A DNA stretch of 64,000 nucleotides from Croceivirga radicis. Its GTDB lineage: Bacteria > Bacteroidota > Bacteroidia > Flavobacteriales > Flavobacteriaceae. Position numbers and translations under genes: made by a program. The DNA is taken from NCBI RefSeq assembly GCF_002072105.2, contig NZ_MTBC01000001.1:62001-126000 (forward strand), in the 5' to 3' direction. Of this stretch, positions 1 to 64,000 are shown one piece after another; the first letter of the stretch is position 1; every line of letters starts with the position of its first letter. Under the pieces are notes generated by a model that saw nothing but the letters and a program-made list of their open reading frames with translations, had not been told where the DNA came from and searched no databases.

Positions 1-376
1 CCAGACCAATATATATTATAACAGCTAGTATAAAATTCACGGTAACCCCGCCCAGCATAATTATTAAACGTTGCCATGCTGGTTTACTTCTAAACTCCCA
101 AGGTTTTGGTTCTTCTTTCATTGCTTCGGTATCCATACTTTCGTCTATCATACCAGCAATTTTTACATAGCCGCCCAAAGGCAACCATCCAATCCCGTAA
201 ACGGTTTCTCCAATTTTCTTTTGGAACAAAGCGAATTTTACGTCAAAAAATAAAAAGAACTTCTCTACTTTGGTTTTAAACAATTTTGCTGGAATAAAGT
301 GTCCCAACTCATGCAAAACAATTAAAATAGAAAGGCTTAGAAAGAATTGTATAATCTGTATAACTACGGGGCTCAT
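1..376 (-). CDS. rseP: RseP-type site-2 protease, N-terminal part (cut by window edge)
   Basis: Only the first 125 codons are inside the window; the gene continues beyond position 1. The protein starts MSPVVIQIIQFF, has a first membrane helix, and carries the zinc-binding HELGH motif of the M50 family at residues 22-26, followed by the family pattern GWLPLGGYVKIAGM and a second hydrophobic segment at the cut end. M50/RseP enzymes cleave transmembrane substrates such as anti-sigma factors inside the inner membrane. The ATG at 376 lies 24 nt after a good -7 element at 401-408. PDZ domains and the C-terminal LDG motif are outside the window and cannot be checked. Confidence 0.9.
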   Translation of the reverse strand, partial: MSPVVIQIIQFFLSLSILIVLHELGHFIPAKLFKTKVEKFFLFFDVKFALFQKKIGETVYGIGWLPLGGYVKIAGMIDESMDTEAMKEEPKPWEFRSKPAWQRLIIMLGGVTVNFILAVIIYIGL

Positions 377-400
377 ATTTTTTTATCTCTTAAAAACCAA

Positions 401-429
401 CAAAAGTACATTTTTAAAGGAGCTTACAA
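401..429 (-). promoter_or_regulatory. Bacteroidota-type promoter for rseP
   Basis: Read on the minus strand, TTG (427-429), an 18-nt spacer and TACTTTTG (401-408) match the TTG-N17-23-TAnnTTTG consensus known for Bacteroidota sigma factors. The start codon of rseP follows 24 nt downstream. Confidence 0.6.
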
Positions 430-494
430 AACATTGGTCAACAGCCAGCAATTGTTTTTAAGAAAGAATTGGCAAGAATTACCGCTCAACTGGT

Positions 495-525
495 TTGATT
501 AATAGCATGTTCCCGTTTAATTTTG
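495..525 (+). promoter_or_regulatory. Bacteroidota-type promoter for the SCO1-like gene
   Basis: TTG (495-497), a 20-nt spacer and TAATTTTG (518-525) fit the consensus. The ATG of the downstream gene starts only 4 nt after the -7 element, so a transcript from here would have almost no 5' leader. Confidence 0.5.
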
Positions 526-529
526 CTAA

Positions 530-1201
530 ATGCTACAGTTTTTTTCCAAATTCAAAAAATTCTTTATCGTTCTAGGCATTTTATCGGTGATTATACTATA
601 TCTCATGTACAATGCTTTAAAACCGGAAAAAAGACTTCCTGTTTACCAACCCAACATGGTAAACCCAGAATTGGTAGATAGCACCTTGCTAGATGTTAAA
701 AAGTACCATACCATAGCAGACTTTTCCCTGGTAAATCAAAACGGAAAAACCATTACACAAAAAGATTATAAAGGTAAAATCTACGTAGCTGACTTTTTCT
801 TTACTACCTGCCCTACAATTTGCCCTATTATGACCAAGAACATGGCGGCAATTCAAGATAAAATTGGCGAAGAGGTAATGCTACTATCCCACTCGGTTAC
901 CCCCCAGATAGATTCTGTTGCCCAATTAAAAAAATATGCTCTTGAAAAAGGAGTGGACGATAGCAAATGGAATTTAGTAACAGGCGATAAAAAACAAATA
1001 TATGCCTTGGCACGCAAGTCTTATTTAGCGGTAAAAAACGATGGCGATGGTGGCCCTTATGATATGATACATACCGAAAATTTTATTTTGGTAGATAAAG
1101 AAAGACGCATTCGCGGTTTTTATGATGGTACCAACCCAAAGGAAATAGATAAACTATTAGGTGATATTGAAATTCTAAAAAGTTCTTATTTAAAGGACTA
1201 A
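530..1201 (+). CDS. SCO1/SenC family copper-binding thioredoxin-fold protein
   Basis: The 223-residue protein has one N-terminal membrane helix (about residues 11-28) and a periplasmic thioredoxin-like domain. The family's copper ligands are present: CPTIC at residues 94-98 (CxxxC) and a distal histidine at 181 in HTENFILVD. SCO proteins deliver copper to the CuA site of cytochrome c oxidase or act as thiol reductases in its assembly. No oxidase gene is inside the window, so the partner is not visible. The gene stands alone between rseP (divergent) and the feo operon. Length and motif spacing are normal for the family. Confidence 0.9.
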   Translation: MLQFFSKFKKFFIVLGILSVIILYLMYNALKPEKRLPVYQPNMVNPELVDSTLLDVKKYHTIADFSLVNQNGKTITQKDYKGKIYVADFFFTTCPTICPIMTKNMAAIQDKIGEEVMLLSHSVTPQIDSVAQLKKYALEKGVDDSKWNLVTGDKKQIYALARKSYLAVKNDGDGGPYDMIHTENFILVDKERRIRGFYDGTNPKEIDKLLGDIEILKSSYLKD

Positions 1202-1227
1202 TCCTCTTTAGTGTCTTTTTTTTACTG

Positions 1228-1235
1228 TATTTTTG
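1228..1235 (+). promoter_or_regulatory. Candidate -7 element upstream of feoAB
   Basis: TATTTTTG matches TAnnTTTG and lies 29 nt before the TTG start of feoA. No good TTG -33 element is seen about 20 nt upstream, so the assignment is weak. No clear Fur or DtxR palindrome was seen between 1202 and 1264. Confidence 0.35.
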
Positions 1236-1264
1236 CTCTTACTTATATTAAATCTAAATAAGCT

Positions 1265-1504
1265 TTGTTAACGACGGTTGATACACTTAAGAAAGGACAG
1301 AAAGGCATCATAAAAGAGTTTACCACCAATTTACTCCCTATAAAACTATTAGAACTTGGTTGCTTACCAGGTAATGTAATAGAACTTGTGCAAACCGCCC
1401 CTTTACGAGACCCAATATACATTAACGTTAACGGCTCACACATTGCTATAAGAAAAGCTCTTGCCAAACAAATAGAGTTAGAGCTAATAGAAGAGTCCCT
1501 GTAA
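1265..1504 (+). CDS. feoA: FeoA, ferrous iron transport accessory protein
   Basis: The 79-residue protein has the SH3-like FeoA fold pattern: a start such as TLKKGQKGIIKEF, a central LLELGCLPGNVIELV segment and the ending SHIAIRKALAKQIELE. FeoA is a small cytosolic partner of the FeoB GTPase. The most plausible start is the TTG at 1265; no ATG occurs before the conserved domain. The stop codon is one nucleotide away from feoB, which indicates translational coupling in one operon with feoB and the short Cys-rich gene that follows. Confidence 0.9.
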   Translation: MLTTVDTLKKGQKGIIKEFTTNLLPIKLLELGCLPGNVIELVQTAPLRDPIYINVNGSHIAIRKALAKQIELELIEESL

Positions 1505-1505
1505 A

Positions 1506-3740
1506 ATGAGTAAAAACATAAACGTAGCCTTAATTGGAAACCCAAATACTGGAAAAACCTCCGTTTTTAATCAGCTAACAGGTCTAAAACAAAAAGTTGG
1601 CAACTATCCTGGCATAACGGTAGAAAAGAAAGAGGGTATCTGCAAACTACCTAGAGGGGTAAAAGCCTATATATTGGACCTGCCCGGGACCTACAGCCTA
1701 AATACTACTTCTTTGGATGAAAGTGTAGTAGTAGAATTATTGCTTAACAAGAACGATAAGGATTATCCAGATGTTGCGGTAGTTATTAGCGATGTTGAAA
1801 ATTTGAAAAGAAATCTTTTACTGTTTACACAAATTAAAGATTTAAAAATACCTTCTATTCTGGTTATTAACATGGCCGATCGTATGGACCGTAAGGGCAT
1901 TAGTTTGGATGTTGAACTTATGGAACAACGCCTAGACACCAAGATTGCCTTAGTTAGCACCCGAAAAGGATTTGGCATAGACCGCTTAAAAGAACTAATT
2001 GCCAATTACAAACAACTTTCTAATAAACCAAACATCAATACGGCGGTTATTGCCCCAGAATACTTTAAAAATTTAAAAGAGGTATTTCCTAAAGAAGACT
2101 TATATAAATTGTGGCTGGTTATTACACAAGATGTAAACTTTATGCCCATTGAGCGTAATGCCGCAGCATCCGTTAATGAGTTCAAGGCTAAATCAAAAAC
2201 AGAATTAAAACGCCTACAACATAAAGAGACGGTATTACGCTACCAATTCATAAATGGAATTCTTAAAGAAACGTATAAAAAAGATTTTAGAACAGCTAAA
2301 GGGTTTCGTGGCAGTCTAGATAAAATACTGACGCATAAATTTTTTGGTTATCTCATTTTCTTCGCTATTCTTTTAACCATTTTCCAAGCCATTTTTGACT
2401 GGAGTGGTTATCCCATGGATTTTATAGATGCGCAATTCGCGGCATTGGCAGATTGGACCAAGAATACCCTACCGCCCGGTATATTAACCGATCTTTTGGC
2501 AGAAGGTATCATTGCCGGTATTGGAGGGGTAGTCATATTTATACCACAAATTGCCTTTTTATTTCTGTTTATTTCCCTATTAGAAGAATCTGGCTATATG
2601 AGTAGGGTAGTGTTTTTAATGGACAAATTAATGCGTCCGTTTGGGCTTAGTGGTAAGAGTGTTGTTCCATTAATGTCTGGTACAGCTTGCGCCATACCTG
2701 CCGTAATGGCCACAAGAACAATAGAAAACTGGAAAGAACGGCTCATAACCATACTAGTTGTTCCTTTTACTACTTGTTCCGCACGTTTGCCCGTTTACTT
2801 AATTCTAATCGCCTTAGTAATCCCAGAGGGTAGGTTTATAGGATTAAGCTATCAAGCACTTACTCTAATGGGGCTCTATTTACTAGGTTTTGTTATGAGT
2901 CTATGCTCTGCCATGATTTTAAATAAAATCTTGAAAATTAAGAGTAGATCGCTCTTTATGATAGAAATGCCTGCCTACCGCTTGCCCTTGTTCAAAAATG
3001 TTTTTTATACGGTGGTAGAAAAAACTAAAAGTTTTGTTCTAGGTGCCGGTAAAATTATTCTAGCCATCTCTATTGTTTTATGGTTCTTAGGCAGCTATGG
3101 CTGGTCCAATGAATTTAAAAATGCGGAAACGATAGTCAAAGAAAGGATTGATAACGAGGGCTTTAACGCCTACAGTAAGAATTATTTACAAAACAACCTT
3201 GAAGCATTTAAATATCAATTAAAAGACAGCGCACTTTCTAAAAACGATAAAATTGATTTAACCAATATTAGAACAGCCCTGCAAGAAAGAGATGTAGAAT
3301 TACATGACCGATTGGTAGAACAGGAAATTGCTAGTTTTAAACTGGAAAACTCTTTTATTGGGCAAGCTGGCAAAGCGATTGAGCCAATAGTGAAACCCTT
3401 GGGTTATGACTGGAAAATAGGCATTGCTGTAATTACCTCTTTTGCCGCAAGAGAAGTATTTGTAGGTACCTTGGCCACCATATACAGTGTAGGTAGTGAC
3501 GAGGAGGAAACTATTAAAAATAGAATGGCCGCCGAAGTAAACGCCAACGGTAAACCGCTATTTAATTTAGCAACTGGGGTTTCTTTAATGTTGTTCTATG
3601 CATTTGCCATGCAATGCATGAGTACATTGGCCATTGTAAAACGCGAAACCAACTCTTGGAAATGGCCACTTTACCAATTGTTATTTATGAGTGCTATTGC
3701 CTACGTAACAGCCTTTACGGCATACCAAATTTTAAAATAA
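1506..3740 (+). CDS. feoB: FeoB, ferrous iron uptake GTPase/transporter
   Basis: The 744-residue protein starts with a G domain: P-loop GNPNTGKTS at residues 11-19, the switch I segment YPGITVE near 34-40, DLPG at 58-61 and NMAD as the G4 motif. A helical linker follows, then a polytopic membrane domain with the two duplicated gate regions seen in the family (SGYMSRVVFLMD with MSGTACAIPAVMATR, and FAAREVFVGTLATIYSVG). FeoB moves Fe2+ through the inner membrane. It sits between feoA (1-nt gap) and a 46-residue Cys-rich membrane peptide (start overlaps the stop). Size is normal for FeoB. Confidence 0.97.
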   Translation: MSKNINVALIGNPNTGKTSVFNQLTGLKQKVGNYPGITVEKKEGICKLPRGVKAYILDLPGTYSLNTTSLDESVVVELLLNKNDKDYPDVAVVISDVENLKRNLLLFTQIKDLKIPSILVINMADRMDRKGISLDVELMEQRLDTKIALVSTRKGFGIDRLKELIANYKQLSNKPNINTAVIAPEYFKNLKEVFPKEDLYKLWLVITQDVNFMPIERNAAASVNEFKAKSKTELKRLQHKETVLRYQFINGILKETYKKDFRTAKGFRGSLDKILTHKFFGYLIFFAILLTIFQAIFDWSGYPMDFIDAQFAALADWTKNTLPPGILTDLLAEGIIAGIGGVVIFIPQIAFLFLFISLLEESGYMSRVVFLMDKLMRPFGLSGKSVVPLMSGTACAIPAVMATRTIENWKERLITILVVPFTTCSARLPVYLILIALVIPEGRFIGLSYQALTLMGLYLLGFVMSLCSAMILNKILKIKSRSLFMIEMPAYRLPLFKNVFYTVVEKTKSFVLGAGKIILAISIVLWFLGSYGWSNEFKNAETIVKERIDNEGFNAYSKNYLQNNLEAFKYQLKDSALSKNDKIDLTNIRTALQERDVELHDRLVEQEIASFKLENSFIGQAGKAIEPIVKPLGYDWKIGIAVITSFAAREVFVGTLATIYSVGSDEEETIKNRMAAEVNANGKPLFNLATGVSLMLFYAFAMQCMSTLAIVKRETNSWKWPLYQLLFMSAIAYVTAFTAYQILK

Positions 3741-3880
3741 TGATACAAACTATAGTAGCCGTGCTCATCCTAATATTGGCCTTAGCCTATTTGGTAAACA
3801 AATTTTTATATCCCCTGCCCTTTTTTAACTCCAAGAAAGACCCTAAAAACTGTGGCAATAGTGATTGTGGTTGTTCGTAA
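3740..3880 (+). CDS. FeoB-associated Cys-rich membrane peptide (46 aa)
   Basis: The ATG overlaps the last base of the feoB stop codon (TAATG). The 46-residue product has one N-terminal membrane helix (MIQTIVAVLILILALAYLV) and a short cytosolic tail ending in CGNSDCGCS, with three closely spaced cysteines. This is the build of the FeoB-associated Cys-rich membrane protein family, thought to help or sense Fe2+ passage. A longer reading of the same frame from 3614 would lie inside feoB and is not credible. The Cys cluster suggests metal binding, which is inference. Confidence 0.8.
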   Translation: MIQTIVAVLILILALAYLVNKFLYPLPFFNSKKDPKNCGNSDCGCS

Positions 3881-3884
3881 TTTA

Positions 3885-4304
3885 TTATAGTTCTATCACT
3901 ATTTTGGTATGTTTGCCTTGGTGTAAAAAAGCACATTCTTTAAAGTTAGGTGGGCCAAATGTTTTCATCTTACCAACGGAAAATGCCACTTTTTCCTTTG
4001 GAATACCCAACCAATTCATATCTAAGCGGTCGTTGCCATTTTCGTCATGAAAAATAGCCAAGGCATATTCCCCTTCTGGCATATTTTCCAAACTTACTTT
4101 GGTAACCCCTTTTACAGCTGGCATCTTATTGTATTTATAAACATGGGCTTCTTTTAAAAAACCTTCTTCTTGCTTATATACCGCTACACTAATATTACCC
4201 TTATCTGATGGTACTTTGTGTACTTCTACCTCTACTTCTTGGCCATACCCTTGTGTTATGGCAAAAAATACACAGGCAAAAAGTAATAACTTAAACTTTA
4301 TCAT
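3885..4304 (-). CDS. DUF2141 family secreted protein
   Basis: The 139-residue protein has an N-terminal signal peptide (MIKFKLLLFACVFFAITQGYG) and then a beta-rich domain with the DUF2141 pattern: NISVAVY near the start, a central LPEGxYA-like segment (NMPEGEYALAIFHDENGNDRLDMNWLGIPKEKVAFS) and a closing hydrophobic strand. The function of DUF2141 is unknown; members are exported. The gene is convergent with the feo operon and lies 40 nt downstream of a small membrane-anchored gene and an S9 peptidase gene on the same strand, so the three may be co-transcribed. Confidence 0.8.
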   Translation of the reverse strand: MIKFKLLLFACVFFAITQGYGQEVEVEVHKVPSDKGNISVAVYKQEEGFLKEAHVYKYNKMPAVKGVTKVSLENMPEGEYALAIFHDENGNDRLDMNWLGIPKEKVAFSVGKMKTFGPPNFKECAFLHQGKHTKIVIEL

Positions 4305-4344
4305 AGTAGCATTGCTATTTCTTGGTTATATACGCTAACAATAG

Positions 4345-4791
4345 TTATTCCAAAGTATTGTTCATTCTCGCTAATTTTTCTTTAATAAGTCCATACCAGC
4401 GTCTTGTTTCTAAACTATCTGCCGTATTCCAATATAGTACCAATGAGTCTTGATAAACCATTTTTATCTTAGTCTGGTTTAAATCATCTACAAAAACATA
4501 GGTTTTGGTTCCATAAAGAGAATCTTTAAAAACACCCTTTTCTTTTGCTAACCATGAGAATCCAGATTGGCGTTCCATCTTTGGAAATTTTTCTACCAGA
4601 TATAAACTGTCTACTGCATCTAACGGCACATTTTTTCGGTAAACTCCACTAAAAATTTTTAATTCATCTGCTTTTATAGATACATAGTTTTGATAATGTA
4701 GGGCAAAAGCAGCAATACTTACCACCACTGCCAACACTACTAAAATGTTCCAAATCCAATTACCTTTCTGCATTTTCCTTTGGGTTTTCAA
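4345..4791 (-). CDS. Hypothetical membrane-anchored protein
   Basis: I do not recognise this 148-residue protein. It has one membrane helix (about residues 13-32, WNILVVLAVVVSIAAFALHY) and a soluble, probably extracytoplasmic, region with many charged residues and the segments YRKNVPLDAVDSLYLVEKFPKMERQSGFSWLAKEKGVF and TKTYVFVDDLNQTKIKM, which look like beta strands. Its 5' end overlaps the 3' end of the upstream S9 peptidase gene by 32 nt, so the two are probably translated from one mRNA. Internal ATGs at codons 1 and 7 both precede the helix. Confidence 0.7.
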   Translation of the reverse strand: MKTQRKMQKGNWIWNILVVLAVVVSIAAFALHYQNYVSIKADELKIFSGVYRKNVPLDAVDSLYLVEKFPKMERQSGFSWLAKEKGVFKDSLYGTKTYVFVDDLNQTKIKMVYQDSLVLYWNTADSLETRRWYGLIKEKLARMNNTLE

Positions 4792-6802
4792 ACTTATTAA
4801 ACCAAGCTAAGGTATGTGCAATTTTTGAAATTAAATTACTGGGTCTATTGGCAATACCGTGGCTCGCTTCTGGTATTTCTACCAAAACCGTTTCTATTTT
4901 ACGCAATTTTAGGGCATGATATAATTGTTTTGCCTCAGACGGAGGCGTACGCAAATCGTTCATACCTACCATAACCATAGTAGGAGTTTCTATATTTCCA
5001 ACTAAGGATAACGGGGAAAACTTCCAGTAATTTTCAAAATTTTCCCACGGTTGGCCAGGGTATCTAGAATTTGCATACCCAAAATAATTATCGGCCACTA
5101 ATGTTTTGCTAATCCAATTCATGACCGGTTTAGCTACTACCGCCGCCTTAAACCTATTGTTTTTCCCTATCATCCATGCAGACATGATGCCTCCGGCAGA
5201 CCCACCGGTAACATACAGTTTATCCTCATGTGCCACACCCTTTTCTATAAGATAGTCTACCCCATCCATTACATCTTGGTAATCATCACCTGGATAATTA
5301 TTCAATAATAAATTACCAAATTCTTCCCCATAACTAGTGCTGCCCCTGGGGTTTGGGTAAAACACAACAAAACCATTGGCCGCATACAGTTGCATCTCAA
5401 TAGAAAAACGGTCTCCGTAATTTAATATGGGGCCGCCATGATTCTCTACCAAAAATGGATATTTTTTAGATGCATCATAATTTGGCGGATATACCACCCA
5501 ACCTTGTATATCTCTATCATCTACGGTAGATTTAAACCAAACCTCTTCTACCTTACCCAAGGTTTTAAAATCTAATAAGGCTTTATTTAATTGTGTTAGG
5601 GTGTTAAGGCTTCCCTTTTTGGTCAACAAGGCAATTTCTGCCGGAAATTCTGGAGTTGTATAAGTATAAGCAATAGCTCCTGATTTAGAAACAGAAAAAG
5701 AACCGCTGCCATAAGGCCTACCCAAAGTAGTACCCCCTCTGTTATCAGCAATTTTTGAAACCTTACCGTTTAAGGAAACATAACCTATTTTACCGTTTCC
5801 TTTATCATCATAATTAAAATACAAACCCTTACTGTCTGCAGACCAAACTATACCCGAAATGTTTCTATCTAAATTATATGCCAATTTGCGCTTATTACCT
5901 CCGTCTGCATCCATCAAGTGAATTTGTCTAATTTGATAGGCTTCATACTTATCTTCATAACTTAAATAGGCAATGGTACTCCCATCTGGAGAAACCACCG
6001 GGTTACTGTCTGGGCCATCTTGCTGGGTTAATTCTGTGATAATACCGGTTTTTACCTCAACCGAATAAATCTCACTATTTCTAAAACGATATTCCCAATC
6101 TGGCACCCGGTTGGCAGAAAAATAAATTTTAGAGCCGTCTTTACTCCAAGATAAGCTACCCCGGTGATGCCAATTACCAGAGGTTATTTGCCTTACGGCA
6201 CCTCCATTTGCCGGCATAACAAATAACTGATTAAAACCAGGCGCTATGTAACCCCTACCATCTGCCTCATGATACACCCTATCTGTAATTCTGGGCATAT
6301 TTGCCCATTTTGCCCCCTCAGGTTTTGCGGGCAATTTTGCTAATACCGGAGCTTTTTCTGGTACGTTCATAGAAAATGCCAACTGGGTACCGTCTGGAGA
6401 CCACGTTATGCTACTTGGGCTATGTGGCAATTGAGAAATTTTGGCCGTTTTCCCGGTTTTTACCCAATACATAAAGATTTCAGAACCTTCGTCCGTAGCA
6501 CTGCCATAAACTATTCTATCTCCATTGGGAGACCAACTTGCAGCATACTCAGACCCTTCATGAACCGTTAATTTTTGATGCTCGCTACCATCAGATTTTA
6601 AAAGCCATAGGTTACCAAAAGAGCGGTCCTTCATAATGTCAAAACCCATTTTCCTGTAAACAATCCAATCGCCATTAGGCGAAATTTCAGGATCGGTTGC
6701 GTATTGTAATTGAAAAATGTCTAAGTAATCAAATTTTGATTTTTGGGCTGATCCGTACGTGCTCAATAAAAAACAAAACGAAATAAAAAGAAGTTTCTTC
6801 AT
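4760..6802 (-). CDS. S9 family prolyl oligopeptidase-like peptidase
   Basis: The 680-residue protein has a signal peptide (MKKLLFISFCFLLSTYGSAQ), an N-terminal beta-propeller built of PD40/WD40-like repeats (for example WSPDGTQLAFS, VSPDGSTIAYLS) and a C-terminal alpha/beta-hydrolase domain. The catalytic triad can be read: Ser535 in GGSAGG, Asp616 in GMNDLRTPP and His648 in ASHGIANRP. S9 peptidases of this kind cut short peptides in the periplasm. A downstream membrane-anchored gene overlaps its end. A likely promoter (TTG-N20-TACCTTTA, last base off consensus) lies 22 nt before the ATG. Confidence 0.92.
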   Translation of the reverse strand: MKKLLFISFCFLLSTYGSAQKSKFDYLDIFQLQYATDPEISPNGDWIVYRKMGFDIMKDRSFGNLWLLKSDGSEHQKLTVHEGSEYAASWSPNGDRIVYGSATDEGSEIFMYWVKTGKTAKISQLPHSPSSITWSPDGTQLAFSMNVPEKAPVLAKLPAKPEGAKWANMPRITDRVYHEADGRGYIAPGFNQLFVMPANGGAVRQITSGNWHHRGSLSWSKDGSKIYFSANRVPDWEYRFRNSEIYSVEVKTGIITELTQQDGPDSNPVVSPDGSTIAYLSYEDKYEAYQIRQIHLMDADGGNKRKLAYNLDRNISGIVWSADSKGLYFNYDDKGNGKIGYVSLNGKVSKIADNRGGTTLGRPYGSGSFSVSKSGAIAYTYTTPEFPAEIALLTKKGSLNTLTQLNKALLDFKTLGKVEEVWFKSTVDDRDIQGWVVYPPNYDASKKYPFLVENHGGPILNYGDRFSIEMQLYAANGFVVFYPNPRGSTSYGEEFGNLLLNNYPGDDYQDVMDGVDYLIEKGVAHEDKLYVTGGSAGGIMSAWMIGKNNRFKAAVVAKPVMNWISKTLVADNYFGYANSRYPGQPWENFENYWKFSPLSLVGNIETPTMVMVGMNDLRTPPSEAKQLYHALKLRKIETVLVEIPEASHGIANRPSNLISKIAHTLAWFNKFENPKENAER

Positions 6803-6823
6803 TGTTGGTCTGTTAGTTGGTTT

Positions 6824-6854
6824 TAAAGGTAAATGAAACTGTTGATATAGTCAA
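6824..6854 (-). promoter_or_regulatory. Probable promoter of the S9 peptidase gene
   Basis: On the minus strand TTG (6852-6854) and TACCTTTA (6824-6831) are separated by 20 nt. The -7 element differs from TAnnTTTG only in its last base. Confidence 0.4.
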
Positions 6855-6977
6855 AACACAGGGTATACCTTGCTTTCCTTCTCGCCGCAAAATCTAAAAT
6901 TTAATACTTCAATAACCCATTCTAAAAACTTATTGTAAACCCGTATCTTGTAGCTATCATAATCATCACTTAAAAAA

Positions 6978-9900
6978 ATGAACTACACCAAACTTAAAGC
7001 AGCTTTTCTTTTGCTGCCCTTACAATTACTGTTTTTAAATCAAGGCATTGCCCAAGAAACTAAATTAATGCATCAACCAGCTATTAGCGATACGCAAATA
7101 GCGTTTATTTATGCCCAAGACTTATGGGTGGCAGATAAGGACGGTAGCAATCCTAGAAGATTAACTGTTGATAAAGGCATAGAATCCAATCCGGTTTTTT
7201 CACCGGACGGGAGTTTGATTGCCTTTAATGCGGAGTATGATGGCAACCATGACGTCTATATTGTACCTGCCACTGGGGGCGTACCCAAAAGACTAACGTA
7301 CCACCCATACCGCGATTTAGTAAGAGATTTTACCCCAGATGGAAAACAAGTACTATTCGCTTCTAGAAGAAATACACATACCAACCGCTATTTTAAATTA
7401 TATACCGTGCCTGTTGAAGGTGGTGCTACTACAGCACTAGATGTACCTAATGCTTTTTGGGCCACCTATTCTAAGGATGGGCAACAGTTGGCCTACAACC
7501 CCTATTTTGATGCCTTTCACCAATGGAAACACTATAGAGGTGGCCGTATTTCTAAAATATGGATATATGATATTGACTCGCATAAGATTACAGAAATTCC
7601 AAAACCTAATGGCGGCAGTAACGATGTACAACCACAATGGTATGGCGACAAGGTGTTTTTTAGAAGCGACCGCGATGGCGAGTTTAACTTATTTGGTTAT
7701 GACACCAAAAGCAAACAAATTACCAAGCTAACAGATTATACAGACTTTCCTGCTATAGACCCTAAAATGCATAAAGGCTTAATTATTTACGAACATGCTG
7801 GAACGTTGCATATTTATGACACCAATACGGGTAAAGACACCAAATTAAGTATAACTATAACTACGGATTTATTGGAGCTAAGGGAACGTTATGTTTCAGG
7901 ACAAAACTACGTTCGTTCTGGTAGTATCTCGCCTTCTGGGGCTAGAGTGGTACTAGATTTTAGAGGAGAGGTGGTTACCCTACCCGCAGAAAAAGGAGAT
8001 ATCAAGAATATGACACAAACTCCAGGCGTGCATGAAAAATTTCCGGCATGGTCGCCAGATGGCAAAACTATTGCCTATTTATCTGATGCCTCTGGTGAGT
8101 ATGCTTTGCATGTGCAAACCGTAGCCACAGGTACCATCAAAAAAATAAAATTAGATGGTACAGGGTTTTACGGCAATCTGCATTGGTCTCCTAACAGTAA
8201 AATGGTAAGCTATGTAGATAATGGCCGTAACCTATATGTTACCAATATAGCCACCACTAAAACTACTAAAATTGACCAAGACGAATTGTTTATACCGGGC
8301 GACTTAAGAGAGCTTTTTAGTGATTGGTCTTACGATTCTAACTGGATAGCCTACACCAAGATTATTGGAACCAATTTTGAAAAAGCCTTCTTATATTCCT
8401 TAGCAGAGAACAAATCTTACGAACTTACCGATGGACTTGCCAACGTTACGGAACCTAAATTTGACCCTAGTGGAAAGTACATGTACGTTTTAGCTTCTAC
8501 GGATGCGGGCCCTGTAATTAATTGGTTTGACCAATCTAACCAAGACAAAGTAAGTACCAACACTATATACCTTTTAACCCTTCAAAAAGATGTTGTTTCA
8601 CCCTTAAAAAAGGAAAACGATGTTGAATTAGGTGAAAACAAAGCTGCGGAAACAAAAAAACCAGAAACCTTGAAAATAGATTGGGATGGCCTACAAAATA
8701 GAATGCTTGCGCTGCCCATTGAAACAGGTTCTTACCGTAACCTTGCCTTGGCTAATGAGGGTGAATTATTTTATGTTTCTGCTGATATATTCAACGGGGA
8801 ACGCCAACTCTTCAAATTTACCTTTGACGAACGGAAGGCCGAAGCACAATTTCCTTTAGACTATTTTGAGGTAGCCAGCGGAGGTAAAAAAATGTTTTAT
8901 AACAGCAGTAACTCTTGGTTTGTGTCCGATTTAGGTAAAAAAGCTGAAAATGGCCCCTTACCCTTAAACAACATCACTGTAAAAATAAATCCGCAAGAAG
9001 AATGGAACAATATCTTTAACGAAGCTTGGCGGGTTAATAGAGATTATTTTTATGACCCGGGAATGCATGGAGCAGATTGGAATGCCATGAAAGCGAAATA
9101 CGAACCCTTTTTGGCACACCTTTCTTGCAAAGATGACTTGTACCGCGTAATGCGATGGATGTTTAGTGAGTTGGCCGTGGGGCACCATAGGTTTGATCGG
9201 GAAGGAGATGCGTTTAATGAGGTCAAAAATATATCGGGCGGATTACTAGGTGCGGATTACCAAGTAAACAACAATCGCTATCAGATAACCAAAATTTACG
9301 GCGGCCTTAACTGGACACCAGACCTAAAATCGCCTCTTACAGAACCTGGAGTACATGTAAACCAAGGTGATTATATCCTAGCCGTAAACGGTAAAAATGT
9401 TTTGGGGACCGATAATTTATACCGCTTTTTTGAAAACACCGCCAACACCTTGGTAGACTTAAAAGTGAGTACCTCGCCAGATGGCAGTAATGCCAGAACT
9501 TACCAAGTAACGCCATTGGCTACAGAATGGGCCATACGCAACCGTGATTGGGTAGAAGGTAATATGAAAAAGGTACACGAAGCTACAAATGGAAAAGTAG
9601 CTTACGTTTATGTGCCCAATACCGCGAAAGCAGGATTTGAATATTTTAAAAGATATTTTTATCCACAAGCCAATAAAGAAGCTATTATCATAGATGAACG
9701 CTACAATGGCGGTGGACAGTTGGCAGATTATTATATAGACATTCTTAAAAGACCCGTGCAAGCACATTGGAATTTTAGGTATGGAAAAGATTTAAAATCG
9801 CCCAGCGCCTCTATTCAAGGGCCAAAAGTAATGTTGATAGACGAAATGGCCGGTTCTGGTGGCGATTATTTACCATGGATGTTTCGCAAATTTGAATTGG

Positions 9901-10196
9901 GAACCTTAGTAGGTAAACGTACATGGGGTGGTCTTGTAGGTGTATTGGGTTATCCAGAATTTATAGATGGTGGGGTGGTTACCGCACCCAATGTAGCGTT
10001 CTATTCTGATAAAGGTTTTAGAGTAGAGAACGAAGGGGTTGCTCCAGATGTAGATGTGGAACAACTACCAGAATTAGTAATTAAAGGGCATGACCCACAA
10101 TTGGAAAAAGCAATAGAAATAGTCCTTAAAGAACTTAAAGATAAACCCATCAAAAAGACGGTAACACCAACATATCCAATTAGAGTAAAACAGTAA
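6978..10196 (+). CDS. Tricorn-like S41 family protease
   Basis: The 1072-residue protein has a signal peptide ending near ...NQGIAQ, then two beta-propeller regions with PD40/WD40-like repeats (FSPDGSLIAFNAEYDG, WSPDGKTIAYLSDASG), a C1-like helical segment, a PDZ domain (about GLLGADYQVNNN to residue 850) and a C-terminal tail-specific protease domain. Ser960 in the AGSGGD motif is the expected nucleophile, and Glu1019 in RVENEGV corresponds to the tricorn active-site glutamate. Such proteins are secreted peptide-degrading proteases. It has normal length for the family. An SDR gene follows after 24 nt. Confidence 0.92.
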   Translation: MNYTKLKAAFLLLPLQLLFLNQGIAQETKLMHQPAISDTQIAFIYAQDLWVADKDGSNPRRLTVDKGIESNPVFSPDGSLIAFNAEYDGNHDVYIVPATGGVPKRLTYHPYRDLVRDFTPDGKQVLFASRRNTHTNRYFKLYTVPVEGGATTALDVPNAFWATYSKDGQQLAYNPYFDAFHQWKHYRGGRISKIWIYDIDSHKITEIPKPNGGSNDVQPQWYGDKVFFRSDRDGEFNLFGYDTKSKQITKLTDYTDFPAIDPKMHKGLIIYEHAGTLHIYDTNTGKDTKLSITITTDLLELRERYVSGQNYVRSGSISPSGARVVLDFRGEVVTLPAEKGDIKNMTQTPGVHEKFPAWSPDGKTIAYLSDASGEYALHVQTVATGTIKKIKLDGTGFYGNLHWSPNSKMVSYVDNGRNLYVTNIATTKTTKIDQDELFIPGDLRELFSDWSYDSNWIAYTKIIGTNFEKAFLYSLAENKSYELTDGLANVTEPKFDPSGKYMYVLASTDAGPVINWFDQSNQDKVSTNTIYLLTLQKDVVSPLKKENDVELGENKAAETKKPETLKIDWDGLQNRMLALPIETGSYRNLALANEGELFYVSADIFNGERQLFKFTFDERKAEAQFPLDYFEVASGGKKMFYNSSNSWFVSDLGKKAENGPLPLNNITVKINPQEEWNNIFNEAWRVNRDYFYDPGMHGADWNAMKAKYEPFLAHLSCKDDLYRVMRWMFSELAVGHHRFDREGDAFNEVKNISGGLLGADYQVNNNRYQITKIYGGLNWTPDLKSPLTEPGVHVNQGDYILAVNGKNVLGTDNLYRFFENTANTLVDLKVSTSPDGSNARTYQVTPLATEWAIRNRDWVEGNMKKVHEATNGKVAYVYVPNTAKAGFEYFKRYFYPQANKEAIIIDERYNGGGQLADYYIDILKRPVQAHWNFRYGKDLKSPSASIQGPKVMLIDEMAGSGGDYLPWMFRKFELGTLVGKRTWGGLVGVLGYPEFIDGGVVTAPNVAFYSDKGFRVENEGVAPDVDVEQLPELVIKGHDPQLEKAIEIVLKELKDKPIKKTVTPTYPIRVKQ

Positions 10197-10220
10197 GCAC
10201 AAAATTGACTTTTAATCCAA

Positions 10221-10979
10221 ATGAATTTTCAAAATAAAAAGGTATTGATAACAGGAGGCTCCAGAGGCATTGGCAAAGCAACCGCTTTAGCCTTTGCCCA
10301 AAAGGGCGCCCAGATAGGCATCAATTTTAAAACCAACAAAGAAGAGGCTCAAAAAACATTGGATAACTTACCTGGAGAGGGCCATTATTTGTTTCAAAAA
10401 GATATTTCTGAAAAAGAAAACTGTGAGCAATTAATTGAAGAATTTATTGGTATCTATGGGCAACTAGACGTGTTGGTGAACAATGCTGGCATTTCAATTT
10501 TTCATGAAGTAGATAAGGTAAATTTAGACGAATGGTCTTCTGCGTGGGAAACAACTTTTAAAACCAATTTATTTGCTGCCGCTAACCTAACTTTTTGTGC
10601 AGCTAAAGCCATGATGCAAACCGGTGGTGGCCGCATAGTAAACGTATCCTCTAGAGGAGCTTTTAGAGGAGAACCTACCAAACCCGCTTATGGAGCCAGC
10701 AAGGCAGCCTTAAATGCTATGAGTCAGTCTTTGGCCAAAAAGTTAGCCCCGCATAAAATCTACCTAGGTGTGGTTGCTCCAGGATTTACAGAGACCGAAA
10801 TGGCCGCGGTTACCCTTACACCAACAGAACGCGAAAACCTTTTGCGTGAATCGCCCTTTAAACGCATGGCGCAACCGGAGGAGGTGGCCCATGCTATCTT
10901 ATTTTTGGCTTCAGAAGGGGCGGAATATTCCTCTGGTACTATAATAGATGTAAATGGGGCCAGTTACCTCCGTAACTAG
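10221..10979 (+). CDS. SDR family NAD(P)-dependent oxidoreductase
   Basis: The 252-residue protein is a classical short-chain dehydrogenase. The Rossmann glycine motif is GGSRGIG at 12-18, NNAG is at 87-90, the catalytic serine is at 143/144 (NVSS), and the YxxxK pair is Tyr157 and Lys161. The C-terminal segment SEGAEYSSGTIIDVNGAS is of the FabG-like type. FabG-like SDRs reduce 3-oxoacyl thioesters or oxidise alcohols; the substrate cannot be read from the sequence. It lies 24 nt after the tricorn-like protease gene and may share its transcript. Confidence 0.9.
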   Translation: MNFQNKKVLITGGSRGIGKATALAFAQKGAQIGINFKTNKEEAQKTLDNLPGEGHYLFQKDISEKENCEQLIEEFIGIYGQLDVLVNNAGISIFHEVDKVNLDEWSSAWETTFKTNLFAAANLTFCAAKAMMQTGGGRIVNVSSRGAFRGEPTKPAYGASKAALNAMSQSLAKKLAPHKIYLGVVAPGFTETEMAAVTLTPTERENLLRESPFKRMAQPEEVAHAILFLASEGAEYSSGTIIDVNGASYLRN

Positions 10980-11019
10980 CTACAATTGAATTAATTCGTT
11001 AAAATTTTATTAATACGGA

Positions 11020-11053
11020 GCAATAGCATGCTAAAGTGAGTGGCATCTATTGC
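11020..11053. repeat. Bulged inverted repeat in the 134-bp gap before the BNR-repeat gene
   Basis: Arms GCAATAG-C-ATGC and GCAT-CTATTGC can pair with 11 base pairs and a single bulged C, with an 11-nt loop. No T-run follows on either strand, so a Rho-independent terminator is unlikely. It could be a protein-binding site or an mRNA hairpin 60 nt before the ATG at 11114. Confidence 0.4.
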
Positions 11054-11113
11054 AGCCCTACATAATTGCTTGTAAATTATTGGCTTAATTCTCATAATAA
11101 CCGACTCAAGAAA

Positions 11114-14100
11114 ATGAAAAAAATTACACTACTCCTATTTCTGGGCTTTACCTTACTACTTACGGCCCAAGAAAATGAAGGCGCCTTGTCTTCCAAAAAT
11201 TTAAAAGGTTTAAAATTTAGAAATATTGGTCCGGCATTTACTTCTGGGCGTTTGGCAGATATCGCTATAGACCCTACAAATGAAAGCATTATATATGCTG
11301 CCGTTGGTTCTGGCGGGGTTTGGAAAACAACCAATGCAGGCACCACTTGGGAGCCAATCTTTGATAATGAAACAAGCTATTCTATTGGCTGTATTACCAT
11401 AGACCCTAACAACCCACATAATTTATGGGTAGGTACTGGTGAAAACGTTGGTGGTCGCCATGTTGGTTTTGGAGATGGCATCTACCGTAGTACAGATGCT
11501 GGTAAAACCTGGAAAAATATGGGTCTTTCCAAAACAGAGCATTTATCCAAAATTATTGTTCACCCAGAAGATTCTAACACCATTTGGGTGGCAGCCCAAG
11601 GTCCACTATGGAGCAAAGGTGGGGAACGTGGTCTGTACAAATCTACAGACGGTGGTACTACTTGGAAAAAAACATTAGGAAACGAAGAATGGACAGGTGT
11701 TACTGATATAGTAATAGACCCTAGAAACCCAGATGTATTATATGCCGCAACTTGGGACAGACACCGTACCGTTGCCGCTTACATGGGCGGTGGTCCTGGT
11801 TCTGGTTTACATAAAAGTACAGACGGTGGTGAAACCTGGACAGCACTCACCAACGGTATACCTAAATCGAACCTAGGTAAAATTGGATTGGCCATCTCCC
11901 CTTTTAACCCAGATATTATTTATGCGGCTATTGAACTGGACCGCACCAAAGGTGGTTTATTTATTTCTAGAGATAGAGGAAGTTCATGGAGTAAGCAATC
12001 GGATATGGTTTCTGGAGGAACTGGACCGCATTACTATCAAGAGCTATACGCCCATCCACACCATGATGGTAGAATTTACCTAATGAACAATTATGTTTTA
12101 GTATCTGATGACCATGGTAAAACCTACCGTAGAATGAACAGGAATAAAACACATAGCGATGTGCATGCAATGGCCTTTAAAAAGAACGACCCTAATTACA
12201 TTTTAATGGGTTCTGATGGAGGTCTCTACGAAACTTATGATGACACCGAAACATGGCGTTATTTTGACAATCTGCCAATAACCCAATATTATAAATTAGC
12301 AGTAGATGATTCTGAGCCCTTTTATAATATTTATGCCGGAACCCAGGATAATGGCTCCCACAAAGGACCCTCAAGAACCATGCGCGAAGCTGGTATTTTA
12401 AATCGTGATTGGAAGAAGGTTTTAGGGGCAGATGGACATCAGTCTGCTATTGAGCCTGGCAATCCGGACATAACCTATGGTGAATTTCAACAAGGTACAT
12501 TATTTAGAATAGACCATAAAACTGGTGAAAGTGTTTACATACAACCACAAGCTGGTGAAGGTGAACCATACGAACGTTTCAATTGGGACGCCCCCATTCT
12601 AGTTAGCCCCCATGATCCCAAGCGTATCTACGTAGCCTCTTACCGCGTGTGGCGCTCAGATAATAGAGGAGATGATTGGACAGCCATATCGGGTGATTTA
12701 ACCAAAGGCCTTGAGCGTATTAAACAACCTATAATGGGTGGTTTACAAAGCTGGGACAACCCTTGGGATTTAAAGGCAATGTCTACCTTCAGCACCATCA
12801 CGTCTTTAGCAGAATCGCCTTTGCAAGAAGGTTTATTATATGCTGGCACAGACGATGGTATTATTCAAGTTTCTGAAGATGGTGGTGCTAACTGGCGTAA
12901 ATTTAACTACCAAAATTTAAAAGGTTTGCCTGCGAATGCGTTTGTAAATGATATTAGAGCAGATTTACATGATGCCAATACCGTTTATGCCGCCTTGGAT
13001 AACCATAAAAATGGCGACTTTAAACCCTACTTAATCAAGAGTACAGATGCCGGTAAAACGTGGAAATCTATTACTGGCAACCTACCCAGCAAACTATTGG
13101 TTTGGCGATTGGCACAAGATCATGTAGATAAAAACCTATTGTTCTTGGCCACCGAATTCGGCATCTATTTCACCAATGATGGTGGTAGCAATTGGATAAA
13201 ACTAGAAGGCGGTATACCTACCATCTCGTTTAGGGATATAGCTATTCAACGAAGAGAAAATGATCTAGTGGGTGCTTCTTTTGGTCGTGGTTTCTTTGTT
13301 TTAGATGATTATAGCGCATTAAGAAATTTAAATACAGCGGATTTAGCCAATAATGAAGCCTTACTTTTTGATACCAGAAAAGCCTATTGGTACAATCAAA
13401 TTGATGATGTTAGCAGCCAAGGAGCCAACCAATATGTTGCAGAAAACCCTAAATACGGTGCCACGTTTACGTATTTTATTAGAGACGAATACAAAACGTT
13501 GGAAGGTCTACGTAAGGATACCGAGAAAGAGTTATCTAAAAACAAGCAGAACATCCCTTTTCCTGGTTGGGAAGCCTTAGATGCTGAAGCTTTGGAAGAT
13601 GGGGTAATGCTTTTATTTACCATAAAAGATAAGTCTGGCAATGTTGTAAAGACCTTAACCACAAAACCAAAGAAAGGATTTAACCGAATAACTTGGGATT
13701 TATCTACTAACAACAAAGCTATGGTTCCCTTAGAAAAACCTAACCGGGAATTTGGAGGAACAGCCGTTTTACCGGGGACATACACAGTTAGTCTTGCTAA
13801 AATGCAAGATGGAAACCTAGTAGAATTAGCAGGTCCAAAAAACTTTGAAGTTGTACCGTTGTTAGAGCCTGCCTTAAAAGGTATTTCTGACACGGAAAGA
13901 ATTGCATTCAAAGAGCGTTATGAGGCATTTACTTTACGCTTAAATAAAACGAATTTACAGTTAGATAAGGCACAGAAAAGATTGGACGCCATGCAAAGAG
14001 CGTTCTTGTTGGCAGACAGCCAACCCAGTAACCTAGCAAATTCTTTATATAATCTTAAGAAAGAATTAAACGATTTAGAAATTCAATTGAATGGAAGTAA

Positions 14101-14332
14101 GAGTAAGGACGAAGTAGGCGCCAACCAAGCACCAACACCTAACGATGCAAGGTATTTGGGCAGAAGAGCCCTTGGTACCACTTATGGGCCCACAGGCAAT
14201 CACAGCAAAGCAATTGACAGGGCATCTAAACAGTTAAATACCATAGTACCTCAAGTAAATACAGCTTTGGCAAAAATTCCGGCATTAGAAAAACAACTAA
14301 CGGCTATTGGAGCGCCACCAATAGAAGATTAA
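11114..14332 (+). CDS. VPS10/BNR-repeat (sortilin-like) beta-propeller protein
   Basis: The 1072-residue protein starts with a signal peptide (MKKITLLLFLGFTLLLTAQ). The body has many Asp-box/BNR repeats of the type S-x-D-x-G-x-T-W (for example STDAGKTWKNM, STDGGTTWKK, SEDGGANWRKF, STDAGKTWKS), which form one or two beta-propellers like sortilin/VPS10 or oligoxyloglucan-binding exo-glycosidase folds. A C-terminal part (after about residue 800) has a FlgD-like beta domain and a coiled-coil helix pair. Such proteins are often annotated as glycosyl hydrolase, but no catalytic residues can be assigned. I chose the ATG at 11114 because an earlier in-frame start at 11066 would bury the signal peptide. 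Confidence 0.88.
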   Translation: MKKITLLLFLGFTLLLTAQENEGALSSKNLKGLKFRNIGPAFTSGRLADIAIDPTNESIIYAAVGSGGVWKTTNAGTTWEPIFDNETSYSIGCITIDPNNPHNLWVGTGENVGGRHVGFGDGIYRSTDAGKTWKNMGLSKTEHLSKIIVHPEDSNTIWVAAQGPLWSKGGERGLYKSTDGGTTWKKTLGNEEWTGVTDIVIDPRNPDVLYAATWDRHRTVAAYMGGGPGSGLHKSTDGGETWTALTNGIPKSNLGKIGLAISPFNPDIIYAAIELDRTKGGLFISRDRGSSWSKQSDMVSGGTGPHYYQELYAHPHHDGRIYLMNNYVLVSDDHGKTYRRMNRNKTHSDVHAMAFKKNDPNYILMGSDGGLYETYDDTETWRYFDNLPITQYYKLAVDDSEPFYNIYAGTQDNGSHKGPSRTMREAGILNRDWKKVLGADGHQSAIEPGNPDITYGEFQQGTLFRIDHKTGESVYIQPQAGEGEPYERFNWDAPILVSPHDPKRIYVASYRVWRSDNRGDDWTAISGDLTKGLERIKQPIMGGLQSWDNPWDLKAMSTFSTITSLAESPLQEGLLYAGTDDGIIQVSEDGGANWRKFNYQNLKGLPANAFVNDIRADLHDANTVYAALDNHKNGDFKPYLIKSTDAGKTWKSITGNLPSKLLVWRLAQDHVDKNLLFLATEFGIYFTNDGGSNWIKLEGGIPTISFRDIAIQRRENDLVGASFGRGFFVLDDYSALRNLNTADLANNEALLFDTRKAYWYNQIDDVSSQGANQYVAENPKYGATFTYFIRDEYKTLEGLRKDTEKELSKNKQNIPFPGWEALDAEALEDGVMLLFTIKDKSGNVVKTLTTKPKKGFNRITWDLSTNNKAMVPLEKPNREFGGTAVLPGTYTVSLAKMQDGNLVELAGPKNFEVVPLLEPALKGISDTERIAFKERYEAFTLRLNKTNLQLDKAQKRLDAMQRAFLLADSQPSNLANSLYNLKKELNDLEIQLNGSKSKDEVGANQAPTPNDARYLGRRALGTTYGPTGNHSKAIDRASKQLNTIVPQVNTALAKIPALEKQLTAIGAPPIED

Positions 14333-14356
14333 TACCGGTAAAGCCAACTTTAAATA

Positions 14357-14390
14357 AAATCCCCTTCTTTAAAAGAAGGGGATTTCTTTT
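14357..14390 (+). terminator. Rho-independent terminator after the BNR-repeat gene
   Basis: AAATCCCCTTC (14357-14367) pairs with GAAGGGGATTT (14375-14385) around a 7-nt loop, followed by CTTTTGTCTATTTTT. It separates the BNR-repeat gene from the next small gene on the same strand. Confidence 0.8.
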
Positions 14391-14405
14391 GTCTATTTTT
14401 AACCT

Positions 14406-14885
14406 ATGAAAGCTGCTACCCTTGCACAACTAAAAAAAGAATTGCAACATCTAGACCGTGAAGAACTTTTACAATTTTGTCTACGTTTGGGGCGGTTTAA
14501 GTTGGAAAATAAAGAACTTATTACCTATCTCTTATTTTACGCAGATGATGAAGACGGCTACATGGAAACAGTAAAACAACAGCTAGATAATCAGTTTGCA
14601 GAGATAAACACTACCAGCTACTTCTACATTAAAAAAAGTGTTAGAAAAATAGTAAAAGGATTAAAAAAGAACATTAGGTATTCTGGCAAAAAAGAAACCG
14701 AAGCCGAACTGTTATTGTACTTCTGCAAAAAGCTATTAACCATGAAGCCTTCCATTAAACGCAATAAGGTGCTAACCAACACTTATGAAAGGCAACTTGC
14801 CTTGGCCCAAAAAAAAATAAGCGGCCTACATGAAGATTTACAATACGATTTAAATCTATTACTAGAAGATCTTAAGTCTTTTTAG
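14406..14885 (+). CDS. Conserved hypothetical helical protein (DUF6155-like)
   Basis: The 159-residue protein is predicted to be almost entirely helical and soluble. It begins MKAATLAQLKKELQHLDREELLQFCLRLGRFKLENKELITYLLFYA, a pattern I associate with the Bacteroidota family DUF6155 (from memory, not searched). The middle is strongly basic (KKSVRKIVKGLKKNIRYSGKK), which could point to nucleic acid contact, but this is speculation. It follows a terminator, so it should have its own promoter. Its stop codon overlaps the stop of the convergent exopolysaccharide gene by 4 nt. Confidence 0.75.
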   Translation: MKAATLAQLKKELQHLDREELLQFCLRLGRFKLENKELITYLLFYADDEDGYMETVKQQLDNQFAEINTTSYFYIKKSVRKIVKGLKKNIRYSGKKETEAELLLYFCKKLLTMKPSIKRNKVLTNTYERQLALAQKKISGLHEDLQYDLNLLLEDLKSF

Positions 14886-17800
14886 AAGTTATACTTAAAC
14901 GGTTTTAAATGGTAGGTAAATCCTAAGTTAAAAGCATTAGAAAAGAAATTTTCTATGGTATAAAATTCTGCCCCAGCACTTACTGTAAAGTATTTACCAA
15001 TATTAGCGTTAAGGTTGGCCAAGTACCTTTCAAAATTTGGCTGATTCTGATTTTCATAAAAATAAGTTGCGCTGCTATCCAAGTAAAATTTGTCGTCTTG
15101 TTTACCAATTATAAGATGTACCCCCGCACCACCAATAAAACGTTTATCTGCTAACCAATACGGAAAACCATCTCTTTGGTCCTTACTTGCAATACCATAA
15201 GATGCCTCTGCTAATGGCCCCAATTGCCAATTGGCATTTACAGCTAACACGTTATAGGTTGTCCTTACCGTGCCCGTAGCCATAAAAGCAGCATCCGTAA
15301 AGTAATTACCCTCTAGGTTAATTACTTGGGTAAGTTTTGGAAATAACATCAATTCATTATAACTCTCCGCTGTTGCCATATAAATTCCACGCACATATCC
15401 TGGTCCTGTAGGGACTGGATTAAAACTCAGTTTATTGCTATAAAAGTTTTTTTCCTTTGCAAAACTTATGCTGGCAGCAGCGTGGAAAAATGTATTGTTA
15501 AAGTTATCCCCTTCTATCCTTGCCCTAAAGGTTAAATCGTATTCCTTGTTCCTATCGTTCTTAAAAATATATTCCAAGCCCAGTAAATTACGCTCCTCAT
15601 TATCTAGCGTATCTCCTATAAAGTTTATGGGGTATACAAAACCTCTAACACCTGCCAAAGCATGAATATTATTCTTATTATCCGTAAGATTATACCCTCC
15701 CTTAAAGTTGAGTACCGTTGGGTCTAACCTATCATTCATTGAGTTGCTCTTGAAAAAAACATCGTGGCCTTCTAAAAGTCGCTCTTTAGACCTTAATTCT
15801 GTTTTAGTATTATCACTAAATAATTTAGGATACTTACCTACCAAAAACATTTGTTCATTGATGGGAAGGTATTCTATATTTTTATTGATTTTGCCCCGTA
15901 ATTCAATGTAATTTTTTCCACTTGCAATTTCATTTGCAATTTCTGAAGCAAGAGACAAATCTCCCATATACAATAGCAGAGTAGCCATATGATAACGTAC
16001 TTCATTATCTTCTGGATGTAAATCCATATAATTGTGATAGACACGCCTCATTTTGGTAAAGCGCCTTACTTCGTAATTCCAAGTAAGCAAATCTTTAACG
16101 GGTACGGTTGTTGCGCAGTCTGACCATGCCAAGGCTCCCGTGTAATTTTCCCTATTTCCAAAGAGTATTGCTATTTTATCGGCAATAGATACAAGTTCCT
16201 TGGCGCAATAAGATTTATTTAGAAGCTCAGCATAAGCTCTATTTTCATCAGATTTAATTAAAATACCGTAATATTCTGCTGGGTTGGATTCTTTTAATTT
16301 TTCAAATTGGGTAGATTTTAAAAACCAAAAATCTCTAGTATCCCCATCTATAGCTTCAGAACAGTACGCCCAGGCCAAAGCATTGGAATAATCCAAGGCA
16401 TCAGCATAATACCAAGCCAATTCTGTTGCCATTTCCTTGTAATTTTCTTCACAAGGTTCAATAGTTGCCAAAGCTGTATTTAAGTCAGCTTCTTTATTAT
16501 CCAGTAAAAACTTTATGTATGCTTTTTGGTTTGCTCCATTAGCTGAAACCTTGCTTAATTGCCTATATGCTTCTTTAATATTTTTTAGATTGTCATCTGA
16601 GTAAAAAGCAGCTATATATTCATTTAAAAAATCTGTACTGCCTTGCTGGGTCTTAAGCATCCTATCAAACCAAAGTTTTTGTACGGCCATATTATTGTAA
16701 CCGTGTTCTTGGCCAATTGAAAGTACATTATGCAAAAAGGCAGAATCTTCTGAAGTTTTAAAATACTTATCAAAATAATCCCACATGCGCTCTTGTTTGT
16801 TGGCGCCTAACATTAAATCCGCGTATTTTTTCCAAAGAGAGACTGTTAATTTATTGCCTGCCGTAACATGTTTCTCCATTTCTTCTGCGGCCTTAAAGTT
16901 TTCTCCTGTATTTACCAGTTTTTCTAATTTCATGTTTAAGGGCAAAAACTGAAATTTAAATTCTGTAAAGGTTTTTCTTTCTGCTGCAATTCTGGCAACA
17001 ACAGTAGCATCATCCTCTCCTGATTTAGCTTTAAGTTTGCCTACGGCTATAAACGGATCATGAGTTTTAATTTGGTATAAATGACCATTTAAAATGGGAA
17101 GTTTGGTGAATTCTAGAATATTACCGGTTAATTCTTGTTCAAATTTAGAAGACTTTTCCGTTGGTACATAAGCAAACCACAAATGCTCTGTTTGTTCTTG
17201 ACCATAACTGTCTGAAAATACCATATGCACACCATCCTCATCTGTATGTTCATATTTTGCGTAGCGCCATTTAATGGTATACTCAGAACCGTCTTTAGCG
17301 GTAACAAAGCGGGTATAAGGGTATTTACTTTTAAATGATAATAACTCTTCTTCAAAAGTTTCATACAAACCCTTTTTCCCATTCTTAGTTCGCCAAGGTA
17401 GCTGGTTGGCATTTCTATAGCGGTAATGACCACTTGTTTTTTTATTAGAACCATCTGGTATTTGAAAAACATCGTCTGGGTGCAAAAAGTGGTTCCAGAT
17501 TCCAGTAAATAAAAACAAAGAATGAATCTCAATTTTTAAATCGTCCGAAATTTCAAAACCACTACTTATCCTAGGATAATCAAAAAAATGGGGATTCCAT
17601 CTATCCGGGTCATATTCCCTATTACTACCCCTATCAAAATCTCCAAAATATTGACTCTGCATGTATCTTAAGGTAGGGAACGCTTCTTCTAACTTGGCCA
17701 ACCCTAAACTATCAATAACATTAGATGGAGGAACATAAGAAACCGGCAATGCGCCAAATTTTGCCGTTTTCCATTTTTTTTCTGCCGAGTTCAATGCCGT

Positions 17801-18880
17801 AACCATATAATCCGGATTGGGCCATTCTTCCTTGGTCAAAGAAACATGGTTATAACCATGCAAACCTAGTTCGTGACCGTTATTTAGCAACTGCCTACCA
17901 AACCAATTACTTATTTCTTCTTCATAACCGCTACGGTTAAACCTATTGGCTTCCCATTCTGTAAAGATAAAGGGAGGCTTTACATTGTAATTGTAATCAA
18001 AAGCTGGGTATGCGGTATACTTAAGCTCTAGCCTCTCTGCCAAAGCCAACATGTCTGGCCACCAAACATCTGTAAAGTATTTAGACATGGTAATATTCTG
18101 ATTGCTTTTTACAGGTTCCTTGTATATATTGTATACAGGCGCAGGAAAATCATCTAAATGTACATTGGCCACATTAGAAACAGGGTAAGGCATACCCTCT
18201 AAACCTAACAACAAACTAGAAAACAATACACCCCTAGAAACCTTGTAAAAGTTATCGTCCGTATTATGCACAATCACTTTTCCCCTACCAATCTTATGCT
18301 CAAAAATTAAAGGGTAAGTTTTATTGTTTTTAGCGGTTACCCAAACTTTTAAATCATCTTTAAAGTTGTCTGCAGCAAAACCGTTGTGAGCATAATTTAA
18401 TCCTGGATGAACTTTACCTTTAGCTTCCGGAAATAATTCTTCCTTTAAGAAATAGCCTTTAGCAGCTACATCCCTATTTAATTTGTACGTAGGATCCATA
18501 CCCATTAAATATGCCATGCGTTCATCTGCATTAACATTTACCAAAAAGAGACTACCGCCTCTGGCAACAAAAGCATGTAAGGTGTCTATAGCTCTTTCAT
18601 TTAACTCAAATGTATTTGAAACGCAGAGTAGTTTTACCGAGTTGGGTATTTTTGTGGTCAGGTTAAATTGATCATTACCAATTGTTGTTAAGGGCAACTT
18701 TGCATAATCTGTAACCTTTGCCAAATTGGTATACGTATTGCTTTTTTGACCTATATAAGCTAAAACGGGATTGGAATTATTACGTTTAACCCTACTCCAA
18801 TCTTTTTGCAAATCCTTACTTGGTTGACAACCATAAACCAACACCAAAACAAGACATAAAAACTTAAATCCCTTGGTCAT
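14882..18880 (-). CDS. PelA-deacetylase/PelB-type fusion: lipoprotein with Rossmann-like, CE4-like deacetylase, TPR and outer-membrane barrel domains
   Basis: This 1332-residue protein begins with a lipoprotein signal (Cys18 in VYGCQ). Residues about 30-230 look like a glutamine-amidotransferase/reductase-like domain. Residues 235-480 are a polysaccharide deacetylase-like (DUF2194-like) domain with Asp243-Asp244 in HLDDFP and His341/His345 in HGYNH, the DD and HxxxH metal ligands of CE4-type enzymes. A beta-rich stretch follows to about 620, then TPR-like helices (630-1045), then a strand-rich C-terminus ending in an aromatic residue (YHLKPFKYNF), as in outer-membrane barrels. In Pseudomonas the first part corresponds to PelA without its hydrolase domain and the last part to PelB. 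The start overlaps the upstream membrane-protein gene by 17 nt. Assignment to Pel is inference from domain order and neighbours. Confidence 0.75.
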   Translation of the reverse strand: MTKGFKFLCLVLVLVYGCQPSKDLQKDWSRVKRNNSNPVLAYIGQKSNTYTNLAKVTDYAKLPLTTIGNDQFNLTTKIPNSVKLLCVSNTFELNERAIDTLHAFVARGGSLFLVNVNADERMAYLMGMDPTYKLNRDVAAKGYFLKEELFPEAKGKVHPGLNYAHNGFAADNFKDDLKVWVTAKNNKTYPLIFEHKIGRGKVIVHNTDDNFYKVSRGVLFSSLLLGLEGMPYPVSNVANVHLDDFPAPVYNIYKEPVKSNQNITMSKYFTDVWWPDMLALAERLELKYTAYPAFDYNYNVKPPFIFTEWEANRFNRSGYEEEISNWFGRQLLNNGHELGLHGYNHVSLTKEEWPNPDYMVTALNSAEKKWKTAKFGALPVSYVPPSNVIDSLGLAKLEEAFPTLRYMQSQYFGDFDRGSNREYDPDRWNPHFFDYPRISSGFEISDDLKIEIHSLFLFTGIWNHFLHPDDVFQIPDGSNKKTSGHYRYRNANQLPWRTKNGKKGLYETFEEELLSFKSKYPYTRFVTAKDGSEYTIKWRYAKYEHTDEDGVHMVFSDSYGQEQTEHLWFAYVPTEKSSKFEQELTGNILEFTKLPILNGHLYQIKTHDPFIAVGKLKAKSGEDDATVVARIAAERKTFTEFKFQFLPLNMKLEKLVNTGENFKAAEEMEKHVTAGNKLTVSLWKKYADLMLGANKQERMWDYFDKYFKTSEDSAFLHNVLSIGQEHGYNNMAVQKLWFDRMLKTQQGSTDFLNEYIAAFYSDDNLKNIKEAYRQLSKVSANGANQKAYIKFLLDNKEADLNTALATIEPCEENYKEMATELAWYYADALDYSNALAWAYCSEAIDGDTRDFWFLKSTQFEKLKESNPAEYYGILIKSDENRAYAELLNKSYCAKELVSIADKIAILFGNRENYTGALAWSDCATTVPVKDLLTWNYEVRRFTKMRRVYHNYMDLHPEDNEVRYHMATLLLYMGDLSLASEIANEIASGKNYIELRGKINKNIEYLPINEQMFLVGKYPKLFSDNTKTELRSKERLLEGHDVFFKSNSMNDRLDPTVLNFKGGYNLTDNKNNIHALAGVRGFVYPINFIGDTLDNEERNLLGLEYIFKNDRNKEYDLTFRARIEGDNFNNTFFHAAASISFAKEKNFYSNKLSFNPVPTGPGYVRGIYMATAESYNELMLFPKLTQVINLEGNYFTDAAFMATGTVRTTYNVLAVNANWQLGPLAEASYGIASKDQRDGFPYWLADKRFIGGAGVHLIIGKQDDKFYLDSSATYFYENQNQPNFERYLANLNANIGKYFTVSAGAEFYTIENFFSNAFNLGFTYHLKPFKYNF

Positions 18881-20846
18881 AATTAAATATCATTTCGTTA
18901 ATGCCACTAAGATTAGGCGCATTTATTATTTCTAAAACTTTTAAGTGTTCTGTTTCCTGATAGGTTTTTACGGTACGCCCTTTTGCTTTGAGGTCTTTAA
19001 GTAAGGTCTCTATACCTGTATAAGTTTCTTCTTGGGTATGAAACAAGGATTCTGAAGATTTTTCTTTGGTAAGCACAACAAAAACACTTTCTGGAAGAAT
19101 CTCATCATCTTTAATTTTAACCGCACCTCCTAAGGCTTTCTTAGCATGAAAAACCGAATCTCTTTTGGCATATTCTGCCACAAATTGTTGATGTGACAAG
19201 AACAGATGCTCCTTTTGTGCTAGCTTATAACCATAGTAATTGTTAACAACTACGTAACTGTTCTGAAATTGATTTTGGTACAACTTATCATACAGGTTTA
19301 CAATTTCTTTTTTTAACTCTCCCGTTTTGGCAGAATAAGTATTGGTAACATCTACCATTAAGGTAGTAATGGTTAAAAAGGCCAAGACAACTATTGTACT
19401 AACTCTTTTAAATTTTACCCAAGCGGTTTTCTTAAGTAAAATCATATCCAAAATCCTTAAAATAGCAAATAATGAAATTGCAAATTGTATAGGATAAAGT
19501 ACCGTAAGTGCTTTAAAAAACAAATCTATATCCATCCATTTAAAGCCAATTACACTAATATTAAATGCTAATAAAAAGAAAATGGTAAAAGATAAATTAG
19601 GTCCAATATTCTTCTTATTCAGCCGTAAGAAAACAAGTCCTAAAAGCCCTACACTGGCGGTGATTTGGTAGAGTAGCAATAAAGTGTTAAAGTCTACCAA
19701 CAAAGATGGAAAATAAGAATATGTATCTACGCTTAAAATGTTACTAGTAAAGAAAGAATATATATCTATTTTCCTGATATAACATACCAAAAGTTTTATA
19801 CCCACCATAAGTAGAATAGCCAGTAGATAGGATAGAAAGCTTTTTAAAATATATTTTTTATTCCTACCAAAATCTACTAAGGACGCCACCAATAAAATTG
19901 GCATTAGCATAAATAGAACGTAGTAATTAATCAATGCAACCGCACTAGCCATTAAGAACTGAACCAAAAAATATTTTGTTTCAAAATGTGCTATTTCTTT
20001 TGGTCTGCACAGAAAAATAAAAAATATCAAAGCAAAGAACAATCCTAAATAAATAGGAGAATGTTCCATAATTATAGTGGGGTTTACTGGCAATAAATAA
20101 AAAACTGTTGCAAAAAACATAGTTCCTACAAAAGGTAATCGCCATCTAGATCCCGTAAAAGTTGCAATTAAATAGAAAATTACGGCGCAAAGCATAAAGG
20201 CTTCTATAAGACCAAAAGTATATAAAGCCATCTCCTTACTTATACCTGTTAATTTTGCATACACGTTTACAAGTGCCAACTCTCCTACCACACGGTAGTC
20301 GTCTATTAGCCAAAAATTAGCATCAAAATTTTTAACGATATCCAAAGATTCTAACCAAGATTTAGATAAGGTGTAACCATCTAAACCTACATAACCAAAC
20401 CGCATAAGAATGGCTACAAAACCAATACCCAATAATAACAAGGTAGGTCTATGAAATTGTTTCGGCATATAGTTTTTTAGTTCTTTATGCCATAGTTTTT
20501 TTAAATTACGTTCCCGCTTTTCTAAGAAAATAAAAAAAGCAATCAGCATACGCCTTTTTAGATTTTTATCTTTTCCTCTAGGATTTATTAGTGAACCAAT
20601 TTTAAAGTAGTTGTAGAAAGAAATACCAAATAACAATAAGATTAGGGTAAACGTGCTATACATGTTTAATTGTACTAAAACAAACATACCCAGTAGTAAT
20701 GCAGCCCCGTATATTGCGGTACGTCTAACAAAATAAGAGTAAGTATAATTTTGTAAATGTTGCCTAACCGCAAATTGATGTACCACCAACAAGCCTAATA
20801 ACAATAGGATAAGTCTAAAAGGCGCTATCAAAAAATTATCGAACAT
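18864..20846 (-). CDS. Polytopic membrane protein of the Pel-like operon, unknown function
   Basis: I do not recognise this 660-residue protein by family. About 13 hydrophobic segments can be counted between residues 4 and 505, with a cytosolic loop rich in Lys/Arg after the third (about 82-130). A soluble C-terminal domain of about 155 residues follows. The first large loop carries the acidic segment FDANFWLIDDYRVVGEL (about 174-190), which resembles the acidic loop of GT-C glycosyltransferases; this is suggestive only. There is no GAF or GGDEF domain, so it is not PelD, and no TPR like PelE. Its position between the GH114 gene (9-nt gap) and the exporter gene (overlap) suggests it belongs to the synthesis/export complex. 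Confidence 0.8.
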   Translation of the reverse strand: MFDNFLIAPFRLILLLLGLLVVHQFAVRQHLQNYTYSYFVRRTAIYGAALLLGMFVLVQLNMYSTFTLILLLFGISFYNYFKIGSLINPRGKDKNLKRRMLIAFFIFLEKRERNLKKLWHKELKNYMPKQFHRPTLLLLGIGFVAILMRFGYVGLDGYTLSKSWLESLDIVKNFDANFWLIDDYRVVGELALVNVYAKLTGISKEMALYTFGLIEAFMLCAVIFYLIATFTGSRWRLPFVGTMFFATVFYLLPVNPTIIMEHSPIYLGLFFALIFFIFLCRPKEIAHFETKYFLVQFLMASAVALINYYVLFMLMPILLVASLVDFGRNKKYILKSFLSYLLAILLMVGIKLLVCYIRKIDIYSFFTSNILSVDTYSYFPSLLVDFNTLLLLYQITASVGLLGLVFLRLNKKNIGPNLSFTIFFLLAFNISVIGFKWMDIDLFFKALTVLYPIQFAISLFAILRILDMILLKKTAWVKFKRVSTIVVLAFLTITTLMVDVTNTYSAKTGELKKEIVNLYDKLYQNQFQNSYVVVNNYYGYKLAQKEHLFLSHQQFVAEYAKRDSVFHAKKALGGAVKIKDDEILPESVFVVLTKEKSSESLFHTQEETYTGIETLLKDLKAKGRTVKTYQETEHLKVLEIINAPNLSGINEMIFNYDQGI

Positions 20847-20855
20847 TCGTTATTC

Positions 20856-21662
20856 TTATTGTTTATATTGATTTAGGGCGATGTTGCTCACAAAATAGGA
20901 GAATGGCAATCCGCTAAGTCTTTTATGAACTTGCTGGGTCACCTCTTCCTCTATAGCATACTCCACCACCAGAACTTCAATCTTAAATTCATCTTTAGCT
21001 TGTAGAAGTTGTTGCTTTCTTTGATTAAAATCTTGCTGCTTTCTTAACCGATACGCTTTTTCCTTAAAGTTGTAATCCGTAGCAACAGATTCCACCAATA
21101 CCGTACTTATAAGTTGATGCGTTTTTGGTAATAGATCCAATCCCCCATTTTGCACCCAAATGTTAGGTTTAGCCTCTTGATCTATGGTATGGATCAAGTG
21201 TAGCACCTCATTTTTTAATTCTGGTAAATTTCCCCATGCACCAACATTATCCATGGTGTCTAAAAACAAACCATCAAATCCTTTTTGCAATAGGGCCAAG
21301 GCATGCTCTTTCATAAGGTTTAATGCTCTATTGTCTTTTAAGTTGATATAACAACTGCCCCAAGTTTCATTTTCTCCCATGGTGTATGGTGCAAAATTTT
21401 TATAATCCTCATCGTCTTTACTTATCTCTGTAAAGCTTATGTATGCCAACACCAAATTGCATTTTGCTTTTAATGCTTTTACCTCTTGTGCATTGTACAG
21501 GTTCCCTTCTACAATTAATAGCTTTAAATTATTGGGTAACAAATCGGGGTTTACCTTGGCATATGTTACCACAAAATCTTGCTGCGCCCTGGTTTTTATA
21601 CTCCAGAGCCCGGCCATACCTAATAGGGTTATCATCACTATATTTTTTTTAATAGGCTGCAC
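20856..21662 (-). CDS. GH114-family endo-alpha-1,4-polygalactosaminidase (PelA hydrolase-like)
   Basis: The 268-residue protein has an N-terminal signal segment (MQPIKKNIVMITLLGMAGLW) and a single TIM-barrel GH114 domain in the usual order: LAYISFTEI near 72-80, GFDGLFLDTMD at 128-138 (catalytic Asp135 expected) and VLVES with Glu191 as the likely second catalytic residue. GH114 enzymes cut alpha-1,4-galactosaminidic bonds, and this is the hydrolase module found at the N-terminus of PelA. Here it is a separate gene. The start at 21662 overlaps pelG by 14 nt; a later ATG at 21635 would lose the positively charged signal region, so the first is preferred. Confidence 0.85.
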   Translation of the reverse strand: MQPIKKNIVMITLLGMAGLWSIKTRAQQDFVVTYAKVNPDLLPNNLKLLIVEGNLYNAQEVKALKAKCNLVLAYISFTEISKDDEDYKNFAPYTMGENETWGSCYINLKDNRALNLMKEHALALLQKGFDGLFLDTMDNVGAWGNLPELKNEVLHLIHTIDQEAKPNIWVQNGGLDLLPKTHQLISTVLVESVATDYNFKEKAYRLRKQQDFNQRKQQLLQAKDEFKIEVLVVEYAIEEEVTQQVHKRLSGLPFSYFVSNIALNQYKQ

Positions 21663-23250
21663 TGTAATGAAAGTCTAGACGATTAAAAAAATTGTGTAAA
21701 TGTTTATGGGTAAGAACGGTAAAGACTATTGCTCCTAGCAACATACCATACACGCTTAAATCGTGTGTAAACGTTCTGCTCAACACAAAACCAACACTAA
21801 AATTCACCAAAGTTGCAATTGCTAAAGCACGCAAACTAGGTCTCACTACATTTAGGGTAAACATGTAAAGTACATTTAGCATGCCCCAGCTCAAGAAAAT
21901 ATAACCTATACTACCCGCAATGGATACGTGCATACTTGTTGTTGCCAACTCCTCGCCAAACTTGGCAATATAACCCCAAGGTTCAGTAACTAAAAGGTAG
22001 ATAACCACGCTAGAAATTATAGCGGTAATCCAAAGAATAAGAATGTGGCTTCTGTACAACTTCTTAAAATGATTACCAAAAATTTTTCTATCTGTAAAAG
22101 CTAAGCCTTTTTGGTTTTGGTCTAATTTTCTACTAAATTCTGCAATGGCATATTCACCAACGCCAACGAGTGCAAAAAACATAAGAATGGCCAAATCCAT
22201 CCCTATTTCATAATTTTTCTCGTACAATAAGGGAAACTTAAAACTGTTGGTCCAATTTGCAGACCAAGCAATTATACGATCCATAAATACAAAGACGTAC
22301 AAAAGCATACCATAAAAGAAATATGGGTAGTTATTATAAAACACTTTTATTTTAGATGGCCGCTCGTATTCTCTTTTATCTACACCTATTTTTTGTTTAA
22401 AAAAATACCAGATAAATGCCAGATTAAACGTGATAGCTGCTGCAAGTCCAAGAAAATGGCTTACATAAACATGCACCTTAAAAATCTCGTGCAAGACTAA
22501 GGCTATAATTGTGGCCAATGTTATGGTAATGGTTACCGCCCATCTCTTTTTAAGCGGATAAAAAGGCGCTATAGTTAATAATAAAGTGGCCAGCATAAAC
22601 GAATACCCACACAAAACCAACATAAAAGATATAGGAAACAAGTGTAGTAGAAAATTGGTCAAAAACAAGAATAGTACTCCTCCTAAGAAAAGTTTTATTC
22701 CAGATTGGGTATAGGAATAAATTAGATGTCTTGTTTTGGCATATTTCTTATGCTCCCAATAGAAAAAAGCCTGTCTACCCATTAATTGTACAAAACCACC
22801 AGAGATTACAAAACCAAAGATTACCCCTAGTACTACGGCAGTAGATTGTACGATATTAAATTTAAGATAGGTCCAAAGTGAATAATTAAAATAAATAATT
22901 GCAAATACCTGTATAAATATCGGCAACAAATAAAACAAGCCTATTCCGTAATACTTGGCAAACCAATTAAGTTTTACTTTAGAATAGTCATTAACTGGCA
23001 GGTAGGCTTGCGTTCGCTGTTCTTTTTTTTCTGCCGTATTTTTAACGTCTTCCCTAGGCATAGCTACAATCTGATTGTAAATAGCAGCTGCCAAATCTTG
23101 TAAGGAGTCAAAACCGTAATCTTGTTTGGTGTCTTGATTACGGATACCAAAAGATTCTAGCGTTGCATAAACTACCAATAAACCTTGGGGTTTACCCACT
23201 TGCGCAACTACCTTAGTGCTCAAATCATTGTACCTATCTACTGTGTCCAT
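21649..23250 (-). CDS. pelG: PelG-like exopolysaccharide transporter with N-terminal extension
   Basis: The 533-residue protein has an N-terminal soluble part of about 95 residues and then about 11-12 membrane helices. The helical part has the PelG look, with a charged connection GFVQLMGRQAFFYWEHKKYAKTRHLIYS, and it lies directly after a PelF-type gene. PelG belongs to the MATE/MOP-like polysaccharide transporters and works with PelF in the inner membrane. Known PelG is about 456 residues; the extra N-terminal region with NQDTKQDYGFDSLQDLAAAIYNQIV is unusual. The ATG overlaps the pelF stop by one base (TAATG), which shows translational coupling. Confidence 0.8.
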   Translation of the reverse strand: MDTVDRYNDLSTKVVAQVGKPQGLLVVYATLESFGIRNQDTKQDYGFDSLQDLAAAIYNQIVAMPREDVKNTAEKKEQRTQAYLPVNDYSKVKLNWFAKYYGIGLFYLLPIFIQVFAIIYFNYSLWTYLKFNIVQSTAVVLGVIFGFVISGGFVQLMGRQAFFYWEHKKYAKTRHLIYSYTQSGIKLFLGGVLFLFLTNFLLHLFPISFMLVLCGYSFMLATLLLTIAPFYPLKKRWAVTITITLATIIALVLHEIFKVHVYVSHFLGLAAAITFNLAFIWYFFKQKIGVDKREYERPSKIKVFYNNYPYFFYGMLLYVFVFMDRIIAWSANWTNSFKFPLLYEKNYEIGMDLAILMFFALVGVGEYAIAEFSRKLDQNQKGLAFTDRKIFGNHFKKLYRSHILILWITAIISSVVIYLLVTEPWGYIAKFGEELATTSMHVSIAGSIGYIFLSWGMLNVLYMFTLNVVRPSLRALAIATLVNFSVGFVLSRTFTHDLSVYGMLLGAIVFTVLTHKHLHNFFNRLDFHYSAAY

Positions 23251-24797
23251 TAAGCTAATTGAATCTTTTTTAGGGGTAATTTTTCAATTTGGGGAACAGG
23301 CAACGTCAAAGACTTGTATTCTTTTGTAAAGAGTGTAATAAACTGCTCTATAGTAAATAGTTCCAAAACCCTTTCTCTACAGGCCCCTCCCATTTTTTTT
23401 CGGAGCGTTTCGTCTCTTAAAATAGAAATAACTTTTTCTGAGATACCTTCTAAATCCCTAGGTTTACAGATATAGCCACAAGCTGGTGTCAAGGCTTCTG
23501 ATACGCCACCAACATCTGTGGCCACTACAGGTATACCACAGCTCATAGATTCGATTACCGTATAAGGAAAACCTTCAGAAATTGAGGTAAGTATAGAAAT
23601 ATCGCCCTCTAAAAATAATTTTTCCGGTTTAGCATGGAAACCAGCAAGTTTAAAATGGTCTTCTAATGCTAGTTCGGCAATTAAATTTTGGCATTGTTCC
23701 GTATACTCTGGAACCGCATCTTTATTGCCATACACTAAAAAAAGCACATTAGGAATAGATTTGCGTACTTCTGCGCAAACCTTAATCATGGTAATAATAT
23801 CTTTTAAATCGAATATCCTAGCCGCTGCTACTACCGTAGGGCGTTCTTTTTTGCTACTAGTCTTAGCAGGAACAAATTTTGATGCTTCTACCCCGTTATA
23901 AACTACACTTACTTTTTCCTTTTGCGCACCATAACGAAGTGCCCAATCTATATTAAATTTACTCACCGTTAAAATACGATCGCACTCCCTATATGTTAAG
24001 CGTGTTAACATTTCGGAAAAAACGATTAAAAGTCTTTTTAAAAACGGTGAATACGCCGTTTTACTTATTGCCAACATACGTTCTCTAATAAACACCCCAT
24101 GCTCTGTAAGCATTGTTTTTGAGCCGTATTTTTCTTTATTTTTTAGCGCAGGTATAATTCCCGTACCTGCAATAGTTAAGTGGGTAATAGCTGCTTTTGG
24201 TGGATCTATGGCCAAAGGAATCAAAAACCGATAAATTAATCGGATACCCATACTCATGTCTTGCAGGCTAGCACTATTAAGCTCTTTTTGAGGCCAAATG
24301 TTAGCTATACAGTAATTAAAACAATTCCAGACAGACTCGCTTCTTAGCGTAGATTTATAGTCATAATTGTTAAAAAACTGCCACATTTTAATAAAGGCTT
24401 GTTTTATAGCCTCTAACTCGGCATTTGTTTGTGGTGTGTCCTTAAAAGTATTTTCTAGAAAGACCTTAAAATGAGGTACAAATAAATTTTGAACGTTCTC
24501 ATATGTGGTAAGCTCCCTACGCATAAGAATGGTCTTATATTCTTCATTATAATCCACACAATCATAAGGTTCTTCTGGAGACCAAACCGGAATTTGCACT
24601 ACCTCTTTTACCGAATTGCCCAAATCATATAACGGTTCATATTCTACATCTGCGGTGAGTGCATACAAGCTAAAATCAAAATCCTTAATGTTTTGGGTTA
24701 GGTAATGCGCCCATGTAGACACCCCGCCGCCTTTATATGGGTACGTACCTTCTGTAACAAGAAGTATGTTCTTATTTATTTTAGATGGGGATGGCAT
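23250..24797 (-). CDS. pelF: PelF-like GT4 family glycosyltransferase
   Basis: The 515-residue cytosolic protein is a GT-B fold glycosyltransferase of family GT4. The N-terminus has VTEGTYPYKGGGVSTWAHYL, the donor-binding half has the E-x7-E motif at Glu408 and Glu416 in EGFPYTVIE, and CGIPVVATDVGG follows. The length and the insertion before the first HGVFIRER segment match PelF, the enzyme that polymerises the Pel polysaccharide from UDP-sugars. It is the second gene of the operon; 118 bp separate it from the upstream GH114-type gene and its stop is coupled to pelG. Confidence 0.88.
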   Translation of the reverse strand: MPSPSKINKNILLVTEGTYPYKGGGVSTWAHYLTQNIKDFDFSLYALTADVEYEPLYDLGNSVKEVVQIPVWSPEEPYDCVDYNEEYKTILMRRELTTYENVQNLFVPHFKVFLENTFKDTPQTNAELEAIKQAFIKMWQFFNNYDYKSTLRSESVWNCFNYCIANIWPQKELNSASLQDMSMGIRLIYRFLIPLAIDPPKAAITHLTIAGTGIIPALKNKEKYGSKTMLTEHGVFIRERMLAISKTAYSPFLKRLLIVFSEMLTRLTYRECDRILTVSKFNIDWALRYGAQKEKVSVVYNGVEASKFVPAKTSSKKERPTVVAAARIFDLKDIITMIKVCAEVRKSIPNVLFLVYGNKDAVPEYTEQCQNLIAELALEDHFKLAGFHAKPEKLFLEGDISILTSISEGFPYTVIESMSCGIPVVATDVGGVSEALTPACGYICKPRDLEGISEKVISILRDETLRKKMGGACRERVLELFTIEQFITLFTKEYKSLTLPVPQIEKLPLKKIQLA

Positions 24798-24875
24798 TGT
24801 TCATAGTTAATGGACAACAAAAATCCACCTGCAAATAGCCAATAACAAAATTTTAGGATTATAAGCAGATTACAT

Positions 24876-24907
24876 CTACAAACAACATCAGAGTTAGAGA
24901 TTTGTAG
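24876..24907. repeat. Inverted repeat between the permuted GH114 gene and pelF
   Basis: Seven-base arms CTACAAA (24876-24882) and TTTGTAG (24901-24907) enclose 18 nt within the 118-bp gap. There is no T-run after it, so it may be an mRNA hairpin or a protein site; evidence is only the symmetry. Confidence 0.3.
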
Positions 24908-24915
24908 GAAAACGA

Positions 24916-25944
24916 TTAATCTTCAAAGTATTCAAAGGCATCGACAATATCCAAATAAACACCGTCGAACTGAGAAGACAGAATCAAGTTTAAATAAGAA
25001 TCTGGATTGTATATAATAGTATTTTGCCAGTCTTGCTCCCAATATTTTACTTTAAAATTGCCTGGCCAATTTGGATTTTCATCTGCCAACCAAACAGGAG
25101 GTTCAAAATCCCAATTACTATCCCAATAATAACGGTAATCCTCTGCTTCGCCAATAGACATGTACGCAATAACTTTACGTGTACCTCCATTAGCTTTAGT
25201 TTTTAAGGCAACAATATCTTCCGCGGTAAGTTGTTGCTCAGTAGCAAAAAACGCATCTAGGATAAAAACGTCATAATTTGTAGCCTGCAGGGCTGCCAAC
25301 CAAGCACTTTTAGAAGAAAAAGCAGCGTAATTTAAAAAGAATAGATGGTTTTGGGCATCAGATAAAAGCCCAATATTATTGGTGTTTTCATTAGGTAAAG
25401 GATAAGCTCGCGTAGGTATTACGTCTAATTCTCTTTCCGTAGCCACAAAATGAATAAACCCTCTTTCTTGGGCATTACTTATACTAGTATTTATTTTATT
25501 GTTAGTACGGCAATAATCGGTTACCAATATGGCATTACCTTCCGCTTTAGACTTTTCTAAGTAGTTTAATAGATATCTAGTTCTACTATTACCAGTGGCC
25601 GAGTTATCCCTGGGATCACCATACCAAAGCGACTCTTGCCCGTGACCGTCTATTGCATTTAAATAATCTATAGCTAATTCCCCATCTACTGTACCATCTA
25701 GGGTCACTAGTTCTACACCATTTTGTGGAATAATGTTGAATTCTGGATTTTTTTCTTTGGCGTAACGCGATATTTCTATAACAAAAGCCCGCATTTCGTC
25801 TCTATAAAAGGTAGCACTCAAAGGTTGTTCTTCTGTAGGTATCATGACTTCCTCTTCAAACTCTTGTGTAGTTTGGGAACAGGTAAGAAAAAAGACTCCC
25901 ATTAATACTGAAAAAATAAAACCTCTGTGTAGCATATATCGCAT
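24916..25944 (-). CDS. GH114/TM1410-type lipoprotein with permuted domain order
   Basis: The 342-residue protein is a candidate lipoprotein (Cys22 in FFLTCSQ). Its sequence is that of the TM1410-type endo-alpha-1,4-polygalactosaminidase group, but the halves are swapped. Residues 47-180 hold what is normally the C-terminal half (EISRYAKEKNPEFNIIPQNG, then GQESLWYGD with Glu104, then a reLD-like end). Residues 200-342 hold the usual N-terminal half (KVIAYMSIGEAEDYRYYW, WPGNFKVKYW, and FDGVYLDIVDAFEYF with Asp332/Asp335 at the very end). It is the first gene of the Pel-like operon. I chose the ATG at 25944 because an upstream in-frame TTG at 25971 overlaps the -7 element. Confidence 0.8.
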   Translation of the reverse strand: MRYMLHRGFIFSVLMGVFFLTCSQTTQEFEEEVMIPTEEQPLSATFYRDEMRAFVIEISRYAKEKNPEFNIIPQNGVELVTLDGTVDGELAIDYLNAIDGHGQESLWYGDPRDNSATGNSRTRYLLNYLEKSKAEGNAILVTDYCRTNNKINTSISNAQERGFIHFVATERELDVIPTRAYPLPNENTNNIGLLSDAQNHLFFLNYAAFSSKSAWLAALQATNYDVFILDAFFATEQQLTAEDIVALKTKANGGTRKVIAYMSIGEAEDYRYYWDSNWDFEPPVWLADENPNWPGNFKVKYWEQDWQNTIIYNPDSYLNLILSSQFDGVYLDIVDAFEYFED

Positions 25945-25956
25945 AAATTCAGCTTT

Positions 25957-25964
25957 CAAAGATA
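25957..25964 (-). promoter_or_regulatory. -7 element of the Pel-like operon
   Basis: TATCTTTG on the minus strand fits TAnnTTTG and lies 12 nt before the ATG at 25944. A -33 TTG is not found at the usual distance (only CTG at about 16 nt), so this promoter may need an activator. Confidence 0.5.
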
Positions 25965-25989
25965 ATCGCAAATTTTAGACCAGAAATTT

Positions 25990-26015
25990 TTATGCCATCC
26001 ATATTCATGGCATAA
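25990..26015. promoter_or_regulatory. Palindrome just upstream of the Pel-like operon promoter (candidate activator site)
   Basis: Perfect 9-bp arms TTATGCCAT (25990-25998) and ATGGCATAA (26007-26015) flank 8 nt. The centre is about 40 bp upstream of the -7 element, the place where an activator would bind. It lies between this operon and the stop of the ZIP gene, but the bases after the hairpin on the minus strand are AAAATTT and not a T-run, so it is a poor terminator for ZIP. Confidence 0.45.
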
Positions 26016-26071
26016 GGCAGCCTCATTTTTAGCACAAAAACCTAAAAAGTTAGCCTAGCTATTTTCAAAGC

Positions 26072-26893
26072 CTAACCCAACCCTACGTCTAAGGTCATCA
26101 TAATAACAAAACCAGCAATGAAGCCCATGGTAGCAATATCTGTGTATTTATCTTGTTGCGTTTCTGGTATAACTTCTTCTACTACCACAAAAATCATTGC
26201 TCCTGCGGCAAAAGCAAGCGCATAAGGCAATATAGGTTCAAATGTGAGTACCGCCCAAGCACCTAAAACACCCGCAATGGGCTCTACAATAGCAGAGGCC
26301 TGCCCATACATAAAACTTCTTCTTCTGCTTAAACCATGCCTACGCATTGGCACAGCCACTGCAAAACCCTCCGGAAAATTTTGCAAACCAATACCCAAAG
26401 CCAAGGCAACGGCACCACCAATGGTAGCTCCTTCAAACCCAGATGCTACGCCTCCAAACAGTACACCAACAGCCAAACCTTCTGGTATGTTGTGCAAGGT
26501 AATGGCCAATACTAAAAGAACGGTTCTATGCCATGGGGTTTTAATTCCTTCTGCCTCATCAGTTTTAAAATTGATGTGCAAATGGGGCAATATCTTGTCT
26601 AACCCAAAAATAAAGGCTGCTCCAAGTAAAAATCCAATTGCGGCAGGTATTACCTTAACAAAACCCTCTCCCGGACTCATTTCTATTCCCGGAGCCAATA
26701 AACTCCAGAAACTAGCGGCTACCATAACCCCACCCGTAAAACCAAGCATACCGTCCATGATAGAGCGCCTAGGGTTTTTAAATAAAAAAACCAATCCCGC
26801 TCCAGCGGCGGTTAAACCCCAAGTAAATAAAGTAGCATATAAAGCTGCTAAAATGGGGTCTATACGTTCAAAATAGGAGACAATTGCTTCCAT
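26072..26893 (-). CDS. ZIP family divalent metal transporter
   Basis: The 273-residue protein has about eight membrane helices. The two metal-site helices are clear: HNIPEG (in LAITLHNIPEGLAVGVLF) and QNFPEGFAVAVPM, with a further EVIPE near the end. A histidine-containing loop PHLHINFKTDEAEG lies before them. ZIP proteins bring Zn2+, Mn2+ or Fe2+ into the cytosol. The gene starts directly after the stop of the MntR/DtxR-type regulator (no gap), so the metal sensor and the transporter form one operon; the metal itself cannot be told from sequence. Confidence 0.92.
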   Translation of the reverse strand: MEAIVSYFERIDPILAALYATLFTWGLTAAGAGLVFLFKNPRRSIMDGMLGFTGGVMVAASFWSLLAPGIEMSPGEGFVKVIPAAIGFLLGAAFIFGLDKILPHLHINFKTDEAEGIKTPWHRTVLLVLAITLHNIPEGLAVGVLFGGVASGFEGATIGGAVALALGIGLQNFPEGFAVAVPMRRHGLSRRRSFMYGQASAIVEPIAGVLGAWAVLTFEPILPYALAFAAGAMIFVVVEEVIPETQQDKYTDIATMGFIAGFVIMMTLDVGLG

Positions 26894-27553
26894 TTAATTT
26901 TCTTTTTTAATGTATAGGTTATTTGCTATTTGACTAGAAATATGAAGTTCCTTACCATCTATTTTAACCAATAAGGATTCATCAAAATCTTCAACATCAA
27001 GAACCTCAATGGTATGCCCTAGTGCTATTTGGTTTTTATCCAAAAATTTTAAAAATGCGCTAGAAGTATCTTTTACCCCAACACAAATACCTTTTTGTTG
27101 GGTTTTTAACTCGCTCAATAATTGTTTTTCCCGCTCATGAAATTCACCATCTTTAGTGGGTATAGGGTCTCCGTGTGGATCGTACTTGGGAAATTCTAAC
27201 AATTCATCAATTTTATCAATTAACTTCTCGCTTTTAATATGCTCTAATTGTTCGGCAACTTCATGTACCTCATCCCAAGAAAAGTCTAGCTTTTTTACTA
27301 AAAACACTTCCCATAGCCTGTGTTTACGAATAATGGATAGCGCAGTCTTTTTTCCTTTGGCGGTCAAAGAAACACCTTGATATTTAATATAGTTCACCAA
27401 AGTTTTTTCCGCTAATTTTTTGGCCATATCCGTAACTGAAGACGGTTTGGTATCCATCTCTTCTGCCAAGGCATTGGTACTAATGCTCTGTTCTTTATGG
27501 CCTCCTAAATGATAAATAGCCTTTAGATAGTTTTCTTCGGAACGGGTCATCAA
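26894..27553 (-). CDS. MntR/DtxR family metal-dependent transcriptional regulator
   Basis: The 219-residue protein has a winged-helix DNA-binding domain (SEENYLKAIYHLGG, SISTNALAEEMDTKPSSVTDMAKKLAEKTLV), a metal-binding and dimerisation domain (HRLWEVFLVKKLDFSWDEVHEVAEQLEHIKSEKLIDKIDELL with DPHGDPIP) and a C-terminal FeoA/SH3-like domain (about 145-219). Regulators of this kind bind DNA when loaded with Mn2+ or Fe2+ and repress uptake genes. It leads a two-gene operon with a ZIP transporter and faces a TonB receptor gene across 189 bp that contain a palindrome (27678-27707). Confidence 0.93.
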   Translation of the reverse strand: MMTRSEENYLKAIYHLGGHKEQSISTNALAEEMDTKPSSVTDMAKKLAEKTLVNYIKYQGVSLTAKGKKTALSIIRKHRLWEVFLVKKLDFSWDEVHEVAEQLEHIKSEKLIDKIDELLEFPKYDPHGDPIPTKDGEFHEREKQLLSELKTQQKGICVGVKDTSSAFLKFLDKNQIALGHTIEVLDVEDFDESLLVKIDGKELHISSQIANNLYIKKEN

Positions 27554-27677
27554 TTACAGTATTGTCATCTAAAATCAGTATTAAACAAACTCAATAGCAA
27601 AAGGTTAAGACCACAAAACAAATACTATTTAGCTAATTCCAATAATAAATTACAAGAAATAACAGCTTTAGTTTGAA

Positions 27678-27707
27678 TTGACACAAAAATACATTTTTAT
27701 TTGTCAA
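27678..27707. promoter_or_regulatory. Imperfect palindrome, candidate metal-regulator operator
   Basis: Arms TTGACA (27678-27683) and TGTCAA (27702-27707) are perfect, and the AT-rich centre keeps partial symmetry. It ends 10 bp before the -7 element of the TonB receptor gene and lies in the space shared with the MntR/DtxR-type regulator gene. A bound repressor would block RNA polymerase here. Confidence 0.5.
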
Positions 27708-27717
27708 ATTGTATTTT

Positions 27718-27725
27718 TAGTTTTG
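27718..27725 (+). promoter_or_regulatory. -7 element of the TonB receptor gene
   Basis: TAGTTTTG matches TAnnTTTG and lies 17 nt before the ATG. The nearest TTG upstream (27701-27703) is only 14 nt away, shorter than usual. Confidence 0.45.
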
Positions 27726-27742
27726 TCTAAATATTAATTTAT

Positions 27743-30019
27743 ATGAAGCAAAATCTATTTTTTGCACTTATCATAGTATTTATTAACAGCGGTTTAGCCC
27801 AAAACGAAGCTATTAAAGGGAGGGTATTTGATGCGGATGGTCCCGTACCGTTTGTAAACATTTATCTAGAACATAGCCAAACCGGAACAGCAACAGATGA
27901 AAATGGCAAGTTTATCTTGTCCAATCTAGCGCCCGGAACCTACACTTTAATCGCATCTGCCATAGGCTATCAACCTTTTAAGAAGAATGTTACTATAGCA
28001 AATGGAGAAACAGTTACTTTAAACCTTAACCTAATTACGAGTGCACAAAATCTAAACGAAACCGTAGTTACCGGCACTTTAAAAGCAGTAAATAGAATGG
28101 ATAGCCCCGTTCCGGTAGAAGTGTACTCCCCTACTTTCTTAAAACAAAACCCTACCCCAAACATTTTTGAAGCCCTACAAAATGTAAATGGTGTAAGACC
28201 ACAAATTAACTGCAATGTTTGCAACACTGGAGACATACATATAAATGGCTTAGAAGGCCCTTATACTTTAGTTTTAATTGATGGAATGCCAATAGTAAGC
28301 GGGTTAGGTACAGTATATGGTTTGTCTGGTATTCCCAACTCACTTATAGACCAGATAGAGGTGGTAAAAGGTCCGGCTTCTACTTTATACGGCAGTGAAG
28401 CGGTAGGTGGTCTAATAAATATTATAACCAAACATACGCCTGAGGCACCAACCTTCTTCGCTGATTCTTTTGGCTCTAGTTGGGGCGAGTTTAACCTAGA
28501 TATTGGTACTAAATTTAGCTTGGGCAAAAAGGCCGATGCTTTAATAGGGTTAAATTATTTTAAATACGATACCCCTATAGATAACAACAACGACAATTTT
28601 ACCGACTTAACACTGCAAGACAGGATTTCCGTATTTCAAAAATGGAATTTTAAACGTAAAAATGCCCGAATATTTTCTTTGGCGGGCCGCTTTTTTTACG
28701 AAGACAGGTGGGGTGGTGAACTACAATGGACGCCAGAATTTAGAGGTGGAGACGAAATTTATGGTGAAAGCATTTATACCCGTCGTTGGGAGGTTATTGG
28801 AAAATATCAGTTACCCGTAAATGAAAACGTATTGCTTTCAGTTTCTTATAACGACCATCATCAAAATTCTGTTTATGGCAATGTGCCGTATTTGGCAGAC
28901 CAAAGAATAGGCTTTGGACAATTAACCTGGGATAAAACGCTTGGAAAACATGATATTTTATTAGGCACGGCATTACGCTATAATTATTATGATGATAATA
29001 CCCCTGCAACCGCTAATTTGGAAGGCAATTTTGCGGATGAAATTTGGATTCCAAGTTTTTTTCTTCAAGATGAATTCAAAATCAATAACAAGCATGCGTT
29101 ATTAGGAGGTATCCGTTATGATTATGACCAGCGCCATGGCAGCATACTTACACCACGAGGTGCTTATCGCTACAAAATAACCGATAATGACATTGTCCGG
29201 TTTAATTTTGGAACAGGTTTTAGGGTAGTAAACCTTTTTACGGAAGACCATGCCGCATTAACAGGATCTAGAGATGTAGTAATTACAGAAGAATTGAATC
29301 CTGAAAAATCCTTCAATTTTAACCTAAACTACCTAAAAAAGGTATATATGGACAATGGTATGTATATTGGTTTGGATGCTTCTTTATTTCACACACGCTT
29401 TAGCAATCAAATTTTACCAGACTATGACACCAATCCCAACCAAATTATTTACGATAACCTAGACGGTAGTTCAGTTTCTCAAGGCGTGTCTGCCAATTTA
29501 GATTTGGTTTTACCCAGCGGTTTAAAGTTTTTACTTGGGGCCACCTATCAAGATGTAACCAACAAAGAAAATGGCAATAAAAAACAACAAATTTTAACTG
29601 AGCGGTTTTCTGGAACCTGGAATGCTTCTTATACTTTTCGCCAACTAAATTTAAGTGTAGACTATACGGGGAATATATATGGGCCCATGCGTTTACCCTT
29701 GTTAAGTGATCTTGATCCAAGAGCCGAATACTCGCCCACTTGGAGTATTCAGAACATACAATTTACCTTTAAAGGATGGGCTAATTTTGAACTTTACACC
29801 GGCGTAAAAAACCTTTTAAATTGGACGCCTAATAGAGGAAACCCTTTTATAATTGCCCGCGCAAACGACCCATTTGACAAAGAAGTTCAATTTGATGCCA
29901 ACGGGGAAGCAATTGCAACACAGGATAATCCTTATGCCCTAACTTTTGACCCAAGTTATGTTTATGGACCAAACCAAGGCATACGTGGTTTTCTTGGTCT
30001 ACGCTATTCTATAAACTAA
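27743..30019 (+). CDS. TonB-dependent receptor, probably for a metal or metal chelate
   Basis: The 758-residue protein has a signal peptide (ending ...NSGLAQ), a carboxypeptidase-regulatory-like beta-sandwich (22-105: KGRVFDADGPVPFVNIYLEHSQTGTATDENGKF), a plug domain with ADGMP-like IDGMPIVSGLGTVYG and VVKGPASTLYGSEAVGGLINIITK, and a 22-strand barrel with a C-terminal LGLRYSIN. A CNVC pair occurs in the plug (INCNVCNTGDIHING). Such receptors take up siderophores, cobalamin or metals across the outer membrane with TonB energy. Location next to an MntR/DtxR-type regulator and a ZIP transporter suggests a metal ligand. Confidence 0.9.
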   Translation: MKQNLFFALIIVFINSGLAQNEAIKGRVFDADGPVPFVNIYLEHSQTGTATDENGKFILSNLAPGTYTLIASAIGYQPFKKNVTIANGETVTLNLNLITSAQNLNETVVTGTLKAVNRMDSPVPVEVYSPTFLKQNPTPNIFEALQNVNGVRPQINCNVCNTGDIHINGLEGPYTLVLIDGMPIVSGLGTVYGLSGIPNSLIDQIEVVKGPASTLYGSEAVGGLINIITKHTPEAPTFFADSFGSSWGEFNLDIGTKFSLGKKADALIGLNYFKYDTPIDNNNDNFTDLTLQDRISVFQKWNFKRKNARIFSLAGRFFYEDRWGGELQWTPEFRGGDEIYGESIYTRRWEVIGKYQLPVNENVLLSVSYNDHHQNSVYGNVPYLADQRIGFGQLTWDKTLGKHDILLGTALRYNYYDDNTPATANLEGNFADEIWIPSFFLQDEFKINNKHALLGGIRYDYDQRHGSILTPRGAYRYKITDNDIVRFNFGTGFRVVNLFTEDHAALTGSRDVVITEELNPEKSFNFNLNYLKKVYMDNGMYIGLDASLFHTRFSNQILPDYDTNPNQIIYDNLDGSSVSQGVSANLDLVLPSGLKFLLGATYQDVTNKENGNKKQQILTERFSGTWNASYTFRQLNLSVDYTGNIYGPMRLPLLSDLDPRAEYSPTWSIQNIQFTFKGWANFELYTGVKNLLNWTPNRGNPFIIARANDPFDKEVQFDANGEAIATQDNPYALTFDPSYVYGPNQGIRGFLGLRYSIN

Positions 30020-30098
30020 AAAGCTTTCTTAATTCATATTTTACGCTTTACAATAAAAGATTTGCGCTAAAGGGTTCTCTACATAAACCAAAACCAAT

Positions 30099-30106
30099 TA
30101 CTTTTG
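30099..30106 (+). promoter_or_regulatory. Candidate -7 element for the TerC gene
   Basis: TACTTTTG matches the consensus and lies 19 nt before the ATG; only TTC is found at the -33 distance. Confidence 0.35.
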
Positions 30107-30125
30107 ATTAAATTTTCAAAGAAAA

Positions 30126-31064
30126 ATGCAAGAAAATCTACCTTGGTTTATACTTATTGGCCATGTGCTTTTACTACTCTTCATTGATTTTTTTGTACTT
30201 CATAAAAAGAACGAGATAGTCACCAACAAAAAAGCGTTGTGGGAAACCCTATTTTTTGTTTCCAACGCACTTTTATTTACAGGTGCCGTTTACTATTTTT
30301 ATAAAAATGGTATGGTTGCCAACCCTACGCAAATACCCGCTTCAGAAGCGGTATTTAAATATATTTCTGGCTATTTAATAGAACTATCTTTAAGTGTAGA
30401 CAACCTCTTTGTAATCGCCATTATATTTACCGGGTATAATATTCCGCTCAAATACCAACATAAACTGCTTTTCTTGGGTATTCTAGGGGCCATAATCTTT
30501 AGGGCAATTTTAATTGCATTTGGCTTATTGTTGATCAATAAATTTCATAACGTAACCATCATTTTTGGACTGTTCTTGCTGTATACGGCAATTAGCATGT
30601 TCAAAAAAGAAGATTTAAATAAAAACAAAGACAAGAAAAACAAAGGCATTGCTAAATTCTTTAATATTTCTGATGTTATCGATGGTGACAAATTCCGCAC
30701 TATTGTTGATGGCAAAAAAGTTTTTACCGCCTTATTTGGCGCCCTAATTACCATAGAATTTACAGATTTATTATTTGCTCTGGATAGCATTCCTGCAATT
30801 TTGGCCATTACCACAGACCCGTATCTTATTTTTAGCTCTAACATATTTGCAATCATGGGGTTACGTTCCCTGTATTTTTTCTTGGCCAATATGTTAGAAC
30901 GCTTTTACTATCTTAAATACAGTGTTTTTGCAATTCTAATTTTTGTTGCGTTTAAGTTAATGTTAGCCAATTGGTTAAAGATACCTGAGTGGATTTCCCT
31001 TACTGTGATTGCCATTTCTTTGGCTATTGGTATTTGGGTATCTATGGTACGCTCCAAAAAGTAA
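30126..31064 (+). CDS. TerC/Alx family integral membrane protein
   Basis: The 312-residue protein has about nine membrane helices. The TerC family signature is present in LSLSVDNLFVIAIIF (residues near 92-106) and in TIEFTDLLFALDSIPAILAITTDPYLIFSSNIFAIMGLRSLYF (about 212-255), where the acidic residues in the membrane are thought to handle divalent metal ions. Members of the family export Mn2+ or work on metal loading of secreted proteins. It has its own -7 element and is followed after 25 nt by the lycopene cyclase gene, with no obvious functional link. Confidence 0.93.
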   Translation: MQENLPWFILIGHVLLLLFIDFFVLHKKNEIVTNKKALWETLFFVSNALLFTGAVYYFYKNGMVANPTQIPASEAVFKYISGYLIELSLSVDNLFVIAIIFTGYNIPLKYQHKLLFLGILGAIIFRAILIAFGLLLINKFHNVTIIFGLFLLYTAISMFKKEDLNKNKDKKNKGIAKFFNISDVIDGDKFRTIVDGKKVFTALFGALITIEFTDLLFALDSIPAILAITTDPYLIFSSNIFAIMGLRSLYFFLANMLERFYYLKYSVFAILIFVAFKLMLANWLKIPEWISLTVIAISLAIGIWVSMVRSKK

Positions 31065-31089
31065 AGTGTTGCTTTTGTACCTTTAACAA

Positions 31090-32241
31090 ATGCATTATAA
31101 CTACGTAATTGTTGGTGCGGGCGCAGCTGGCTTGCTTTTACTTAAAGCAATGGCCAAAGATGGCTTTTTTGATAATGCATCTATTCTGGTAATAGATAAA
31201 AATAGAAAAACAGAAAACGACAGAACTTGGTGTTTTTGGGAAAAAGGAAAAAGCGAATTGGATTCTTTTACCCACAAACAATGGAATACCATACAATTTA
31301 AAACAGATAGTTTTACCAAGGCAGAATCCATTGGTCCTTACCGCTATAAAATGATAAGGGGAATTGATTTTTATGAACAATTGATTCCCGCACTAAAAGC
31401 GAAAAAAAACATACATTTTTTACAAGACAGGGTTACCCATATAGAAGTGAAAACCAAACAGCTATTTATCGAAAATGGTACAGAGCCTATTTGTGCAGAC
31501 TATATTTTTGATAGCAGGTTTAACTATACGGAATTACTAGAGCAAAGCAAATACCCTGTCTTGCAACAGCACTTTATTGGTTGGCATATTAAGATAAATT
31601 CGCCCATTTTTAACGCGGACACGGCCACTTTCATGGATTTTAGTGTGCCGCAAAAAGGCAATACACGATTTATGTATGTTCTCCCTTTTTCGCAAACTGA
31701 AGCCTTAGTGGAGTATACCTTATTTTCTGCCGCACCTTTAGAAACCAAAGAATACGAAAAGGCTATTTCTGATTACCTGCTGCAATTGGGCATTCTAGAA
31801 TTTGAAATTATTGCCAAAGAAAAAGGCAACATACCCATGACGTGCCATCCGTTTTATACTAAAAACCAATCGCATTACTTAAAAATTGGTATCGCAGGCG
31901 GATGGGCAAAGCCAAGTACAGGCTACACCTTTTACAACAGCACAAAACAGGTACAAAAAGTGCTCGCCCTAATTAAAAACAATCAACCCTTAACCCAATT
32001 AAAACCAAAGAAAAAATTCTGGTTCTATGATGTTTTATTATTAGATATTCTAAACCAAAGCAACTATCTAGGGAGCATCATTTTTGGTAGTATGTTCCAA
32101 AAAAGAAATTCCAAACTCATTTTAAAATTTTTAGACGAAGAAACCAACCTGTGGGAAGACCTACAACTTATTTGGGCCTGTCCTAAAAAGCCTTTTTTAA
32201 ATGCGCTGTTTAAAAGAGTATTCCATAGGCAAAGAACCTAA
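31090..32241 (+). CDS. crtY: Lycopene beta-cyclase (CrtY family)
   Basis: The 383-residue protein starts with an FAD-binding Rossmann motif (VIVGAGAAGLLLLKAM at 6-21) and the lycopene cyclase pattern NDRTWCFWEKGKSE near 43-57. Further matches are FDSRF, FMDFSVPQKGNTRFMYVLPFSQTEALVEYTLFS and IGIAGGWAKPSTGYTFYNS. CrtY closes the psi ends of lycopene to give beta-carotene, the precursor of zeaxanthin and other yellow pigments in flavobacteria. No crtB, crtI or crtZ gene is near, so it is an orphan here. It is convergent with the polyprenyl synthase gene that could supply its precursor. Confidence 0.9.
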   Translation: MHYNYVIVGAGAAGLLLLKAMAKDGFFDNASILVIDKNRKTENDRTWCFWEKGKSELDSFTHKQWNTIQFKTDSFTKAESIGPYRYKMIRGIDFYEQLIPALKAKKNIHFLQDRVTHIEVKTKQLFIENGTEPICADYIFDSRFNYTELLEQSKYPVLQQHFIGWHIKINSPIFNADTATFMDFSVPQKGNTRFMYVLPFSQTEALVEYTLFSAAPLETKEYEKAISDYLLQLGILEFEIIAKEKGNIPMTCHPFYTKNQSHYLKIGIAGGWAKPSTGYTFYNSTKQVQKVLALIKNNQPLTQLKPKKKFWFYDVLLLDILNQSNYLGSIIFGSMFQKRNSKLILKFLDEETNLWEDLQLIWACPKKPFLNALFKRVFHRQRT

Positions 32242-32262
32242 CTATTTGTCCGTAATCCATGC

Positions 32263-33237
32263 TTAAACCCTACGCGTCATCAAACTTTCGCCAAAGGCCA
32301 ATAGAGCATCTTTACTACCGTTAGAAACATTAATGTGTTTAAGTTGTTCAAAAGCCAATTGGGTATATTCTTCTACCGCAGCAAGAATAGCGGCAACCGC
32401 TCCACTTTTTTCAAAAATAGCCTTTACCGTTTCTATTTTAGTCTGGCTATCTTCTGGTTGCAGACTAAACAATTGTTGCAAGCTCTTTTTGTCTTCTCCT
32501 TTTGCATTTTGCATGGCAATGATGTACAGATAGGTTTTTTTGTTCTCGATTATGTCTCCACCTACTTGTTTGCCAAAGCTTTCTGGATTACCAAAAGCAT
32601 CTAAATAATCGTCTTGTAATTGAAAGGCAATACCTAGGTTTTTACCAAAGGCATAAATAGCTTCTTGATCTTTTGCAGAAGCCCCAGCTACAATTGCACC
32701 CATTTGCAAAGCGGCAGCCACCAAAACTGAAGTTTTAAACGCTATCATCTGTAAATACTCCTCCAAAGTAACATCATCCCTTACCTCAAAATCAACATCA
32801 TATTGTTGGCCCTCGCACACTTGTAATGCTGTGGTATTAAATAATACCAATAGCTCCTTTAGCATTTTGGCATCATATTGAGCTAAATATTGATACGCAT
32901 TAATCAGCATGGCATCGCCAGAGAGTATCCCCGTGTTAACATCCCATTTTTCATGAACGGTGGTTTTACCACGGCGTAAAGGCGCATCGTCCATAATATC
33001 GTCATGTACCAAAGAAAAGTTATGAAATACTTCCACGGCCATAGCCGCAGGCAGTGCTTTTTTATAATCGGTTCCAAAAAGTTCGCACCCCATCAACGTT
33101 AAAATAGGCCGCATGCGTTTGCCACCAAGTTCCAATATATAATTAATTGGTTCGTACAACTGTATAGGCTCTTTATGGGTAGCGTTTTCTTTTAGATAGG
33201 TTAAAAAGGTTTCACGGTAGTCTTGCAAACGGTGCAT
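32263..33237 (-). CDS. Polyprenyl (geranylgeranyl/octaprenyl-type) diphosphate synthase
   Basis: The 324-residue protein carries the first aspartate-rich motif in VHDDIMDDAPLRRG (DDxxxD), the GGKRMRP start segment and the second motif FQLQDDYLDAFG (DDxxD). These enzymes condense isopentenyl diphosphate with allylic diphosphates to make long isoprenoid chains for quinones or carotenoids. I set the start at the ATG at 33237 (MHRLQDYRETF), because the frame upstream, back to 33372, would overlap the sigma factor gene and because a TATTTTTG element (33253-33260) lies 15 nt before this ATG. Chain length cannot be predicted with confidence. Confidence 0.92.
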   Translation of the reverse strand: MHRLQDYRETFLTYLKENATHKEPIQLYEPINYILELGGKRMRPILTLMGCELFGTDYKKALPAAMAVEVFHNFSLVHDDIMDDAPLRRGKTTVHEKWDVNTGILSGDAMLINAYQYLAQYDAKMLKELLVLFNTTALQVCEGQQYDVDFEVRDDVTLEEYLQMIAFKTSVLVAAALQMGAIVAGASAKDQEAIYAFGKNLGIAFQLQDDYLDAFGNPESFGKQVGGDIIENKKTYLYIIAMQNAKGEDKKSLQQLFSLQPEDSQTKIETVKAIFEKSGAVAAILAAVEEYTQLAFEQLKHINVSNGSKDALLAFGESLMTRRV

Positions 33238-33252
33238 AAATGGCTTTTTGCC

Positions 33253-33260
33253 CAAAAATA
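33253..33260 (-). promoter_or_regulatory. Candidate -7 element of the polyprenyl synthase gene
   Basis: TATTTTTG on the minus strand with a TTG 16 nt further upstream. It supports the ATG at 33237 as the start. Confidence 0.4.
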
Positions 33261-33371
33261 CATCCAAAAACATTAACAATTTGTGAATCCAATCGTCTAA
33301 ACAATAGAAAAAAATGCAATAGAATAAAAAAGTATCGTCTCTATAAATGAGGCAACCCTCTAAATAACCCA

Positions 33372-33917
33372 TTGAAAAACAACAACCACATACAATTGTC
33401 TAATTTTTTTAAGGAAGAATACCAATCCTTAAAAAGGTACGTGTACTACCGTATTAACGATACGGCAGATAGCGATGCAGAAGATATTATACAAGATGTG
33501 GCCTTAAAGGTTTTTTCCAGGCAAGATGATGCCATGCCCATTAACAACATAGCATCTTTTGTTTACAATGCGGTTAGAAACAAAATAATAGACACGCTAC
33601 GTACACGAAAAACTAAGGATTATGATGAAAACAATTTGGAACAATTATGGACTGAATTTAGTGAGCGATTCTACACCGAATCTGAAGAAGCATATTCTGA
33701 TGCTACCAAAGAGAGATTAAAACAGACCTTATTTGAACTAAAACCGGTGTATAGAGATATTATAATAGCTATAGATTTTGAAGGCTATACCTACAAAGAA
33801 ATTGCACAAAAAACTGGTATTGCCCCGGGCACACTAATGTCTAGAAGACATAGGGCCATGTCTATTCTACTAAAAAAATTGGAACAAACTAAAAAATTGG
33901 ATTATGAAAACCACTAA
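33372..33917 (+). CDS. ECF-type RNA polymerase sigma factor
   Basis: The 181-residue protein has region 2 (EEYQSLKRYVYYRINDTADSDAEDIIQDVALKVFSR) and region 4 (LKPVYRDIIIAIDFEGYTYKEIAQKTGIAPGTLMSRRHRAMSILLKKL), the two-domain build of extracytoplasmic-function sigma factors. The start is a TTG at 33372, since no ATG precedes region 2. The gene is followed with a 14-nt overlap by a two-helix membrane protein and then, again with a 14-nt overlap, by a 44-codon gene, so they are surely co-translated. The second gene is a candidate for control of the sigma factor. Confidence 0.88.
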   Translation: MKNNNHIQLSNFFKEEYQSLKRYVYYRINDTADSDAEDIIQDVALKVFSRQDDAMPINNIASFVYNAVRNKIIDTLRTRKTKDYDENNLEQLWTEFSERFYTESEEAYSDATKERLKQTLFELKPVYRDIIIAIDFEGYTYKEIAQKTGIAPGTLMSRRHRAMSILLKKLEQTKKLDYENH

Positions 33918-34317
33918 CGAAAAATACATGGAAAAAAAGATGGAAAACTATGTAAAAAAAGCACTTAAGATAACCGCTGCCATTGTTTTTGGCATTCTGC
34001 TTTTTGCTTTGGCCATTTATGTTTTAATGCGGTTGTGGAATTGGTTGGCCCCAGACCTATTTGGCTGGCAAACCATAAACTATTGGCAAGCATTAGGCCT
34101 TTTTGTTCTGGCCAAAATACTATTTGGCTTTGGGGGCGAAGGCTCTAAATGCAGACCTAAAAAGTACAAGAAAAAGAAAAAGTGGAAGGCCAAGTGCGAT
34201 ATGCGCAAAGACTTTTCTGATTGGAAATTTTATGATGACTATTGGAAAGATGAAGGGGAAGCCTCTTACAAGGCTTATGTAGCACGTAAAAAAACGAACC
34301 ATTATGAGCAAGATTAA
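33904..34317 (+). CDS. Hypothetical two-helix membrane protein downstream of an ECF sigma factor
   Basis: The 137-residue protein is of no family I recognise. It has two hydrophobic segments (about 21-45 IVFGILLFALAIYVLMRLW and 60-76 ALGLFVLAKILFGFGG), a short cytosolic N-terminus and a strongly basic, then acidic/aromatic tail (KKYKKKKKWKAKCDMRKDFSDWKFYDDYWKDEGE). It starts inside the sigma factor gene with a 14-nt overlap. An anti-sigma role is possible by position, but the zinc-binding anti-sigma motif is absent, so this is only a guess. Confidence 0.75.
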   Translation: MKTTNEKYMEKKMENYVKKALKITAAIVFGILLFALAIYVLMRLWNWLAPDLFGWQTINYWQALGLFVLAKILFGFGGEGSKCRPKKYKKKKKWKAKCDMRKDFSDWKFYDDYWKDEGEASYKAYVARKKTNHYEQD

Positions 34318-34438
34318 AACAACCACCGCATTGGGTGTTTTTAAGTTTTTAGGATTCTACTCAATACCCAAACAAAAGATGCAACCGCTTAAAAATGAGG
34401 AAGAGAAGAACACAAAAAGACAAATAAAAACCCAATAG
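34304..34438 (+). CDS. Possible 44-aa peptide gene
   Basis: A 45-codon frame starts at an ATG 14 nt before the end of the previous gene, the same overlap as between the two genes before it. The product (MSKIKTTTALGVFKFLGFYSIPKQ and a charged tail) has no clear membrane helix and no known family. Coding is supported only by the overlap and by its place before the next promoter region. Confidence 0.4.
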   Translation: MSKIKTTTALGVFKFLGFYSIPKQKMQPLKNEEEKNTKRQIKTQ

Positions 34439-34471
34439 ATTACCATTCTGTTAAAAAAAGGTAAAAACCGA

Positions 34472-34499
34472 GGAAACTTTTTTGGTTTTCAAAGTTTCC
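34472..34499. promoter_or_regulatory. Palindromic operator of the TetR-RND efflux operon
   Basis: Perfect 9-bp arms GGAAACTTT (34472-34480) and AAAGTTTCC (34491-34499) separated by 10 nt. The palindrome covers the -33 TTG (34482-34484) of the promoter and lies 21 nt before the regulator's own ATG, the typical position for TetR autoregulation. Confidence 0.7.
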
Positions 34500-34511
34500 G
34501 CATTAGTTTTG
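34482..34511 (+). promoter_or_regulatory. Promoter of the TetR-TolC-adaptor-RND operon
   Basis: TTG (34482-34484), 19-nt spacer, TAGTTTTG (34504-34511). This is a full match to TTG-N17-23-TAnnTTTG; the ATG follows 9 nt later. Confidence 0.7.
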
Positions 34512-34520
34512 CCGCTTCTT

Positions 34521-35126
34521 ATGAAAGATAAAATCTTAAATAAAGCGACAAATCTATTCTTAAACCTTGGCTTTAAGAGTGTTACTATGGACGATTTGGC
34601 CCAAGAAATGGGAATTTCAAAAAAAACCATCTATTCTCATTTTGAAAACAAGTCCAAACTAGTAGAAGAAGTTTCCATGAATTTGTTTTGGGTAATTTCT
34701 AATGGCATAGACCAGATCGTGCAACTACAAAAAAACCCAATAGAAGAATTATATGAAATAAAGCGCTTTGTAATGCACCAATTAAAGGACGAGAGCACCT
34801 CTCCTATCTTTCAATTACAAAAGTATTACCCAAAAATATACCATACCATTAGAGATAAACAGTTCGAGGTAATGCAGCATTGCGTAGTAGAAAACTTAAA
34901 AAGAGGTGTGGCCATGGGTATTTATCGGGCAAATTTGGATGTAACTTTTGTTGCTCGCATCTATTTTTTGGGTGTAAACAATCTAAAAGACCAGACCTAT
35001 TTTCCTTCAAACAAATTTACCATGACCCACTTAATGGATAATTTTTTAGAGTATCACCTTAGGGGGATAGTTACTCCAGAAGGTAGAAAAATATTAAACT
35101 CAATCATCAATTCAAATCAACAATAA
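34521..35126 (+). CDS. TetR/AcrR family transcriptional regulator
   Basis: The 201-residue protein has the TetR N-terminal helix-turn-helix (ILNKATNLFLNLGFKSVTMDDLAQEMGISKKTIYSHFENKSKLVEE) and a helical ligand-binding C-terminal domain. TetR proteins usually repress pump genes until they bind a drug or metabolite. It is the first gene of the efflux operon; the TolC-type gene starts right after its stop. I took the ATG at 34521; an in-frame start at 34482 would lie inside the promoter. The palindrome at 34472-34499 is its likely operator. Confidence 0.93.
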   Translation: MKDKILNKATNLFLNLGFKSVTMDDLAQEMGISKKTIYSHFENKSKLVEEVSMNLFWVISNGIDQIVQLQKNPIEELYEIKRFVMHQLKDESTSPIFQLQKYYPKIYHTIRDKQFEVMQHCVVENLKRGVAMGIYRANLDVTFVARIYFLGVNNLKDQTYFPSNKFTMTHLMDNFLEYHLRGIVTPEGRKILNSIINSNQQ

Positions 35127-36467
35127 ATGCGAAAAATCCTATTTATAAGTATAACGCTCGTTGGTTGGCTTACAATGGCACAAGAGCAGCCCAAAGAAGC
35201 ATATAGCTTTACGCTAGAAGAGGCAGTTGCTTTTGCTATGGAAAACAACTATACGGCAATTAATGCTACGAGAGATTTAACCGATGCGCAAAAACAAAAA
35301 TGGGAAACCATAGCGGCGGGTTTGCCACAAATTAATGGTAATATAAACTACCAAAATCAATTAAAGCAACCGGTGCAGGTAATTCCGGCCGAAATTTTTG
35401 GAGGCGAACCCGGAACATTCACAGAAGTAGTTTTTGGAACAAAGCAATCTGCAACAGCTACCGCAACATTGACCCAACTTATTTTTGATGGCTCTTATAT
35501 TGTAGGTGTACAAGCGGCAAAAACCTTTGTAGATTACACCCAAAATACTAAAGAAAAGTCAGATTTAGAAGTACGCAAGTCAGTGGTAGAGGCATATGGC
35601 AATTTATTGCTGGCCAAAGAAAGTGTTCTCATTTTAGAAAAAAACAAGACTACGTTAGAAAAGAATCTTTACGAAACGGAAAAGATTTACGAAAACGGTC
35701 TTGGAGACGAAGAAAGTGTAGACCAATTGAAAATTACACTTGCTTCTATTGACAATCAGCTTAAAAATGCAATAAGGTTACAAGATATAACCTTACAAAT
35801 GTTCAATCTTATTGTTGGGCTACCTATAGAAACACAGACTACGCTTTCTGAATCTTTAGACGGCCTAACGCAGAGTCAAATAGATTTTAATCTACTAGAA
35901 ACACCATTTGCCATAGAGAACAATGTAGACTTTAAGCTCATGAATAATTTAAACGAGCAACGGTCTTTAGAATTAAAGCTTGCAAAAAGTAAAGCGCTAC
36001 CAAGCATCAACGGTTTTGTTAACTATGGAGCCTCTTCTTTTAGCAATGAATTTAACTTTTTGAGCAACGAGGCAGATTGGTTTGACAGTTCTATTCTAGG
36101 CATAGAGATGAACATTCCCATTTTTAGTTCTTTTAAACGTTCTGCAAGCACACAACGTGCAAAAATTGCTTTGGAAAAAGCTAAAACACAAATGACGGAA
36201 ACCAGGCAACAATTACGCTTGCAATGGGAAAAAGCTAAAAGCGATTACATTTTGGCCATAGAAGAGTTTAATACGGCAAAGGATAATCTGTCGCTAGCAG
36301 AACGTATAGAGAATAAAAATCAGATTAAATATAGTGAGGGTCTTGCTACAAGTTTTGAATTAAGACAGGCACAAACACAACTTTACGATACCCAGCAACA
36401 GTACTTGCAATCCATGGTTAACGTAATTAACCAAAAAACAGAACTGGCAACAGTTCTAAATCAATAA
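35127..36467 (+). CDS. TolC family outer membrane efflux protein
   Basis: The 446-residue protein has a signal peptide (MRKILFISITLVGWLTMAQ) and two OEP (outer membrane efflux protein) repeats with long coiled-coil helices: LEEAVAFAMENNYTAINATRDLTDAQKQKWE in the first half and RAKIALEKAKTQMTETRQQLRLQWEKAKSDY in the second. TolC proteins form trimeric channels from the periplasm across the outer membrane. It follows the TetR gene with no gap and precedes the adaptor gene by 18 nt, so the three pump parts are made in order. Confidence 0.92.
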   Translation: MRKILFISITLVGWLTMAQEQPKEAYSFTLEEAVAFAMENNYTAINATRDLTDAQKQKWETIAAGLPQINGNINYQNQLKQPVQVIPAEIFGGEPGTFTEVVFGTKQSATATATLTQLIFDGSYIVGVQAAKTFVDYTQNTKEKSDLEVRKSVVEAYGNLLLAKESVLILEKNKTTLEKNLYETEKIYENGLGDEESVDQLKITLASIDNQLKNAIRLQDITLQMFNLIVGLPIETQTTLSESLDGLTQSQIDFNLLETPFAIENNVDFKLMNNLNEQRSLELKLAKSKALPSINGFVNYGASSFSNEFNFLSNEADWFDSSILGIEMNIPIFSSFKRSASTQRAKIALEKAKTQMTETRQQLRLQWEKAKSDYILAIEEFNTAKDNLSLAERIENKNQIKYSEGLATSFELRQAQTQLYDTQQQYLQSMVNVINQKTELATVLNQ

Positions 36468-36485
36468 TCAATTAAGTCAATCAGA

Positions 36486-37676
36486 ATGAAAAAAATAACA
36501 ACCGTATTTTCCATAGCATTAGTACTTGCTGCTTGTGGTAGCAAAGAAAACAATGCATCTATAGAAACTTTAGTTGCTGGTAAAGATGTTACGGCCATGA
36601 GTGCTAAAAAACAGGAATTGGACGCGCAACGCAAAGCAATTGAAAATCAAATTTCTTTATTGGATTCAGCTATAGTAGCCAATGATCCAGAAAGAAAGCT
36701 ACCCTTAGTTAGTACACTGGAAATTAAACCAGAAGAATTTCATCATTATCTAGAGTTGCAGGGCGATGTGATGACGGACCAAAATGTTCTTATATATCCA
36801 GAAATGGCCGGCACCTTATACCGTGTGTATGTTAAAGAAGGCCAAAAAGTAAGCAAAGGACAACTTTTGGCCGCTATAGATGACGGCGGAATGTCTAGCC
36901 AATTGGCACAAATAAAAACACAAGCAGCGTTGGCCAAAACAACCTTTGAACGTCAAAAAAGGTTATGGGAACAAAATATAGGCTCAGAAATTCAATATTT
37001 ACAGGCAAAAGCACAATACGAAGCTCAAGAAAGTGCCGTAAAACAATTAGAGAGTCAACTAGGTAAGTCTAGTATTAGAGCGCCTTTTTCTGGAATAATA
37101 GATGATGTGATCAAAGACCAAGGAACGGTAGTAAGTCCAGGACCTGGATCTGAGGTTTTTAGAATAGTAAACTTAAACGACATGTATATTGAAGTTGAAG
37201 TTCCTGAGGCCCATTTGCAAACCGTAACCCCAGGCAAAATGGTAGAGGTATACTTTCCTATTCTAGGTGAAACAATCAAAACAAAGGTTAGGCAAACGGG
37301 TAATTTTATAAACCCGAGTAACAGGGCGTTTAGCGTAGAAATTCCCGTGCCAAATAAAGGAGGCACTATAAAGCCCAACTTAACGGCACAAGTTAAAATT
37401 AACGATTATACCAATGAAAATGCCATCTTAATACCGCAATCCGTAGTTTCTGAAAATGCAGAAGGAGAGCAATACATCTATATAGCCCAAGAGAGTGGAA
37501 ACAACAACTTTATTGCCCATAAGCAAGTTATTGAGACCGGTAAGACACAAGGAGATTACATAGAGGTGTTGAACGGCCTAAAAGCTGGGGACCAAATTAT
37601 TTCTGAAGGTGCAAGAAGCGTTAGGGACGAACAAGAGATACGCGTGGGCAACACAACCGAAACAGCCAAAAAATAA
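36486..37676 (+). CDS. RND efflux periplasmic adaptor (membrane fusion protein), lipoprotein
   Basis: The 396-residue protein has a lipobox (LAACGSK, Cys17), a coiled-coil hairpin (about 42-58 and 140-190), a lipoyl-like domain (GTLYRVYVKEGQKVSKGQLLAAIDDGG and IRAPFSGIIDDVIKDQGTVVSPG) and a C-terminal beta-barrel and membrane-proximal domain (VEVEVPEAHLQTVTPGKMVEVYF; LIPQSVVSENAEG). This adaptor joins the inner-membrane pump to the TolC channel. It stands between the TolC and RND genes, 3 nt before the latter. A long N-terminal helix pair before the lipoyl part is longer than in AcrA. Confidence 0.92.
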   Translation: MKKITTVFSIALVLAACGSKENNASIETLVAGKDVTAMSAKKQELDAQRKAIENQISLLDSAIVANDPERKLPLVSTLEIKPEEFHHYLELQGDVMTDQNVLIYPEMAGTLYRVYVKEGQKVSKGQLLAAIDDGGMSSQLAQIKTQAALAKTTFERQKRLWEQNIGSEIQYLQAKAQYEAQESAVKQLESQLGKSSIRAPFSGIIDDVIKDQGTVVSPGPGSEVFRIVNLNDMYIEVEVPEAHLQTVTPGKMVEVYFPILGETIKTKVRQTGNFINPSNRAFSVEIPVPNKGGTIKPNLTAQVKINDYTNENAILIPQSVVSENAEGEQYIYIAQESGNNNFIAHKQVIETGKTQGDYIEVLNGLKAGDQIISEGARSVRDEQEIRVGNTTETAKK

Positions 37677-37679
37677 AGC

Positions 37680-40600
37680 ATGGAAAAAGCAAAAAAGAAC
37701 GCCAATAAACTTTTTGGTCCTAGTTCATGGGCCATAGAGAACCCTTCGGTAGTATATGTAATGATATTCCTCTTTTTGATATTTGGACTATCTGCCTATT
37801 TTGCCATGCCAAGGGAGGATTTTCCAGAAGTATCTGAAACCAAAATTTACATTAGCACCATTTATCCGGGTAATACCGCAGAAGATATGGAGCGTTTGGT
37901 AACGGATCCTTTGGAAGATGTGCTTAAAAACGTAAGTAATGTAAGAGAAATAACCTCTACTTCTCAAGAAGATTATTCCATGATCCAAGTAGAGTTTGAT
38001 GAGGATATTACCGTAGAAAATGCCAAGCAAAAGGTAAAAGATGAAGTAGATAGCGAAAAAGCAGGTGAAGACTGGCCAGTGTTTAACGGCGCAAAGGTAG
38101 AGCCTAATGTTTTTGACCTTAACATAGCAGAGTCTTTCCCTATCATGAACGTGAACATTACTGGCGATTATCCTGTAGAAAAACTGAAGGAATTTGCCGA
38201 GTACCTTGAAGACGAAATAGAAGATTTACCGGAAATTAAAGGTGTAGACATCCGCGGCGCTCAAGAAAAAGAGGTAGAAGTTGCGGTGGACGTTTACAAG
38301 ATGATGGCCGCTCAAATAAGTTTTGACGATGTAATCAACACCATTAACGGTGGTAACGTAACCATGAGTGCCGGTAATTTAATTACCAGTGGACAAAGGA
38401 GAACCATTCGTATTCTAGGAGAAATCGAGGATCCACAAGAGCTTCAGAATTTTGTGGTAAAATCCCAGAATGGAGCCGTTTATTTAAGAGACATAGCAAC
38501 CATCTCCTTTCATGAAGAAGATAAAACCACCTACGCAAGAGATTTTGGCGAACCTGTGGTGATGTTGGATATTAAAAAACGTTCTGGTAAAAACACAATT
38601 GAGGCGGCTGATAAAATAAGGGCCATAGTTAAAGAATCTAGGGAAACGGTTTTTCCTAAAAACCTAGATGTAACCATTGCAAACGATTCTTCTAGTAGAA
38701 CCCTTAACCAAGTAGATGATTTAGTGAACAACATCATCTTTGGTATAATCCTAGTGGTAACCGTTTTAATGTTCTTCTTAGGATTTAGAAATGCTTTATT
38801 TGTTGGTTTTGCTATACCCATGTCTATGTTTATGAGCTTTATGATCATTAACCTTATGGGTTACACCCTCAACACTATGATTTTATTTGGCCTGGTAATG
38901 GGTCTAGGTATGTTGGTAGATAATGGGGTGGTAGTTGTAGAAAACGTTTACCGTTTAATGGATCAAGAAGGCCTATCTAGAAAAGAAGCCGCCAAAAAAG
39001 GTATTGGGGAAATTGCCATTCCTATTATTATCTCTACCCTTACTACCGTAGCTGCATTTGTTCCCTTGGCATTTTGGCCAGGCATTATGGGGCAGTTTAT
39101 GATGTATTTTCCAATAACCCTTTCCATAGTATTGGGTTCATCCTTATTTGTGGCCATTTTTATGAACTCCATGTTGGTTTCTCAATTTATGGAGGTAGGC
39201 GAAAAAGTATTGACCAAAAAACAGCTAATACGCATAACCCTTATTCTTTGTGGTTTTGGCCTATTCATATTCTTTGTAGGAGGTTCTGTTAGAGGGCTAG
39301 GAACCTTAATGATCGTAATTGCCGGTATGTTCTGGATTTATAAGTACTTCTTAAAAAGATGGGCTATTAATTTCCAAACCAAGACATTGGTAAAATTTGA
39401 AAACTTCTATGAAAAGCAACTGATAAGGGCCGTACGCGGTAAAAATGTATACTGGTACTCTGGTGTTACCTTTATATTACTGCTACTTGCGTTCGTATTT
39501 TTTGGAATGTCCGTAGGTTCTCAAAGAACCAAAATAGAGTTTTTTCCAGATAATACACCAAATGAGATTTACGTATACATAGAGTATCCTCAAGGAACAG
39601 ATATAGATAAGACCAATACGATCACCAAAAAAATAGAAGAACGTGTTTATGGTGTAGTAAATAGGCCTAAATATAATAATGGAGACACCAATTACTTGGT
39701 ACAATCCAGTGTTTCTCAAGTAGGGCAAGGTGCACAAAACCCATTTACAGAAGGAGGGTCTTCTGCAGAAATGCCGCATAGGGGTAAGATTACCCTTTCT
39801 ATGCGTGAGTTTAAATACCGCAATAGTCTGGATACGGAAGAACTTCGTCTTAAAATTCAAGACACCTTAACCGGTGTTTATCCAGGGGTTACCATTTCTG
39901 TAGAGAAAGATGCTGTTGGGCCACCAGCTGGTTATCCTATCAACCTAGAAATTGCAGGGCAAAATTATGATACGCTAATCAATACGGCAGAGCGTATTAG
40001 AAATTTTATCAATAGCAAAAATATTGCAGGTATAGAGGAACTAAAAGTAGACGTAAACAAAGGAAAACCCGGCATGCAAGTAATTGTAGACCGAAAAAAA
40101 GCCGGTGAATTGGGCGTTGCCGTGGGTCAAGTGGGCAACCAGCTTAGACGTTCTATCTTTGGAGACAAAGCTGGTATCTATAAAAAAGATGGAGAAGATT
40201 ACGACATCTATGTTCGCTTTAACGAAGACCTGCGTTACAACACCAGTGCACTTTTTGAACAGAACATCATTTTTAGAGACCCTGCTAGTGGGCAAATTAA
40301 GGAAATACCAATTTCTGCGGTGGCCAATAAACGAAATACTTCTTCCTTTAGCGCTATTAAACACGTAGATACCAGAAGAGTGGTTACCGTTTACTCTGCT
40401 CTAAAGCCAGGATTTACAGATGCTGGTGCCATTGTAGCAGAAATACAAAAAGAAATGGAAGCCTTTAATGGCTTACCAGACGAAGTTAAGATTGATTACA
40501 CTGGACAACTAGAAGAACAAGAAAAGCAAATGCAGTTTTTGATGGGCGCCTTTTTTGGGGGACTTGGGCTAATTATGCTTATCCTTATTTTCCAGTTTGG

Positions 40601-41186
40601 CGGTGTGTCCAAACCAACTATTATTATGCTGGCTATTTTCTTAAGCTTTATTGGAGTGTTTGGTGGACTTATTGTTACGGGATGGCCCTTTGTTATTATG
40701 ATGACCATGATGGGAATTATTTCCTTGGCCGGTATTGTGGTGAACAATGGTGTAGTTCTCTTGGATTATACCCAAATTCTCATGGATCGTAAAAAAGTAG
40801 ATCTTAGTATTTCAGATGAAGAATTGCTTACTATTGAAGAAGCCACAGAAGCGATTGTTAAAGGTGGTAAAGCCCGTTTAAGACCAGTTATCTTAACCGC
40901 TATTACAACTGTTCTTGGCTTAATACCCTTGGCCATAGGCTTAAACATAAACTTTGTAACCTTATTTTCTGAGTTTGACCCACAGATTTACATGGGTGGA
41001 GACAACGTTATCTTTTGGGGGCCTTTGGCTTGGACGGTTATTTTTGGTTTAATTGTAGCCACCTTCCTAACTTTAATTATCGTACCGGTATTGTTCAATA
41101 TCGTATATCGAATTAAAATTAGATTAAAAGGAGATTATACCAATTCAAAATCTACGGTACCAGATGCGGTACCAGAGACCATATAA
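37680..41186 (+). CDS. RND efflux pump permease (HAE-1/AcrB type) with extra helix pair
   Basis: The 1168-residue protein has the AcrB layout: N-terminal helix, pore domains, six helices (VVTVLMFFLGFRNALFVGFAIPMSMF onward), a second large periplasmic region, and six more helices. The helix-4 motif GLVMGLGMLVDNGVVVVENVYR carries the Asp of the proton relay; FAIPMSMFMSF and LAGIVVNNGVVLLDY match the family. It is about 120 residues longer than AcrB, partly because residues about 512-565 (39215-39375) add two hydrophobic segments between helix 6 and the second periplasmic half. It is driven by the proton gradient; substrates cannot be read. A strong terminator follows. Confidence 0.93.
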   Translation: MEKAKKNANKLFGPSSWAIENPSVVYVMIFLFLIFGLSAYFAMPREDFPEVSETKIYISTIYPGNTAEDMERLVTDPLEDVLKNVSNVREITSTSQEDYSMIQVEFDEDITVENAKQKVKDEVDSEKAGEDWPVFNGAKVEPNVFDLNIAESFPIMNVNITGDYPVEKLKEFAEYLEDEIEDLPEIKGVDIRGAQEKEVEVAVDVYKMMAAQISFDDVINTINGGNVTMSAGNLITSGQRRTIRILGEIEDPQELQNFVVKSQNGAVYLRDIATISFHEEDKTTYARDFGEPVVMLDIKKRSGKNTIEAADKIRAIVKESRETVFPKNLDVTIANDSSSRTLNQVDDLVNNIIFGIILVVTVLMFFLGFRNALFVGFAIPMSMFMSFMIINLMGYTLNTMILFGLVMGLGMLVDNGVVVVENVYRLMDQEGLSRKEAAKKGIGEIAIPIIISTLTTVAAFVPLAFWPGIMGQFMMYFPITLSIVLGSSLFVAIFMNSMLVSQFMEVGEKVLTKKQLIRITLILCGFGLFIFFVGGSVRGLGTLMIVIAGMFWIYKYFLKRWAINFQTKTLVKFENFYEKQLIRAVRGKNVYWYSGVTFILLLLAFVFFGMSVGSQRTKIEFFPDNTPNEIYVYIEYPQGTDIDKTNTITKKIEERVYGVVNRPKYNNGDTNYLVQSSVSQVGQGAQNPFTEGGSSAEMPHRGKITLSMREFKYRNSLDTEELRLKIQDTLTGVYPGVTISVEKDAVGPPAGYPINLEIAGQNYDTLINTAERIRNFINSKNIAGIEELKVDVNKGKPGMQVIVDRKKAGELGVAVGQVGNQLRRSIFGDKAGIYKKDGEDYDIYVRFNEDLRYNTSALFEQNIIFRDPASGQIKEIPISAVANKRNTSSFSAIKHVDTRRVVTVYSALKPGFTDAGAIVAEIQKEMEAFNGLPDEVKIDYTGQLEEQEKQMQFLMGAFFGGLGLIMLILIFQFGGVSKPTIIMLAIFLSFIGVFGGLIVTGWPFVIMMTMMGIISLAGIVVNNGVVLLDYTQILMDRKKVDLSISDEELLTIEEATEAIVKGGKARLRPVILTAITTVLGLIPLAIGLNINFVTLFSEFDPQIYMGGDNVIFWGPLAWTVIFGLIVATFLTLIIVPVLFNIVYRIKIRLKGDYTNSKSTVPDAVPETI

Positions 41187-41189
41187 AAG

Positions 41190-41221
41190 AAAAAGCCCGG
41201 CCAATTGGCCGGGCTTTTTTT
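41190..41221. terminator. Bidirectional Rho-independent terminator
   Basis: Twelve-base arms AAAAGCCCGGCC (41191-41202) and GGCCGGGCTTTT (41207-41218) around an AATT loop. T-runs exist on both strands, so it ends the efflux operon and the convergent small secreted-protein gene. Confidence 0.9.
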
Positions 41222-41235
41222 AACACTTACCCTAA

Positions 41236-41583
41236 TTAGTGTATCGAAACCACTTCAGATTGGTTCCAATTTTTTACGTTGGTTATTCTATTATCAACAA
41301 AATCTACTTCTCTTAAGACATCGCCTCTCCAAAACAACCACTTACCTTCTCTTGTACCATCTACGTACTTACCGGTAGCTATTTTTTTACCATTGGTATC
41401 ATACATGAACCACTGGCCGTGTAATTTATTATCTTTTAGGTAACCTGTTTGTGCAATTTCGCCATTATCATGAAAATAAGTTGCCTTTACCATCTTACCC
41501 TCTTTCTCAAACTTTGGCTTAACTTCTTGTGCAAAAGTAACCATAGATATCATTAACGCTACTATAATTGTAATATTCTTCAT
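41236..41583 (-). CDS. Small secreted MORN-variant (YwqK-like) protein
   Basis: The 115-residue protein has a signal peptide (MKNITIIVALMISMVTFAQ) and two or three MORN-variant repeats (KATYFHDNGEIAQTGYLKDNKLHGQWFMYDTNGKKIATGKYVDGTREGKWLFW). Databases call such proteins toxin-antitoxin YwqK-like, which is not evidence of a toxin. No toxin partner lies nearby. I used the ATG at 41583; an upstream in-frame start at 41634 would put 17 residues before the signal peptide. It is oriented against the efflux operon and has the -7 element TATATTTG (41624-41631) with flanking repeats. Confidence 0.78.
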   Translation of the reverse strand: MKNITIIVALMISMVTFAQEVKPKFEKEGKMVKATYFHDNGEIAQTGYLKDNKLHGQWFMYDTNGKKIATGKYVDGTREGKWLFWRGDVLREVDFVDNRITNVKNWNQSEVVSIH

Positions 41584-41869
41584 TGTATGGGGTTTAATTA
41601 ATAATTCATTTACACTAACGTTACAAATATACATATTATTTTACACTAATTACATCTTTACATAACTTTTACTTAACATTAGATTTACATTGGAGACTTT
41701 ATCGCTTGTTTTACAATTACTTACAACATCAATTTCTAGTTGGTTTAACCCTTTAAAGTCAATAAAGTAAGATACTAATAGGGCATTTGTTACCACAAAA
41801 ACTTACTAGTAATTAAAGTTGTTATCCAACCGCATATCTCATTACCTTTGCGCAGCTAATTTTATAACC
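41584..41869. other. Longest gene-free region (286 bp): repeated TTTACnnTAA motifs and divergent promoters
   Basis: The copies TTTACACTAA at 41609-41618 and 41640-41649 are identical and 31 bp apart, three helix turns, and they flank the minus-strand -7 element TATATTTG (41624-41631). Weaker copies are TTTACATAAC (41656-41665) and TTTACTTAAC (41668-41677). No structured RNA was seen; the right part holds the aspS promoter. Confidence 0.4.
41819..41850 (+). promoter_or_regulatory. Promoter of aspS
   Basis: TTG (41819-41821), 21-nt spacer, TACCTTTG (41843-41850); the ATG of aspS follows after 19 nt. This also argues against a longer reading of aspS that begins at the same TTG. Confidence 0.6.
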
Positions 41870-43618
41870 ATGTACAGAAGTCATACCTGCGGTGAATTAA
41901 GAGCCCCACATATAGAACAAAGTGTAACCCTTAGTGGATGGATTTCTAAGGTAAGGGATAAAGGTTTTGTGGTTTGGATAGATTTAAGAGATCGTTATGG
42001 CATTACCCAACTTGTTTTTGATGAAGAAAGAACTGATAAAACGCTTCTAGAACAAGCCAAGCATTTAGGAAGGGAAACTGTTATTCAAGTTAAGGGCACG
42101 GTTATAGAACGGGCTTCTAAAAACGATAATATTCCAACCGGAGCAATAGAAGTTTTAGTTAAAGAACTTACGGTTTTAAACAAGGCGCAGTTACCCCCTT
42201 TTACCATTGAAGATGAAACGGACGGTGGTGAGGACCTTAGAATGAAATATCGATATTTAGATATAAGAAGAAATCCGGTTAAGAACAACCTTATTTTTAG
42301 ACACAGGGTTACCATGGAAGTTAGAAAGTACCTTTCTAACCAAGATTTTATAGAAGTAGAAACACCTTATTTGATTAAATCTACTCCAGAAGGCGCAAGA
42401 GATTTCTTGGTACCTAGCCGTATGAACGAAGGGCAATTCTATGCCTTGCCACAATCTCCCCAAACTTTTAAGCAATTGCTTATGGTTGGCGGCATGGATA
42501 AGTATTTTCAGATTGTAAAATGTTTTAGGGACGAAGATTTAAGAGCAGACAGGCAGCCAGAATTTACGCAGATAGATTGCGAAATGGCTTTTGTGGAACA
42601 AGAAGATATCCTCAACATTTTTGAAGGGTTAACCCGCCATTTGCTTAAAGAAATAAATGGGGTTGAGGTAGCTGCGTTTCCACGTATTACCTATGATGAA
42701 GCTATGGCAAAATATGGTAACGACAAGCCAGACATTCGTTTTGGAATGGAGTTTGGCGAGTTGAATGCCATTGCACAACACAAAGAATTTAGTGTATTTA
42801 ATAGTGCGGAATTGGTTGTGGGAATAGCTGTTCCTGGTGCTGCTAGTTATACCCGCAAAGAAATAGACAAACTTATAGATTGGGTAAAACGCCCGCAAGT
42901 AGGCGCTAAAGGGATGGTTTATGTAAAGTACAATGAAGATGGCACTTTTAAATCTTCTGTAGATAAGTTTTATGACCAAGAAGATTTAGCTAAATGGGCA
43001 AACGCCACTGGAGCAAAAAAAGGTGATTTAATCTGTGTTCTCTCTGGAGAAACCAATAAAACCAGAGCTCAGTTAAGCGCTTTACGTATGGAAATGGCTA
43101 CGCGTTTAGGCCTTCGCAAACCAAACGAATTTGCCCCGCTTTGGGTTATAGATTTTCCCCTTTTGGAATTGGACGAAGAGACCAATACCTACCATGCCAT
43201 GCACCACCCGTTTACATCTCCAAAACCAGGACAAATAGAATTGTTAGATTCCCAACCTGGTTCTGTAAAAGCAAACGCCTATGATTTGGTGTTGAACGGT
43301 AATGAGATTGGCGGCGGTTCTATACGTATTCACGATAAAGAAACACAGGCCATTATGTTTAAGCATCTTGGATTTACACCAGAAGAAGCTAAAGAACAAT
43401 TTGGCTTTCTAATGGATGCTTTTCAATATGGAGCGCCACCACATGGCGGTATCGCATTTGGTTTAGATAGATTGGTTGCCATCTTAGGTGGCCAAGAAAC
43501 CATTCGAGATTTTATTGCTTTCCCTAAAAATAACAGTGGTAGGGACGTAATGATAGATGCCCCGGCCAATATAGATCAGGAGCAATTAAAAGAATTACAC
43601 ATAAAATTGGATTTGTAA
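41870..43618 (+). CDS. aspS: Aspartyl-tRNA synthetase
   Basis: The 582-residue protein has the N-terminal OB fold for the tRNA anticodon ([42 protein letters not shown]), class II motif 1 region ([38 protein letters not shown]), motif 2 ([20 protein letters not shown]), the bacterial GAD insertion and motif 3 ([14 protein letters not shown]). It charges tRNA(Asp). An in-frame TTG at 41819 would add 17 residues, but that TTG is the -33 element, so ATG 41870 is used. Length is typical for bacterial AspRS. Confidence 0.97.
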
Positions 43619-43670
43619 ATAGAAATTTAGGTTAAGATTTTTAATACTTTTATTGGGAATCCATGCCTTT

Positions 43671-45452
43671 ATGAAAAAAAGCACCCACCTTTTTAGGCAA
43701 TTCTTAAAATGGCGCTACAAGAATATTAGTAACAAATATTTTGTTCAACTAATTAGTATTCTTATTGGGTTTTTGGCTGGTTTAACTGCGGTAACCCTAA
43801 AAAACATCACCTATTTTATAGAAGCGCTTTTGGAGAATGGTATTATTCTATCTGAAAATCAGCTGTATTTTATTTTACCAATAGTTGGGTTAACCCTGGT
43901 GTACCTATATACCAAATTTGTAAACAAACATCCGTTGGGTAATGCCGTTTCTTCTATCATGTTTGCGTTGTCTAAAAAAAATGGCATTCTTAACGTAAAG
44001 AAAATATACAATCCCCTTATCACCGCCCCGTTAACCGTAGGGTTTGGTGGTTCTGTAGGTTTGTTAGGGCCTGCGGTAGAATCAAGTTCGGCCCTAAGTT
44101 CCAATATCAGCAAATTTTTAAGAATAGATGCCAAAACAAGAACGTTGCTTATTGCATGTGCTTCTGCAGGTGCCATAGCCAGTATTTTTCAATCCCCAAT
44201 TGCGGCCATAATTTTTGCCGTAGAAGTTTTTAGTTTGGATTTGACCATGCTTTCCGTTCTGCCCCTATTGTTGGCTTCCATTTCTGGGGTGCTCACCTCC
44301 TATTTTTTCTTAGGTAATGAGGTGCTTTTTAATTATTCGCTACAAGAAAGCTTTGAGTTAAAAGACACATTTTTTTACATCTTATTAGGTGCTGGTACCG
44401 CAATTGCGTCTATCTATTTTACCAAAATGTATTTTTGGATAAACAATGCCTTTAAAAAATTAAAGAGCCCTAAGTACAAGTTGCTGGTTGGCGGTATTGC
44501 CATTGGTATTATGCTCTATCTAATACCACCACTCTATGGTGAAGGTTTTGGTTTTATAAACAATCTATTACACGGAGACGATCTAGTTGCCCTGGGCAAG
44601 ACGCCGTTTGATGCCTACACCGCGAACATCTGGGTGGTTATTCTATTATTGTTCGGCATTACAATTTTCAAGGCTATAGCCATGACCACCACAATTGCCG
44701 CAGGTGGTGCCGGTGGTATTTTTATCCCTACTATGGTAATGGGTAGCGCTTTGGGCAATGTAGTGGCCAAATTGATAAATAATATTGGTCTAGGGTTTGC
44801 TGTTTCAGAAAGTAATTTTACATTAATTGGGATGGCAGGGCTTATTGCCGGGGTAATCCATGCGCCGCTAACCGCCATTTTCTTAATTGCAGAAATTACC
44901 GGGGGGTACGAACTTTTTGTCCCCCTAATGATAACGGCTTCCATTTCCTATTTGGTTACCAAGAATACAATGGACTTTAACATCTATACCAAAGAATTGG
45001 CAGAAAAAGGGGCTTTGCTTACCCATGATAAAGATCAAACCGTTCTTACCTTAATGAATTTGGATGACGTTATCGAGACCAATTTTAAAATGGTTTATCC
45101 TGAAATGACCCTGGGAGAAATGCTCAAAAAATCTGTGGCAAAATCTACCCGTAATATATACCCCGTAGTAGAAGCAGACAGAAAAATGGTCGGAATTATC
45201 TTGCTGGACGATATTAGGGATATTATGTTTAAATCCGAACTTTATGAAACCACCAAGGTAGAAAGTATAATGCATGCCGCCCCAGAATATATTTTTCAAG
45301 ATAAGGACAACATGAGCCAGGTAATGAAGAAATTTCAAGAAAGCGGGGCTTGGAACCTACCGGTAGTTAAAGATGGCATTTATGTTGGGTTTGTTTCCAA
45401 ATCCAAACTTTTGACAGCATACAGAAGAAAACTAATACAGCATACCACATAA
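43671..45452 (+). CDS. ClC family chloride channel/antiporter with CBS domains
   Basis: The 593-residue protein has a ClC membrane domain with the ion-pathway motifs GGSVGLLGPAVESSSAL (near residues 126-142), which replaces the usual GREGP motif and keeps the conserved glutamate, IFQSPIAAIIFAVEVF, and AAGGAGGIFIPTMVMGSALG. The C-terminal part (about 465-593) holds two CBS modules (YPVVEADRKMVGIILLDDIRDIMF; LPVVKDGIYVGFVSKSKLLTAY), which bind nucleotides. ClC proteins move chloride or fluoride across the inner membrane. The ATG at 43671 is used; an earlier TTG at 43653 is also possible. A small gene follows 1 nt later. Confidence 0.92.
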   Translation: MKKSTHLFRQFLKWRYKNISNKYFVQLISILIGFLAGLTAVTLKNITYFIEALLENGIILSENQLYFILPIVGLTLVYLYTKFVNKHPLGNAVSSIMFALSKKNGILNVKKIYNPLITAPLTVGFGGSVGLLGPAVESSSALSSNISKFLRIDAKTRTLLIACASAGAIASIFQSPIAAIIFAVEVFSLDLTMLSVLPLLLASISGVLTSYFFLGNEVLFNYSLQESFELKDTFFYILLGAGTAIASIYFTKMYFWINNAFKKLKSPKYKLLVGGIAIGIMLYLIPPLYGEGFGFINNLLHGDDLVALGKTPFDAYTANIWVVILLLFGITIFKAIAMTTTIAAGGAGGIFIPTMVMGSALGNVVAKLINNIGLGFAVSESNFTLIGMAGLIAGVIHAPLTAIFLIAEITGGYELFVPLMITASISYLVTKNTMDFNIYTKELAEKGALLTHDKDQTVLTLMNLDDVIETNFKMVYPEMTLGEMLKKSVAKSTRNIYPVVEADRKMVGIILLDDIRDIMFKSELYETTKVESIMHAAPEYIFQDKDNMSQVMKKFQESGAWNLPVVKDGIYVGFVSKSKLLTAYRRKLIQHTT

Positions 45453-45453
45453 T

Positions 45454-45711
45454 ATGAAATCTAGATACCTTGTTGCGCTTATTGTTTTGGCCTCATTTGC
45501 GGCTATTGGATACGGACTTTATACTTCGGATGAAACCACAACAACCCACCACAAATACATAGGTTTTGGAGTTATAGGCTTGTTTTTTATAGCTATGCCA
45601 TTGTTTTTATTCACGGAAAGCAAGGGTAAGCAGATGAAAGATTATATGTTAACCAAAGAAAATATTGAGAAAATGCGTAAAAAAGAAAGCAAAAATACTG
45701 ATAATCAATAA
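45454..45711 (+). CDS. Hypothetical small membrane protein
   Basis: The 85-residue protein has two hydrophobic segments (YLVALIVLASFAAIGYGLY and IGFGVIGLFFIAMPLFLFT) and a charged, Lys-rich tail. It starts one base after the ClC gene stop, so they form an operon and it may work with the channel. I recognise no family. Confidence 0.78.
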   Translation: MKSRYLVALIVLASFAAIGYGLYTSDETTTTHHKYIGFGVIGLFFIAMPLFLFTESKGKQMKDYMLTKENIEKMRKKESKNTDNQ

Positions 45712-45796
45712 TTTTCGTAAAAATAATGTACAGTTAATCCTAATCGTCCTTAAAAAGATTACTTTCGTACTTTATTTAATTATTTATTTTTTTTTA

Positions 45797-45988
45797 ATGA
45801 CTGGTACAGTAAAATTTTTTAATGAGTCCAAAGGTTACGGATTCATTACCAACGACGAAACAGGTAGAGACATTTTTGTACATGCTACCGCCCTTAACGG
45901 TTTAGTTTTGAACGATGGAGACAAGGTAGAATATCAAGAAGAAGAAGGACGCAAAGGTATGGTTGCTGCCCAAGTGGAAGTAATCTAA
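45797..45988 (+). CDS. Cold-shock domain protein (CspA family)
   Basis: The 63-residue protein is a single cold-shock domain with RNP1 (KGYGFI) and RNP2 (DIFVHAT), the residues that bind single-stranded nucleic acids. These proteins melt RNA structure, often after a drop in temperature. A longer in-frame reading from 45665 would add a hydrophobic stretch not found in the family, so the ATG at 45797 is preferred. TACTTTCG (45760-45767) may be an imperfect -7 element, which would give a short leader of about 25 nt. Confidence 0.95.
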   Translation: MTGTVKFFNESKGYGFITNDETGRDIFVHATALNGLVLNDGDKVEYQEEEGRKGMVAAQVEVI

Positions 45989-46015
45989 CACTATATTTTA
46001 TTTTGAAGACTCATG

Positions 46016-46043
46016 AAACCTTGGCCAATGCCAAGGTTTTTTT
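46016..46043. terminator. Terminator after the csp gene
   Basis: AAACCTTGGC (46016-46025) and GCCAAGGTTT (46030-46039) with a CAAT loop, followed by a T-run. It separates csp from the convergent tadA gene. Confidence 0.85.
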
Positions 46044-46047
46044 ATGG

Positions 46048-46497
46048 CTAATTTAAATTTCTACGTTCTATAAAAAAGCGCTTTAAAAGTGCAGACGCCT
46101 CTTCTTCCATAATACCGCTGACCACTTTGGTCTTAGGATGCAAACAAGTACCCATTGTCCTGTAGCCGCGTTCTACATCGCTAGCGGCAAAAACAATTTT
46201 AGAAACCTGACTCCAGTATAAAGCACCTGCACACATCTGGCATGGCTCTAGGGTTACATAAAGGGTACAATCATGTAAATATTTTCCACCAATAAAATTT
46301 GCAGCAGCCGTAATGGCCTGCATTTCGGCATGAGCAGTTACATCTAGCAAGCGTTCTGTTAAATTGTGCGCCTTACCTATTATTCGGTTTTGGGCAACAA
46401 CAACTGCGCCTACGGGCACCTCTCCCAAATCAAAAGCTATCTCTGCCTCTTGCAAGGCTTTTTTCATAAAATAAGTATCGTCAAACGGATTCTCCAT
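46048..46497 (-). CDS. tadA: tRNA-specific adenosine deaminase (TadA)
   Basis: The 149-residue protein has the zinc-deaminase signature: HAE at residues 56-58 and PCxxC at 85-89 (EPCQMCAGALYWSQ). TadA changes adenosine 34 to inosine in tRNA(Arg). The order and spacing of the motifs, and the GEVPVGAVVV segment near 25-34, fit TadA rather than cytidine or guanine deaminases. It is divergent from dxs across 69 bp; a TAGTTTTG element upstream fits its promoter, but no clear -33 TTG was seen. Confidence 0.9.
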   Translation of the reverse strand: MENPFDDTYFMKKALQEAEIAFDLGEVPVGAVVVAQNRIIGKAHNLTERLLDVTAHAEMQAITAAANFIGGKYLHDCTLYVTLEPCQMCAGALYWSQVSKIVFAASDVERGYRTMGTCLHPKTKVVSGIMEEEASALLKRFFIERRNLN

Positions 46498-46554
46498 AAT
46501 TCTTCTCCTTAATCAAAACTACAAATCCTAGCTTAAGATTACTCTATTAATAGG

Positions 46555-46562
46555 TATTTTTG
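46555..46562 (+). promoter_or_regulatory. Candidate -7 element of dxs
   Basis: TATTTTTG lies 4 nt before the ATG, like the SCO1-like gene. The -33 position has TTA (19-nt spacer) instead of TTG. Confidence 0.4.
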
Positions 46563-46566
46563 ATAT

Positions 46567-48333
46567 ATGAAAAAGGTGTTGGATAAAATTAATGCTCCGG
46601 CAGATTTAAAAGTACTTCAGCTAGATGAATTAGTGCTTTTAGCAAAAGAATTAAGGGCTTTTATCATAGATGTAGTGGCTACTAAAGAAGGGCATCTAGG
46701 TGCTAGTCTCGGTGTTGTGGAATTAACCATTGCCATACACTATGTTTTTAACACACCTACGGACAAACTAATCTGGGATGTAGGTCACCAAGCCTATGGC
46801 CATAAAATTTTAACTGGTAGAAGAAGTCGTTTTCATACCAATAGGCAACTCAACGGTATAAGTGGTTTTCCTAAAATGGACGAAAGCGAATATGATGCGT
46901 TTGGTACCGGACATAGCTCTACCTCTATTTCTGCCATTTTAGGAATGGCTTTGGCTTCCCAATTAAACAAATCAGATAATACGCAACACGTTGCGGTCAT
47001 TGGGGATGCTTCTATAGCCAGCGGTATGGCATTTGAAGCTTTGAACCATTTAGGCGAAACCAACACCAACGTACTGGTTATACTAAATGACAATACCATT
47101 GGTATTGATCCCAGCGTAGGTGCATTAAAAAAATACTTAACTAACGTAAAGAAAGGTACGGCAAAAGAAGAAAACATCTTTGAATGCTTAAACCTAACCT
47201 ATTCTGGCCCCGTAGACGGGCACAATTTACCCTTACTAATTACCGAACTAGAACGGTTAAAAACAGTGGACGGACCAAAACTTCTACACGTAATTACAAC
47301 AAAGGGCAAGGGATTAAAACAAGCCGAAAAAGACCAGGTTACCTACCATGCCCCTGGAAAATTCAATGCCAAGACAGGAGAACGGGAACATAAACCCTTA
47401 GCACCAGAGCCCCCCAAATTCCAAGATGTATTTGGTAAAACCATTATAGAATTAGCAGAAAAAAATGAGCAAATAGTTGGTATTACTCCAGCAATGCCCA
47501 CAGGAAGTTCTTTAAAATATATGATGGAAAAAATGCCAGACCGTGCATTTGACGTAGGTATTGCCGAACAACATGCGGTAACCTTAGCTGCTGGCATGGC
47601 CAGCAATGGCCTTATTCCATTTTGTAATATCTATTCTACTTTTGTTCAACGCGGTTATGACCAAATAATACATGATGTAGCCATCCAGAACATACCTGTT
47701 GTTTTCTGTTTGGATCGGGCTGGACTAGTGGGTGAAGATGGCACAACCCATCATGGTATTTATGATATTGCCTTTCTTAGGTGTATTCCTAATATGATTG
47801 TTTTTTCCCCTTTGGACGAAGTAGAACTTAGAAACATCATGTACACTGCCCAAAAAGGACTTAAGCAACCCATTGCCATTAGGTATCCAAGAGGTAGAGG
47901 CTATAAGATAGACTGGCAGCAACCCATGGAACAAATTACTATTGGGAGTTCCGTTTGTTTAAAACAAGGAAGTAAAACAGCGGTGTTGTCTTTTGGCCCC
48001 ATTGGTAACACCGTAAAACAGGCCATTGCCGCAGCCAACCATCCCGCTAAAATTGGACATTTTAATATGCGCTTTGCAAAACCCTTGGACACGCAGGCAT
48101 TGGATGCTATTTTCAAAAATTATGAGCAAGTTGTAACCGTAGAAGATGGATGTATTATTGGTGGCTTTGGTTCCGCTGTGCTAGAGTATGCAAATTCTAA
48201 AGGATTTAAAACAAAAATTAAACAATTTGGGGTGCCAGATAACACAATTGGTCATGGTACAATAAAAGAATTGCACGATATTTGTGGAATTAGTTGGGAA
48301 CAAATAAAAAATTACCTTGACCAGACCAATTAA
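46567..48333 (+). CDS. dxs: 1-deoxy-D-xylulose-5-phosphate synthase
   Basis: The 588-residue thiamin-diphosphate enzyme joins pyruvate and glyceraldehyde 3-phosphate, the first step of the MEP isoprenoid pathway. Visible motifs are GHLGASLGVVELTIAIHYVFNTP with LIWDVGHQAYGHKILTGRR, the ThDP/Mg site GDASIASGMAFEALNH with NDNTIGID, and the transketolase-like pyrimidine domain EQHAVTLAAGMASNG with DRAGLVGEDGTTHHGIYD. It is somewhat shorter than E. coli Dxs (620 residues) but complete. It could feed the polyprenyl synthase and CrtY found elsewhere in the window. The DUF3078 gene overlaps its end by 17 nt. Confidence 0.96.
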   Translation: MKKVLDKINAPADLKVLQLDELVLLAKELRAFIIDVVATKEGHLGASLGVVELTIAIHYVFNTPTDKLIWDVGHQAYGHKILTGRRSRFHTNRQLNGISGFPKMDESEYDAFGTGHSSTSISAILGMALASQLNKSDNTQHVAVIGDASIASGMAFEALNHLGETNTNVLVILNDNTIGIDPSVGALKKYLTNVKKGTAKEENIFECLNLTYSGPVDGHNLPLLITELERLKTVDGPKLLHVITTKGKGLKQAEKDQVTYHAPGKFNAKTGEREHKPLAPEPPKFQDVFGKTIIELAEKNEQIVGITPAMPTGSSLKYMMEKMPDRAFDVGIAEQHAVTLAAGMASNGLIPFCNIYSTFVQRGYDQIIHDVAIQNIPVVFCLDRAGLVGEDGTTHHGIYDIAFLRCIPNMIVFSPLDEVELRNIMYTAQKGLKQPIAIRYPRGRGYKIDWQQPMEQITIGSSVCLKQGSKTAVLSFGPIGNTVKQAIAAANHPAKIGHFNMRFAKPLDTQALDAIFKNYEQVVTVEDGCIIGGFGSAVLEYANSKGFKTKIKQFGVPDNTIGHGTIKELHDICGISWEQIKNYLDQTN

Positions 48334-49396
48334 ACTCTTTACAGCACTATTTCTCTTTATAGGCATATTTGCCTTTGGCCAAGAAGAAAGAGAAACTACA
48401 CAAGACAGTACACAAGTAGCCATAGACTCTATGGCCATAGATACCATTGTAATACGTTGGGAGCAAAAGAAAATAGATAACATCAAAAAAGGGGTAGACC
48501 TACGGGCTCCTAAGGTTTCGTTTTTAGGCACAAAACCTTTAAACCAAAGAGCTCGTTTTGCCAGCCCAACCAGTTTTTGGGAAAACTCCAATCAATTTAA
48601 TCTAGATATTACAGAAACCGCCTTTGTTAACTGGAACGCTGGTGGTGAAAACGCCGTGTCCGCATTGGGAAACCTGAATTTTACCCGTAAATACAAATTT
48701 GCACACACCTCTTGGGACAACGAACTACGTTTGCGCTATGGTATTAATGCACAAAAGGGAAGAAAACTCAGAAAAACAGACGACTTTATAAAGCTTACCT
48801 CAACCTTTGGTTTTAGAAAAGATTCTACCTCAAAATGGTTTTGGTCTGCCAAACTCAATTTTAACACCCAATTCTCTAACGGGTACAAATACCCAGACCG
48901 TTCTACACCTATTTCTAGGTTTATGGCTCCGGGCTACCTATTGTTAGGTGCGGGTACAACCTTTAATCCAGAAGGTAAAAAGTTTGAACTTTACCTATCT
49001 CCTATTACGCAAAAAGCCACTTTTGTTTTAGATGATGCGCTCTCACAACAAGGTGCGTTTGGTGTTAACCCAGGCGATAATGTTTTTATGCAATTTGGTT
49101 TTCTACTAACCAACAATTGGGAAGAAGAAATCTTTACCAATATCTTTATTAACCACCGTTTATCTTTGTATACGGACTATATAAACAGTTTTGGTAATAT
49201 TGATGTGGATTGGGAAATCAACTTCTTGTTTAAAGTGAACAAATTTATACAAGCCAATATCAGCGGACATCTTATTTATGACGATGATATAAAGTTTGAT
49301 GAAGTTTTGGCAGAAGATGGTTCGGTTGTAGACCCAGGTATTCCTAAAATCCAATTTAAGCAAAGTTTGGGTCTAGGCTTAATATATACCTTCTAA
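48317..49396 (+). CDS. DUF3078 family probable outer-membrane barrel protein
   Basis: The 359-residue protein starts with a TTG at 48317 within the end of dxs and has a signal peptide (ending ...IFAFGQ). After a polar segment (up to about residue 80), it has alternating beta strands with the DUF3078 pattern ITETAFVNWNAGGENAVSALGNLNF and ends LGLGLIYTF with a terminal Phe, as in outer-membrane barrels. Function is unknown. The gene is coupled to dxs by the overlap, which is odd for an outer-membrane protein and a MEP enzyme; it may only share the transcript. Confidence 0.85.
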   Translation: MTRPIKLFTALFLFIGIFAFGQEERETTQDSTQVAIDSMAIDTIVIRWEQKKIDNIKKGVDLRAPKVSFLGTKPLNQRARFASPTSFWENSNQFNLDITETAFVNWNAGGENAVSALGNLNFTRKYKFAHTSWDNELRLRYGINAQKGRKLRKTDDFIKLTSTFGFRKDSTSKWFWSAKLNFNTQFSNGYKYPDRSTPISRFMAPGYLLLGAGTTFNPEGKKFELYLSPITQKATFVLDDALSQQGAFGVNPGDNVFMQFGFLLTNNWEEEIFTNIFINHRLSLYTDYINSFGNIDVDWEINFLFKVNKFIQANISGHLIYDDDIKFDEVLAEDGSVVDPGIPKIQFKQSLGLGLIYTF

Positions 49397-49397
49397 T

Positions 49398-50756
49398 TTA
49401 GAGGTGTTTACCAGTAAGTGTGTTGTTTAGTTTTACCGCTGCACTGTCTGACAACCCCGCTACAAACGAACAAACCCCCAATAGTAATTCGTAGACAGAT
49501 TTATCAACATCTTTTAAGTGATCCGGCAAGGTACCCAACAATAAACGGTCATAACTGCCCGCCTGGTTGCCTTTGGCATTTAAAACCGCTTCGCAATAAT
49601 GCTCTAAAATATTCTCAATAATCTTATAACCGGCTAGTTCTTTTTCTACTACTTCTTTAGACTGATAAATTTTATTTACGCATAGGTTAATAATATCTTC
49701 AATTTGCGCCTTATAGGTACTTTTATCCAAAAGGGCACAATCAAATATTCCATTTAAAATAGCCGTTTCATTCTCCATGAACACCCTAGCTGCTTCGTTT
49801 ATCAAAGTATTAATGGCCAGTGCGCGTAAATAGCTTAACCGATCACTAACACTTTCCATCTCATGATATTTATTGGTGTTTATGGAATCCTTGACCAACT
49901 TAATCATGTACTCCAAAGCATAATCTTCTGGAATTAGACCTAGATTAATACCATCCTCAAAATCGATTATCGTATAGCAAATATCGTCTGCAGCCTCTAC
50001 CAAATAAACCAAGGGATGTCTATGGTAAGAGGGGTTATCTCCTGCGGTTTTCTTTAACAACCCTAAATCATTGGCCAAGGCATCAAAAAAGTCCTTTTCA
50101 GATTGAAAATAGCCGTATTTTTTGTCCGAAATATGTTTGGTTGGCTTTTTTGGAAGCGAAGCCTTAGGGTATTTAACAAAGGCTCCTAAGGTGGCATAAC
50201 TTAAGCGTAACCCACCCGGTATACCTTTTCTAGAAGCTGTAAGCAACCTTAAGCCATTGGCGTTCCCTTCAAAATCTACCAAATCTTGGTATTCAGAGTC
50301 AGTTAGGAATTTCTTGTACTGCTTTCCCAACCCAGAAGCAAAGAAATTACCAATTGCCTTTTCCCCGCTATGTCCAAAAGGAGGATTACCGATATCATGA
50401 GCCAAGGCCGCGGCGGCAGTAATGGTGCCAAAATCATTAAAACGATACCCTAAATCCGTACTTAATTCAGGATATTTTTTTAAAAGTTCAATTCCTACCT
50501 TTCTACCTAAACTTCTACCAACCACGCTTACTTCTAAGCTATGCGTTAAACGGGTATGCACAAAATTACGATCCGACCCAATATGTATGGGCAATGGCAT
50601 AACTTGGGTCTTGTCTTGCAAACTCCTAAATTCAGAAGAAAATATGATACGATCGTAATCTACCTCAAATCCTAATCGGGTTTCATCCTGTGCTTTTCTA
50701 GGTCTTTCTTGGGTATCTCCAAATCGTTTTAAGGACAATAATTTATGCCATTCCAT
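49398..50756 (-). CDS. dgt: Deoxyguanosinetriphosphate triphosphohydrolase-like protein
   Basis: The 452-residue protein is an HD-domain phosphohydrolase. Motifs: SSEFRSLQDKTQVMPL, HTRLTHSLEVSVVGRSLG and the catalytic HD pair in AALAHDIGNPPFGHSGEKAIG. DVVYLVEAADDICYTIIDFEDG-like residues (LVYLVEAADDICYTIIDFEDGI) give the last metal ligand. Dgt enzymes split dNTPs to nucleosides and triphosphate and keep nucleotide pools balanced. It is a stand-alone gene, divergent from the phosphate transporter gene. Length fits type-2 dGTPases. Confidence 0.92.
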   Translation of the reverse strand: MEWHKLLSLKRFGDTQERPRKAQDETRLGFEVDYDRIIFSSEFRSLQDKTQVMPLPIHIGSDRNFVHTRLTHSLEVSVVGRSLGRKVGIELLKKYPELSTDLGYRFNDFGTITAAAALAHDIGNPPFGHSGEKAIGNFFASGLGKQYKKFLTDSEYQDLVDFEGNANGLRLLTASRKGIPGGLRLSYATLGAFVKYPKASLPKKPTKHISDKKYGYFQSEKDFFDALANDLGLLKKTAGDNPSYHRHPLVYLVEAADDICYTIIDFEDGINLGLIPEDYALEYMIKLVKDSINTNKYHEMESVSDRLSYLRALAINTLINEAARVFMENETAILNGIFDCALLDKSTYKAQIEDIINLCVNKIYQSKEVVEKELAGYKIIENILEHYCEAVLNAKGNQAGSYDRLLLGTLPDHLKDVDKSVYELLLGVCSFVAGLSDSAAVKLNNTLTGKHL

Positions 50757-50915
50757 GCCAACGTCTTTATTTCTAGCGAAGATACTTTAAACCTTTTTTT
50801 TATTGAATTTATAATTACTTTGCTTTTTTAGAATACTACAACGGGTATTTGGTAACGTTTAATTAACCTGCAACTTAATTTATAATAGCAATTTTGCGCT
50901 ATTTGAAAGCGACCT

Positions 50916-53195
50916 ATGGGGGAGAATATTTACTTGTTTATGGTGATTGCACTTGCAATCCTTGCCATTACGGATTTAGTTGTAGGTGTTAGTAATGACG
51001 CTGTTAACTTTCTAAACTCCGCAATTGGCTCCAAAGCCATTTCTTTTAAAACCGTAATGATTGTTGCTAGTTTGGGTATTGCTTTTGGAGCAATGTCTTC
51101 TAGTGGTATGATGGAAGTTGCTAGAAAGGGTATTTTTAATCCTACGGAATTTGTCTTTGCGGAAATCATGGTCATTTTTATGGCGGTAATGATAACGGAT
51201 ATTCTGTTATTGGATTTTTTCAACACCCTGGGCATGCCTACCTCAACAACCGTTTCTATTGTTTTTGAACTATTGGGCGCTGCAGTGGCAATTTCATTGG
51301 TTAAAATAGTAAGTGCAGATGGCAGTTTTAGCGATTTGGTTAACTACATAAATACGCAAAAAGCAACGGAAATTATTTTTGGGATTTTACTCTCTGTAGT
51401 GGTGGCCTTCTCTATTGGTGCTTTGGTACAATTTATCACAAGGATTTTGGTTTCTTTTGATTTTAAAAAGAACCCTAAGTGGATAGAATCTATTTTTGGA
51501 GGTGTTGCTATTACCGCAATCATCTACTTTATATTGGTTAAAGGTTTAAAAAGTGCAGATTTATTTGATGCTTCTTTTATGCAATTTATAACCGAATCTA
51601 CAAGTCTGTTTCTACTAATAAACCTAGTTTTTTGGTCCTTGATATCTTGGGCTTTTACGCTCCTTTTTAATTGGAATATCTACAGAATAATAATTATTCT
51701 AGGCACTTTTGCCTTGGCAATGGCGTTTGCCGGTAACGACTTGGTAAACTTTATTGGTGTTCCCATCGCCGCCTTACAATCCTATCAAGACTGGTCTGCC
51801 TCTGGTATAGGTCCAAACTCTTTTAACATGAAAGGTTTAACGGCAGCCGTAAAAACGCCTACGCTGTTGTTATTACTATCTGGCGCCATAATGGTAATTA
51901 CCCTATGGCTTTCTTCCAAAGCACGTAGCGTTGTAAAAACAAGTGTTGACCTAGCCAGACAAGATGAAGGAGACGAACGTTTTCAACCTAATTTTTTATC
52001 AAGACAAATTGTAAAGTTTACCATTACCGCTTCAAATAATATTACGGCAACGCTACCTCCATCGTGGTTAAAAAAACTGGATTCAAGGTTTACCATGCCT
52101 AAAAATTACATACCAAAAAGCAAAACCCAAGATGCGCCGGCATTTGATATGGTAAGAGCCTCCGTAAACTTAATGGTTGCCAGTATTCTTATCTCTTTGG
52201 CTACTTCTATGAAATTACCATTAAGTACCACTTATGTAACCTTTATGGTAACTATGGGTACCTCTTTAGCAGATCGTGCTTGGGGGGCAGAAAGTGCGGT
52301 ATACCGAGTTGCAGGGGTACTAAATGTAATTGGTGGTTGGTTCTTTACGGCCATCTGTGCATTTACCGCAGCAGCAATAATTGCTTACATTCTACATTTA
52401 GGAGGGTTCATTGCTTTAGTGGTATTATTGGTAATCGCAGCTGTTTTACTTCTTAGAAATTATATGGCTCACAACAAAAAGAGCAAAGAAATAAAAGCCG
52501 AGGACAGTTTAAGAAAAGCAGAAAGCAGCTCTATACAAGGAGTGATACAAGAAAGCGCCGATAATATTGGCCATGTTATAGCACGTAGTAATAAAATTTA
52601 TACCGGTGCAATTAATGGATTAGCCAGACACGATTTAGAAACTTTAAAAAAGAATAATAAAGAAGTAAGTAAAATGTCTAAGGAGATAGAAAGCTTACAA
52701 AACAATATATTCTATTTCATCAAAAATTTAGACGAGTCTAGTGTTGGTGGTGCTTCTAATTTTTACATTAACCTTTTGGGGCATCTGCAAGATATATCAC
52801 AAAGCTTGGAACATATAAGTAAAGTGGGATACAAACACGTTAATAATAACCACAAAAAACTTAAATACAACCAAATAAAAGAACTAAAAGATTTGGACCA
52901 GCATTTAGAAGAGCTGTTCAACGGAACCTCCAAAGCATTTATAAGCCACTCTTTTGAGAATTTAAGTCCATTACTGGCTAAAAAAGAAGTTCTTTTTGAT
53001 GTCATAGATCAGAAAATAGAAAAGCAAGTTGCACGAACCCGTACAGAAGAATCTAGCCCAAAAAACACCACTTTATACTTTTCTTTACTTACGGAAAGTA
53101 AAGACATTGTAAAGGCTACTATGCGTTTAATGGAATTGTATTACAGTGAACATGACAGCTCCATAGAGCCAGCTAAGCTTCCTAAAAATGCGTAA
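50916..53195 (+). CDS. PiT family phosphate transporter fused to a PhoU-like (DUF47) tail
   Basis: The 759-residue protein starts with a PiT permease with the two duplicated signatures GVSNDAVNFLNSAIGSKAI (24-42) and AGNDLVNFIGVPIAALQ (about 270-287), and later TSMKLPLSTTYVTFMVTMGTSLADRAWG. After the last helix (about residue 515) comes a charged, helical cytosolic domain with PhoU/DUF47 features (KSKEIKAEDSLRKAES; HDLETLKKNNKEVSKMSKEIESL). PiT proteins take up inorganic phosphate with cations; PhoU-like domains usually regulate the transport. A CAATTTTG element, one base off consensus, precedes it. The next gene overlaps by 8 nt. Confidence 0.9.
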   Translation: MGENIYLFMVIALAILAITDLVVGVSNDAVNFLNSAIGSKAISFKTVMIVASLGIAFGAMSSSGMMEVARKGIFNPTEFVFAEIMVIFMAVMITDILLLDFFNTLGMPTSTTVSIVFELLGAAVAISLVKIVSADGSFSDLVNYINTQKATEIIFGILLSVVVAFSIGALVQFITRILVSFDFKKNPKWIESIFGGVAITAIIYFILVKGLKSADLFDASFMQFITESTSLFLLINLVFWSLISWAFTLLFNWNIYRIIIILGTFALAMAFAGNDLVNFIGVPIAALQSYQDWSASGIGPNSFNMKGLTAAVKTPTLLLLLSGAIMVITLWLSSKARSVVKTSVDLARQDEGDERFQPNFLSRQIVKFTITASNNITATLPPSWLKKLDSRFTMPKNYIPKSKTQDAPAFDMVRASVNLMVASILISLATSMKLPLSTTYVTFMVTMGTSLADRAWGAESAVYRVAGVLNVIGGWFFTAICAFTAAAIIAYILHLGGFIALVVLLVIAAVLLLRNYMAHNKKSKEIKAEDSLRKAESSSIQGVIQESADNIGHVIARSNKIYTGAINGLARHDLETLKKNNKEVSKMSKEIESLQNNIFYFIKNLDESSVGGASNFYINLLGHLQDISQSLEHISKVGYKHVNNNHKKLKYNQIKELKDLDQHLEELFNGTSKAFISHSFENLSPLLAKKEVLFDVIDQKIEKQVARTRTEESSPKNTTLYFSLLTESKDIVKATMRLMELYYSEHDSSIEPAKLPKNA

Positions 53196-53901
53196 ACTAA
53201 CTACAGTTCTCGTTTTTTTAGCAAGTATAATATCAACTTTTGCCCAAACTTTAACTGGGACGGAATTATTAGACAAAGCTATTGCGTATCATGACCCAAA
53301 TGGCCAATGGCCCACTTTTAAAGACAGTCTAAAAGTGGTTATGGAAACCCCAAATAATTCTTCTCGAGAAAGTATTATCTATCTGAATTTACCAAAAGAG
53401 GTGTTTAATCTTACGGTAAAAAAAGAGGAAAACACTACGCAGTACCAAATAGAACAAGATAATTGCAACATCAGTTTTAATGGTAAACGCAACTTTACAG
53501 AAGAAGAAAAAGTCGCCCACAGATTAGACTGTGACCGCGCTTTTATGATGAAGGATTACTACACCTACCTATATGGCTTGCCAATGAAATTAAAAGACCC
53601 TGGCACTAACCTAGACCCCAAGGTGGTTACCAAAACGTTTAAAGGCAAAACGTATTTAGTTTTAAAGGTCACCTATGATGCCGTAGTAGGTAAAGACACT
53701 TGGTATTTTTATTTTGACCCTACCACCTCTGCCATGGAAGTTTATCAGTTTTACCACAAAGAGGCAGATAATGATGGCGAATACATTCTGTTGTCTGGTA
53801 TTGAGACTTTTAAGGGTATTAAAATGCCCAAAACACGCAAATGGTATTACAATAAAGATGATAAATACTTAGGCACGGATATTCTTAGCCGTCCAAATTA
53901 G
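53188..53901 (+). CDS. Secreted DUF6503-like protein
   Basis: The 237-residue protein has a signal peptide (MRKLTTVLVFLASIISTFAQ) followed by a beta-rich domain; segments such as GTELLDKAIAYHDPNGQWPTFKDSLKVVMETP and FTYDAVVGKDTWYFYFDPTTSAMEVYQFYH-like residues match the Bacteroidota family DUF6503 (from memory). Function is unknown. It overlaps the PiT gene by 8 nt, so it is made with it. Its 3' end overlaps the convergent gene by 17 nt. Confidence 0.78.
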   Translation: MRKLTTVLVFLASIISTFAQTLTGTELLDKAIAYHDPNGQWPTFKDSLKVVMETPNNSSRESIIYLNLPKEVFNLTVKKEENTTQYQIEQDNCNISFNGKRNFTEEEKVAHRLDCDRAFMMKDYYTYLYGLPMKLKDPGTNLDPKVVTKTFKGKTYLVLKVTYDAVVGKDTWYFYFDPTTSAMEVYQFYHKEADNDGEYILLSGIETFKGIKMPKTRKWYYNKDDKYLGTDILSRPN

Positions 53902-55351
53902 ATACCAAGTCTAGGGTTACCGCATAGAGTTCTTGCTGGATTAATTTTGATTTTAGCCATGCATAAAAACTCATTACAAAGATATCCTCTTGCCTACGCC
54001 CTTTAAAATCAAACGCGTTTTCTACCTTAGCCTCAAAATCTGGAGTAGTGGCCAAACTAGGGTTTTCGGCATACGCCAATACCAATCTTATAAATCTCAA
54101 TACACGTTCTTCTTGTATCGCTACTAATTTCCTTTTAAACTTACGCCAAAATTGTTGCCCTTTAGCGTGCACTAAATCATGTTCTTGTAGTTCTATAAGC
54201 GTCAATAATTCTATGATATTCTTTTTGAGCACCCACGCCCAACCCACACGTTCTTCGTACCAATTATCAGATTTTTTAAGTAAGCGCAATTCTCGATAAA
54301 CTTCTTTGTATTTCCCTTGTTGAAAAAGACACATAACCAACACCAATTTTACATCTAAAGAAGTGGAAGAAAGACCTTTTAGTAGTATTTCTGCCTCCAT
54401 AACTTTTCCAGTATAGAGAAATAATAGTCCTTTAAGGAGGATTCTTTTTTTGAGTAAAGCTTTCTGCTCTGCAGCACTTAAGCCTACCAAAACATCTTCT
54501 AATTCAGCCAACAAACTAGCCGACTTTTTGAATTCTTTATTTCTAAAAAAAGAAAGTGCCAATAAGTGCAGCATGCGTACATAATAATAGCTGTATTTGG
54601 CGGGAACCTCTCCTTTATTTTTAAGTGCGATGAAGAGTTGTTCTACATAGGGTGAAATAGCGTAAAAATTACGTTGCAGATTGGCTTCTGTTGCCGTTAT
54701 GGTCATCAATTGATAAAGCGATTTATAACTTAAATCCTCTTCTAGAACTAGTTCCAAATCGGTAAAAATCTGCTGCAGTTCTTTAGATACCTCTGGTGAA
54801 TTATCATTTTTTAATCGCGCCCTAATCTGAGCGTAAGCGATGTTGAATCGTGTTGCTGTTTGAAGTTTTTTATTGTTTGCTTCCAATTCTAGTACTAAGC
54901 TATCCAAAGAATAATCTGGTATCAGATGCGCAAATTGTATTTTGGTCTGTATTACTTCTGCCAAGATAGGATAGGCATCAATGGTGTTAGCTAAGTTTTC
55001 GGATTTTAATAGTACTTTACTAGCCATCTTAATAGCTCCTTTTTCAAATAGTATTCGCGCAGCTAATAAATATTTCAAAGCATGAAAGTCTTCTGCGCTT
55101 TCATGCTCAAAACCATAACTCCCAATAAATTCTATCAATGCCTCTTGTACTCTAGCACAAAGCACATAAAAAGCATTTTTATTGCTTTTACCATAAAGCT
55201 TAACGTCTAAATTGGTTACATCGCCTTTGGCCAAAAACTTTACTAGTGTAATATTTTTTATATCTGTACGCCTATTCTTCTTTGCTAAATACTGCAAAAA
55301 CTCATGCAATTCGTGTTCAGAAAGACTATCTACGAGTATTTTTAACTCCAT
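53885..55351 (-). CDS. Hypothetical helical repeat protein
   Basis: I recognise no family for this 488-residue protein. It has no signal peptide or membrane helix. Nearly all of it is predicted helical with repeat-like segments (KGEVPAKYSYYYVRMLHLLALSFFRNKEFKKSASLLAELEDVL; KGLLFLYTGKVMEAEILLKGLSSTSLDVKLVLVMCLFQQGKYKEVYRELRLL) that look like TPRs. A role as a cytosolic scaffold is likely. The N-terminal region (MELKILVDSLSEHELHEFLQYLAKKNRRTD) could be a distinct small domain. Confidence 0.75.
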   Translation of the reverse strand: MELKILVDSLSEHELHEFLQYLAKKNRRTDIKNITLVKFLAKGDVTNLDVKLYGKSNKNAFYVLCARVQEALIEFIGSYGFEHESAEDFHALKYLLAARILFEKGAIKMASKVLLKSENLANTIDAYPILAEVIQTKIQFAHLIPDYSLDSLVLELEANNKKLQTATRFNIAYAQIRARLKNDNSPEVSKELQQIFTDLELVLEEDLSYKSLYQLMTITATEANLQRNFYAISPYVEQLFIALKNKGEVPAKYSYYYVRMLHLLALSFFRNKEFKKSASLLAELEDVLVGLSAAEQKALLKKRILLKGLLFLYTGKVMEAEILLKGLSSTSLDVKLVLVMCLFQQGKYKEVYRELRLLKKSDNWYEERVGWAWVLKKNIIELLTLIELQEHDLVHAKGQQFWRKFKRKLVAIQEERVLRFIRLVLAYAENPSLATTPDFEAKVENAFDFKGRRQEDIFVMSFYAWLKSKLIQQELYAVTLDLVSNLDG

Positions 55352-55448
55352 TAATTCGTAAGTTTTTAAAAACCGTATATTATTATTAATAGCTTAATAC
55401 AGGATAATCATCGTTAATTATATCGTAAGTATAGTAAAAATATCACCA

Positions 55449-55479
55449 TTGCGCAGTGCGTGGTCCTAAAATAGATTTG
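55449..55479 (+). promoter_or_regulatory. Promoter of the YiaA-like gene
   Basis: TTG (55449-55451), 20-nt spacer, TAGATTTG (55472-55479): full consensus match. The ATG at 55508 follows after 28 nt. Confidence 0.65.
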
Positions 55480-55507
55480 CCCCATACTAATTTTACAAAC
55501 TTTAGTT

Positions 55508-55963
55508 ATGGAAAATGCTTTAGAAAACAACAAAAAAGTAAAAACCAGAAAAGAAAACCAATTTACTTTAAAACCATCTCCTGCATTTATTTCTGCCTCT
55601 TGGGCAGCTTTGAGTATCGGCATGGCATCGTATTGTATCGGATTATGGAATTCATCTCTTTGGCTAAATGAAAAAGGCTACTACTTTACGTTATTATTAT
55701 TTGGACTATTCTCTGTGGTCTCCGTTCAAAAAAGTGTACGGGATAGGCTAGAGGGTTTACCTGTTACAGATGCTTACTACAGCATTAGCTGGTTTACCAC
55801 CTTTGCAAGTATTATCCTTTTAGTGATAGGATTATGGAATGCAGATATGGAATTGAGTGAAAAAGGTTTCTACGGTATGTGTTACACCCTAAGTATTTTT
55901 GCCGCCGTTGCGGTACAAAAGAATACAAGGGATATGAAATATTATGATGATTCAGAAAAATAG
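55508..55963 (+). CDS. yiaA: YiaA/YiaB two-helix domain inner-membrane protein
   Basis: The 151-residue protein has a soluble N-terminal tail and two repeats of the YiaAB domain, each with two hydrophobic helices and the ending VQKxxRD: ASWAALSIGMASYCIGLWNSSLWLNEKGYYFTLLLFGLFSVVSVQKSVRD and ISWFTTFASIILLVIGLWNADMELSEKGFYGMCYTLSIFAAVAVQKNTRD. Function of this widespread family is not established. It has its own promoter and a terminator. Confidence 0.9.
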   Translation: MENALENNKKVKTRKENQFTLKPSPAFISASWAALSIGMASYCIGLWNSSLWLNEKGYYFTLLLFGLFSVVSVQKSVRDRLEGLPVTDAYYSISWFTTFASIILLVIGLWNADMELSEKGFYGMCYTLSIFAAVAVQKNTRDMKYYDDSEK

Positions 55964-55982
55964 TGGCAATTACTAATACAAG

Positions 55983-56030
55983 AGCCCCTTTAGTGCTTTG
56001 CAAGCTACACTAAAGGGGCTATTTCTTTAT
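55983..56030. terminator. Hairpin between the YiaA-like gene and the metalloprotease gene
   Basis: Thirteen-base arms AGCCCCTTTAGTG (55983-55995) and CACTAAAGGGGCT (56008-56020) around a 12-nt loop, followed by ATTTCTTTATT. It lies between convergent genes and probably ends both. Confidence 0.7.
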
Positions 56031-56040
56031 TAATATAAAC

Positions 56041-58518
56041 CTAATCTACGGCCAACAACTTGTCTATGCGAGCTATTAGGTCTTTGTAATGATAACGGCT
56101 TAAGGTAGAACCATTATTCTTAACTGCATTTAGCTGTCTTTTAAGTGTTTCTAACTCGCCACGTACCAAAGCCCTAACATCAGATGTATTTATATTATAC
56201 ACGAGTTTACTTTCAAAACCAGATCTGGAATAATTGTAGCCTTTGTCCTCTTCCGTCATTAGATACTGCATGCGGTCTACATAGCTACGTTGTAAATTTC
56301 TACGGTATAAGCTAACGTTTTTTCCTTGGGCGGCCTCTGTAAAAAGACCAGCTCTTAGCTCTTTTAACATATCGTAAGCGGTGTACCCTCCCTTTTCTTC
56401 GTTATCTATAAGCCTGCCTAGTCTATCAAAACTCAACAAAGCATTGAGCTGCCTAGCTTGTACGCTGCGTAAGGTTTCAAAATAACCCGCATGGTCTATA
56501 TTGGGCAATGCATCTTTTATAAGCAACCAATCTGGCGTATTAAATACGTTTTTGTGTAGCCAACGCATAGCTTCTTGCTGTTGCGTTTTTGGCACAGCAC
56601 TGTATACTACTCCTTCTTGGTTGGGTTTTTTCAAATTTTCAAAAACACCCCCTATGGTTGTGGTTACATGACCCGTAAAACGACTATAAACTCCCAACAA
56701 CTCACCATACAGTTCTTCTAAATCGGTATAATCATTGGTTTGGTCAGATGTCCATTCTGGTAAATGCTCGGCTACATACTTTAAGTTTTTAAGTCCATAG
56801 GTGCTGGCCAATACAGGATCATCACCTATACATTCTGTTTGTGACTGTGGGTCGAACCTACTTGATTGTCTTCCAAATTTATAGACAGGGTCGTTTGCCT
56901 TAGCTAAAATCCATTGATCTAGAGTAGGCACTTCTTCTGCTGGCGAAGAAGCTTCTGGCAAGTACCTATACCCCCAATTGGTAGCATAATGGTCATAAGG
57001 GCCCATTTGGCGTATAAAACGAATATTCTCGTCTCCAGGCTGTGCCACATAATTGTAGCGCGCATAGTCCATTATACTAGCTGCTATACCATTTTTTTGT
57101 GTAAACGCCCCATTACGAAGCGAATCTACAGGATACGCATAACTCGCAGCCATATTATGAGGAAAACCAAGGGCATGCCCAACCTCGTGAGCAATAAACA
57201 TACGCATCATCTCTCCAATTTCGTCTGCTGGTGTATCTAAGGTACGAGCAGAAGGGTTGGCCGCTGCCGTTTCTAACAAATACCGGTTGCGGTAACTCCT
57301 TAAATGGTTATGATACCAAATAATATCACTTTCTATAATCTCACCGCTACGTGGATCCGATACACTTGGCCCTACCGCATTCCTGGTAGTACTAGCTACA
57401 TAACGTACCACAGAATAACGTATATCTTCTGGACTAAAATCTGGGTCCTCTTCTGGCGTTGGCGCATCTTTAGCTATAATTGCGTTTTTAAAGCCAGCAG
57501 TTTCAAACGGTTTCTGCCAATCTTCTATCCCTTGTTTAATATACTTTTGCAATTCTTCGGGCGTTCCCGGATCCAAATAATATACAATAGGTTTAATAGG
57601 CTCTACCAATTCTCCCCTAGCATAGGCCTCAGGATCTTTAGGCTCCAAACGCCACCTACGGATGTAGGTTTTGTAATCTGCCTTTAATTCTTTGGAACCA
57701 AAATCATACTGACTTACCGTAAAAAACCCCACTCTAGGGTCATAAATACGAGGTTGCATCGGTTTTTCTGGCAAAAGAATCATACTCTGATTCATTTGTA
57801 GACTAATGGTCTCTGCCCTGCCCTCTGTTGGTGGTTCTGATGCCACATAGGTAAAGTCTTGTTTTACTTCTATGTTTTTAGGAAAACTCTTTACGCTATT
57901 GATAAAGCTACGATCACCATCTAATTTTTTAACCTTGTATGTTTTTCGTAACCGTGCGGACAAACCACTTATTGCTGGCACATCTGAGGTGAAAAATTTT
58001 GTAACATCAATTACAGCCGCAGTAGAATCCTTAGAAAATGTCTTGATATCAAAAGCGTACAGAATAGGTTCGTAGTTATTTACCTTAACGGAATTACGTA
58101 TAGCTTTACCCTCTTCTGCAACATTAACGTAGGATTTTATCTTAAGTAATATTTTATTCTGAAAGCGCTCCCAATGTACCACTTGCTCATTAGTTTTAGA
58201 GCCTGCATTTACATAACCGCCACCCAAACCATTGGGTATTTGGGCAATTCTACTTACCCAAAGCATATCTTGGTTTAAATTAGTAAAGGGAATTTCGTAA
58301 AAATAGGCGTCATTAACTTGATGCACTTTAAAAATACCATCATCTGTTTTTGCATCTTTGGTAATCACCTCCGTGTAAGATTTGATACCGTTTTTTGGTT
58401 TCTTAGCAGGAGCAGTAGTTTCTTGTTGGCTCTTCTTCTTTTTATTCTTTTTTTGAGCTTCTAGGGTTTGGTTGGTTAGGAAAAGACAAGCTAATCCAAG
58501 TAGCAGAACATTTTTCAT
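56041..58518 (-). CDS. Secreted zinc-dependent metalloprotease (DUF5117/DUF5118 type)
   Basis: The 825-residue protein has a signal peptide (MKNVLLLGLACLFLTNQTLEAQ), a Lys-rich spacer and a large domain with the metzincin zinc site HEVGHALGFPHN (HExxHxxGxxH), about 60% along the chain. The N-terminal part matches the DUF5118/DUF5117 layout (for example IPNGLGGGYVNAGSKTNEQVVHWERF). These proteins are abundant in Bacteroidota and degrade proteins outside the cell or in the periplasm. The C-terminal half is helical (residues after 590). It is transcribed alone; CATATTTG, one base off consensus, lies just before its ATG. Confidence 0.9.
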   Translation of the reverse strand: MKNVLLLGLACLFLTNQTLEAQKKNKKKKSQQETTAPAKKPKNGIKSYTEVITKDAKTDDGIFKVHQVNDAYFYEIPFTNLNQDMLWVSRIAQIPNGLGGGYVNAGSKTNEQVVHWERFQNKILLKIKSYVNVAEEGKAIRNSVKVNNYEPILYAFDIKTFSKDSTAAVIDVTKFFTSDVPAISGLSARLRKTYKVKKLDGDRSFINSVKSFPKNIEVKQDFTYVASEPPTEGRAETISLQMNQSMILLPEKPMQPRIYDPRVGFFTVSQYDFGSKELKADYKTYIRRWRLEPKDPEAYARGELVEPIKPIVYYLDPGTPEELQKYIKQGIEDWQKPFETAGFKNAIIAKDAPTPEEDPDFSPEDIRYSVVRYVASTTRNAVGPSVSDPRSGEIIESDIIWYHNHLRSYRNRYLLETAAANPSARTLDTPADEIGEMMRMFIAHEVGHALGFPHNMAASYAYPVDSLRNGAFTQKNGIAASIMDYARYNYVAQPGDENIRFIRQMGPYDHYATNWGYRYLPEASSPAEEVPTLDQWILAKANDPVYKFGRQSSRFDPQSQTECIGDDPVLASTYGLKNLKYVAEHLPEWTSDQTNDYTDLEELYGELLGVYSRFTGHVTTTIGGVFENLKKPNQEGVVYSAVPKTQQQEAMRWLHKNVFNTPDWLLIKDALPNIDHAGYFETLRSVQARQLNALLSFDRLGRLIDNEEKGGYTAYDMLKELRAGLFTEAAQGKNVSLYRRNLQRSYVDRMQYLMTEEDKGYNYSRSGFESKLVYNINTSDVRALVRGELETLKRQLNAVKNNGSTLSRYHYKDLIARIDKLLAVD

Positions 58519-58581
58519 CTTTCAAATATGAAACTTTTGAAAAAGGAAAAACACTCTAGAATAGTTAAATAAAACTAAATA

Positions 58582-59169
58582 TTAACGGTAAAAATTCATC
58601 TCATCTAAATAGGTCCAAACTCTTGGAGGCAGTAAGGGCTTAATGTTTTTGCCCAGTTTATGGTTTTTACGGATAAAGGTTGAGGAAATTTCTACTATAG
58701 GAGCCGCTACCCGATGCACTTTTGGGTGATTTAAAAATTGATGATTTACCTCTCCTTCAGAAATTCTAGGATACACGTATACATCATGGTGTTCTAGGAT
58801 TACCTCATAATTCTTCCACTTATGGAAGCTTTTAAGATTATCCTCTCCCATCATCAAAGAAAAATGGTATTTATCTCCATACTTTTCTCCTAAATGCACT
58901 AGGGTATCTACCGTGTAATTGGGTTGCGGTAGATTAAATTCGATGGTGCTTGCCTTTAACTTAGGGTAATTGTCTTCAATAGCTTCTTCTACCATTCGCA
59001 ATCTATGGTGGTTATCTAAAAGAGACTTCTTAACCTTGAACGGACTTTGAGGGGTAATTACAAACCAAACCTCGTCCAAATCAGAAAATTCGGCCATATG
59101 GTTTGCAATAATCAAATGGCCTATGTGTATGGGATTAAACGTCCCAAAATAAAGCCCAACTTTTTTCAT
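58582..59169 (-). CDS. nadD: Nicotinate-nucleotide adenylyltransferase
   Basis: The 195-residue protein has the nucleotidyltransferase motif GTFNPIHIGH at residues 9-18 (HxGH = H15-x-G17-H18) and the C-terminal ISSTFIRK motif (ISxTxxR). NadD joins ATP and nicotinate mononucleotide to make deamido-NAD in NAD synthesis. The gene starts 4 nt inside the 3' end of gmk, so yicC, gmk and nadD form one operon. Confidence 0.95.
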   Translation of the reverse strand: MKKVGLYFGTFNPIHIGHLIIANHMAEFSDLDEVWFVITPQSPFKVKKSLLDNHHRLRMVEEAIEDNYPKLKASTIEFNLPQPNYTVDTLVHLGEKYGDKYHFSLMMGEDNLKSFHKWKNYEVILEHHDVYVYPRISEGEVNHQFLNHPKVHRVAAPIVEISSTFIRKNHKLGKNIKPLLPPRVWTYLDEMNFYR

Positions 59170-59768
59170 TCTTTATCAGAATCTATGCTAGCGGTTACCC
59201 CTACGTAATCTGCCACCATGCGGTGTGCTTCCTGCAGGGCGGTATCTAAATCGTAGTTTTTGATTATTTTATCAAACTGTGGCGCCGTAGCCAATTCTAC
59301 CGACGCTTTTGCAATACGCATGTTTATCTTATCCTCACTTTCCGTACTGCGCTTTTTAAGCCTAATTTTGAGTTCGTCCACGCTAGGTGGTTTTACAAAT
59401 ACCGCCAACGTCTGTTCCGGATATTTTTTCTTGATACGCAAACCACCAACCACGTCTATATCAAAAATAACGTTCTTGCCCTCTGCCCATAATCGCTCTA
59501 CTTCACTATTTAACGTACCGTAGAAGTTATCTCTGTAGACTTCTTCCCACTCCAAAAAATCGTTTTGCTTAATGTGTTTTTTAAACTCCTCTGCAGAAAT
59601 AAAATAGTAGTTAATGCCATCTTTTTCCTCACCGCGAGGTGCACGAGATGTTGCGGAAACAGAAAACGCCAAGTTTAACTCTGGCTGTTGCAACAAATGC
59701 CTTACAATAGTTGTTTTACCACTACCGGAAGGGGCTGAAAATATGATAAGCTTGCCACCTTTTGTCAT
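59166..59768 (-). CDS. gmk: Guanylate kinase
   Basis: The 200-residue protein has the P-loop SAPSGSGKTT at residues 11-20 and the GMP-binding stretch RAPRGEEKDGINYYF(I)SAEEFKKHI, the Gmk pattern. It turns GMP into GDP. The start overlaps the yicC stop by 4 nt and its end overlaps nadD by 4 nt. Confidence 0.96.
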   Translation of the reverse strand: MTKGGKLIIFSAPSGSGKTTIVRHLLQQPELNLAFSVSATSRAPRGEEKDGINYYFISAEEFKKHIKQNDFLEWEEVYRDNFYGTLNSEVERLWAEGKNVIFDIDVVGGLRIKKKYPEQTLAVFVKPPSVDELKIRLKKRSTESEDKINMRIAKASVELATAPQFDKIIKNYDLDTALQEAHRMVADYVGVTASIDSDKE

Positions 59769-60622
59769 AGTACGTTCAATAATTGTTCTTTAATTTTCTC
59801 TAACTCATCTTTCATTTGAACAACCAACTGTTGCATGGGCGCATAATTGGCCTTAGAACCAATGGTATTGATTTCCCTACCAATTTCTTGGCAAATAAAA
59901 CCTAGCTTTTTACCATTAGAATCTGCGGTGGCCAAAGTTTCTTTAAAATAATTAAGGTGGTTAGCCAAACGCACTTTTTCTTCAGTTATATCATACTTTT
60001 CCAAGTAATAAATCAATTCTTGCTCAAACCTATTGGCATCTACTTCCACCTTTAACTCGGACACCGATTTCTCTAAACGCTCTTTTACCACAGCTACGCG
60101 CTCCGGGTCTATGGATTTTACCTGCTCTAGTAAAACGGCTATAGTTTTAATGCGTTCCGTAAAATCTTTTTCCAATACATTGCCTTCCTCAGTCCTAAAC
60201 AGGTTTATATTCTCCAAGGCAGTCAAGACGGTATCTTGGATAGATTCAAACTCAGCTTCGTCTAGCTCTTCTTTATCTGTTTTTAGGGTATCTGGCATAC
60301 GAAGGGCAAGTTCTAACAACTTAACTTGGTCCCCATCTGCAATTTTACCCAACTGCTCCATGTACTTTTTTACAATAGCGGTATTAATTTCGGCAGAAGT
60401 CTCCTCGCCCGTCATCTCTACATATAAACCAAAATCTATTTTACCCCGGGTAAGACCATCGGCAATTAACTTTCTCAATGGCAACTCCTTACTTTTATAA
60501 GCCTGCGGAATACGCGCGTTGATATCTAGGTTTTTGCTGTTCAGCGATTTTAACTCTACCGTAATTTTTTTATTGGAAAGCTGCAGTACATGCTTTCCGT
60601 AACCGGTCATGGATTGAATCAT
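59765..60622 (-). CDS. yicC: YicC/YloC family endoribonuclease
   Basis: The 285-residue protein begins MIQSMTGYGKHVLQLSNKKITVELKSLNSKNLDINARIP, the classical YicC start, and ends ELEKIKEQLLNVL with the conserved REINTIGSKAN and QMKDELEKIKEQ segments. YicC proteins are RNA-cleaving stress factors in bacteria. The ATG at 60622 is used; an in-frame start at 60685 would add 21 residues not found in the family. Confidence 0.93.
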   Translation of the reverse strand: MIQSMTGYGKHVLQLSNKKITVELKSLNSKNLDINARIPQAYKSKELPLRKLIADGLTRGKIDFGLYVEMTGEETSAEINTAIVKKYMEQLGKIADGDQVKLLELALRMPDTLKTDKEELDEAEFESIQDTVLTALENINLFRTEEGNVLEKDFTERIKTIAVLLEQVKSIDPERVAVVKERLEKSVSELKVEVDANRFEQELIYYLEKYDITEEKVRLANHLNYFKETLATADSNGKKLGFICQEIGREINTIGSKANYAPMQQLVVQMKDELEKIKEQLLNVL

Positions 60623-60692
60623 GTGAATTGGAAAATTTTGGCAAAGGTAACCAATATAGAATTGTATACTGGTTACCCATACCATTATCTAG

Positions 60693-61508
60693 TTACAGTT
60701 CCCGTACCCAGATATTTCTAAAACTTACGCGACTATTATCTCCATGGTCTTGTAGCATTAATGGCGCTTTTCCATGAGCATCGTTTTTTGGCCAGCCAAT
60801 GTACTCTGTAGTTCCTTCTATTTCAAAATGGTCTTGCACCAATATTCCATTATGAAGTACGGTAATCGTAGCTGGTTTTGTTTTGTCCCCTTCTGCATTA
60901 AATTCTGGCGCGTGGTAAATAATATCATAACTGTTCCATTCTCCCGTTGGATTAGATGCCATTGCCAATGGCACGGATTGCTTATAGATTGATCCTACTT
61001 GCCCATTTACATAAGTAGGATTATCATTATTATCTAACACTTGTACTTCATAACGTTTCTGCAAAAAGACACCACTGTTGGCCCTACTTTGATTTTCTCC
61101 TTGAACATCTGCAGGGGATTTCCATTCTATATGTAGTTGTACACTACCAAAATTTTGTTTGGTTTGTATATTACCCGTTTTATCATTTACCGTCATGGAA
61201 CCATCTTCATTAACATGCCATTGGGCCGCAGAACTTTCATCGTTGCTACTAACCCAATTCTCAAGGTTTTCACCATCAAAAAGTACTATTGCATCATTGG
61301 GCACCCCGTTTTTACCAAGGGTAACTTTTGGGGGTACTGGCTCATAAAATTCCGTTTCTTCTGGCTTGGTAGGCTCCTCTTTGCTTGTCTCTGTAGCCTC
61401 AACATTGTCGGTTTCAGACGTCTCCACTGCCGTATTTGCTTGCTGTTCATTGCAACTAATCATAAAAAATAAAGCACAGCCTAATAAACTTATCGTATTC
61501 AGTTTCAT
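60693..61508 (-). CDS. DUF1080 lipoprotein (putative 3-keto-glycoside lyase/hydrolase)
   Basis: The 271-residue protein has a lipobox (Cys19 in MISCNEQ), an acidic Glu/Thr-rich linker (about 20-60) and a DUF1080 concanavalin-like beta-sandwich (DAIVLFDGENLENWVSSND; NSGVFLQKRYEVQVLDN; GKAPLMLQDHGDNSRVSFRNIWVREL). DUF1080 proteins have been linked to breakdown of 3-keto-glycosides in gut Bacteroidota. It lies 11 nt after another DUF1080 gene and in the same operon as a sugar isomerase gene, which supports a sugar role. Confidence 0.87.
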   Translation of the reverse strand: MKLNTISLLGCALFFMISCNEQQANTAVETSETDNVEATETSKEEPTKPEETEFYEPVPPKVTLGKNGVPNDAIVLFDGENLENWVSSNDESSAAQWHVNEDGSMTVNDKTGNIQTKQNFGSVQLHIEWKSPADVQGENQSRANSGVFLQKRYEVQVLDNNDNPTYVNGQVGSIYKQSVPLAMASNPTGEWNSYDIIYHAPEFNAEGDKTKPATITVLHNGILVQDHFEIEGTTEYIGWPKNDAHGKAPLMLQDHGDNSRVSFRNIWVREL

Positions 61509-61519
61509 TATAGTTTCTT

Positions 61520-62260
61520 TTAGAGTTCTTTTATTCTAATATTTCTAAAGGCAACCTGATCCCCATGATCTTGTAATCCAATTTTTCCGGTTTGGTATTC
61601 ACCAAAACCTTCCCAACCTTTAAACTTTGAATTTTCTACCATCTTTGTCCAGGCTTCACCATTTACCGGAAATTCTACGATTTTGGTTCCGTTTTGTATA
61701 ACGTAACCTTGGTTCTCTTGATGATTTACCATGATTTCCACACTATTCCATTCACCAATAGGCTTCACGGTTTTTTCACTTGGAGCCACCATGTCATACA
61801 ACGCTCCAGCTTGGTGCGTAGTACCATTTTTGGCATCTGGATGATTTTCATCATCCAGTACTTGAATTTCCGGACCTGTAGCATAGGGTTGGCCAAATTT
61901 ATCAGCTTCTTCTACACCATAAAAGATACCACTGTTGGCTCCTTTAACCACCTTCCATTCTAATTGCAAGACAAAATTAGTATATGTCTTATTGGTCACG
62001 AGATTATAGCTTTCGCCATTCCGTTCTTTAGGCGGGTAAAATACCATAGCACCATCTTCTATCTTCCAAGGCTCCGTAACCGCTCCGCCATTGTAATAAT
62101 GCCACTCATCAAAAGAGCTACCATCAAACAACACCTCCCAATTTGGCGCTGCCACTTCTTGGGATACTTCCTCAACCGCTTCTTTTACCGGGTCTTCTTT
62201 CTTTTCTTGCTTACACGCTACCACAGCTAAAAAAGCTGCTCCAATTAACCAATTTCTCAT
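61520..62260 (-). CDS. DUF1080 lipoprotein
   Basis: The 246-residue protein has a lipobox (Cys16 in AVVACKQ), a short linker and a DUF1080 domain (WEVLFDGSSFDEWHYYNGGAVTEPWKIEDGAMVF; NSGIFYGVEEADKFGQPYATGPEIQVLDDENHPDAKNG; GKIGLQDHGDQVAFRNIRIKEL). It is related to the next gene but not a copy (the N-terminal sides differ). The stop of the sugar isomerase gene overlaps its start by 4 nt, so they are translated together. Both DUF1080 proteins are likely anchored at the outer membrane or its inner face. Confidence 0.88.
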   Translation of the reverse strand: MRNWLIGAAFLAVVACKQEKKEDPVKEAVEEVSQEVAAPNWEVLFDGSSFDEWHYYNGGAVTEPWKIEDGAMVFYPPKERNGESYNLVTNKTYTNFVLQLEWKVVKGANSGIFYGVEEADKFGQPYATGPEIQVLDDENHPDAKNGTTHQAGALYDMVAPSEKTVKPIGEWNSVEIMVNHQENQGYVIQNGTKIVEFPVNGEAWTKMVENSKFKGWEGFGEYQTGKIGLQDHGDQVAFRNIRIKEL

Positions 62261-63309
62261 AACCCTAGAATACTATTTAAATAGGCATCATCTACGTCTC
62301 CGCCAGCAAAATCGTCAAACGTTTTCTCCGTAGCTTCAATAATATGTTTTTGTATAAACGGTGCCCCTTCCCTTGCTCCTTGCTCAGGACTTTTCATACA
62401 ACATTCCCATTCCATAACCGCCCAAACATCACAACCATATTGGGTAAGTTTGGAGAATATTGCGCTAAAATCTACCTGACCGTCACCTAAAGAACGGAAC
62501 CTACCTGCGCGGTCTATCCAATCTGAATACCCACCGTACACTCCTTGTTTTCCGGTTGGATTGAATTCTGCATCTTTAACATGGAATGCCTTTATAAATT
62601 CATGGTAATAATCTATAAAGGTGATGTAGTCTAAGTGTTGTAACACATAATGACTTGGATCGTACAACATATTTACACGCTTATGGTTACCCGTTGCTTT
62701 TAAAAAGCGCTCAAAGCTTACCCCATCATGTAAATCTTCTCCCGGGTGAATTTCATAACAAACATCTACCCCATTTTCATCAAAATGATTAAGAATAGGC
62801 AGCCAACGTTTTGCCAATTCATCAAAACCTTTCTCTACCAAGCCGGCCGGGCGTTGTGGCCAAGGATAAACTGTGTGCCAAAGTAAGGCTCCAGAAAATG
62901 TAGCATGAGAACTTAAACCTAACCTTTTACTAGCCGTACCGGCCTTTTTAAGCGTATCTATTGCCCACTCTGTTCTAGCTTTTGGATTATTACGTACTGC
63001 CTCTGGCGCAAAACCATCAAACATGCTATCATACGCAGGGTTTACGGCAACCAACTGGCCTTGCAAGTGGGTAGACAATTCCGTAATCTCCAAGCCATAA
63101 GAATTAATTTTTCCTTTTAAGTCATCACAGTAAGCTTGGCTTTCTGCGGCTTTGTCCAAATCAATCAAAAAGTTTTCCCAAGTAGGAATCTGGATGCCCT
63201 TGTACCCTAATCCAGAAGCCCATTCACATAGACCGTCCAAAGAATTAAACGGCGCCTTACTATCTACAAACTGTGCCAGAAATACTGCTGGCCCTTTTAT
63301 TGTTTTCAT
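62257..63309 (-). CDS. Sugar phosphate isomerase/epimerase (xylose-isomerase-like TIM barrel)
   Basis: The 350-residue protein is a TIM barrel of the AP-endonuclease-2/xylose-isomerase-like type with the metal ligands in CYEIHPGEDLHDG, YDPSHYVLQHLDYITFIDYYHEFIKAFHVKDAEF and VMEWECC. It has no signal peptide, so it is cytosolic. Relatives act on keto- or inositol-like sugars. It sits between the Gfo/Idh/MocA gene (about 116 nt upstream, with a terminator between) and two DUF1080 genes (4-nt overlap). Confidence 0.88.
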   Translation of the reverse strand: MKTIKGPAVFLAQFVDSKAPFNSLDGLCEWASGLGYKGIQIPTWENFLIDLDKAAESQAYCDDLKGKINSYGLEITELSTHLQGQLVAVNPAYDSMFDGFAPEAVRNNPKARTEWAIDTLKKAGTASKRLGLSSHATFSGALLWHTVYPWPQRPAGLVEKGFDELAKRWLPILNHFDENGVDVCYEIHPGEDLHDGVSFERFLKATGNHKRVNMLYDPSHYVLQHLDYITFIDYYHEFIKAFHVKDAEFNPTGKQGVYGGYSDWIDRAGRFRSLGDGQVDFSAIFSKLTQYGCDVWAVMEWECCMKSPEQGAREGAPFIQKHIIEATEKTFDDFAGGDVDDAYLNSILGL

Positions 63310-63375
63310 CTGTTTTTCTTTAAATGCTTAATTACTGTTTTACCTTTAAATAAACTTACACCGCCCTTGGGTTAT

Positions 63376-63403
63376 GTAAAAAAGGACCGCAAAAGCAGTC
63401 CTT
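63376..63403 (-). terminator. Terminator after the Gfo/Idh/MocA gene
   Basis: On the minus strand AAGGAC (63398-63403) pairs with GTCCTT (63382-63387), followed by a T-run (63376-63381 in plus numbers, A in plus strand). It lies between the oxidoreductase gene and the isomerase gene. Confidence 0.65.
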
Positions 63404-63425
63404 AAAAATATAATCCTATAAAATT

Positions 63426-64000
63426 TTAACCTTCTACTTTTACCCAAACGTTTCCGTTCTTGTGTGAGGCTACGGTACCTTCTATAAAACTCATACCCCT
63501 AACTCCGTCTCTCATAGTTGGGTAGGCACCGTCGTTTTGGCTCTCTCCTCTAATGGCCCTTGCCACACCAAGATAAATGTTCGCCATGGAGTCAAAAATA
63601 CCTTCTGGGTGCCCTGCTGGCAGCTTGGTTCCGTCTAAGGAAAATTCGCTATTGTACGCATGACCCGGTTTATAAATCTTAGTAGGTTCTGTATCGCTCA
63701 TCATATACAAGAAATTAGGCTTTTCTTGTTCCCATCTAAATGAAGCTTTTTCTCCGTAAATAGCAATAGCTAAACCATTTTCCTCACCAGTTGCTACCTG
63801 GCTACCTCTAATTACGCCCTTAACATGGTCTCCCATTCTAATTAGAACCGTACCATCCACATCCATCTTGTTATCCTCGTATAAATAATTAAAGTCGCAC
63901 AACAAAGATTCAACTTCTAGGCCAGTGGTGTATTCTACCATATTAAACGCGTGCACCCCAATGTCTCCCATACAAGAGCTTATACCTGCTTTCTCAGGAT
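63426..64000 (-). CDS. Gfo/Idh/MocA family oxidoreductase, C-terminal part (cut by window edge)
   Basis: About 190 codons up to the stop are inside the window; the NAD(P)-binding N-terminus lies beyond 64000. The frame stays open to the edge (...PEKAGISSCMGDIGVHAFNMVEYTTG), which shows the gene is partial and does not start at the internal ATG at 63971. The MGDIGVHAFNM segment is the typical hinge of the GFO_IDH_MocA C-terminal domain. Members oxidise sugar hydroxyls, often to 3-keto sugars. Confidence 0.88.
   Translation of the reverse strand, partial: PEKAGISSCMGDIGVHAFNMVEYTTGLEVESLLCDFNYLYEDNKMDVDGTVLIRMGDHVKGVIRGSQVATGEENGLAIAIYGEKASFRWEQEKPNFLYMMSDTEPTKIYKPGHAYNSEFSLDGTKLPAGHPEGIFDSMANIYLGVARAIRGESQNDGAYPTMRDGVRGMSFIEGTVASHKNGNVWVKVEG

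Follow-up and report, generated by a model that had tools for sequence, protein, structure and literature searches.

The window analysed here is a 64,000-nucleotide stretch of the Croceivirga radicis genome, in which six open reading frames (ORFs) on the minus strand form a compact operon at positions 14882-25944. In the direction of transcription, the operon consists of a lipoprotein gene (24916-25944, read from an ATG at 25944; the mechanical ORF start is a TTG at 25971), a PelF gene (23250-24797), the gene of a PelG-type transporter (21649-23250), a small glycoside hydrolase (GH) gene with a GTG start (20856-21662), the gene of a protein with many transmembrane (TM) segments (18864-20846) and a gene that joins a deacetylase, a TPR-like region and a probable barrel in one protein (14882-18880). 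PelF and PelG overlap by 1 nt, PelG and the GH gene by 14 nt, and the multi-TM and fusion genes by 17 nt. The GH and multi-TM genes are 9 nt apart, and 118 nt lie between the lipoprotein gene and PelF. All six genes and their overlaps are found as claimed in an earlier note on this DNA. At gathering cut-offs, Rfam gives zero matches across positions 14000-28000, and a galE gene is present elsewhere in the genome.

We use 80 comparison loci, collected through PelG, to ask how constant this arrangement is. PelF stands immediately ahead of PelG in every one of them, the five-gene order PelF-PelG-GH-multi-TM-fusion is seen in 75 of the 80 named loci (contig ends cut the remaining five), and the PelG/GH overlap is kept in 76/77, with short gaps. 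With this order shared by so many loci, the operon is more than a chance arrangement. The earlier note had described a rearranged, shuffled Pel locus; the order is instead the standing one of this lineage, with an exception in one distant family (one genome, L043), where the GH gene lies ahead of PelF. The operon is found across Flavobacteriaceae genera, including Flavobacterium, Maribacter, Salegentibacter, Mesonia, Aquimarina and others. The lipoprotein gene adjoins it in 26 of the 80 loci and is thus best regarded as accessory.

The predicted polymerase, a GT4 glycosyltransferase (23250-24797), matches PF11997 (DUF3492) and, at 154.7 bits against a cut-off of 100, the NCBIfam PelF model NF038011, which places it inside the PelF family as had been proposed; its EX7E motif (E408/E416) is kept in 79/79 relatives of at least 400 aa. 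In a tree it groups with PelFs of Deinococcota and Actinomycetota. The transporter (21649-23250) is diverged: the window protein alone has zero Pfam or NCBIfam matches, and the case is made through its relatives, as the Pfam PelG model PF16933 matches 10 of the 20 members of its alignment (best 2e-9). Compared with six canonical PelGs, the PelG profile gives a collinear match (E 3.3e-4, probability 38%), which falls to E 0.0097 against the five proteobacterial PelGs when that of Cetobacterium is left out. On this combined sequence evidence the transporter is a diverged PelG, and the "PelG-type" label of the earlier note is borne out by this route rather than by the window protein alone.

Two of the genes are hydrolases that match the Pfam GH114 model. 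The small secreted GH (20856-21662), previously called a GH114 hydrolase, keeps that description and is further a relative of the PelA hydrolase domain (GH166/GH114 type), with phmmer matches to the PelA structures 9cgy (E 3.9e-7) and 5tcb (E 5.4e-5). Its D135 and E191 align with D160 and E218 of PelA, and the pair is kept in 77/77 relatives. Catalytic residue numbers are counted along the printed alignments; for the PelA hydrolase domain we chose the E218 numbering, this being the residue mutated in PMC12022489, while PMC12054363 names the glutamate Glu223. The upstream lipoprotein (24916-25944) had been called GH114-type, which stands as a Pfam match; more exactly, its galactosaminidase domain is of a permuted GH191 (TM1410) type. 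By phmmer, its residues 257-349 match residues 51-138 of TM1410 and its residues 58-158 match 151-241, so that the barrel halves are swapped relative to TM1410, that is, circularly permuted. In the numbering of the 351-aa ORF starting at 25971, its catalytic residues are E113 and D341, with E and D present in 26/26 relatives.

The last gene encodes, within one lipoprotein, a PelADA-type (CE26-like) deacetylase, TPRs and, probably, a PelB-like exporter. The deacetylase module (residues 1-556, 17213-18880, CBM114/CE26-like) has a lipobox whose Cys18 is kept in 7/7 members; the gene matches DUF2194 (PF09960, E 1.6e-69), and in phmmer the module matches Bacillus cereus PelADA (9zau) at E 8e-40. 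The catalytic DD, HxxxH, Arg and HPDD residues of CE26/PelADA align between the two proteins, and D243, D244, H341, H345, R437, H467 and D470 are kept in 74/74 relatives of at least 700 aa. A helical, TPR-like region follows (approximately residues 641-1030, 15791-16960), with weak TPR_14 matches in 5/7 members (best E 0.0093) and a helical periodicity of 0.111, compared with 0.037 +- 0.019 in shuffles. The remainder (residues 1036-1332, 14885-15775) is a probable outer-membrane beta-barrel: the profile of seven sequences has a beta periodicity of 0.163, compared with 0.077 +- 0.033 in shuffles, and 13 candidate strands, and the single sequence carries a weak signal (0.229 against 0.160 +- 0.045). 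The window protein ends in Phe, though a C-terminal aromatic residue occurs in only 6 of 70 relatives (64/70 lack one). Comparison with a PelB profile gives no significant match (E 0.0096, in the TPR part only), and the probable PelB-like identity draws on architecture and periodicity. The deacetylase/TPR/barrel description of the earlier note is right for the deacetylase, now refined by sequence to the Bacillus PelADA type, and probable for the barrel. The fusion also occurs in three further families (five genomes; the most distant, L155, fits partly) and in a fourth (L042).

The multi-TM protein (18864-20846) is possibly GT-C-like. Hydropathy and charge in a 59-sequence profile suggest 13-14 segments: 14 are hydrophobic, one at threshold, so that an earlier count of 13 holds apart from the borderline segment. 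The predicted periplasmic parts are a 52-aa loop and a 162-aa C-terminal domain; residues of note are D156 (in its own lineage), D439 and D441. The first long periplasmic loop carries an Asp in 47/47 sequences of its own lineage and 47/59 overall. The layout resembles what we take to be that of GT-C enzymes. DUF6541, presumably also GT-C-like, is matched by one of the 59 sequences (L057, the same as G215) at 25.7 bits, below the Pfam cut-off of 29; a DUF6541 profile comparison finds nothing (E 0.2), with a poorly built profile in which the matching open frame was present in only 2/7 rows. Against the PDB, the 59-sequence profile has zero matches. PelD and PelE, which this protein was thought to replace, show no homology to it in profile comparisons (E 0.3 and 0.56, the latter with four PelEs), and we rejected that identity. 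We likewise found no match to the approximately 700-aa genes of Deinococcota and Actinomycetota loci. By eye, those genes resemble secreted deacetylases of an Agd3-like kind.

Several parts of a canonical Pel system are missing from the operon. No gene of PelC size lies between the operon genes, no PelE gene lies within the operon, and matches to PelD, GAF or GGDEF are absent from all six genes. The genome of Croceivirga radicis, 99.97% complete, contains no GGDEF domain, and GGDEF is absent from 24 of the 26 operon-bearing genomes, this one included (the other two have GGDEF proteins). The PelD-GGDEF model PF16963 has no match in this genome and none over the cut-off among the 26, although the PelD models are insensitive. 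Since the operon lacks PelD and the genome lacks GGDEF, known c-di-GMP control is excluded, and the earlier proposal that regulation differs, with no c-di-GMP receptor, gains support. That note had named two findings that would speak against it. A GT4 and transporter outside the PelF and PelG clades is not borne out by the family placements above, and a distant PelD gene did not turn up in the genome search with the same insensitive models.

In a promoter scan, sigma-70 sites are no more frequent than in shuffles. The Bacteroidota -7 box TAnnTTTG lies no more than 180 nt upstream of pelF in 42/77 loci, which are related, whereas shuffles give 13.6 +- 3.4. Both boxes together, as a complete pattern, occur in 1/77 loci against 0.9 in shuffles, and the exact -7 box is absent upstream of the window pelF. 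Of the 17 loci with a co-directional lipoprotein gene, 15 have a DtxR gene upstream in the same orientation, in all but one case together with a ZIP gene. We set metal control through DtxR/ZIP aside, given gaps of 4 to 6164 nt and loci that are all Flavobacteriaceae.

A feature that the PelD-less clade does share is an extra domain at the N-terminus of the PelG-like protein, which in the window covers approximately residues 1-75 (23026-23250). It is present in 80/80 Bacteroidota PelGs and in 7/7 membrane partners from Deinococcota and Actinomycetota, and was detected in 0/10 canonical PelGs; the Fusobacteriota relative L143 lacks it. Four Rhodobacterales loci have a canonical PelG, no annotated PelD and no such domain; the domain is therefore not the sole route to PelD independence, and the idea of a strict PelD stand-in is weakened.

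Drawing these observations together, we consider it rather probable (roughly 0.7) that the operon is a c-di-GMP-independent system for synthesis and export of a Pel-type polysaccharide. Membership in the PelF family and the PelG relation of the transporter uphold the earlier suggestion of a Pel-related system. Its genes seem sufficient for building a Pel-like polymer, trimming and deacetylating it and exporting it, a chemistry and function that we infer from sequence. PelF would polymerise hexosamine units, in all likelihood into alpha-1,4-GalNAc from UDP-GalNAc, with the N-terminal domain of PelG perhaps docking or activating it in place of PelD and PelE, and the chain would cross the inner membrane through PelG. 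In the periplasm it would meet the lipid-anchored deacetylase, to which a TPR guide and the probable outer-membrane barrel are joined in a single protein, so that deacetylation and export may be covalently coupled instead of relying on PelA-PelB binding with PelC. The free PelA-hydrolase-like enzyme would trim the chain, as might the accessory GH191-type lipoprotein at or near the surface. The multi-TM protein would be a constant inner-membrane partner, conceivably a GT-C-like enzyme with the polymer as its substrate, and control would come from something other than c-di-GMP. A broader proposal, which we hold tentatively and think somewhat less likely than its opposite, is that Bacteroidota, Deinococcota and Actinomycetota share a second deep Pel-type class without PelD/PelE, in which the transporter N-domain docks or switches PelF and c-di-GMP is not needed; the Bacteroidota would in addition have fused deacetylase and outer-membrane exporter, making PelC needless.

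The same machine could make a different polymer, with the multi-TM protein adding a lipid-linked sugar or polymerising repeat units and a product that is not a Pel-like galactosaminan. A long supported branch in the tree separates the window PelF from those of canonical operons, PelG is likewise far from its canonical counterparts, and the constant extra multi-TM protein has its presumed GT-C layout and lineage-wide first-loop Asp. We nevertheless regard this as unlikely, because the catalytic residues of both hydrolases and of the deacetylase are kept in all relatives counted, and studied members of these families act on alpha-1,4-GalN/GalNAc chains according to PMC12054363, PMC12022489 and PMC13254593 (TmGH191 itself showed no activity). 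A normal c-di-GMP-controlled system with PelD, PelE and PelC encoded elsewhere is very improbable: PelD diverges fast, and PMC7112168 reports a GGDEF domain of B. cereus PelD missed by HMMER, so PelD negatives are weak by themselves, but a genome with no GGDEF match at all has no known way to make c-di-GMP. Equally improbable is a catabolic locus degrading the galactosaminan of other organisms, for while GH and esterase genes are often grouped in Bacteroidota and three of the six genes are hydrolytic, none has a SusC or SusD match and PelF directly precedes PelG throughout the loci, which were found through PelG.

We found no report of such an operon among the open-access literature matches listed. 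The word Bacteroidetes is absent from the main text of the operon surveys PMC7112194 and PMC7112168, and PMC8305213 has a Pel gene table in an order with PelA-PelG and mentions Bacteroidetes only elsewhere. If the c-di-GMP-independent Pel-type reading is right, the operon seems to work without PelC, PelD, PelE or c-di-GMP, and offers compact, testable material on the minimal needs of Pel synthesis. The natural deacetylase-exporter fusion would be independent support for direct PelA-PelB coupling, the spread of the operon suggests that numerous genera of Flavobacteriaceae have a Pel-like matrix, and the whole illustrates how the construction and operation of such a biofilm machine may vary.

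In the published Pel model (PMC12345266, PMC12022489 and PMC12141448), PelD and PelE belong to the polymerase complex, c-di-GMP is the on switch, and PelA docks on PelB, with PelC perhaps helping. Pseudomonas aeruginosa pelABCDEFG and the plasmid-borne loci L140, L141, L144 and L163 share with the window the PelF/PelG core, a PelA-type hydrolase, a deacetylase, and TPRs with an exporter that in the window is probable. Relative to these loci, PelA is split in the window, the deacetylase is nearest a different CE family and continues into the probable exporter, PelC, PelD and PelE are lacking from the operon, and the PelG N-domain and the multi-TM gene are extra. Seven loci on plasmids of Deinococcus, Streptomyces, Kocuria and Thermus (L142, L146-L149, L157, L158) are similar in that PelF adjoins the Bacteroidota clade (5/7 in the tree), a multi-TM partner has the same N-terminal domain, no PelD is annotated, and GH114-type genes are annotated nearby in all except L157; they differ in that the transmembrane part of the partner is not clearly PelG, and genes tested in L142 and L146-L149 do not match the DUF2194 fusion or the window multi-TM gene. 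The Streptococcus operon (PMC12345266) makes Pel independently of c-di-GMP, as the window operon would, but keeps a PelD (TM and GAF, class IV, without GGDEF) and PelE, whereas no PelD-type protein was found here. Bacillus cereus pelDEADAFG (PMC7112168 and PMC13254593) has a c-di-GMP-binding PelD, PelE and a three-domain PelADA without TPR or barrel, but shares with the window PelF, PelG, a hydrolase-free CE26-type deacetylase and a hydrolase encoded as a separate gene.

The six open reading frames are present as the earlier note described them. The first and fourth match Pfam GH114, the second is PelF (154.7 bits against an NCBIfam cut-off of 100) and the last matches Pfam DUF2194; the PelG-like and multi-TM proteins of the window match nothing in Pfam or NCBIfam. 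Pfam's PelG family is matched by 10 of the 20 members of our PelG alignment (best E 2e-9), the window protein not being among them. Compared with six canonical PelGs, the 20-member profile aligns nearly end to end (E 3.3e-4, probability 38%) and leaves about 100 extra N-terminal residues; against five proteobacterial PelGs alone the E-value is 0.0097, and plain hmmsearch with the 20-member profile recovers no canonical PelG.

The last gene (14882-18880, minus strand) fuses a deacetylase to a putative exporter. After a lipobox (Cys18 in 7/7), the protein matches B. cereus PelADA over residues 51-474 (9zau, E 8e-40), and the catalytic residues named in an excerpt of PMC13254593 are aligned; D243, D244, H341, H345, R437, H467 and D470 are conserved in 74/74 relatives and P384 in 70. 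TPR-like helices follow, with weak Pfam matches in 5/7 members. The beta-strand periodicity of the final 300 residues is 0.163 in the 7-sequence profile, twice that of shuffles (0.077 ± 0.033), and 0.229 in the window sequence alone (0.160 ± 0.045 in shuffles), where three known PelBs give 0.253, 0.229 and 0.329 against about 0.16 ± 0.04. Many outer-membrane barrels end in an aromatic residue; only 6/70 fusion relatives do. The fusion profile meets PelB in the TPR part only and not significantly (E 0.0096), so the exporter part is a putative PelB by its architecture. Separately, Table 2 of PMC9848294, on Fusobacterium nucleatum grown with Porphyromonas gingivalis, prints a DUF2194 gene first among those with lowered levels (log2 -6.0); this gene may be a pel deacetylase.

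Both hydrolases resemble known enzymes. The closest solved structures to the small GH are PelA (9cgy, E 3.9e-7; 5tcb, E 5.4e-5), and the residues aligning with PelA D160 and E218 are conserved in 77/77 relatives. The upstream lipoprotein is TM1410/GH191-like with its halves swapped, residues 58-158 corresponding to the C-terminal half of TM1410 and 257-349 to the N-terminal half; its catalytic Glu and Asp are conserved in 26/26 relatives. A Cetobacterium protein (locus L143, 7190-8089), encoded two genes ahead of the DUF2194 gene in its pel locus, is similar to the permuted form over almost the full length (E 5e-66), and a Deinococcus protein has the barrel halves in the usual order. A naturally circularly permuted GH191-type barrel is seen at pel loci of two phyla (window 24916-25944; L143 7190-8089). 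The permuted lipoprotein adjoins the operon in 26/80 loci, 17 on the same strand and 9 divergent. Directly upstream in the window (26072-27553) lie genes for a ZIP metal transporter and a DtxR-type regulator, the latter named from sequence; DtxR is upstream in 15 of the 17 same-strand loci and ZIP too in 14, other genes sometimes intervening.

The gene order, which the earlier note called shuffled, is a standing one in this lineage. Used as a query on the genome_contigs collection, the PelG alignment yields 248 stretches and 181 relatives; we keep the nearest 80 (mostly Flavobacteriaceae, plus some Roseivirga and unplaced MAGs). PelF, PelG, GH, multi-TM and fusion follow in this order in 75 of them, the other five (L078, L080, L104, L122, L132) being cut off by contig ends; PelG and GH overlap in 76/77, and two core genes, the fusion at L092 and PelF at L109, each span two ORFs. 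PF11997 occurs in 27/395 sampled genomes of the phylum. The multi-TM protein is found in 5/149 of the family by a single-sequence query that misses distant members, one match being weak and partial with no pel gene in the 20 kb fetched around it. A PelG C-terminal fragment lies upstream of the lipoprotein in one genome, G135 (L008 16063-17016).

Outside the window's family the layout varies. PelG and GH are separated by an HD-domain (HD_5) gene in six f24-family genomes (L046 5504-7126; L047 12733-14355; L048 5574-7148; L049 5611-7209; L051 5639-7240; L052 5563-7176) and one of f13 (L044 5584-7215), with a response regulator upstream at L046 and L044 and a hybrid kinase at L046. In the f31 locus L043 the GH gene precedes PelF, and GAF-SpoIIE and GAF-HD genes (15762-19338) lie between the multi-TM and fusion genes. 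The fusion gene directly follows the multi-TM gene in 4/5 genomes outside the family; in f31 three other genes separate them, and the TPR and barrel regions of that fusion match the profile only in pieces. A second, shorter PelF paralogue (~395 aa) lies ahead of PelF at L046 (10349-11539) and L043 (9346-10551), with similar ORFs in other f24/f13 loci; the two placed in a tree branch outside other PelFs. One genome holds pieces of a second operon copy (L051 11774-15589; multi-TM, GH, PelG and PelF matches).

Replacement of PelD/PelE by a 13-TM protein, as the earlier note proposed, needs correction. The 59-sequence multi-TM profile has 14 hydrophobic segments whose connecting loops alternate in charge; a 52-aa loop following segment 4 and the C-terminal domain are predicted to be periplasmic. 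This layout resembles that of GT-C enzymes. D439 is conserved in 58/59 sequences; D156, in the long loop, in 47/47 of the window's lineage, being N, H or S in the other 12. DUF6541, a GT-C-like family, is matched by only one of the 59 (the L057 protein, genome G215) at 25.7 bits, below the Pfam cut-off of 29. GGDEF is absent from 24 of 26 operon-bearing genomes searched (completeness given for 14), the window's own (99.97% complete) included; it occurs at six places in G159, the f13 genome with the HD gene, and one in G385 (f31). No PelD-GGDEF match exceeds the cut-off in the 26 (two fall below it, E 0.84 and 0.99). Since GGDEF is absent from the five f24 HD-gene genomes searched of six (G173, G235, G223, G416, G506), it is possible that their HD protein does not act on c-di-GMP. 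Streptococci, according to an excerpt of PMC12345266, run Pel without c-di-GMP, yet keep PelD.

Beyond Bacteroidota, tblastn of PelF against plasmids gives 31 records, of which we examined 19 (two without annotation). In a 27-row tree the window PelF joins Bacteroidota, next Deinococcus, Streptomyces, Kocuria and Thermus, and PelFs of canonical operons are set apart by a branch of 1.96 (support 100/100); the tree is a midpoint drawing only, in which four rows are long and several have a biased composition. The PelG N-domain profile matches 80/80 Bacteroidota PelGs and the membrane partner beside PelF in 7/7 loci of those four genera (E from 1e-8 to 0.015 with 17 sequences in the set; two of the Deinococcus matches are weak), against 0/10 canonical PelGs (E 1 or worse). 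Four of these ten canonical loci have an annotated PelD and two a GAF protein; the other four, from Rhodobacterales, have neither annotated PelD in the stretch (L159 starts at its record's start) nor N-domain, which speaks against a strict either-or. Deinococcota/Actinomycetota PelF loci also encode ~700-770 aa proteins (L142 17823-22388; L146 9717-11864; L148 17667-19787; L147 9912-12002; L149 9684-11885), the subset inspected having DxDD- and NHTxxH-like motifs, reminiscent of the fungal galactosaminogalactan deacetylase Agd3.

The fusion, the family assignments and the absences are results of the searches, whereas we infer the nature of the polymer, a coupling of deacetylation to export and a docking role of the PelG N-domain. 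A covalent deacetylase-exporter would be compatible with the enhancement of deacetylation by PelA-PelB interaction described in an excerpt of PMC12022489 and with the help that PelC may give PelA, as suggested in part of PMC12141448, and could render PelC dispensable. The reading of the earlier note stands in part: the operon is a variant of the Pel kind, not a categorically new system.
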